A stretch of 32,562 bases of DNA from Planctomycetaceae bacterium (GCA_020426105.1 JAGQQS010000318.1:1-32562); one strand, 5' to 3'. Positions 1 to 32,562 are shown, numbered from the stretch's first letter. The notes: generated from the letters alone by a model not told the origin. Program-made: numbers and translations.

Positions 1-704
1 TCGATGCGACCGGCTCTGATCGCCAGCATCGCCTGGGCTAGCGCGACAAGGGACGAAGCACATGCCGCATCGATCACTGTTCGCGGACCGGTCAGCCCCA
101 GAATCCTCGCGGCGAGCGAGGCGGCCTGATACGCATGATAACTCGGCAAAGCGTCCGGACGGCGTGACGGTCGTTCACGGCGAATCGCACGTGCCACTTC
201 CATGACAATGTCGTGACGCATCCCGGCTGGCAGCTGTCGAAACGCGTCAATGTCATCAACAAAGGTCAACGCCTCTTCGATCTGCGTGCCCAGGCTCAGA
301 CCGCCGCCGGATTTTGTGCCGCCAGAGTGGCCGACATAAATGCCCGTGCCCTGCAGGCGGACGTCCTGAGGCAACAACTCTGCGTTTCGCCATGCGGTCG
401 CAGCCACCTCTGCGAACTGCAAATGCGTCTGGTCGAACAGGCTTTCCGTCTGTTCTGACAGAGGGCAAAGCATCCGATTCAGAGGACGTTCCGGAACTGT
501 GCCTCCGAGCGTCGTATAAGACTTCCCGGCTTTACCTTTGTTCGGGTCAAAGTACAAAGTTCGATCACATCGATCGGCAGGCAACTCAGCGTAGCCCGTC
601 TGGCCGTTGAACAGGAGCTGAGCAAATGCATCGACACTGTCTGCACCTGGCACGCGACATGCCATGCCAACAACCACAATCGGAGATAACCGCTTATCGG
701 ACAT
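1..704 (-). CDS. Type I polyketide synthase, N-terminal ketosynthase domain (partial, cut by window edge)
   Basis: The frame is open from an ATG at 704 to the window edge, giving the first 234 residues. They read as a beta-ketoacyl synthase domain: an N-terminal strand with VVVGMACRVPGA (residues 10-21), a GIYVGHSGG segment near 121-129, and the nucleophile-elbow motif DAACASSL with the presumed catalytic Cys at 215 (the usual form is DTACSSSL). Ketosynthases condense an acyl thioester with a malonyl-type extender; the His residues and later domains (acyltransferase, carrier) lie outside the window. The start is supported by GAGG at 711-714, six bases upstream. The gene begins inside the last codons of the thioester-reductase-like gene (11-base overlap), so the two are probably translated together. 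A modular PKS, a PUFA/HglE-like synthase or an iterative PKS are all possible. Confidence 0.88.
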   Translation of the reverse strand, partial: MSDKRLSPIVVVGMACRVPGADSVDAFAQLLFNGQTGYAELPADRCDRTLYFDPNKGKAGKSYTTLGGTVPERPLNRMLCPLSEQTESLFDQTHLQFAEVAATAWRNAELLPQDVRLQGTGIYVGHSGGTKSGGGLSLGTQIEEALTFVDDIDAFRQLPAGMRHDIVMEVARAIRRERPSRRPDALPSYHAYQAASLAARILGLTGPRTVIDAACASSLVALAQAMLAIRAGRI

Positions 705-2277
705 AAGCCACCTCTGACCTGCGACTTAGACTCAGAGAGTCCGGAGCAAAACGACGCATTCCGGCAACGATCTGCTCGAATTGCCGGATCAGCGTTTCAG
801 TCTTCAATTTATCCGGATCCGAAGTCGCCGACTCACGAGACGAATCGATTTCAAGTAACAATCGACCGGATTCAATCGCGACCCGCACTGTCAAAAGATT
901 CCCGATGAGCTCGCTCATCGCACTGGCGGTGGTGATCCAGCACACGTCAGTGAGCAATGTCGCCGGGGACTGCATCGCAAGCCCATTCGCAGTGTCGCCG
1001 AAACACAGCGACTTTCCATGCGGGCCGAGAACATCAACTCTCACCAATGCACCAACATGATCTTCATCTGCGGCCAATTTCCCACAACTTAGTTCCATCT
1101 GTTCAACTGTCTGGCCCCAGACTGACAGTGCATCATGATCCGCGGCTGACGCCGCTGCACCGACCGGTTTCGCCTGAAGCATGCAGAAATCTCGAAGTTG
1201 TTCGACAGTCAGATCAGGCACGTCCGATTCACGGGAGACCTCCATGGCGCGTTTCGTATTGGCGCGGTCGAACTTCGGATCATCCTTAAAATAGGGTTTG
1301 AAAGCCGCCACGAACGGCGCGGCATGCTCGTCGATCATGGCCATCGCCTCAGCACGGTGTGGCGGAAGCCGAATCCCACTGACCTGAACGGCCGCACGAA
1401 ACGCATCTTCAAGGGTCGAAGCAGCCGTTCCATGCGGATTTGTCAGATGATACGTCGTACCGTGCAGGGCAGGGCGGCGATAAATTGCGGAAATCATGGC
1501 GGCGACCCAGTCCACAGTCACAATATTCTTACGTTCTTCCCCGCCGAATCCGAGTCGTCGAAACCATTCCCCGCGCTCCGGAAGACCAAATTGTTTGCTC
1601 AGCGTCTGGAACATCAGGAAGGCACTGTTGATCGTCTGATCAGAACGCATCCTCGTCGTCGAATGCAGATCAATTACAATCGACGGGCGATAGACAGTCA
1701 GGGATTGAATAGCGGCTGAATGTCGCAGTATTTCCTCGGCCGACACTTTGCTGCGTTCATAGTCGTTGCCGAACTGCTGCCCGACGCTGGTTTCCTGTTC
1801 GAGGATAAGTCCGTTTCGCAGGCCGGCAACGTACGCGGTTGAGACATAATGCCACTCATGGATCTGAGCCGCCGACATGACTTCGAGTAAGTGACGCGTC
1901 CCGTCTACGTTGGTGAGATACGGTTCATTCCGAGGATGTTCACTTGCCGGACGAAACAGCAGATTTGCCGCAGAATGGATCACACTGCCGCAATTTGATG
2001 CGACCCAGCGTTGATCGGAATCCGCAAGTCCCAGCCCGCGCTGGCAGAGATCGCCGTTAAGCACGACAGGACGGCTAAACAATCTTCCACAGCGTTCTTC
2101 GAGCTGCCGCATCAGCGTTTCGACGCGCTCCGCTGCTGACTGCCGCCGATTTCCTCTGACCAGCAGTGCCACCGGGATCTCGCACTCCAGCAATCGCGCA
2201 AGCACCAGGCCGCCAACCAGTCCTGTTCCACCTGTCAGCAGAACAACAGGGCGATCGTGTCTTACTTGAGGATCCAT
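694..2277 (-). CDS. Thioester-reductase-like NAD(P)-binding protein (extended SDR, male-sterility/NAD_binding_4 type)
   Basis: The 527-residue product starts with a Rossmann glycine motif, VVLLTGGTGLVGG (residues 11-23). It continues with IHSAANL, YVSTAYVAG and the catalytic pair in YERSK (YxxxK), then TVYRPSIVI. This is the layout of extended SDRs that reductively release acyl chains from carrier proteins or reduce fatty acyl thioesters. About 150 C-terminal residues match nothing I recognise. The gene overlaps the ketosynthase gene downstream, so a joint role in polyketide or lipid synthesis is inferred: release as an aldehyde or alcohol. An in-frame TTG at 2349 would add 24 residues; I prefer the ATG at 2277 because the Rossmann strand then starts about ten residues in. 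Neither start has a clear ribosome binding site. Confidence 0.82.
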   Translation of the reverse strand: MDPQVRHDRPVVLLTGGTGLVGGLVLARLLECEIPVALLVRGNRRQSAAERVETLMRQLEERCGRLFSRPVVLNGDLCQRGLGLADSDQRWVASNCGSVIHSAANLLFRPASEHPRNEPYLTNVDGTRHLLEVMSAAQIHEWHYVSTAYVAGLRNGLILEQETSVGQQFGNDYERSKVSAEEILRHSAAIQSLTVYRPSIVIDLHSTTRMRSDQTINSAFLMFQTLSKQFGLPERGEWFRRLGFGGEERKNIVTVDWVAAMISAIYRRPALHGTTYHLTNPHGTAASTLEDAFRAAVQVSGIRLPPHRAEAMAMIDEHAAPFVAAFKPYFKDDPKFDRANTKRAMEVSRESDVPDLTVEQLRDFCMLQAKPVGAAASAADHDALSVWGQTVEQMELSCGKLAADEDHVGALVRVDVLGPHGKSLCFGDTANGLAMQSPATLLTDVCWITTASAMSELIGNLLTVRVAIESGRLLLEIDSSRESATSDPDKLKTETLIRQFEQIVAGMRRFAPDSLSLSRRSEVAYVR

Positions 2278-2565
2278 GAAAACGTATTTCTGAGCGACAA
2301 CTGATGAAGGAAAATTCGGATCGACGACCGGAACCGCAGCAGGAAACAAAGGGAAGATTTCTGCTTATGCTTCAACCGTCACTGTTTTCCGAAACCTCGT
2401 ATTGTGATGGACACAGCAAGGGACTACACCCAAAAAAGCGGATCACTTGTGAATCAACCGGCAGAAAACTCCCTGCCGTCGTCACATCGGGAATTCTGCC
2501 GTGCAAATCTCAATCCATGGGCTGAAAGTCGGTCGTTTGTACCGATCATGTCGGGCATGCTGGAT

Positions 2566-3789
2566 TCACTGCGGGCCATTTTCCGCTTCCCCCGTTTCAG
2601 AGGGAGCGGCTGTGGGTAAATCGGAGTCGGAAGCAGTGTCTTCCGGACTATTGAACAGTCCACTTGTATCCCCCGAGGCACCCCGTGAGTTCAATTCGTC
2701 CAGCACATCGTCCAGAGGCCGAGGCTGGCCCGAAGCAAATCCTTCGAGCAAAGCCTTGAAGGAATCAACCGGCAGTGAGAGACGAGCTTTGTGAAAAACC
2801 CCGGTCACGACTGGATTTGCGGGATACATGCCCAGCATATTCAGCTCACCAAAGCGAATGTGGGCGGCAATCACTGATGGCTGATGGGCCGACTTCGGAT
2901 CAGTTGTGTCCAGCAAATTCAATTCTGTTCGCCCTCCCGAAGTTGCGAATACCGCCAGCTTTGGTTCTGTTGGCGTCGAGTCTTTGAGGAGATGCAGAAA
3001 CAGAAGTTCATACTCCTGGTTCGCAGCAGACCTGGCGTTGTCGTTGTTTTTGCTGTCCAGCGTATACTGGAATGCCAGAATCATCGTCCGCGCCTGCTCG
3101 GGCTTTAAGTCGCCCTCCTTGTCCCAGTAAATGCCCAGCGTTCTGAGTTCTGACACCGACTTTGTAATCATTGCTTCCGCCAACGTCGTTTTCTGCGGAC
3201 TTGCAATTTCGACAAAAGCGGCACGTACCTGCGGCCCGAAAAACGGCTGACCGTCAGGCGTGTGATAATACACGGGCTGAATGGTCAACTGGTGATCCTT
3301 CAGATAGTTTTCGACGGCACCACGAATGACGCGGGGCAGTGCCGCTCTTGCAGCGGGATCAAGTGTCAGATTGATCGAAAAGGCCGACTGGCGTCCCAGC
3401 GCGCCGGAGGCTCCCGCTGTAGGGGCAATCAACGGTTGAATGACATCAATCCCGGGCTCAAGCAGGCTGCACGACAACTGCGAGCCACCTCGCCGAAACT
3501 CACGCCCCAGTTCGCCCCGTTCCCAGGGTATTGCTCGAACCACCGGGATCGAGCGCACCGCAGGGGCTGTAGGCGTCACCCCCGTCATCAGCAGCGTATT
3601 TGACATGGCAAGAACGGAACTTTCCGAATCTACCGAACCGGTCAATGGATCATCCATCTGCGAAGTCGATTCGAATTTGGAAATTGCCACCGGTTCAGAC
3701 AATACGTGCGACGCAACAACGCCTCCAGTCACAACGAATGAGAGAACCGTCAACGGCGCGAGTATCGTTTTGGACTGCATTTCTGCCAT
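2566..3789 (-). CDS. Secreted or membrane-anchored protein of unknown function
   Basis: I do not recognise this 407-residue protein. The N-terminus has a hydrophobic stretch after a short polar segment (TILAPLTVLSFVVTGGVVAS, about residues 7-26), consistent with a signal peptide or anchor, so most of the chain should be outside the cytoplasm. A low-complexity region to about residue 125 is followed by a soluble alpha/beta-looking domain (about 130-340) and a polar, Ser/Glu-rich tail. No catalytic motif is evident. The ATG at 3789 is chosen; a TTG four codons upstream is less likely and an ATG at 3780 is possible (AGGA lies just upstream of both). It sits between the polysaccharide genes and the PKS/reductase pair on the same strand, separated by roughly 290 and 350 bases, so it may have its own promoter. 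Confidence 0.6.
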   Translation of the reverse strand: MAEMQSKTILAPLTVLSFVVTGGVVASHVLSEPVAISKFESTSQMDDPLTGSVDSESSVLAMSNTLLMTGVTPTAPAVRSIPVVRAIPWERGELGREFRRGGSQLSCSLLEPGIDVIQPLIAPTAGASGALGRQSAFSINLTLDPAARAALPRVIRGAVENYLKDHQLTIQPVYYHTPDGQPFFGPQVRAAFVEIASPQKTTLAEAMITKSVSELRTLGIYWDKEGDLKPEQARTMILAFQYTLDSKNNDNARSAANQEYELLFLHLLKDSTPTEPKLAVFATSGGRTELNLLDTTDPKSAHQPSVIAAHIRFGELNMLGMYPANPVVTGVFHKARLSLPVDSFKALLEGFASGQPRPLDDVLDELNSRGASGDTSGLFNSPEDTASDSDLPTAAPSETGEAENGPQ

Positions 3790-4135
3790 GTTCCTGTGCA
3801 AGGTTGTATTTTTTGAGGGTCCTTCAATTCAGAACCCGGTCTCCGGGTGCAGACGGGTATTCCATCCGCCAAGGCGGCCATATGCCACATCGTTTTTCAG
3901 TTGAGCCCGATTTGTACTGAATTTTTGACATCAGGATCCCACGGCCCCATCCTTTCAATCACTCAAAAGTGTACACATGAACAACCTCAATCACTCTCTT
4001 CTCGAAAAGCACAGCTTGTTAAAAGCTGCGACGGACGAAAGATGCCGACGGCATTGATTCGTTAAACGGTGATTGCGATAACTGTCAGCAACCGGCGAAC
4101 GGGGTGCAATTTAAGAAGCACGCCTTTGGCTGCCG
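3790..4135. other. Intergenic region without a gene
   Basis: This 346-base stretch separates the polymerase-like gene from the secreted protein, both on the minus strand. It has two small hairpins: ACCCGG/CCGGGT at 3834-3848, in the leader of the secreted protein gene, and CAGCTT/AAGCTG at 4012-4028. I found no convincing promoter and no open frame with coding character. Confidence 0.5.
4007..4028 (-). terminator. Possible weak intrinsic terminator after the polymerase-like gene
   Basis: A 6-bp inverted repeat (CAGCTT/AAGCTG, loop of 5 at 4018-4022) is followed on the minus strand by CTTTTC. It lies about 110 bases past the stop at 4136. The stem is short and the T run is only four, so it is weak support for the end of the polysaccharide operon. 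Confidence 0.2.
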
Positions 4136-5533
4136 TCAGACGCGGGAGCTTATTCGCGACGATGAATAAGTTTCTGAAGTTGCAGCAATTCTGGCAGACG
4201 CGAGGCCGGACAGAATACCAAAAGTCCAGAGCAGCGGAAAACCAAAATCGTAGCTCATGAAGACAAGCAGGAGGGAAAAACCAGCCACAACGACCAGCAG
4301 GCAGGCAACGGCTCCTGGAAATAACTCATCCGGATTCTCCCGGTAAAGTGAAAATCCTGTCCCGATGGCGGTGAGAAAGAGGAGAAGCAGACAGGCACCG
4401 CCGATCCAGCCGAATCGCAGGGTCAGCAGGATATATCCGTTGTCAACCATCTTGAACAAGTTGGCAGACCTGAATTCGTCCTCCAAATTCGGGATTCTCA
4501 ATGGAAACCCCGTCGTGGCCTGTGTGCCGAATCCAAATGGACCGGCTTTCACCAGGATGTCACGGTAGACTCCAAGGAGATGCAGTCTGTAGCTGCTGCC
4601 AGAAGTAACGACAGCGCGGCCGTCGATCTCAATCAGACGCGGCTCGTCGCCCCCGCCCGACCAGCGACTTGCGGTATTCGTCACTTCGGTCGGGAATAGT
4701 GCAAACAGGCCGATCGCTGAGGCAAGGAACAAACCCAACGGCCATCTCGCGACCTTAAATCGCAGTGCAATTGTAATGCAGATTGTGAAGAGTACCGTCA
4801 GCACCGGCGTTCGTGAAACAGTCGATACTGTGCCAGCGAATGCGATAACGCCGGCAGAAAAGGTCATTCCGCGAATCTTCAATGACTTGACCGACTGCCA
4901 CATAGAGACGAGCCACGGCATTAAGACGGCAATCATCATGCCCAGGAAGATTGCATGCGTCGTCGGTCCGAACGCCCGCTTTAAACCGAGCCTTGAGGCA
5001 TGGCGATTGGCCAGTTCCGTGGGGCGATTACCAAAGATATATTCGAAGCAATTCACTTTCGTCAGGGATTCACAGCAGGACATAATTCCCAGGAACAGCA
5101 GGACTCCCACCGCCCACGGAGCAATCCATTTCAGATCATTCCGATCTCGGATTGCGTAACGTCCCGCCACATAAGGCAGAGCCCATTCTCCATACGCTCG
5201 AAACGGAAGGACTAAAGATGGTCCCGCCCGCCAGGCATCGGTCACAATATGTGAACACACGATCAAGGCAATGACGAAATCCAGAAGCGTGAGCGGCGAT
5301 AAGATTTTGCCTTGCGGATGCACCGCATAAGCAAACATGGTGACGACTGCAATGGCGGTACGAACGTTGCAGGAAATCCCAGCGTACTCCAGTCGCAGCC
5401 AAACGGGAATTACAAAGCTCAGGAGAATCGCCGGCGCAAGGGCTTCTGCGGGCCTTCGACGAACGAAGATCACAAGCCAGACAATAAGTATCAGACCTGT
5501 ACTGACAGCCCATCCGGTGATTCCGGAAACCAT
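4136..5533 (-). CDS. O-antigen polymerase/ligase-like membrane protein (Wzy/WaaL type), second copy
   Basis: The 465-residue product is very hydrophobic, with about ten or more membrane segments. It has a longer polar loop in the C-terminal half (about residues 300-375). That loop holds SSYRLHLLGVYRDIL, a GPFGFG turn and DNGYILLTLRFGWIGG, the pattern of the Wzy_C/O-antigen ligase family (Arg near a membrane edge, then an N-x-Y-L motif). Such proteins polymerise lipid-linked repeat units or ligate glycans in the periplasm. The ATG at 5533 has a GAGGGG box about six bases upstream. It is the last gene of the tightly spaced polysaccharide series, 40 bases after the sulfotransferase at 5574-6485. 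A second protein of this class lies at 8974-10272, so one may polymerise and the other ligate; sequence alone cannot say which. Confidence 0.78.
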   Translation of the reverse strand: MVSGITGWAVSTGLILIVWLVIFVRRRPAEALAPAILLSFVIPVWLRLEYAGISCNVRTAIAVVTMFAYAVHPQGKILSPLTLLDFVIALIVCSHIVTDAWRAGPSLVLPFRAYGEWALPYVAGRYAIRDRNDLKWIAPWAVGVLLFLGIMSCCESLTKVNCFEYIFGNRPTELANRHASRLGLKRAFGPTTHAIFLGMMIAVLMPWLVSMWQSVKSLKIRGMTFSAGVIAFAGTVSTVSRTPVLTVLFTICITIALRFKVARWPLGLFLASAIGLFALFPTEVTNTASRWSGGGDEPRLIEIDGRAVVTSGSSYRLHLLGVYRDILVKAGPFGFGTQATTGFPLRIPNLEDEFRSANLFKMVDNGYILLTLRFGWIGGACLLLLFLTAIGTGFSLYRENPDELFPGAVACLLVVVAGFSLLLVFMSYDFGFPLLWTFGILSGLASARIAATSETYSSSRISSRV

Positions 5534-5573
5534 GACTTACCCCTCGTCTTCTGCGTCACAGCGTGACAAAGCA

Positions 5574-6485
5574 CTATAGCCAGCCACTCAGATCTCGCCC
5601 AACGACCTCTGAGAGGAGCCTCACATCATCGCGAAACGCGTTCTTCAGTTCCAAAATCAGTTCCGGTCGCAGTGTCCTGCGAGCCTGTGGTTTCTGAAGA
5701 AACCGAGAAACAAGCTTCTGTCGAATCCCGTGCAGGCCAAGTCGCCAACAGGTATGCCGCACAGACATTACCGCTGGGCGCAGAACCCGAGGAGGTTGCA
5801 GCAGCAGCCGGTTAAGCCAGCCAGCGCGGACCGCGCGCGCGGCGTTAGTCACCGGAAAGTCAGTTCTCCCGTCGTCTTCCAGTTGCAGGAAATTCAGCGT
5901 GCCAAGGTAGCAGGCACGCGGATTCAGGCGAAAATCGTCCAGAAAGATGATATGGAGCTGTGATTCCGGGACGATTCTCCGGAGCCGCTGCAATTGACTT
6001 CCCAGCATTGCAACCTGACCATACAGAAGCTGCGCCGATGCCGGACAGGATTCCGGAATCCTCTGTCCGTTTGCCCGGGCTGACTGAGAACGCCAAGCCT
6101 CTTCGAAATCCAGAATATCATCTTCACCCAGTAATGCGAGCTCCATATGGAGGGCCGGAGCGAGCTCCACCGGATTGCGGAGCATAACAATAAATCTCGC
6201 AGCCGGCGCATACTCCAGGATTTTTGCAATCGCTGTACGACTCCAAAGATAGCCGGTTGACGCGTCCACGATCACTTTATGCTGGCTCTTCACACGGTCG
6301 AATAAACCCTCGTACTGCACCAGCGAGCAAAGCCCAAGAAATTTCGACTGATCAAACTCGTCCGCCCAGAATTCGGGCTCCTTCGGACGACAGACGAATG
6401 CATTTGGATGTTCCGAAAGATACGTGGCCAGAGCAGTCGTGCCGCATTTGGGAGCACCGATAATGAATGTATTTGGCTTCGCCAC
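5574..6485 (-). CDS. Sulfotransferase, glycosaminoglycan/heparan-type
   Basis: Predicted to move a sulfo group from PAPS to a hydroxyl or amine of a sugar. The 5'-phosphosulfate loop is at the very N-terminus, FIIGAPKCGTTAL (residues 7-19, Lys13). The 3'-phosphate motif is RFIVMLRNPVELAPAL (97-112, Arg103). In the family a Ser normally follows that Arg by eight residues; here the position is Ala111. The protein is 303 residues, a normal length, with a C-terminal basic helix region. The GTG at 6485 is preferred to the in-frame GTG at 6494 because AGGGGGTGAT (6490-6499) is one mismatch from the full anti-Shine-Dalgarno complement and sits four bases upstream of it. Position between another sulfotransferase and two polymerase-like genes implies a polysaccharide acceptor. 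Confidence 0.85.
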   Translation of the reverse strand: MAKPNTFIIGAPKCGTTALATYLSEHPNAFVCRPKEPEFWADEFDQSKFLGLCSLVQYEGLFDRVKSQHKVIVDASTGYLWSRTAIAKILEYAPAARFIVMLRNPVELAPALHMELALLGEDDILDFEEAWRSQSARANGQRIPESCPASAQLLYGQVAMLGSQLQRLRRIVPESQLHIIFLDDFRLNPRACYLGTLNFLQLEDDGRTDFPVTNAARAVRAGWLNRLLLQPPRVLRPAVMSVRHTCWRLGLHGIRQKLVSRFLQKPQARRTLRPELILELKNAFRDDVRLLSEVVGRDLSGWL

Positions 6486-6489
6486 TTCA

Positions 6490-6499
6490 ATCACCCCCT
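6490..6499 (-). promoter_or_regulatory. Strong ribosome binding site deciding a GTG start
   Basis: AGGGGGTGAT on the minus strand differs at one base from AGGAGGTGAT. It ends four bases before the GTG at 6485, with the GGGGG core eight bases away, and would overlap translation from the upstream GTG at 6494. This fixes the sulfotransferase start at 6485. Confidence 0.7.
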
Positions 6500-6539
6500 G
6501 ATTCCGCAGCGCGGAACGATGACCTGTGTAATGTTCACT

Positions 6540-7382
6540 TTACGAACGGATGGAATCCAGGGCCGCGGCCGCATTGAATCCGGCTTCATGCGGGCTGATG
6601 AATCGGGAAGTCCACGGAAATACGGCGTTGAACGCCTGCAGGTCTGCATCTGAAAAGTGTGCTTGCCAGTCACTCGATCGGGCCGAGCGTATGAATGACT
6701 GATTCTCTCCGGTTCGAGTCGGACGGTCCGGAGACTTCTGCTCTTTTTCCCGCATACGGTCTGGAGTGTTGTCAGCCAGTGCAAACGAAAGTCGTTCGTC
6801 ACTCACGTCCATCTTCAGGAACTCACAGATCCGCCGAAACCCGCCCTGAGAGTCGTCGAGAAGATCTTCGTAGCGAACCACCAGGACCCCGTACTGGCCG
6901 GATGCAGCAGCCTGAATCCAGGATTTTGTATGCGTTTCCCATGTTCCATACCCATCCACGCTTCCGTGCAGAAAGCGGTTCAGAAAATGACTGAATGGAT
7001 CACGGACACCCAGTTTTCGTCGTTCGTGATAGAAATATGAAACACAGACATCGCGCGGATCTCGCACCAGATAGACTGATTTTCTGTAGACCGGCCGGAA
7101 CCCCTCATGGGTTTTCAGCAGCCGCTCGCCCGAGCGCATTGACGCTGCGGACGAGTGATGACCGACCATGGGCACGAACTGGTTTCTGTTTCCCCACGCA
7201 TCCACAGGCCCATCCGCAAGCAGTGTTGCCAACACAAACTTAACCCACGTATTGCCGGATTTAGGATACGATGCCAGAAAATAATCAGTCGGCCGAAGTC
7301 CCCGATGCCGCCATGACATCAGTACCTCGCGCAGCGGCGTTCGCCGCATACATCGCCTCACGCGTGTCAGCATGCTCATCAT
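6540..7382 (-). CDS. Sulfotransferase, Sulfotransfer_1 (cytosolic/aryl) type
   Basis: The 280-residue protein has all the hallmarks of PAPS-dependent sulfotransferases. The 5'-phosphosulfate loop is YFLASYPKSGNTWVK (residues 34-48, Lys41). The 3'-phosphate motif is VYLVRDPRDVCVSYFYH (103-119, Arg107 and Ser115). A late SSDWQAHFS resembles the GDWKxxFT part of the RKGxxGDWKxxFT motif. It belongs to a different branch from the neighbouring sulfotransferase, so the two probably modify different positions or acceptors. The start overlaps the flippase stop as ATGA (7379-7382); a GGGAGG box at 7385-7390 lies two bases from that ATG and five from the next ATG at 7379, so either may be used. An in-frame TTG at 7514 would bury 44 extra residues in the flippase gene and is unlikely. 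Confidence 0.87.
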   Translation of the reverse strand: MMSMLTRVRRCMRRTPLREVLMSWRHRGLRPTDYFLASYPKSGNTWVKFVLATLLADGPVDAWGNRNQFVPMVGHHSSAASMRSGERLLKTHEGFRPVYRKSVYLVRDPRDVCVSYFYHERRKLGVRDPFSHFLNRFLHGSVDGYGTWETHTKSWIQAAASGQYGVLVVRYEDLLDDSQGGFRRICEFLKMDVSDERLSFALADNTPDRMREKEQKSPDRPTRTGENQSFIRSARSSDWQAHFSDADLQAFNAVFPWTSRFISPHEAGFNAAAALDSIRS

Positions 7383-8941
7383 GACCTCCCGAATCTCCCG
7401 GTCCGCAGAGTCGCAACACTCTGCAGCAGACAGGCCAGCAGTGATCTCCATTCCTGCAGGCTCAATGGAATAGTTGAAGAAACACCAAGGCGGGTTCTGG
7501 CGACCCAAACGCAAAGAAGATTTGACCCCGCAATGCTCAGCGCATACGACATTGCCATTCCCGCCACGCCAAACGACGGACTAAGCATCACCATTAAGCC
7601 GAGATAAACAGCGGCGGATAAACAGCGAATCATCATCAGCGGAGTCTGCATGCCACCAAGACTGAGACTCAACCCGCAACTTCCGCAGCCCAGAAAAACC
7701 ATCACACCGAGCATCGCAATCCGTAAAGCGTTCGTCCCTTCAGAAAAATCGGGGCCGTAGAATCCCAGAAAAACCTCCGGACAAAGCAGCAGAAACGTCA
7801 GGAATGGCAATGCGGTGACACACGCCAGTACGGCAGTTCCGGAAAAGGCAATCTGCAGCCGTCCCTTGTCATGTTTCGCATACAGCTCAGCAACAAACGG
7901 ACGGTACACAACGTTGGCCATCAACAGAGGCGCATTCATCAGAATGACGGCCTGCTTGATAACCGCAAATACAGCAACCTGCCGCAAATTAGCGAACATC
8001 GAAATAATCACCAGATCCAGATGTTCGTGAAACAGACCGGCAATTTCGTTCACACTCAGAGGAACAACCATCGAAAGCAACAGCCGAGCTGTGCGGAAGA
8101 ATTGAGTTCCGGAATCCGCGGGATCGGGACCGGCAGTTGTGAGCTGAGTGCTGTCCGGGATCGCCGGACGACCATCACCAGAGATCAGTCGCCTGAACCA
8201 TGGCAGAAAAAAGGTGGCACCAAAACCAGCGAGGGCGGTCAGCAGTGAGACCAGCCCGGCAGCACACCGAAAAAAAATCACGCGATCAACGGTTGAAAGG
8301 TTACCGGTGTCGGCACGCGGCATCAGCAGAAACGCAAGAAAGACCACATTCTCGACCAGGTTCCCGTTGCGACCACAGAAGGCCGATGCCAAAAAAAACC
8401 TGTCCGTAGCTCGAAAGACGTCGGACAGAATCACCGTGACGCCGGAGAAGATCGCTCCCAGAAAAATCCAAAGCCCGTATCGGTTGGCCAGAATCACTGC
8501 CTCGAAATGTGGAGGAATCACGCTGGCAAGCACAAACCCAGCCATTGCGTAGACAGAGAACAACAACACGGTGACGCAGACGACGGCAAACCCGGTAACC
8601 ATGGACAGCCTGCCGTTCGCTCCGCACTGATGACGCTTCAACAACGACAGCACGCTGGTGCCGACACTGCCGGAGACAATGGCTGAGAGACTCGTCGACA
8701 ATGCGATCAGAAGGGCGTACGCGCCGAATTCAGTCGATCCCAGACATTCGGGACTGGCGAGTACAGCCGACGTCAGTGCGAACGAGAGCATCGCACCGAA
8801 TCGACCGATCAGTGACCAAACGCCGCTGGAAAACAGCCTTTGCTGAAGCGACCGGGATTGTTGATGCGACACAGCCAATGGACCACCAGAGATTTCAGAA
8901 TTTCGTGCCACGATGCGACACAGATTTAACTTTGCCTGCAC
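7379..8941 (-). CDS. Polysaccharide repeat-unit flippase (Wzx-like, MOP superfamily)
   Basis: The 520-residue protein has about 12-14 predicted hydrophobic segments with short charged loops. Near the N-terminus it carries the SGVWSLIGRFGAMLSFALTS region typical of the MATE/Wzx/MVF group. A central cytoplasmic loop (about 255-285) is rich in Asp, Thr and Pro. Members flip undecaprenyl-linked oligosaccharides to the periplasmic face of the inner membrane. It lies between a polymerase-like gene and a sulfotransferase, 32 bases after the former and overlapping the latter by four. The start is uncertain: GTG at 8941 has no evident ribosome binding site. A TTG at 8878 or GTG at 8872, preceded by GGTGG, would remove about 22 polar residues and leave the first membrane segment intact. 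Confidence 0.82.
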   Translation of the reverse strand: MQAKLNLCRIVARNSEISGGPLAVSHQQSRSLQQRLFSSGVWSLIGRFGAMLSFALTSAVLASPECLGSTEFGAYALLIALSTSLSAIVSGSVGTSVLSLLKRHQCGANGRLSMVTGFAVVCVTVLLFSVYAMAGFVLASVIPPHFEAVILANRYGLWIFLGAIFSGVTVILSDVFRATDRFFLASAFCGRNGNLVENVVFLAFLLMPRADTGNLSTVDRVIFFRCAAGLVSLLTALAGFGATFFLPWFRRLISGDGRPAIPDSTQLTTAGPDPADSGTQFFRTARLLLSMVVPLSVNEIAGLFHEHLDLVIISMFANLRQVAVFAVIKQAVILMNAPLLMANVVYRPFVAELYAKHDKGRLQIAFSGTAVLACVTALPFLTFLLLCPEVFLGFYGPDFSEGTNALRIAMLGVMVFLGCGSCGLSLSLGGMQTPLMMIRCLSAAVYLGLMVMLSPSFGVAGMAMSYALSIAGSNLLCVWVARTRLGVSSTIPLSLQEWRSLLACLLQSVATLRTGRFGRS

Positions 8942-8973
8942 TTTGCCAGTGCAGTGTGCTTCGCGATTGACAG

Positions 8974-10272
8974 CTAATCCGCACAGAACTCGACTTGCTC
9001 CACTCCCAATAACGCAGACCCATGCACCAAATCACGGTCACGAGCGACTTCGAGCGGTCTGACATCGTCCGGCCACTCCCTGTCTTCGCTGTCACGAGAT
9101 TCCACAATCATGCCAATGCGCGCACCGGAGAGGGCGAAGATACGGCCCGCGAAGAAGAAGAACGGCCAGGCCGACTGTGCATAAACAATGACATTGTTAG
9201 TCAGTCCCGCCAGACAGAAGACCAAACCGAACGCAAACGAACAACACAGCGTCTCTTCGGCAACAGCATCCAATTGTTGTGACGAGAGCCAGACAAAACG
9301 CCTGAACCAACTGACCAGAAAGGTCAGAAACAGCCCGAGACCGACGATTCCGTGATTGACCAGGATGTACAGGTAAATGTTATGACAGTCGCGCAGTTCG
9401 GAATGCTTCTCGCTGAGTGAATGGGAAATAAAATCACCGTCGGCTCCCAGTCCTTCGCCAATCAGTTTCTGCAAAACAGTAAGATCAGAAATATAGTGCC
9501 CCCACACTGAGGCCCAGATTACGGATCGCCCCTGCGTATTTCGTTCGGAATATAAAGTTTCGTTCAGGTCAAACAGCAACATATTGTCGAGTCGCAGCAC
9601 CTCGGCCACGAAATAAACTCCGCTCACAAAAACCAGTCCGCTGACAAGAATCAGTCCGACGAAGACATCAGTCTTAAACCGCCGATAGACCTGAAACCAG
9701 ATGCTGAGAACAATCAGCGGGAAGATCAGATAGTAAATTCTTGCGTTGGACAGAAAAACCAGACCGGCAAGCATCAGGATGGCTGGAGCAACGACCCAGT
9801 CGGTCAGTCGATTTCTCGCCGCCAAAAAATAGATCACTGCACTTGTCAGGAAATAGGCGAGGTCTGTCTTAAAAAAGAATCCGCCCGCAAATGTTCGCGC
9901 AGCTCCCCACTGCAGAAATCCGCTTCCTGTAAACAGGCTCACCAGAATAGGAATCAGCAGCAGTGAGGACACAAGTGTCAGCCACCCGCTCAGGGGTCGC
10001 CGAACGTCGCTCAATGATCCGGCCAGCAACAGGACCGGCAATGTGGCCAGCTTGAGGAGGACGGTTAGTGTGGTGGAATCATAGTTTTCCGGGTCGCGGA
10101 TCGAGACGACAAGGAGGAGCACAAAGACAAGCGCAGAAGTCAGCATTAGTCTGTTAATCGGACGAATGAATAACAGAATAACCACCTGCAGCGAGGCCAG
10201 AACGGCAACACCAACAGAGACCTCTTTATACTGCCACAGGTAATCCGCTATCAGGCGCAGACTGAGAATCAT
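8974..10272 (-). CDS. O-antigen polymerase/ligase-like membrane protein (Wzy type), first copy
   Basis: The 432-residue membrane protein has about eleven hydrophobic segments. Its large loop (about 240-300) contains RNTQGRSVIWASVWGHYI, IGEGLGADGDFI and CHNIYLYILVNHGIVGLG. This Arg...G-x-G...H-N-x-x-L order is the signature of the Wzy_C/O-antigen ligase family, which joins lipid-linked repeat units on the periplasmic face. The last 45 residues are polar and probably cytoplasmic. The ATG at 10272 has GAGG five bases upstream, and the gene begins 15 bases after the WecG-like gene. Its sequence is quite unlike the other polymerase-like protein at 4136-5533. This copy, next to the flippase, is the more likely Wzy. 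Confidence 0.82.
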   Translation of the reverse strand: MILSLRLIADYLWQYKEVSVGVAVLASLQVVILLFIRPINRLMLTSALVFVLLLVVSIRDPENYDSTTLTVLLKLATLPVLLLAGSLSDVRRPLSGWLTLVSSLLLIPILVSLFTGSGFLQWGAARTFAGGFFFKTDLAYFLTSAVIYFLAARNRLTDWVVAPAILMLAGLVFLSNARIYYLIFPLIVLSIWFQVYRRFKTDVFVGLILVSGLVFVSGVYFVAEVLRLDNMLLFDLNETLYSERNTQGRSVIWASVWGHYISDLTVLQKLIGEGLGADGDFISHSLSEKHSELRDCHNIYLYILVNHGIVGLGLFLTFLVSWFRRFVWLSSQQLDAVAEETLCCSFAFGLVFCLAGLTNNVIVYAQSAWPFFFFAGRIFALSGARIGMIVESRDSEDREWPDDVRPLEVARDRDLVHGSALLGVEQVEFCAD

Positions 10273-10287
10273 CGGAACCTCTGCTTT

Positions 10288-11109
10288 CTAGCCGCGTTTG
10301 CCGACAACATAAGCTTTCCGTCCCAACGATTCGCGAAATATCTTTCGAACTAATGACGACAAGTAAAGACAAATAAACTGGATGTTCCTTACGGTGTAGC
10401 GATACGCCAGCCGACGAGGTTCCTGGCACAGTCGAAAAAACCACTCCAGTGAATTCTTCTGCATCCAGACAGGCGCTTTGCGTTTCGTCCCTGCCAAAAA
10501 ATCAAATGCGGCACCCACACACAGAAATCCTACCGGAGTCCGCTCCCGCATGCGTTGCGCAAAGAAACTCTGTTTTGGCGCTCCTAATCCTACAAATACA
10601 ATCCGGGCTCCACTGCTGAGAATCATTGATGAAACCTGCGCATATTCAGAATCCGTCAACTCGCGAAACGGCGGTGCATACATGCCAGCGATCCTGAGCA
10701 CAGGAAACTGCGCCAGGAGTCGGCTCTTCAGGAGATCAAGTGTCCGTTCGGTACATCCATAGAAGTACACGGGAATCTGTTCCGCGGCGGCCTCGCGAAT
10801 TACCATTGTCATTAAATCGGGACCATACACCCGGTCCGCCAGCCTGGTTTTACAGAGATGATTCATGGCCATGCGGACTGGATGTCCGTCGGGACACGCA
10901 CATTCAAAGCTATTGATCACTCCCGCTAATTCGGCCGACCGAACAGCCTGAACCAGAGGATCAACACTGATAAAATCCACGACAAAAGACTTGCAGCATT
11001 TTGCCGATTCGATAATCGCCCGCAGAGCCGAATGATAGTCAGTACAACTCAGGCGAATGCCAAACAGTTCCACCTTCTCCGGCCATTGGCAGCAATTGTC
11101 GTCTTTCAT
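10288..11109 (-). CDS. WecG/TagA/CpsF family glycosyltransferase (GT26)
   Basis: These enzymes add a sugar (for example ManNAc or a ManNAcA-type residue) to a polyprenyl-diphosphate-linked acceptor at the membrane. The 273 residues cover the whole family. CPDGHPV (72-78) contains the Asp equivalent to the proposed catalytic base (Asp74). RVYGPDLM (93-100), GLGAPKQSFFA and VGAAFDFLAGTKRKAPVWMQK-type motifs follow, ending with EWFFRLCQEPRRLAYRY. The C-terminal appendage is basic, as in membrane-associated members. The ATG at 11109 is preceded by GAGG, nine bases away. It lies 92 bases after the GT4 gene and 15 before the polymerase-like gene. The sugar donor cannot be told from the sequence. 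Confidence 0.88.
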   Translation of the reverse strand: MKDDNCCQWPEKVELFGIRLSCTDYHSALRAIIESAKCCKSFVVDFISVDPLVQAVRSAELAGVINSFECACPDGHPVRMAMNHLCKTRLADRVYGPDLMTMVIREAAAEQIPVYFYGCTERTLDLLKSRLLAQFPVLRIAGMYAPPFRELTDSEYAQVSSMILSSGARIVFVGLGAPKQSFFAQRMRERTPVGFLCVGAAFDFLAGTKRKAPVWMQKNSLEWFFRLCQEPRRLAYRYTVRNIQFICLYLSSLVRKIFRESLGRKAYVVGKRG

Positions 11110-11201
11110 TGCACTACACCTCTTACCCTCTCAATAATCCTCACACGTCCCGTCACGCTGCTGTCAGTTCGCCCGTCTTTAATCGAAAATTGCCGGCAGA
11201 C

Positions 11202-12422
11202 TTACATTTTCTGCGGAACCCGCTGTGCATCATCACACATGGATCTTCCAAATCCTATGGCTTTCTGATAGATCGAACTTAGCTGGCGAAAATTCTCATT
11301 CCGACCTCCGATCTGCTCATACGAGCGGCGTGCCGCCGCACGCATGGTCGTCCCAAACGATGCATCACTGAAAGCCCTTTCGACAACATCCGCCAGGTCC
11401 GCGGCATCCCCGGCTCTGAAATGCCAGCCGGTCGAGCCATCCTGCACCAGAGACAGCAAATTACCGATACCGGACGCAATTACGGGTGTCCCGCTGGCAT
11501 AGGCCTCAAGAATTACCAACGGAAAAACTTCATACCACTCTGACGGAACAATCAGACACCTGGCTGATTTCAGCAGATTCAAAGTCTGATCATTCGCAAG
11601 CTGACCAGTGAACTCAACAACAGGAAGATGTGCGGCGTCGGCCATCGCCTCGTGCAGCAGCGGACCGTCACCCACAATCTTCAGCGGCGGCGCGACCCCG
11701 CGATCTTGAAGAATCTTCCAGGCGCGAATCATCGTCATGATGCCCTTTTCCTGAGACATCCTGCCCGCGAAAACCGCATAGTCCCCGGAGCCAGCTCCCG
11801 GCTCAATGTTTTGTTCCAGAAAATTCGGCTTCACGTAAATCCGATCACCGGGCAGGCCTGATCGAATCAGCTCATCCCGCGAAAAATCTGTCAACGCAAT
11901 CCACGCCGCAATCCCATGCAGGTCGTTGTTGATCATGCGATGCAATGCGAGACTTGCAGCAGCCACCAGACTCTGACTCCGACTGTTGCGATAGCACCCG
12001 TGCAGGACGCCTTGCCATGAAAATCGCTGACCAGAACACTCGCAACAAACCCGGCTGTCTCGGAGAAAGAAACCATTCAAGCATCCCGCCAGCCGAAAAT
12101 TGTGCACAGATTGCACGACCGGAACTTTCTCGGAACGGGCGGCTCTGTAAATCGAGGGCGACAAGCCAGGCATCATATTTGTAATGTGAACAACATCGAC
12201 CCGGTGTTGCCGGATCAGCTCCCGGACTTCCCGATAAACTCCGGAATTCCAGAATGCCCGCGACGCTGCCCGAATTCTGCCCCGGTCAAGGATGTCGTGA
12301 TTGTGCTTCTCATACCGAATCACCTCGACATTGTTGCTTTCCAGCAAAGATGCTTCACGTTCGAATACCATATCTTCGCCACCACGATACTGGTAGCAAC
12401 TGTGCGCCATCAGGACTTTCAT
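11202..12422 (-). CDS. GT4-family glycosyltransferase
   Basis: A retaining GT-B glycosyltransferase of 406 residues. The N-terminal domain begins MKVLMAHSCYQYRGGEDM, with the glycine-rich donor/acceptor loop and a following VVHITNMMPGLSPSIY. The C-terminal domain has YAVFAGRMSQEKGI, then FTGQL, and the E-x7-E signature in SEWYEVFPLVILEAYASG followed by GTPVIAS. These bind the nucleotide sugar. The start is ATG 12422 because GGAG (12429-12432) lies six bases upstream; the in-frame ATG at 12434 and a TTG at 12527 lack such a signal. About 255 bases separate it from the initiating transferase gene, with nothing coding visible between. It would extend the lipid-linked glycan made by that transferase. 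Donor and linkage are unknown. Confidence 0.87.
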   Translation of the reverse strand: MKVLMAHSCYQYRGGEDMVFEREASLLESNNVEVIRYEKHNHDILDRGRIRAASRAFWNSGVYREVRELIRQHRVDVVHITNMMPGLSPSIYRAARSEKVPVVQSVHNFRLAGCLNGFFLRDSRVCCECSGQRFSWQGVLHGCYRNSRSQSLVAAASLALHRMINNDLHGIAAWIALTDFSRDELIRSGLPGDRIYVKPNFLEQNIEPGAGSGDYAVFAGRMSQEKGIMTMIRAWKILQDRGVAPPLKIVGDGPLLHEAMADAAHLPVVEFTGQLANDQTLNLLKSARCLIVPSEWYEVFPLVILEAYASGTPVIASGIGNLLSLVQDGSTGWHFRAGDAADLADVVERAFSDASFGTTMRAAARRSYEQIGGRNENFRQLSSIYQKAIGFGRSMCDDAQRVPQKM

Positions 12423-12428
12423 CGGAGT

Positions 12429-12432
12429 CTCC
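12429..12432 (-). promoter_or_regulatory. Ribosome binding site choosing the GT4 start
   Basis: GGAG with a six-base spacer to the ATG at 12422. It overlaps the alternative ATG at 12434, so it can serve only the downstream start. Confidence 0.55.
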
Positions 12433-12677
12433 ATAACAACGATCGCTGATTCGATCTCAACAAGCTTAAACGCATGAACCGAAAGCAGAACACCGCTCGT
12501 CCGACATTTTCGATCGAGCGGCTGCAATCCTGGCCACGACAGTTCCTGCGATCCTGAGGGCTACAACGCGCCATATTTCCCGCCTGGACTCACCCAGCTG
12601 ATTTCCAGAAGCCAGGCACCGCAGTCTGCACGGACACATCGTCTGGCAGCCAAGCCCCGTCGGTAACGTCACAACAC

Positions 12678-14231
12678 TCAACAACTACCCTCCCGCGTCA
12701 GAACCGTCCGCACGGTTCGAAGCAGGATGAAATAATCAAGCCACAGCGACCAGTTCATTGAGTAGTAGGTATCCAGCCGGACTTTGTCGGCAAAGGTCGT
12801 GTTGTTCCTGCCGCTGACCTGCCATAACCCGGTCAGACCGGGCCGCAGTCTGAGATAGAGAGGATAAAGCTCCCCGTACATTCTGATTTCGTCCATCGTG
12901 TAGACCGGTCTCGGACCGACCAGACTCATTTCGCCGATCAATACATTCCATAGCTGCGGAAGCTCATCCAGACTCGTTCGACGCAGGAATGCCCCGACAC
13001 CCGGAATCACCCGTGGATCATTTCTTAGCTTGTGAAACTCGTCCCATTCCGCACTTGCTGCCGGATTCGCCGACAGATACTCAGTCAGCACTTTCGATGC
13101 GTCGGGGACCATCGTCCTGAACTTCCAGGCACCGAAGGGTTTACCCGACCGTCCGATTCTCCGATGTTGAAACAGAACATCACCATTGGACTTCATTCGA
13201 ACCCAGACATAAATCCCAAGGTAGACCGGCAGACATAAAATCAGCAGCAGCGAGGAAAGAACGATATCCATCAATCGTTTGGAATGGCGCTGAAAAGGAA
13301 AGAGCATTCGATCCCGAATATGGACCCCGGCCAGGCCTGCCGCATCGAAAGAATCCGGCCAGATCGTAGGCATCGAAAGCAGGGAATGAATGACCACAAG
13401 GTTTGGGATCAGGCTTCCGCGAGAAAGTATTTGCTGACGCTCAGGGGTGTCCATTTCAGCAACAGCCGCAATGACCCAGTGGCATTGTTCCTTACGACAA
13501 ATGCTCACGAGCTCATCTATCGTTCCCAGAAAGTCGAACGAACATTCCTCTCCCAGTCGCCAATAGTTGCTGGGACTGTCATCAACAATTCCCAACGGTT
13601 TCAATCCGCGTTGCGGATGACTTCGCAGAAATTGATAAACCGAAAGTCCCTGCGGATTACTTCCGACAATGATGACCTTTTCGCCCCACCAGCGGTAACG
13701 AGATACGATCCGCCGTGTGCAAAAACGAGATGGAGGGGCCAGCGCAAATGTCATTGGGAATGCGATGGCGATTGTCAGGATTTCATTGATGGTCACTTCA
13801 CCCAGCAATCCATTCAGTGCAATCAGCAGCACAAACGATATGCTCACTGCTGAAATCTGGCTGCGGAGCTCCCTGACAGGATTCATGCCTGAGGCTGGAA
13901 ACAACCCGAGGAAAAAGCCAACCATCAGGTAACACACACCAATCGCAAACAAATTGTTCCAAAGCCCGGAATAGTGCCGGATTCCGATGAACACATGGGT
14001 GCATACCGTCGCCGACAGATACGACACGGAAATCGCCAGCAGATCGGCCGCAATCAGTGGCATCGACGTCAGTACGGCCTGACGGTAGCGGGAAACCGAA
14101 TCCGCTCTGGTTGTTAAACGATCAGTCGACTCGAAGCCTTCGAGAACAGGCCGTCCCGGCACGACGTGCGCTAATGTCGATACCGCGTCCGTCGAAATGA
14201 GCGGTTGTATCAAACGCGAGGGGCTCGCCAC
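12678..14231 (-). CDS. Polyprenyl glycosylphosphotransferase (initiating sugar-1-P transferase, WcaJ/EpsZ-like)
   Basis: This enzyme starts a repeat unit by moving a sugar-1-phosphate to undecaprenyl phosphate. Of 517 residues, the first half has about four membrane segments and then a Rossmann-like CoA_binding_3 domain ([19 protein letters not shown]). The catalytic bacterial sugar transferase domain follows a last hydrophobic hairpin ([20 protein letters not shown]). It shows [48 protein letters not shown] and [15 protein letters not shown] chose GTG 14231 because AAGGA (14239-14243) sits seven bases upstream; the GTG at 14297 would add 22 residues with weaker support. It heads the minus-strand polysaccharide series, opposite the plus-strand export genes. 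Confidence 0.9.
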
Positions 14232-14238
14232 GAATGGA

Positions 14239-14243
14239 TCCTT
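14239..14243 (-). promoter_or_regulatory. Ribosome binding site choosing the glycosylphosphotransferase start
   Basis: AAGGA on the minus strand, seven bases before the GTG at 14231. It falls inside the reading frame extended from the GTG at 14297, which argues for the shorter protein. Confidence 0.55.
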
Positions 14244-14696
14244 GTGAAAACACTGTCGTATGCAGCAACTTCGGAGTACGTCTGGTTTGCCGACCACGAT
14301 ACACGGCCTGCGACCTGGAAAAATGAAAATTTGGTTGTCGCCCTCGAAATTTCCCGATTCAGACAGCGCTCACAGCGGGGCCGCCGCCGCCACGCCTGAA
14401 TTTCCGGCATGTTCAGCCAATTCAAGGGCATTTCTCGCAAATTGAATGTATTCAGACGTCCACACATTAACGACGGTCCCATCAACTTCGTGACTCTGTG
14501 CCGAATATACGGATTACACCCGAAATCACTGTTGCGTCGGATACAGTCAGTTTTCGTCTCCTGCGAGTTCCAGCAGTCACACCAGTTATGCAATCCGGCC
14601 AATTTCGCAAGTTGAAATCCTGTTCGCGTTAATACCATCGGGTCACGACTCCGCCTGGCGCTGGTCGATGTTGCTGATGTTCATTTTTCGAGAAAC

Positions 14697-14701
14697 AGGA
14701 G
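14697..14701 (+). promoter_or_regulatory. Ribosome binding site choosing the lipoprotein start
   Basis: AGGAG, eight bases before the ATG at 14710. It supports that start over an in-frame ATG at 14668 and puts the lipobox at a normal distance from the N-terminus. Confidence 0.7.
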
Positions 14702-14709
14702 TCTCGGCA

Positions 14710-15501
14710 ATGTGGAACAGGATTGTTTCCAAACAACATCTGGGTACGGCTGCGATGATGCTGGCCCTCTCGGGCTGTACAGCACTCAGTGACTGCAAAT
14801 ACGAAGTTGGGCAGAAAATTCGTACCCAGCAGGCATGGCATGAGTTTGACGGCTGTCACAACCAGTGCTTCACGTGCGACTACAGTACGGGCTGGAAAGC
14901 CGGGTTTTATGATGTCGCGACCGGGGGGGATGGCTGTCCTCCGGTGATCGCACCGAAAAGGTACTGGAAGCCCCCGGTCTTCGTCGAATACGACCCTGGT
15001 CGGCGAGATGACTGGTACAGAGGCTTTCAGGATGGAGCGGCGTACGCCAAATGCCAGCCCGATCATCACTATCTGAAAACATTCCTTCCCCCGCGTACAT
15101 GCTGCCCGACACACATCGTATCCCACTCAACAGTTATGGAACCGGACTCAGGACTGTTGCCGGAGTATGTTGAGAGCCTGCAAAGCTTTGATATTGTTGC
15201 CCCTGAAACGCCCGCTCCCGTTGAGCCAGCGGCACCGGCACCAGCGGCACCGGCACCAGCGGCACCGGCTCAGCCTGCTGTCGAGCCAGCGACAGAGAAC
15301 AGCACGCCGCCCGTGGAGGGCGGTTACGAAGATGATCCGGCTCCCGAGAATAACCAGCCCACATCCAAAGTGAATTCTCCTCTGCAGCAACAACTGGTAC
15401 GACAGTATCAGGCGCAGCAGCAGGCGAACTCCATGCGGGCGTCATTGCTCGAGCAGTTGGTAATCAATGCCGGGCAACCTTCGCACGACAGCGAATTTTA
15501 A
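14710..15501 (+). CDS. Cys-rich lipoprotein of unknown function linked to polysaccharide export
   Basis: The 263-residue protein has a lipoprotein signal, MMLALSGC, with lipidation at Cys23. The mature N-terminal half is rich in Cys, Trp and Tyr (FDGCHNQCFTCDYSTGWKAG, then a second half-repeat WYRGFQDGAAYAKC and RTCCPTH) and may be disulfide-stabilised. A Pro/Ala-rich linker follows (about 170-198, three PAAPA-type units), then an acidic stretch and a Gln-rich C-terminal helix. I do not recognise a named family, though the GWKAGFYDVATGG pattern has the look of a conserved domain. It lies 169 bases before the Wza-like gene on the same strand, so a periplasmic or outer-membrane role next to the export channel is inferred. 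Lipid attachment and secretion are well supported; the function is not. Confidence 0.72.
   Translation: MWNRIVSKQHLGTAAMMLALSGCTALSDCKYEVGQKIRTQQAWHEFDGCHNQCFTCDYSTGWKAGFYDVATGGDGCPPVIAPKRYWKPPVFVEYDPGRRDDWYRGFQDGAAYAKCQPDHHYLKTFLPPRTCCPTHIVSHSTVMEPDSGLLPEYVESLQSFDIVAPETPAPVEPAAPAPAAPAPAAPAQPAVEPATENSTPPVEGGYEDDPAPENNQPTSKVNSPLQQQLVRQYQAQQQANSMRASLLEQLVINAGQPSHDSEF
15229..15273 (+). repeat. Three tandem 15-bp units encoding a Pro/Ala linker
   Basis: The unit GCGGCACCGGCACCA occurs at 15229-15243 and 15244-15258, and in changed form (GCGGCACCGGCTCAG) at 15259-15273. It keeps the frame of the lipoprotein and codes for Ala/Pro steps of a flexible linker. In-frame length change between strains would be easy. 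Confidence 0.85.
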
Positions 15502-15657
15502 ACCATCTCGCCTGCCCGCCGCCTGAATCTAATGTTTCCCGAACACCATCAGGGTTTCGTCACTCGCAACGGCAGGAAGGCCGATGCGAGGTAAACCGGG
15601 ACCATTTTTAAATTGAAGTTGAACTCACAGTTCCGCCGCATTGGCAGGTTCTGATTC

Positions 15658-15662
15658 AAGGA
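15658..15662 (+). promoter_or_regulatory. Ribosome binding site choosing the Wza-like start
   Basis: AAGGA, eight bases before the ATG at 15671. It lies inside the frame extended from a TTG at 15641, so the shorter protein is preferred. Confidence 0.65.
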
Positions 15663-15670
15663 CGATACGA

Positions 15671-16987
15671 ATGAACGACACATCCTTTTCCCGAAATCTG
15701 GCGTCACTCGTCTTGACCAGCTTCGGGGCGCTGACATTGGTGTCTTCCGTCGGCTGCCATGCCATCACGGATGTGCACGAATCAATCCCGGCGAACCGAT
15801 TGCCAAGGGAACTCTGCACAGAGCCGCGTGAAGGACGAACTGTTTTTCCATTCACGGCGCTCGGGCAGGAGAAACCTGCAGCGCACGTCATTGATGCCGG
15901 TGACCAATTGAGCATCTACGTGTTTGGGGTCATCCCGCCGGGGACAGAAGAGACGACGGTACTTCAACGAACTCAGCCCGTCAACCAGCGTTACTATCCG
16001 CCGCACGGTAGTGTCGTCGGAGCCACCATTGGATTGCCGTTCGAAGTAGATCACGCGGGCGGAGTCGAATTGCCGTTGATCGGCCGTGTTGAACTCGCCG
16101 GACTTACAATTCCCGAGTCCACAGAGATGATCAAGAAGGCCTATCGAGACAAGAATATCACCAAAGAAGACACAGAGCGTGTGCATGTGTCACTCATCAC
16201 AGCAAGAGTCCACCGAATTGTGGTGCTCCGTGAAGACACACCTTCGACTCCCGTGCAACTTGTAAAACCCGGACAGGTCGATCACATTCATCGCGGGTCT
16301 GCCGACGTCGTGGATCTGCCCGCCTACGAAAATGACCTGCTGCATGCACTGGCCGTCACGGGTGGTCTGCCGGGAACGGATGCGGCTCGGGAAATTTGGA
16401 TCTTTAAACGCAGCGGACTGACGGATCCTCACGCGATTTGTGCTGAAGAGCTTCAGGCCAGAACCGCGGATTACGTGGATGGTTGTGAAGCCAACAGTCA
16501 GGTGGTGAGAATTCCACTCACCGGATGCCCGGGAGAAGGACTGCCGTTCACGCAGGCTGACATTCAACTTGAAAATGGCGACGTGGTCTTTGTTCCGCGC
16601 CGCGAAGAATACTTCTATATCGGCGGCCTCGTAGCTGGCGGAAAAATCCCATTGCCACGAGATGAAGATATCGACGTGATCGAGGCCGTGGCTCTGGCAA
16701 ACGGATCAGTAGGCGGCCCGCTGGGACAGTCAGGTCAGGCTTTGGCTCAGGGAACTCCCGGTCACATGGTGCGACCAACACGAGTGATCATTCTGAGAGA
16801 AATGCCGGACGGACGACAGCTGCCAATTCGAGTTGACCTTGCCCGCGCCATGACCGATCAGAAAGAACGTATTCTGATCCAGCCCAACGACGTAGTAATG
16901 CTGCAGTTCAAGCCAGGGCAGGCAGTCTTCAACGGAGTTGTGAACATGTTCAACTGGAGCTTCCTGATTGATCCGTCGAAGTTCTAA
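15671..16987 (+). CDS. Polysaccharide export lipoprotein, Wza-like (Poly_export/SLBB)
   Basis: Wza-type proteins form the periplasm-spanning, outer-membrane channel for polysaccharide. The 438-residue product has a lipoprotein signal ending LVSSVGC (Cys29). The Poly_export domain begins HVIDAGDQLSIYVFGV (about 76-91) and continues with VELPLIGRVELAGLTIPES. Two SLBB-type segments follow: NDLLHALAVTGGLPG with IWIFKR, and EYFYIGGLVAGGKIPLP with DVIEAVALANG. It ends NWSFLIDPSKF, with no clear C-terminal amphipathic helix like that of E. coli Wza, so how it crosses the outer membrane is open. It follows the Cys-rich lipoprotein and is closed by a strong terminator at 17019. Its co-polymerase partner is the converging gene at 17157-19511. 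Confidence 0.9.
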   Translation: MNDTSFSRNLASLVLTSFGALTLVSSVGCHAITDVHESIPANRLPRELCTEPREGRTVFPFTALGQEKPAAHVIDAGDQLSIYVFGVIPPGTEETTVLQRTQPVNQRYYPPHGSVVGATIGLPFEVDHAGGVELPLIGRVELAGLTIPESTEMIKKAYRDKNITKEDTERVHVSLITARVHRIVVLREDTPSTPVQLVKPGQVDHIHRGSADVVDLPAYENDLLHALAVTGGLPGTDAAREIWIFKRSGLTDPHAICAEELQARTADYVDGCEANSQVVRIPLTGCPGEGLPFTQADIQLENGDVVFVPRREEYFYIGGLVAGGKIPLPRDEDIDVIEAVALANGSVGGPLGQSGQALAQGTPGHMVRPTRVIILREMPDGRQLPIRVDLARAMTDQKERILIQPNDVVMLQFKPGQAVFNGVVNMFNWSFLIDPSKF

Positions 16988-17018
16988 TCCAGAGCCTGAA
17001 CGGTCACAGATTCACAGG

Positions 17019-17056
17019 AGCCCGGCTTTTCAGTAAAGCCGGGCTTCTCTTTTTTG
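17019..17056 (+). terminator. Intrinsic terminator after the Wza-like gene
   Basis: An 11-bp perfect stem (17019-17029 with 17035-17045, seven G:C pairs) and a five-base loop are followed by TCTCTTTTTT. It lies about 30 bases past the Wza-like stop, between converging genes. The T run is on the plus strand only, so it serves the export genes. Confidence 0.9.
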
Positions 17057-17156
17057 CCGGATAAAGTTGCTTCACAACATTGTCAAACAGGCTGGCAAAA
17101 CATGTCACGTTCCGCGCGACTGTGTGATGTGCCGGCCAGAAAACCGCCCGATCGTT

Positions 17157-19511
17157 TCAGAGGTTTTTCAACCCTTTGCGCGACGCTTTAATACCGGCAG
17201 CAACGGCGTCTGCATTTTTCTCAACGCGACCTGAGGTGTAGTAGCCGGAATAACCGCGACGTTCGAAGCCTTCACCGCTGCCATAGGTATTTACCACGCA
17301 GCCCAGAAGTCTCGTTTTCGCTGCTCTCAGCGTCTCGACAGCTTCGGTGACCTGTTGACGCGTGTCATTGGCAGAGCGAACCACCAATAACATTCCGTCA
17401 GATTTTTGTCCCACGATAATCGAATCCGAAACCGCAAGGACCGGCCCGACGTCCACAATCACCAGCTGATAACGTTCCTTGAGTGACGTCAGTATCCGAT
17501 CGAAACTTGCTCCCTGTAACAGTTCGGACGGATTCGTCACGCCGCCGCCGGCAGTAATCAGTGTCAGATTCGGGACGCCCGATGGTACCACGACATCGTC
17601 AATGGTCGCAGTTTCCCGCAGCAACTCAGACAATCCTGTCGAATCCGGTACATCAAATCGAGTATGAAAAGTTGGCCGACGCATGTCCGCTTCAACCATG
17701 ACTACCGTCATGTCAAGTTTGGCGAAGGCAGCCGCGAGATTTGCCAGAATTGTGGACTTACCGTCCTGCGGCAGCGGACTGGTTGCCGACAGAATTTTGA
17801 GGCGGCCCTCTCGTACATCACCCAGCAACAACGTCCGCAACACGCGGAACGACTCTCCTTCAGGTGAGCTATCCGGCACGATCGGCAATTTGCCATCCGC
17901 TTTGACTCGACCCACACGCGTCAGAATCGGGATGCCGATCGCGCTGTCAATTTCTCCTGACGTTCTGAATCTGTCATCCTGCTGGTCATTCAGCACTCCC
18001 AGGAACACACCGACAATCAAACCAACCATCAGGCCCCCGACTCCACACAGGCTGAGTTTCGGCCAGACTCTCTCACCTCGGCGGGGCGCCTCCAGCACTT
18101 CGTGAATGTAGCCTCGCATACCTGACGACAGATCCAGTTCATGCAGCTGTTCGACAATACCGTCGAACAACAACTGCGTACGCTCCACACGCGACCGGAG
18201 GACACCTTCCTGTAACTCGAATTCAACCAGCTGCCGAGCCTGCTTTTCGGCATCGTTCAGCAGGACCTGCATTTCGGCACGCCTTTCCTCGGCTGATATC
18301 ACCTCATTTTCCAGCAACCTGATATAAGTCTTCATCAGCAATGATGGCGTCAGTTCTGTTTCAATGGGAAGATCACCTGTCGCATCTTTATTGTCCGCAA
18401 CAAAACTCTTGACCAGCGCAATTTCGTTTTGCAAATTGCGCACCTCCGGATGACCTTCTCCAAAATCAGCTTTGAGCCGCTGCTCTTTTGCCATCAGAGC
18501 CAGTAAACTCGAGTACTGTGTCTTTGCTTCTTCCAGCCGCTGCGGTTGGCTGGCCAGAAACTCAGCGGACCTTCCGGCATTTGCCTGCAGCTGCGAGAAT
18601 AACCCAAGACGTTGCAGACTTTCCGGATCGATAATTCCCAGAGCTTCGATATCAATAATCTTTCCCTCTTTTTCGCTCTCAATCACTTGTCGCGCTTTAG
18701 CCAGTCGCGTTTTGACTGTGGACTGCTGAATATCCAGCGTGAGCATTTCTTCATGCAACCGCTTGTACTGCTCCAGAAATACATTTCCGCTGCCTTCGCC
18801 CTGAAACAGAACAGGGGCGTTCTGCCGCGCCTTGACATATTCATCCTGTGCATCTGACCGGGCCGTTTCCAGACTATTCTGAGCCTCTTCAACCAGCCGT
18901 CCCGCTTCAGACATCGCCTGCGACAACTGCGTTCCCAGAAACGCCTGATACTCAACCAGAATGGCTTTCAGAATAAGTTCCGAATGTTCCGGGTCGAGAT
19001 GTTCAAAACTGATGGAAAGTACCCGCGCGTCCTTCGCACTTCCTTCCCCGCCGCGCTTCAATTGGATGTGCTCAATCACATAATCAGCCGCATCCATATC
19101 CGGCTCCAGCTGAGACGTAATCGATTCCAGACCAGACAACCCATGCCTTTTCAGCGCCGCTTCCACAATTCTGCGGCTCTTGACAATTTCCATATGATTT
19201 GCCAGCACGTCCTCATCGACCATCGACTGATCAAAGTTGTTCGATGAATCAGAGTTCGCAAACTGAGGACTCCGCTGGCTGACCATCACCTTCGCATACG
19301 ATTCGTACCAAACAGAGGCGTGCACCCAATACAACGTCGCCAGTGCACAACCCAGACTGATACAGGCCAAAACCAACCACAGCTGGCGCCGGAGAATATC
19401 TCCTAACTTCAGCGAATTCGCAGGCGGGGATGCATCGGCGAGCACAAGAGTTCCCATCCGCGACGTGTCATGCGATTTCCCGTTCCTCTGGTCAATTGAC
19501 GAATTCAGCAT
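17157..19511 (-). CDS. Wzc-like polysaccharide co-polymerase with BY-kinase domain
   Basis: The 784-residue protein controls chain length and export of the polysaccharide. An N-terminal Wzz domain has a membrane segment at about 43-66 and a long periplasmic region with coiled coil (about 200-430). A second membrane segment at about 480-505 leads to a cytoplasmic CpsD-type kinase. The P-loop is SPLPQDGKST (578-587), Walker A' VVMVEADMRR (603-612, Glu for the first Asp) and Walker B LVIVDVGP (683-690). Four tyrosines (743, 754, 757, 758) form a short cluster, with a basic tail after it. Fusing co-polymerase and kinase is typical of Gram-negative systems. The ATG at 19511 has no clear ribosome binding site. 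The gene converges on the Wza-like gene and is transcribed separately from it. Confidence 0.9.
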   Translation of the reverse strand: MLNSSIDQRNGKSHDTSRMGTLVLADASPPANSLKLGDILRRQLWLVLACISLGCALATLYWVHASVWYESYAKVMVSQRSPQFANSDSSNNFDQSMVDEDVLANHMEIVKSRRIVEAALKRHGLSGLESITSQLEPDMDAADYVIEHIQLKRGGEGSAKDARVLSISFEHLDPEHSELILKAILVEYQAFLGTQLSQAMSEAGRLVEEAQNSLETARSDAQDEYVKARQNAPVLFQGEGSGNVFLEQYKRLHEEMLTLDIQQSTVKTRLAKARQVIESEKEGKIIDIEALGIIDPESLQRLGLFSQLQANAGRSAEFLASQPQRLEEAKTQYSSLLALMAKEQRLKADFGEGHPEVRNLQNEIALVKSFVADNKDATGDLPIETELTPSLLMKTYIRLLENEVISAEERRAEMQVLLNDAEKQARQLVEFELQEGVLRSRVERTQLLFDGIVEQLHELDLSSGMRGYIHEVLEAPRRGERVWPKLSLCGVGGLMVGLIVGVFLGVLNDQQDDRFRTSGEIDSAIGIPILTRVGRVKADGKLPIVPDSSPEGESFRVLRTLLLGDVREGRLKILSATSPLPQDGKSTILANLAAAFAKLDMTVVMVEADMRRPTFHTRFDVPDSTGLSELLRETATIDDVVVPSGVPNLTLITAGGGVTNPSELLQGASFDRILTSLKERYQLVIVDVGPVLAVSDSIIVGQKSDGMLLVVRSANDTRQQVTEAVETLRAAKTRLLGCVVNTYGSGEGFERRGYSGYYTSGRVEKNADAVAAGIKASRKGLKNL

Positions 19512-19930
19512 TCTTTAGGCCGCTGGTGAACCAGCTCTCCTTTGAGTCTTCAGTCTGAGTCGATGAGTTTCTTTGGCTGTTGAGGCCCGGATTTTCGAGG
19601 GGCTATCCGTCTAATTACCCAGACTGGTTCGGCTAAGCAAGCAGAATCTCTCGTTCGCATCCGGAATCGCTTCCAACGACTCTGACAGTCTCAAAATCGC
19701 TGACAGATTCCACAAAAGCACTATAAAAACCGAAAATTCAACACAAAAGCAGAGAAATTCAGACCACACACGGCTGCAAACCTGCGGCCCTCTCGTGCTG
19801 CACCTGAATCAAATCCCAGCGAGGCCACCGCAATGTGCCCCCCGGAATACTCAGTCGAGTTCACGTTTTGCACTCAACACCGGGAAGCCCTCCGGTTTTT
19901 GACGATCTACCCGAGTGACGTACTCTGAAC
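19512..19930. other. Intergenic region upstream of the Wzc-like gene
   Basis: These 419 bases hold no credible gene. The A/T-rich part around 19715-19760 has a possible minus-strand -10 (TATAGT). I see no terminator hairpin for the upstream DUF1549/DUF1553 gene, which also reads on the minus strand. Confidence 0.5.
19720..19748 (-). promoter_or_regulatory. Possible promoter of the Wzc-like gene
   Basis: TATAGT (complement of 19720-19725) matches five of six -10 bases and lies in A/T-rich DNA about 210 bases before the ATG at 19511. The -35 at a 16-18 base spacing (TTTGTG, TTTTGT or CTTTTG) is poor. Confidence 0.25.
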
Positions 19931-22372
19931 TCAATGCTGAAACAGAAATTCCTTGCTGTTGATCACGGCCCACGCGATATCTTCCAGCGCTCGCGTACGA
20001 TCTTCGTTCGCTTTGATATGCGCCTGAGCCGTTTCCTGCTCCGCAGCGAGCGGCGGACGGCTGAGAGCCGTCAGGTACAACTGTTCAATGATTTCAGTAT
20101 CCGTTTTTCCACCGGAAATCCACTGGTGGACACTCCCCGCATCCGAACGCAGCTTGTTGTGAACCGTTGGTCCGTTGATCAACTGTAGCGCCTGCGACAG
20201 ATTGCTGTCCGTTGAACGTTCGCACTCACACGGAAGTTCACGTTGTGGCTGACCAAATACCTGCAAAAACTTGTGACCTTCGGGAGGATCAACCAGATCC
20301 ACCGCTTTTGTGCCGCCGGGCATTCCGGAAAACTCTTCTGCCTGACCAGTGACAGCACAAATCGAATCGAGCAACTGTTCCGCAGTCAGCATTCGCGTTG
20401 TGGCATGACTGAAGTAAATCTCATCGTCCGCGTTGTACTTATTTCGTTGAGAACTCAGCTGATACACACGGCTGTTCATGATTGTCCGGATAAGGTGCTT
20501 TGAAGAAAAGCTGCTCTTGAGCAACTCATCGGCCAGGTAGGTCAGCAGTTCCGGATTGGAGGGAGGATTGGAATCGCGAAAGTCGTCCACCGGATCCACA
20601 ATCCCTTTACCCACAATGTGTCCCCAAATTCGATTCGCCAGTGAACGAGCAAAGAATGGATTACTGTTGTTCGTCAGCCAGTTTGCAAATACCACTCGAC
20701 GATCCTGGTCCGCCGGTACATCCACATCTCCCTCCAGCAGCAGGCGAACTTTCATCTGCCTGCCTGTGCGAGGTTGTGTGACATCGCCGGCTCCACTGAC
20801 AAAAATTACTTCGTCATCCGGCAGCCCGGATTCCTTGCGACCAACTCGCTTGAACGCCGCCGCGGTGCCGTAGTAATCATCCTGAGTCCATTTTTCGAAG
20901 GGATGATTGTGGCACTTCGCACATTGAATTCGAATCCCCAGAAATAACTGAGCCGTTGTTTCCGTCGCGTCAATTTCATCCCGACTGGCTTTCCAGTATC
21001 CGGCGGCCGCATTTTGCTGAGTACTTCCGGTGGCCGTCAGCAGTTGTCGCGCGAATTCGTCGAGTGGCACATCATTCCTGACGATGTCATAGAGCCAGCG
21101 ACGGAACTTATGGACGCCCGATTTTGTTAGACGTTTGCTGTTGCAGCGAAGCAAATCCGACCACTTCAGCGACCAGAATCTGGCATAGTCATCACATTCC
21201 AGAAGCCGATCAATCACCGCAGCTCGCTTCGCCGGCGATGTGTCCGCAAGGAAACTTTGCGATTCTTCCAGAGACGGCAGGCGGCCTGCCAGATCGAGCG
21301 TTGCCCGGCGCAGAAAATCTGTGTCGCTGCACAAGTCCGATGGCTCAATCTGCAGCTGTTTCAGCTTCCCAAACACGAGCTGGTCGATCCGCGTCTCTTC
21401 CGGCGGGTTTGGCCACTGAAAATCCGGACGATCCGTAAGAAACGACAGTTGAGTTGTGGCAACTTTGTCCAGATACCGTGCCAGCACGGTCACTTCGCCA
21501 CGCCCTTCACTCGAAACAACTCCCGCAGGAGATATGACTCCGATGCTTTCGTCGGATGAGTCAAACGACGTCAATGCCGTGAGATCACGAACGGTTCCAT
21601 CACTGAAGTATCCGTTGACAATCAACTGCTGCCGTTCGGCGCCATCGCGAAGGACACGGGGTGACGGAAGCAGCTCAATCCGAGCCAGTTCAGGAGAACC
21701 TTCCGGATCTACTTTCATTCCTTCTGCAATCCATGCCCGTAACACCTGGTGCGATGCATCGCCATGCTGAAGTCGTCGCCCGCCGCCATGCGCAACTTCC
21801 ATCAAAGGTTTTCGTAACAGCAGGCTTTCGTCGGGATTCAGGACATTCGAACGGCGATTGAAGTACTCACCGCGCAGCGTAACAAGGTCAACGTTCGGGT
21901 CGTATCCCCGCAGAGACAAGCGAAAGCCGCCTTTGCCGGAAGGAGATCCGTGGCACGCACCCATGTTACAGCCGGACTTAGTGAGTGATGCCAGAATTTC
22001 GTTCTGAAAAGAAACCGGCGCTGGCATTTCAAAGCCTGACACCGTCACCTGCGCCGTTGCCACCTGTCCTGCACGCGTGATCCGGATCGTGGTCGTCCCA
22101 TTACCCCGCGCGAGGACTCGGCCATTTTCAATCACAGCAACAGCCGGGTCGTCGGAGGCGTATTCAGCAAGGTTCGTGGCGTCATGAATTGTCGTAAGGT
22201 CGGCATTGGCGGTCACGATGAGTTGCTGCACACCACGAGAACCGTTCAGCGTGATCTCCGTCGGCACCACATGCAATGTATTGGTTGGGAGATCGACAGC
22301 CGCCGCGCGGGAACTGAGGCTAACCGTCAACGCGAGCAGCACGAAGCAGGTTGAACAGGATGAGCGAATCAT
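19931..22372 (-). CDS. DUF1549/DUF1553 protein with Big-2 domains and c-type haem motif
   Basis: A typical planctomycete secreted protein of 813 residues. A signal peptide (1-26, ending SRAAA) is followed by a Big-2-like domain (about 33-112), a segment with CNMGACH (135-141, CX4CH) and GGFRLSLRGYDPN, and a second Big-2-like domain (about 234-312). DUF1549 (about 328-530) contains a canonical CAKCH (484-488) in CAKCHNHPFEKWTQDDYYG. DUF1553 (about 570-800) ends in the usual AWAVINSKEFLFQH. CXXCH suggests covalent haem and a periplasmic or surface redox role; the family's exact function is not established. The ATG at 22372 is supported by GAGG (22380-22383), seven bases away. It follows the PPC-domain gene on the same strand, with 241 bases and a large inverted repeat between them. 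Confidence 0.9.
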   Translation of the reverse strand: MIRSSCSTCFVLLALTVSLSSRAAAVDLPTNTLHVVPTEITLNGSRGVQQLIVTANADLTTIHDATNLAEYASDDPAVAVIENGRVLARGNGTTTIRITRAGQVATAQVTVSGFEMPAPVSFQNEILASLTKSGCNMGACHGSPSGKGGFRLSLRGYDPNVDLVTLRGEYFNRRSNVLNPDESLLLRKPLMEVAHGGGRRLQHGDASHQVLRAWIAEGMKVDPEGSPELARIELLPSPRVLRDGAERQQLIVNGYFSDGTVRDLTALTSFDSSDESIGVISPAGVVSSEGRGEVTVLARYLDKVATTQLSFLTDRPDFQWPNPPEETRIDQLVFGKLKQLQIEPSDLCSDTDFLRRATLDLAGRLPSLEESQSFLADTSPAKRAAVIDRLLECDDYARFWSLKWSDLLRCNSKRLTKSGVHKFRRWLYDIVRNDVPLDEFARQLLTATGSTQQNAAAGYWKASRDEIDATETTAQLFLGIRIQCAKCHNHPFEKWTQDDYYGTAAAFKRVGRKESGLPDDEVIFVSGAGDVTQPRTGRQMKVRLLLEGDVDVPADQDRRVVFANWLTNNSNPFFARSLANRIWGHIVGKGIVDPVDDFRDSNPPSNPELLTYLADELLKSSFSSKHLIRTIMNSRVYQLSSQRNKYNADDEIYFSHATTRMLTAEQLLDSICAVTGQAEEFSGMPGGTKAVDLVDPPEGHKFLQVFGQPQRELPCECERSTDSNLSQALQLINGPTVHNKLRSDAGSVHQWISGGKTDTEIIEQLYLTALSRPPLAAEQETAQAHIKANEDRTRALEDIAWAVINSKEFLFQH

Positions 22373-22512
22373 AAGATAACCTCAAGAAATGAGTGAACGT
22401 CATATCACTGCGTGCCGAAGGGGCCACGCTCAACTGAAAATTAACCCGGCCCAACTGGGGGGCACGTCTTCCAACAATAAACTCCGGTTTTCAGTCAAAA
22501 TTAGAATCCGGG

Positions 22513-22579
22513 GTAGTGGACGAGGCGACGAGTCCCGGTCAGCCCTGCGACTGCAGGGACTCGTGGCCTCGTCCACTAC
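22513..22579. repeat. Long inverted repeat, REP-like
   Basis: Arms of 24 bases at 22513-22536 and 22556-22579 are complementary with one mismatch, around a 19-base centre. A smaller perfect stem, CCCTGC/GCAGGG (22543-22548 with 22553-22558), competes with the inner end of the arms. It is G+C-rich, non-coding, and lies between two minus-strand genes. There is no T run, so it is not a standard intrinsic terminator, though it could stall or protect transcripts. The form resembles mobile palindromic repeats such as REP elements; whether it is repeated in the genome cannot be seen here. Confidence 0.85.
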
Positions 22580-22613
22580 GATTCAATACGCCAATTTTGA
22601 TTTCGACATAGCG

Positions 22614-24653
22614 TTAGGGAGCTTTCACTTCAACAGCGATTGCCGCTACGGGATGTACCGCTTCCTCTTTGTCCTTCTTTGCCTTGCCCTGCAGGAATAT
22701 GCTGAACGGACCAACAACGGCGTCAGCCGCCGCAGTGACAGTAATCGGGAGTTCGCCGGCGGCCATTGAGCCGGCAGCGACAGTAATCCCGGGTGGCAAC
22801 TGATCAGCAGGGGCCGCCAGTGCGATCTCGATGGGCATGGTCCATTCCGCAGCACGTGTGGCGCGAATGGTAACAGTTGCGGTTCCCCCCGGCGCCAGAA
22901 TCACCGTCGCGGGATCGGGACTCAATGAAAATTGAGCGACAGGTCTCACGGCCGTAAACAGATCCGTACGCACGCGCACGCTGCGGAATACATCAGCATC
23001 AGATTTTTTGGGAGCAGGGGGCGCCAGTTGCAATTCAGCCGCGGGGATCGTCGAACCCTCTGCTGAAGTGATACGAAACTTTAATTCGCCCCAGTCTGCA
23101 TCTGTACTTGTGGCTGCGGGATCCGAAGATGTCAGTACCACCGGTACTGTGCTTTGTTTGGCGCCCAGCCAGAACGGTGTCATCTGGAGAGCGGACGGCA
23201 GATTAACGACTTCCACCCTGAGTGGTCCGTCACAATGAATTCGACGCACAGTCAGTGCCATTGAACCACTGCCGCCACGCGGAACGTTAATACGGTCGAT
23301 GGGCGCAGTGACACGAACGGCCTGTCTCCCGAGGTAAACATCCAGCGCGTACGTCCAGGCAGATCCACCACGCCCGGCAATTTCGGAAACCTTGAGATAG
23401 AACTCACCGGCACCGGGCAACTGCGCCGCCAGTTCGGCATCTCGCAGTCCAGCGTCATCATTTTCAACAATCTTGCCGCCATCCGCGTTATACAATTCCA
23501 ACATCACGTCCGCCGGGCTGCCGACTTCACGCGTCCTTGCCGTCACCAGCAGTGGACTCGCCTGAGCCGCCGTCAGTTTGAACCAGTCGGCGTCGCCGGG
23601 CGTCTGCAGTGTGCCGGTCAGCACGTGTGTCTCGGCCGGGACGGCTGTGGCTTCAGTCCGTGCGTTGTTTGGCTCAGTCTCTGCCTGGGCAGCCTGCTGC
23701 GTTAGAATAACAGAATTCAAGGCGCTCCCATCGGTTTCGGCCGGACGAAATTTTACTGGAATCAGGGCGCCAGGAGATTCAGTCACCTGCAGTGGTGCTG
23801 CTTCGCCCAGAACTTCACCTGCCGTGCCGATCAGAGACACATTGTGTCCCGCCTGCGCAATCCGCGGAGAAACGGCGGTCACCATTGGAAGCCGTCCAAG
23901 GCGCAGATGAAAGAAGTGGCGAGCTCCGCCGGAATATCGCACATCACGAACCTCAACACGATATTCGCCATCAGCGGGAGCTGTAAACTGCAGTTGCGTA
24001 TCTCCTTCTGCCCCCGGCATATCATCACAATACGCAGACTCGTGCCCATCCGGACCAGTCACACGAATGACAGGATCGAGATCTGACCCGAGACGCCTCG
24101 CAAAGATCTCGATGTTCACGGTTTGCCCGGCTGTCATCGCGATGCGGAAGAACCTCGAAAGCACAGGGTTAAGCTGTCCATCAATGCAGCAGGGCAACAC
24201 AATCAGCTGACCAGATTTGCGATCTTCGCTCTCCGCCGCGATGGCAACGGACGGCAGGTCATCAATCACGGCGAAAGCGGCTTCCGAACAGCCATGATTT
24301 GTCACCATCCTTGCCGGATAGATTCCGGGAATGGTCTCGGCGTCAATCACGCCGACCATCGTGACCGGCTGATCTTTGGCAAGATCCTGCCCCTCTTTGG
24401 GACGCAACACGCCGACCGGTGTCCAGAGACTCATGGCGCCCGCCAGCTGTTTGCCGTTCACGACGACAGACGCTGTTTGCCCAGGGTGAAGATTGACGGA
24501 ATCAAGGCGATCCACCACGGGATCCTGAGCGGCAGCGCTTCCGGCGGAGGTCAGCCCGGCCGCGATCAGGGCCAGAAACACCCCAGCGACGCGGGAGAAA
24601 CAACCAGTTTGCAGGTGAGTAAAGGCCATCAGAGTTCGTTTTCTTAAAAACAT
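22614..24653 (-). CDS. Secreted PPC-domain protein of unknown function
   Basis: A 679-residue exported protein. After a signal peptide (hydrophobic VAGVFLALIAAGL, then AGSAAAQD) comes an Ig/IPT-like segment (VNLHPGQTASVVVNGK). A first PPC-like beta-sandwich follows (GSDLDPVIRVTGPDG, GEYRVEVRD), then a second, clearer one: ETEPNNARTEATAV, GDADWFKLTA, ELYNADGGKIVENDD and GEFYLKVSE. Two or more Ig-like domains complete the C-terminus. PPC domains usually accompany secreted enzymes; I see no catalytic domain, so a binding or structural role at the cell surface is inferred. The start is ATG 24653: a promoter at 24685-24713 would start RNA near 24678, which excludes the TTG at 24713 and ATG at 24683. 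ATG 24629 is also possible. Confidence 0.78.
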   Translation of the reverse strand: MFLRKRTLMAFTHLQTGCFSRVAGVFLALIAAGLTSAGSAAAQDPVVDRLDSVNLHPGQTASVVVNGKQLAGAMSLWTPVGVLRPKEGQDLAKDQPVTMVGVIDAETIPGIYPARMVTNHGCSEAAFAVIDDLPSVAIAAESEDRKSGQLIVLPCCIDGQLNPVLSRFFRIAMTAGQTVNIEIFARRLGSDLDPVIRVTGPDGHESAYCDDMPGAEGDTQLQFTAPADGEYRVEVRDVRYSGGARHFFHLRLGRLPMVTAVSPRIAQAGHNVSLIGTAGEVLGEAAPLQVTESPGALIPVKFRPAETDGSALNSVILTQQAAQAETEPNNARTEATAVPAETHVLTGTLQTPGDADWFKLTAAQASPLLVTARTREVGSPADVMLELYNADGGKIVENDDAGLRDAELAAQLPGAGEFYLKVSEIAGRGGSAWTYALDVYLGRQAVRVTAPIDRINVPRGGSGSMALTVRRIHCDGPLRVEVVNLPSALQMTPFWLGAKQSTVPVVLTSSDPAATSTDADWGELKFRITSAEGSTIPAAELQLAPPAPKKSDADVFRSVRVRTDLFTAVRPVAQFSLSPDPATVILAPGGTATVTIRATRAAEWTMPIEIALAAPADQLPPGITVAAGSMAAGELPITVTAAADAVVGPFSIFLQGKAKKDKEEAVHPVAAIAVEVKAP

Positions 24654-24684
24654 ACGGCTGGGAAGCCGCGCAGGAGGGAACATC

Positions 24685-24713
24685 AGTCTAAACGGACAAA
24701 TGAGCGTCGTCAA
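24685..24713 (-). promoter_or_regulatory. Sigma-70-like promoter of the PPC-domain gene
   Basis: TTGACG (24713-24708) and TAGACT (24690-24685) on the minus strand, with a 17-base spacer. The matches are 5/6 and 4/6. Predicted RNA starts near 24678, about 25 bases before the ATG at 24653. Confidence 0.5.
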
Positions 24714-24765
24714 AGCGAAACACCATGTTTTGCCGTCCTCGTGTCAACCTGCACATCCGCCCATT

Positions 24766-24794
24766 TTGTGATGCGGCGGCTGCACGGTTATACT
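24766..24794 (+). promoter_or_regulatory. Sigma-70-like promoter of the cytochrome protein gene
   Basis: TTGTGA (24766-24771) and TATACT (24789-24794) with an exact 17-base spacer match the consensus at 4/6 and 5/6. RNA would start near 24801, giving a leader of about 110 bases before the ATG at 24914. Confidence 0.5.
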
Positions 24795-24902
24795 AATACG
24801 CATGGCCGGTGTCGCGAGTGCAGAACGTTCCGATTCAAAATTCGCACCATGACTCCGCTCCAGGCGGTCAGTTCCCGCTGCTTTTCGCACTTCTGTGTTC
24901 GT

Positions 24903-24906
24903 GGAG
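24903..24906 (+). promoter_or_regulatory. Ribosome binding site choosing the cytochrome protein start
   Basis: GGAG, seven bases before the ATG at 24914. It favours that start over an in-frame GTG at 24809, and the chosen start puts the signal peptide at the N-terminus. Confidence 0.6.
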
Positions 24907-24913
24907 ATTCCGC

Positions 24914-26746
24914 ATGTTCCTTAGACGACATTTCATCGCCATGGTTGCTCTGTCGGCCAGTGTGATGTCAGCCGGTGCCGCGAACAGTGCGCTGCCCCCC
25001 GAAGTCCGCAGAGAATTGTCGGAACTCACGAAAGAACTCAATGAAGTGAAAACCCACGTGAAGAAAAAGGAACTCGAGCTGGCAAAAGAAATCCTGCGGA
25101 AAGTCGACGATCGCGTTGCAACTCTGGGGATCGACAGCGACGAGAAAGACCGCGCCTATGCGACATTCAGGAGTCAGCTTGAAAAAGCCAGAAATCAGAT
25201 CCCCATCGGTTTCGAACACGACGTGGCTCCAATCCTGAAGAGGAACTGCCTGCCGTGCCATGGAGAATCGCAGGCTGGCGCAAACCTGAAGTTGGACACA
25301 TTTAACGGGATCGTCAAAGGGGGACTCCATGGGATTCCGGTGACTCCAGGAAATCCGGCACGGAGCGGAATCATGCTGCGGATCATGTCTCCCAACGAAC
25401 GGACACGTATGCCCAAAGGCAGCCCAAAGCTGTCAGACCAGGACATCCAAACCGTCGCTCGCTGGATCGGACAGGGAGCGGCATTCGATGGCACGGACCG
25501 CGATGCACCGATCGGAGAATCTGCCGCCAGTCAAACTCCCCCAAAGAAACCCGTCAATGTGGTATTCGCCGATGGATCTGAAACCGTTTCGTTCAGGACC
25601 GACATCGCGCCCTGGCTGGTCAACATCTGCATGGGATGCCATTCGGGTAACAATCCGCGCGGCAATTTCAGCTTCACGACGTTTGAACAGCTGCTGCAGG
25701 GCGGCCCGACGGGCAGCACAATCGTCGCCGGCGATCCCGATGCAAGCTACATCGTCGATCTTGTGCTCCGTCAGGAACCACTCAAGATGCCACAGGGCCA
25801 GGCGGTACTGAAACGCTCACAGGCGGTTGCGCTCGAAACCTGGATCAAAGAAGGAGCGCACTTCGATGGCACGAACCCTCAAGCGCCGCTCCGCGAACTT
25901 GTGCCCACAGAAGCACAGCGCCAGGCCGAACTGCTGGCAAAAATGACGGACACGGAGTTTGCCGCACGTCGAATCGATCAAACAGCTGCACTCTGGAAAC
26001 GTGTTGCTCCGCGAACCGAAGGCGTGTCTGCGACGTCTCCCAATTTCTACTTCTATGGCTCCGTGACCGAAGCACGCCTCAAGGAACTTAGCCAGCTGGC
26101 CGAAGCCCATCTCAGTCAGCTTGAACAGCGTTTTCCGCTCCCGGAAGGCGAGTCTGCGTTTCGCGGACGACTCGCCGTCTTCGTGACCAGGGATCGATTC
26201 GACTATACAGAGTTCAATACGGTGCTGATGAATCGACGAACCCCCGAATCCGTATCAGGCCATTCCGTCATCAATCCGAACTTTGAAACGGCCTACCTCG
26301 CCATGCACGACACAGGCAGTATCGAGTCTGCGGACGCTCTGACGTCTGAGCAATTGATGAAATCGCTGCTGAGTGAATTGTATCTGACGCGTGACGGCTC
26401 GAAACTTCCGGACTGGCTGCGACAGGGCTTCGGTGTGATGGAATGCGGTCTGAAACCTGATTCGCCGTATGCAAAAACGCTGAAGATCAGCACGGAAAAA
26501 GCCTTGTCCACCATTACAGATCCGGGCAAACTGTTTGACGATGGCACGCTGGCTCCGGAAGAGGTCGGAGCCGTCGGATATCAGTTGATCCAGTTTCTGA
26601 AAGAGCAGGGTGGTCCGGGACGATTTGAGAAATTCGTGAGCGAACTTCGCAAAAAAAACGACGCTGCCAGTGCGGTCAAACAGGCTTATGGCACCTCCGC
26701 CGCGCAGCTCGGACGACACTTTCTGCGCAGCGGCGTCGGTGGTTAA
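24914..26746 (+). CDS. Two-haem PSCyt1-type cytochrome protein with a zinc-ligand-less peptidase-like C-terminus
   Basis: The 610-residue protein has a signal peptide (about 1-26), a charged helical segment (30-95) and two planctomycete cytochrome c domains. The first has CLPCH (112-116) and a candidate axial Met in RMPKG (166); the second has CMGCH (239-243) and KMPQG (Met292). The C-terminal part (about 375-605) follows the order of Peptidase_MA/DUF1570-like gluzincins, FVTRDRFDYTEF and then LLSELYL...LPDWLRQGFG. No HExxH is present, and the usual glutamate of the WLxEG motif is Gln504. The haem domains suggest periplasmic electron transfer or sensing; the C-terminal domain is probably non-catalytic. 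It is divergent from the PPC-domain gene, with its own promoter. Confidence 0.83.
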   Translation: MFLRRHFIAMVALSASVMSAGAANSALPPEVRRELSELTKELNEVKTHVKKKELELAKEILRKVDDRVATLGIDSDEKDRAYATFRSQLEKARNQIPIGFEHDVAPILKRNCLPCHGESQAGANLKLDTFNGIVKGGLHGIPVTPGNPARSGIMLRIMSPNERTRMPKGSPKLSDQDIQTVARWIGQGAAFDGTDRDAPIGESAASQTPPKKPVNVVFADGSETVSFRTDIAPWLVNICMGCHSGNNPRGNFSFTTFEQLLQGGPTGSTIVAGDPDASYIVDLVLRQEPLKMPQGQAVLKRSQAVALETWIKEGAHFDGTNPQAPLRELVPTEAQRQAELLAKMTDTEFAARRIDQTAALWKRVAPRTEGVSATSPNFYFYGSVTEARLKELSQLAEAHLSQLEQRFPLPEGESAFRGRLAVFVTRDRFDYTEFNTVLMNRRTPESVSGHSVINPNFETAYLAMHDTGSIESADALTSEQLMKSLLSELYLTRDGSKLPDWLRQGFGVMECGLKPDSPYAKTLKISTEKALSTITDPGKLFDDGTLAPEEVGAVGYQLIQFLKEQGGPGRFEKFVSELRKKNDAASAVKQAYGTSAAQLGRHFLRSGVGG

Positions 26747-26970
26747 ATCACTGCATTCGGCATACTCGGCACAATGGCAAGAATGGTTGCCGCAGACGGC
26801 CCCCCCGCTAAAAACGCCGAACCGCACTTCGCGGATTGGATCTGAACATGTGAAACGCCCGAAACCACTCAATGAACAGTTTGCGACTGCGCCCGGAAGC
26901 CTCGCTTCGCTGTTCCCTTTGGCTGGGAGGCCAATGGACGGACGGAGTCTTCAATTAAAAGGACGTAGTT

Positions 26971-28218
26971 ATGTCCCTCAAGCGTTTTCTGGCGGCGACG
27001 GCAGGTTCGTTGGCATCGCTCGCCATTGTCGGGCAAAGCCTGATTGCTCAGGACCCTTCACTCTACTCAGAACTGGAGCCGGAAACGATTTTCAGCGGTG
27101 GGGTGCAATACCTTGCCATGACGCGCGACAGCAATCTCTCGCCGGCGCCAAACGTCATTAATGGCCCTGATTCGGGGAATGTGGGATTCCAGGACAGCGA
27201 CTTCAACTTCAGGTCGGGCGTTCGAGCCTTCCTCTCGGCTGAATCATCTGGCGCTCGTATTGATGCGGTTTTCTCGAACTACGGTAACTTTACAGCACGC
27301 GATCGCGGCTCTCTGACTCAGGGCCTGGCCTTTGACGATGGCCTCGGTGCAGCCTGGGCGGGCGCGAACTCAATCACCAACTCAACCTTCTTCTCCCCTC
27401 TGGCGAACGCTGCGACTCCCGTACTGGGTGGCGAAGCAGACGAATTCGAAGGACTGGGCCCCAACGGCGGATTTCCGGGCGATGCCCTGCCAACCTGGCA
27501 AACATGGTACAAAAGTCAGATTCAGGCCATCGAATTGAATCTGCTGACTGCCGACCATGAATCTCTTTTCCAGTACGGCATCGGTTACGCGAACTGGCAG
27601 CTCGATGAAGCGGCAGGCGTGCAGATCAGTGGAGCCTTCCGAGCAACAGACACCGCTGGCCCCAACAACGGTCTGTCCCATGCGTCACTGACGGGTGTCG
27701 GTGGTCTGGGGTTTTCCGGAGGCACTCCAAATGGATTTCAGGACGAAACCGGCAATGCTTCCGGCATTCCGGACACCCTCACACTGTTTCGCGAGGCCCG
27801 AACCGACAACAATCTGAACGGGATTCAGGCGATCATGCAGCAGGAAGTCATGTACTATCGAGGAATTGTCGTGAACGGCATCCTCAAGGCAGGGGTTTAC
27901 CACAACTCAGCCCATGGTTCAATTCTTGAACGCTACTCAGGAGTTGATACCGGCCCCGGCGGAGACACGTCCAACTACGGCCGCTCATTTTCAGATTCAG
28001 CAAGCAGTATCGCATTTGTCGGAACTGTCGGATTACAGTCCAGCGTACCGCTCACCAACCACTGGAGTCTCATCGGTGGTTACGAAGCCACGTTCATCAA
28101 TGGTGTGGCACTGGCACCCGATCAGAATCTCACCAGCAATGGCACGACATACAACATCAATACTCATGGAAATGTCCTGCTCCACGGTGCCAACGCAGGA
28201 CTGCAGTTTGCATACTAA
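26971..28218 (+). CDS. Probable outer-membrane beta-barrel protein
   Basis: A 415-residue protein with a Sec signal peptide (MSLKRFLAATAGSLASLAIVGQSLIAQD, short of a lipobox). The mature chain is rich in Gly, Asn, Ser and aromatic residues in alternating patterns, for example FSGGVQYLAM, QAIELNLLT, IVVNGILKAGVYH and LIGGYEATFI. It ends NVLLHGANAGLQFAY with a C-terminal aromatic, as outer-membrane barrels do. It has the general look of planctomycete barrel families, but I cannot place it in one. The ATG at 26971 is well supported by AAAAGGA, seven bases upstream. It is 224 bases after the cytochrome gene and converges on the DsbD-N-like gene, the two stop codons overlapping by two bases. Nothing shows what it transports or binds. 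Confidence 0.72.
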   Translation: MSLKRFLAATAGSLASLAIVGQSLIAQDPSLYSELEPETIFSGGVQYLAMTRDSNLSPAPNVINGPDSGNVGFQDSDFNFRSGVRAFLSAESSGARIDAVFSNYGNFTARDRGSLTQGLAFDDGLGAAWAGANSITNSTFFSPLANAATPVLGGEADEFEGLGPNGGFPGDALPTWQTWYKSQIQAIELNLLTADHESLFQYGIGYANWQLDEAAGVQISGAFRATDTAGPNNGLSHASLTGVGGLGFSGGTPNGFQDETGNASGIPDTLTLFREARTDNNLNGIQAIMQQEVMYYRGIVVNGILKAGVYHNSAHGSILERYSGVDTGPGGDTSNYGRSFSDSASSIAFVGTVGLQSSVPLTNHWSLIGGYEATFINGVALAPDQNLTSNGTTYNINTHGNVLLHGANAGLQFAY

Positions 28219-29081
28219 GGCGCGGACGTCTTTTCTTCGACCTGCTTGTCCTGACTCTTTGCCTTGTCATCGTCCTTCGGAAATTTCGATTCGTGGATGC
28301 GTTTGATTTCGTCACCAGGATTTGCCAACGGACGTTTGCCGATCAGTTTTTTGGTTTCCGGCGGTTCGCAGGTTTTTTCGTTGCACGCCTGAATCTTCAC
28401 TTCAACTTCCAATTCCGCTTCATCCGCTGTTTCTTCACCGCTGATTTCGAGCATCGCATAGATGATCACTCGGCCCCCATAGACATGTGACGGATCATCC
28501 TGACCATCGACATGCAACAATTCATGTTGCGGATATTTAATCTTTGTCATTTTGACCTTCTGCTTGCTGGTGATCTTCACCTCCGTCGGAATTGCAAATT
28601 CCGAGTTGGCCGGATTGGCGTTGATATGCCAACCGTCCGCGATCGACAGTTCAATCGCGATCGGACACTTTCCACCGCGTTGTAACTTGTCAAAATACGG
28701 ATAGATTTTGACCTTCACCCGGCTGTCCTGAGTCTCCTTAAACGGCGACGGAGTCGCAGGGTCCGGCAGGACCGGCTTAAAGGCATACTGCTCCCCGTCT
28801 TTAGATTCCGCTGGCTCCGGAGATTCTGTCACCGAAGCGTTCGCCGTTTCGAAAATCAACGACGTGAAGATCGATTGCCCCAATCCCCCCACGTCCGTTG
28901 TCGCCGCAGCAGAAGCCGGATCCAAAACACCCGTCGCGGATTCCTCCCGCGCTAACAAAGCAGACGGAAGTACTTCGCTGCACGCGGCCTGAACCAAGTG
29001 CCATGTTCCCGGGACCAGACCAAACGAGAGACTTAAAAATGAAACCGCCCCCATCGCCATCGCAAACCGCGTTGAACTCAT
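28215..29081 (-). CDS. Stand-alone DsbD N-terminal-like (thiol-disulfide) domain protein
   Basis: The 288-residue product has a hydrophobic N-terminus (about 7-33) and a Ser/Glu-rich linker to about residue 118. A domain resembling the periplasmic N-terminal part of DsbD follows (about 120-248): RVKVKIYPYFDKLQRGGKCPIAIELSIADGW in pieces, INANPANSEFAIPTEVKI, and the paired Cys in QACNEKTCEPP (Cys233, Cys238). In DsbD this domain passes electrons from the membrane part to partner proteins; here neither the membrane nor the thioredoxin part follows, so the partner must be elsewhere. The tail is highly charged. I chose ATG 29081, with GGGGG four bases upstream, so that the signal peptide starts the protein. 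ATG 29144 or 29189 would lengthen the N-terminus. Confidence 0.72.
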   Translation of the reverse strand: MSSTRFAMAMGAVSFLSLSFGLVPGTWHLVQAACSEVLPSALLAREESATGVLDPASAAATTDVGGLGQSIFTSLIFETANASVTESPEPAESKDGEQYAFKPVLPDPATPSPFKETQDSRVKVKIYPYFDKLQRGGKCPIAIELSIADGWHINANPANSEFAIPTEVKITSKQKVKMTKIKYPQHELLHVDGQDDPSHVYGGRVIIYAMLEISGEETADEAELEVEVKIQACNEKTCEPPETKKLIGKRPLANPGDEIKRIHESKFPKDDDKAKSQDKQVEEKTSAP

Positions 29082-29678
29082 CGAGCCCCCGTCCGACAGA
29101 CCACGGTTACTCTGCGAATTTGCTTTCTTCGCCGTCAGTCGCATACCTCGCACACCTATCCTGGTTTGAATTGAGATTAAAAGATTCATAAACATCACGT
29201 TTCCATGCCCACTCAGTCCCGTTCACGCATTTTACAACGGATGTCGCAAAACCCGTTCGCTGGATTTCGTCTGAACAGCCTGCGGATTCTACGCACCTCA
29301 GCCCAGGATATGAACTCCGGCATGATCTGCCAGATCCACCACTCGCAAAACAGGGCATTTTACGAAGTCTGGTAAGACTTCTAACGACTGTTCGATCTGC
29401 AAAATCCGGCCTGTTAACGTCCGACATCTGAAAATCGGCAATTCTGGTGATCGGGTAATTTTCCTCAATTACTGCTGCGGCTGTTCAAGCACGGGCTGCC
29501 AGACGACCTCTGGTTAATCGCATGCGGCGCTCCGGATTTCCGAATTTCGTCAACCAATCACGAGCGCAAGGCCGAAAACAGAGAAGTCAGACTGCGCAGC
29601 AGAAAAATGACCGGCATGGTCATGCGCGCGTCTGTCGGACCGACGTTCACGAAGCACTTCGGGTTGTGATGTGTCGAT
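29082..29678. other. Divergent intergenic region without a clear gene
   Basis: Nearly 600 bases separate the DsbD-N-like gene and the HlyD-like gene. The first 117 bases may be an N-terminal extension of the former. Two short open frames (29107-29427 minus, 29522-29833 plus) have no recognisable product. The one clear structure is the palindrome at 29364-29381. I found no convincing promoter. Confidence 0.45.
29364..29381. repeat. Perfect 7-bp palindrome with 4-base centre
   Basis: GAAGTCT (29364-29370) and AGACTTC (29375-29381) flank GGTA. There is no T run on either side, so it is a possible operator or RNA hairpin between divergent genes, not a terminator. An 18-base palindrome can arise by chance. 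Confidence 0.4.
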
Positions 29679-31202
29679 ATGGCACCGCCGAATGCTTTTC
29701 GGATGTTCCTGACGGATGGACCCATGGAATCGCCGATTATTGCCACAATGCCACGCGGACATCGCATGGACCGAAGTTTCGGAGTTGTCTACGACGGCGT
29801 GCCGGAATGTGCAGACGATCTGACGCAGGTTAGCTGCATTCGTACGCGTGAAGCGGTGTTACTGAATCAGTTGGGGATTTATTTTCTGGGGCAGATTGCG
29901 CTTTGGCGTCATCGCGAGATGTCAGCCATCGCTGAAGAACTCCAGATTCCCGTGGCCCGCATTATTGACGAAGCATGGCCTGAACAGGCGAAAAAACTGT
30001 GTCGACTCACGACGTCGCGGCCGCCGTCGGCATTACCGGCGTCGGCACTGCGAACAGTGTCATTACTGGCGTGCGCTCTGCTGATTGGTTTTTTCACAAT
30101 TTATCTTTTCGGGCAACGTCGAAATCAGCCGTTGACCGGGGTCCTTTCAGCCGACATCACCACGATTCGGGTGCCAGCCCCTTCGCGACTGACGCATATC
30201 CAGATCAAACCGGGAGAAGAAGTCTTCTCCGGTCAGCCTTTGTTGACACTGGAAAAACTTGAGCATGTAGCGTTCATCGCCGCTCAGGAAGCTGTAGTGC
30301 GTGATCTCGAGCGTGAACTGAAGCGCGTCGAGGCACAGGCGGCAATTGAACTGGAATGGCGCACGCGCGACCTGGATCGCGAACTCTCCAACGTGCGTCA
30401 ACGCATGGCAACACGCGAACTTGACGGCACAACGGCCAGCCGCGCTCCGGATGGCAGGCAGAATCGCCCGGCGGGTTCAGTGCCGATCCGCAGCGTTTCA
30501 TCCAGTCATACACCTCAGCCAAAACCTGCCCCAAGGCGACGGTCGGGGGGGATTATTTTCTTCAGTGGCGCGACGGACCAGTCGTCGCTGGTTCCCGGCC
30601 AGTTGCCCGAGTCTTCAGAACGGGAACCTGTGCGCGTTGCAGAATTGCCACGCAGTTCGGTCGTGTCGGATTCTGTCGCCGTGTCGGAACCCGATCCGGT
30701 GCTGGAATCATTGCGATCTGAACAGGTCCGCCTGGAATCTGTCCGTGCCTCACTGCCCGCCACAGTTAACGAAGCTGTCGGCGTGACGAATATGAAGGCG
30801 CAGTATATGGATGCCCGCAAACAGCTGGAATCCATGATGGCCGTCAGTCGCGAAGTGAGCGTGACATCGCCCGTTTACGGAACTGTTGGCCAGGTGCGGT
30901 ATCGTGAGGGTGACGATATGCAGGCTGGCGAAGTCATGCTGCGAATTCTGCATACGGACCGACGTTACGTCACCGCATATTTGCCGACGAGACGCGTCTA
31001 TGAGATGCGCCCCGGCCAGCAGGTGGAGTTGCGATTCCCAGGCAACGAACTGTTTCAGGGGCAGGTTGTGGATATTCCGATGGAAGCGGACGTAACCGGC
31101 ATTTCCGGAGACTCTCTGGCCGCGGTGCGGATTGAGCCCGCAGGTCGCCTGTGGCCGAATGTTCCGGTGGGCACGCAAATCGATGTGATTTCTTCGCGTT
31201 GA
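29679..31202 (+). CDS. HlyD-type membrane-fusion protein with a cytoplasmic helical N-terminal domain
   Basis: The 507-residue protein has a cytoplasmic N-terminus of about 120 residues and a membrane segment at about 124-146. A split barrel-sandwich domain comprises TTIRVPAPSRLTHIQIKPGE and GQPLLTLEKLEHV (161-198), then VSVTSPVYGTVGQVRYREGD (393-412). A beta-barrel (424-505) completes it. Membrane-fusion proteins join an inner-membrane transporter to the outer membrane or cell surface. The coiled-coil hairpin (203-245, 345-390) is interrupted by about 100 Ser/Pro/Arg-rich residues. The N-terminal VLLNQLGIYFLGQIALWRH...IAEELQIP resembles a helix-hairpin-helix repeat, unusual in this family. 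No transporter gene lies next to it. The start is uncertain: ATG 29724 or 29766 would shorten the N-terminus by 15 or 29 residues. Confidence 0.75.
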   Translation: MAPPNAFRMFLTDGPMESPIIATMPRGHRMDRSFGVVYDGVPECADDLTQVSCIRTREAVLLNQLGIYFLGQIALWRHREMSAIAEELQIPVARIIDEAWPEQAKKLCRLTTSRPPSALPASALRTVSLLACALLIGFFTIYLFGQRRNQPLTGVLSADITTIRVPAPSRLTHIQIKPGEEVFSGQPLLTLEKLEHVAFIAAQEAVVRDLERELKRVEAQAAIELEWRTRDLDRELSNVRQRMATRELDGTTASRAPDGRQNRPAGSVPIRSVSSSHTPQPKPAPRRRSGGIIFFSGATDQSSLVPGQLPESSEREPVRVAELPRSSVVSDSVAVSEPDPVLESLRSEQVRLESVRASLPATVNEAVGVTNMKAQYMDARKQLESMMAVSREVSVTSPVYGTVGQVRYREGDDMQAGEVMLRILHTDRRYVTAYLPTRRVYEMRPGQQVELRFPGNELFQGQVVDIPMEADVTGISGDSLAAVRIEPAGRLWPNVPVGTQIDVISSR

Positions 31203-31316
31203 TTCCCGGCCGCTGTTTGGACATTGGCCGTCAATCGCACTACGCTTCCGCCGTTGCAGCATCTGCCTGGTGCTGTTGTGTGTCCCGAATCTCCGTGCTA
31301 TCTGCGATGACTATCG

Positions 31317-32543
31317 ATGTCTACGAATTTCCCGTCTGTTGAAGAACAGCTTCAAATTATTACCCGTGGTATCGAAAAAATCGTGCCACACGATGAACTT
31401 CGCAGGAAACTCCAGCTCAGCAAAGATACGGGAGTTCCGCTGCGAATCAAGTACGGGATCGACCCGACCGGCATCGATGTCCATCTCGGCCATACCGTCC
31501 CGCTCCGCAAAATGCGGCAGTTTCAGGAACTGGGGCATCAGGCCGTCATCATCATCGGCAATTATACCGCACTTGTCGGTGATCCCAGCGGTCGCGATGA
31601 AGCCCGCAGCAAACGGCTTACCGAAGCAGAAGTCGAATCCAATGCTGCCACTTACCTCGCTCAGGTCGGTAAAATTGTCGATCTGTCGCGTGCCGAAGTG
31701 CATCGCAATGGTGACTGGTTCGGCCAGATGTCGTTCGCAAAAGTGCTGGCGCTGTGTGGACGCGTCACCGTGGCTCAGTTGCTGACCCGTGACGACTTCG
31801 CCAAACGATACCGTGACGAGAAAGCCATCTTCCTGCATGAGTGCCTGTATCCGGTCATGCAGGCCTGGGACAGTGTGGAGATCCGCTCGGACGTGGAGCT
31901 GGGTGGCACCGAACAACTTTACAGCTTTATGCTGGCCCGCGACCTGCAGGCTCAGGAAAACCTGAACCAGCAGATCGCTGTGATGTCTCCGATCCTCGTG
32001 GGGCTGGATGGCGCCCGCCGCATGGGAAAAAGCCTGGGGAACTACATCGGCATCAGTGAATCCCCATACGATATGATGAAGAAATTCATGCAGTTGCCGG
32101 ATGCCGTGATGAAGATGTATTTTGAGCTCCTGACGGAAGTGCCACTGGATGAAGTAGACCGACTGCTCGCCGGGCACCTCAAAGAAGCCAAAGTAACTCT
32201 CGCGAAACTTGTAATCGCGCAGTACCACTCCACCGCTGATGCAGAAACGGCGGCAGCCCGCTGGCAGGCAGAAATCGGAGGCGAAGCACTGCCGACCGAT
32301 ATTCCGGAGGTGGCACTCGACGCGACGCTGCTCACCGATGGGCCCCTGGCAGCCGTCAAACTTCTGACCGCGCTCAATCTTTGCCCCAGCAACGGCGAAG
32401 CCCGACGTCTGATTCAGGGCAGCGGCGCAAAACTGGGTGAAGAAAAAACAACAATTGCCACACACGATCAGCAGATCGAGGTGACCGACGGACTGTTAGT
32501 CTGGGCGGGCAAGAAAAAATACTGCCGCGTGAAACTGATCTGA
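31317..32543 (+). CDS. tyrS: Tyrosyl-tRNA synthetase
   Basis: Charges tRNA-Tyr with tyrosine in the cytoplasm. The 408 residues cover the full class I enzyme. The HIGH motif is HLGH (56-59), preceded by KYGIDPTGIDV. GNYTALVGDPSGR (81-93) and the second catalytic loop RMGKS (235-239, for KMSKS) follow. A helical anticodon-binding region comes next. The C-terminal S4 RNA-binding domain (about 343-408) contains NGEARRLIQGSGAKLG. The sequence is of the TyrZ-like branch with an HLGH motif. The ATG at 31317 lies 114 bases after the HlyD-like gene, without a clear ribosome binding site. A long open frame on the opposite strand (31311-32465) is a shadow. It is the only plain housekeeping gene in the window. 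Confidence 0.96.
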   Translation: MSTNFPSVEEQLQIITRGIEKIVPHDELRRKLQLSKDTGVPLRIKYGIDPTGIDVHLGHTVPLRKMRQFQELGHQAVIIIGNYTALVGDPSGRDEARSKRLTEAEVESNAATYLAQVGKIVDLSRAEVHRNGDWFGQMSFAKVLALCGRVTVAQLLTRDDFAKRYRDEKAIFLHECLYPVMQAWDSVEIRSDVELGGTEQLYSFMLARDLQAQENLNQQIAVMSPILVGLDGARRMGKSLGNYIGISESPYDMMKKFMQLPDAVMKMYFELLTEVPLDEVDRLLAGHLKEAKVTLAKLVIAQYHSTADAETAAARWQAEIGGEALPTDIPEVALDATLLTDGPLAAVKLLTALNLCPSNGEARRLIQGSGAKLGEEKTTIATHDQQIEVTDGLLVWAGKKKYCRVKLI

Positions 32544-32562
32544 TCACAATCGACGCAGCTGC

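Follow-up and report, generated by a model that had tools for sequence, protein, structure and literature searches.

A Wzx/Wzy-type locus with two sulfotransferases in a planctomycete: a candidate for the synthesis of a sulfated exopolysaccharide

Introduction

Does a member of the planctomycetes, bacteria known as degraders of sulfated glycans and studied almost only as their consumers, carry the genes to make a sulfated polysaccharide of its own? The question is raised by a locus in a stretch of 32,562 nucleotides from a Planctomycetaceae bacterium (GCA_020426105.1, JAGQQS010000318.1), the whole of which is called the window here. The original prediction, drawn from the sequence alone, described eight tightly spaced minus-strand genes at 4136-14231 as a Wzx/Wzy locus with two unrelated sulfotransferases of different branches and a candidate sulfated exopolysaccharide as its product, and proposed HMM searches (Sulfotransfer_1, Sulfotransfer_3) and a comparison with syntenic loci of other planctomycetes. 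It also held that such polysaccharides are little described in bacteria, a view that is outdated given the xss genes of synechan, wps-1 of Actinoplanes, the capsules of Vibrio and Cobetia, and Pontiella, all of which are compared with the locus below.

Results

Organization of the locus

All eight ORFs are present on the minus strand and are transcribed in the order PGT, GT4, WecG-type, WzyB, Wzx, STB, STA, WzyA (Table 1). Their predicted roles as an initiating transferase, two glycosyltransferases, a flippase, two polymerase-like proteins and two sulfotransferases are supported by Pfam/NCBIfam models, the flippase by homology and fold. The 4-base overlap claimed for the sulfotransferases is real (ATGA, 7379-7382, between STB and Wzx), as are the short gaps around them, and intergenic gaps in general measure 15-92 bp; the exception is the 255 bp between GT4, from its likely start at 12422, and PGT, which makes the wording "tightly spaced" slightly generous. 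Similarly, the limits 4136-14231 do enclose the eight genes but leave out the OPX and Wzc genes, which are parts of the system. Glycosyltransferases number only three in the locus, PGT included, and nucleotide-sugar genes are absent from it. The protein downstream of WzyA gave zero Pfam matches, and promoter and terminator scans of the window gave no meaningful excess over shuffles.

Table 1. Genes of the locus and its surroundings, in order of transcription for the operon, with the main evidence for each.
Feature	Coordinates	Strand	Evidence
PGT, WbaP-type polyprenyl-phosphate hexose-1-phosphate transferase, initiating enzyme	12678..14231	-	TIGR03022 WbaP 433.5 bits (above cut-off); Bac_transf 5.5e-61
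GT4 glycosyltransferase, cassette gene	11202..12422; alternative start 12527 (TTG)	-	Glycos_transf_1 2e-28; similar to XssI
WecG/TagA/CpsF-type glycosyltransferase	10288..11109	-	Pfam 9.9e-52; 29% identity to XssN over 245 aa
WzyB, cassette-specific polymerase-like membrane protein	8974..10272	-	Wzy_C 1.3e-6
Wzx-like MOP-superfamily flippase	7379..8941	-	Homology to Polysacc_synt flippases; fold model
STB, SULT-type (Sulfotransfer_1) PAPS sulfotransferase	6540..7382	-	Pfam 6.3e-32; motifs; PDB SULTs 3e-24
STA, Sulfotransfer_3-type, predicted PAPS sulfotransferase, XssA / heparan-sulfate 3-OST side	5574..6494	-	Pfam 1.9e-10; motifs; PDB 3rnl and 3-OSTs
WzyA, conserved polymerase- or ligase-like membrane protein, last in operon	4136..5533	-	Wzy_C 4.6e-7; orthologues in relatives
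OPX exporter	15641..16987	+	Poly_export 7.5e-11; orthologues 71-83% in 6 congeners
Wzc-type polysaccharide co-polymerase / tyrosine autokinase	17157..19511	-	Wzz, AAA_31; TIGR01007 144 bits; adjoins OPX in congeners
Small lipoprotein-like protein, likely accessory	14668..15501	+	Co-conserved with OPX at every syntenic congener locus
hyp2566, uncharacterised secreted-type protein downstream of WzyA, possible accessory	2566..3801	-	Homologue (253 bits) adjoins WzyA in genus g16, genome G080

Flippase and polymerase-like proteins

Three hallmarks of a Wzx/Wzy locus are found here: an initiating transferase above the cut-off of the WbaP model, Wzc together with OPX, and a flippase of MOP fold. The latter has no Pfam match itself, and is recognized by its homology to flippases of other genomes that Pfam assigns to Polysacc_synt, as well as by an AlphaFold model (pLDDT 75) that Foldseek matches to the MurJ, MATE and WzxE folds in the PDB (E 4e-8). 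The two Wzy_C proteins of the operon score 30.2 and 28.7 bits, slightly below the Pfam cut-off of 31.7 bits, which orthologues of WzyA in relatives exceed (39.4, 32.4 and 53.0 bits); a fold model of WzyA built from four sequences (pLDDT 51) is too poor to separate a polymerase from a ligase. Searches of 391 other planctomycete and 394 other Bacteroidota genomes gave no match to WzyB. Its only relative is a 31% identical protein of Carboxylicivirga linearis (Bacteroidota), whose gene lies in a locus with WecG and Wzx, 3 kb away from an STB-type gene. This linkage was considered as proof of coupling between STB and WzyB and rejected; it is suggestive only, because there is one such locus and polysaccharide genes cluster anyway.

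The two sulfotransferases

The proposed HMM searches assign STB to Sulfotransfer_1 and STA to Sulfotransfer_3/1. STB has the 5′-PSB loop SYPKSGNTW, the catalytic His92, and Arg107 and Ser115 of the 3′-PB, all of which show little or no variation among 41 homologues. STA, whose closest structures are the bacterial sulfotransferase 3rnl and then heparan-sulfate 3-O-sulfotransferases, keeps the 5′-PSB loop GAPKCGTT (GxPKxGTT; G13-T20), the pair Lys38-Glu39 with its catalytic Glu, and Arg106 of the 3′-PB, and has Ala114 where most sulfotransferases have the 3′-phosphate-binding Ser. The parts played by these residues in PAPS binding and catalysis are assigned from what is established for the SULT and 3-OST families. 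Since Ala or Gly occupies the same position in the nearest homologues of STA, across families, Ala114 would be a trait of the clade rather than a sign of decay; with the Ser missing, it is membership of the family that suggests PAPS as the donor of STA. Neither enzyme has a predicted transmembrane segment, hence both would be soluble and cytosolic, in the compartment of PAPS.

BLAST and phmmer detect no homology between STA and STB, and the two sit on separate, well supported branches of a tree that joins very long branches and in which the placement of XssA and XssE is unsure. The different branches of the original prediction therefore stand, but "unrelated" is too strong for two enzymes of one P-loop sulfotransferase superfamily. 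STB has no homologue of comparable strength in 198 relatives, and its homologues in Acidobacteria often form tandem arrays without exopolysaccharide markers, so that such a gene is by itself no sign of an exopolysaccharide locus. In 4 of 15 relatives, a homologue of STA and an initiating transferase are no more than 10 kb apart (chance about 0.9% each, P ~7e-6), and in several more the STA homologue adjoins a flippase; some STA homologues of relatives (L128, L133) have no polysaccharide marker nearby.

A conserved frame with an exchanged interior

Orthologues of OPX, with 71-83% identity, mark the same locus in six congeners, and in five of them it is adjoined by a syntenic PGT orthologue (56-59% identical), with which the operon starts; the remaining one, G014, has the exporter and no PGT at the locus. 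WzyA (46-57% identical) is last in the operon in G005, G004 and G015, its position being counted where the contig reaches, and the contig stretches examined in G006 and G017 do not show it. Between these ends, G005 has a GT2, a cytidylyltransferase, an FkbM methyltransferase, a second Wzy_C protein, a pyruvyltransferase, an MBOAT and a GT4; G004 and G015 have a second Wzy_C-like protein and a GT4; G006 has a pyruvyltransferase, FkbM and a GT4. Congeners with a fully covered interior thus have two Wzy_C proteins, one constant to the locus and one variable. At the thresholds applied, congeners gave no counterpart of the window's flippase, STA, STB or WzyB.

Variation of this kind from PGT to WzyA is what serotype-type loci show. 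In genome G080, of genus g16, the order is hyp2566-WzyA ... GT4-STA-GINT1_N-Wzx-STA-PGT-Wzc, where two STA-type genes flank the flippase and the GINT1_N protein within the same frame; a WzyA orthologue in another genus is 34% identical. The proposed comparison of syntenic loci therefore bears out a shared OPX locus in six congeners, its interior swapped where an operon is present, and, in another genus, a matching locus with two STA-type enzymes, which together place the sulfotransferases in a serotype-like variable cassette of an exopolysaccharide locus.

Genomic context

The source assembly is a fragmented metagenome-assembled genome (6.96 Mb, 1258 contigs, 86.6% complete), and its planctomycete affiliation is read from proteins with the typical domains PSD1, PSCyt1 and PSCyt2, found by domain search. 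Sulfate-activation genes are indeed absent from the window, as had been noted, and are encoded elsewhere in the genome: ATP sulfurylase (Sat) on contig C707, and APS kinase split across two contig ends (C384 and C530). Judging by these genes, the two enzymes can supply PAPS. The same genome has a second polysaccharide locus (C260), with the order Wzc, GT, STB-type gene, Wzy, GT, in which the STB-type paralogue overlaps Wzy by 4 bases.

Discussion

The results of this work make it likely that the locus is a sulfated variant of an exchangeable planctomycete exopolysaccharide or capsule locus, the sulfotransferases of which would sulfate a lipid-linked unit ahead of its flipping, polymerisation and export. 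The candidate status originally given to the product is well supported by gene content, by conservation of the locus, by the genomic PAPS genes and by the finding that another genus has sulfotransferases in its matching locus. With two such enzymes in the exchangeable middle of its Wzx/Wzy operon, the host probably has a sulfated polysaccharide coat, of the kind made by a few cyanobacteria and proposed for an actinomycete. In such a pathway PGT would load hexose-phosphate onto undecaprenyl phosphate, and GT4 and the WecG-type enzyme would extend the lipid-linked unit, different positions of which STA and STB, as soluble cytosolic enzymes, would each sulfate using PAPS made by the genome. The MOP flippase would then turn the sulfated unit over, unit-specific WzyB and/or locus-constant WzyA would polymerise or transfer it, and Wzc and OPX would set the length of the polymer and export it. 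Weighing against this reading are the low number of glycosyltransferases, the absence of nucleotide-sugar genes and the failure to find an STB homologue of comparable strength in 198 relatives. We infer, then, one glycan as the target of both sulfotransferases, modified at different positions ahead of flipping, and a secreted sulfated polymer as the product.

The strongest challenge to this last point is that the glycan could be a sulfated O-antigen, or another glycan anchored to lipid or protein, instead of free exopolysaccharide, with WzyA as the ligase and WzyB as the polymerase. Such an interpretation overlaps with the one preferred here, from which it differs in the final carrier, and it draws on the presence of one constant and one variable Wzy_C protein in the fully covered congener loci, on the inclusion of ligases in Wzy_C, and on the weak resemblance of WzyB to a putative O-glycosylation ligase model. 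However, OPX and Wzc in the locus are typical of exported exopolysaccharide or capsule, and we regard an anchored product as rather unlikely, if a serious contender.

Less probable still is that only STB sulfates the glycan, STA being inactive, weak or a transferase of a different group owing to its altered 3′-phosphate site. The substitution at position 114 speaks for this, even if shared by the nearest clade, but the Lys-Glu catalytic pair, the P-loop and Arg106 are conserved, and the STA clade persists across planctomycete families beside Wzx and PGT genes, which is unlike a decaying gene. It could also be argued that the true substrate of the two enzymes is a lipid or a small molecule, their place in the operon being incidental, as the best PDB relatives of STB are SULTs acting on small molecules, and the SULT fold is common to enzymes with such substrates. 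Bacteria do have glycolipid and Nod-factor sulfotransferases (PMC8205485). Yet STA and STB both lie between polymerase and flippase genes in an operon whose interior is free of genes for lipids or natural products. Sulfotransferases are also encoded at the homologous locus in another genus, as well as in the second Wzy locus of the same genome, all of which makes this explanation quite improbable. Finally, an assembly artefact or contaminant contig, for which the fragmentation of the assembly and the missing cassette genes in congeners might be taken to speak, is hardly credible when OPX, Wzc, PGT and WzyA, which include both ends of the locus, have clear congener orthologues in the same order on one contig, and the swapped interior in a conserved frame places the sulfotransferases within a native locus.

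Seen as a sulfated exopolysaccharide locus, the system has its nearest known parallel in the xss genes of Synechocystis (PMC8205485; pSYSM, NC_005229), which are also of Wzx/Wzy type and also combine two sulfotransferases of distinct subfamilies with an initiating transferase, a WecG-type transferase and a PCP. PGT is 42% identical to XssP, the WecG-type enzyme 29% to XssN and GT4 28% to XssI, and STA falls, with weak similarity (E 2e-9), on the side of XssA. STB, however, has no detectable similarity to XssE, so orthology does not extend to both sulfotransferases; nor do the flippase and WzyB show any to xss proteins. There are eight glycosyltransferases in xss against three here, regulators XssQRS are not seen in the planctomycete locus, OPX lies inside the latter and outside xss, and the chemistry known is that of synechan. 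On these comparisons the locus appears to be of the same design as xss, with partial homology and without orthology throughout. Synechan has 2 sulfates per eight sugars (PMC8205485), and by analogy with this ratio a pair of enzymes suggests that the planctomycete unit is sulfated at two positions.

Maeda et al. (2021) stated that no other bacterial cluster was known to hold two sulfotransferases (PMC8205485). Since then wps-1 of Actinoplanes missouriensis has been described, a Wzx/Wzy cluster whose two sulfotransferases come from different families and are each required for sporangia to form normally, and for which a sulfated product is proposed (PMC13390465); the two-sulfotransferase Wzx/Wzy design is therefore already published. 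The likeness of wps-1 to the planctomycete locus is one of description, its enzymes being of the Gal/GlcNAc/GalNAc and heparan-sulfate types, and it differs in its Gram-positive host and in including GH26, kinase and methyltransferase genes. The capsules of Vibrio sp. KMM 8419 and Cobetia marina KMM 1449 have chemically proven sulfate and sulfotransferase genes in the polysaccharide cluster (PMC11641403, PMC11766843), but they depend on ABC transporters, and their clusters include the genes for PAPS synthesis, where the planctomycete has Wzx/Wzy and PAPS genes elsewhere. Closer in phylogeny, within the PVC superphylum, the putative sulfated-GAG cluster of Pontiella sulfatireligans has a sulfotransferase among glycosyltransferases and a measured sulfated EPS (PMC7356697); it holds one sulfotransferase, and is again likened to the planctomycete locus by description. 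No literature joining planctomycetes, sulfotransferases, Wzx and Wzy was found, a result that says little about subscription journals.

In conclusion, the two-sulfotransferase Wzx/Wzy design now has a planctomycete example. It is possible, although we propose it only tentatively, that planctomycetes also make sulfated glycans from a serotype-like locus, in which the PGT and WzyA ends, OPX and Wzc would stay constant and the inner cassette would be swapped, the acid group being sulfate in some species and a pyruvate ketal in others, with WzyB and STB belonging to a laterally acquired cassette. Should these two travel in one such cassette, it would hint that the polymerase recognises the sulfated unit. 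Each of the enzymes can be tested separately, and the congener loci, with their other decorations, offer a natural comparison for what sulfation does.

Related loci and gene neighbourhoods

The two Wzy_C proteins of the window are one constant (WzyA) and one variable (WzyB), and such a pair is also found in the loci of three congeners of the source (G005, G004 and G015). For WzyB itself, no relatives beyond the Carboxylicivirga linearis cluster were found among the approximately 800 genomes searched. A locus of a Bacteroidota MAG, L057, has sulfotransferases of three branches, namely Gal-3-O/Sulfotransfer_2, Sulfotransfer_3-like and Sulfotransfer_1.

The source genome carries further sulfotransferase loci, and in one of them, L114, the sulfotransferase matches the STB of the window at 35% and its gene overlaps that of the Wzy by 4 bases. 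At the flank of the window operon, the protein adjoining WzyA is without Pfam match, and its homologue in another genus (253 bits) adjoins WzyA there too. A strong terminator-like hairpin, with 14 pairs and a T run, lies 3′ of the exporter gene OPX.

Coordinates of the features and loci compared
Locus	Positions	Feature
Window	2566-3801	protein adjoining WzyA
L148	13997-15223	its homologue
Window	4136-5533	WzyA
Window	8974-10272	WzyB
Window	17016-17048 (plus strand)	hairpin
L044	8653-17069	C. linearis cluster: relatives of window Wzx, STB, WzyB, WecG
L057	3105-6634	Bacteroidota MAG: three neighbouring sulfotransferases, GT2 close by
L114 (G000:C260)	1-6235	second locus, source genome: Wzc end, GT4, STB-type sulfotransferase, Wzy, GT
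L115 (G000:C436)	1719-12647	further glycan locus, source genome: MBOAT, XssA-side sulfotransferase, two MocA oxidoreductases, GTs
L131 (G096:C39)	1008-7376	gene cluster, planctomycete of the same family as the source

In L131, an STA-type sulfotransferase is surrounded by homologues of three synechan proteins: XssF, which is the Wzy (123 bits), XssH, which is the Wzx (308 bits), and the GT2 XssB (140 bits). This cluster is nearer to the synechan xss cluster than the window locus is.
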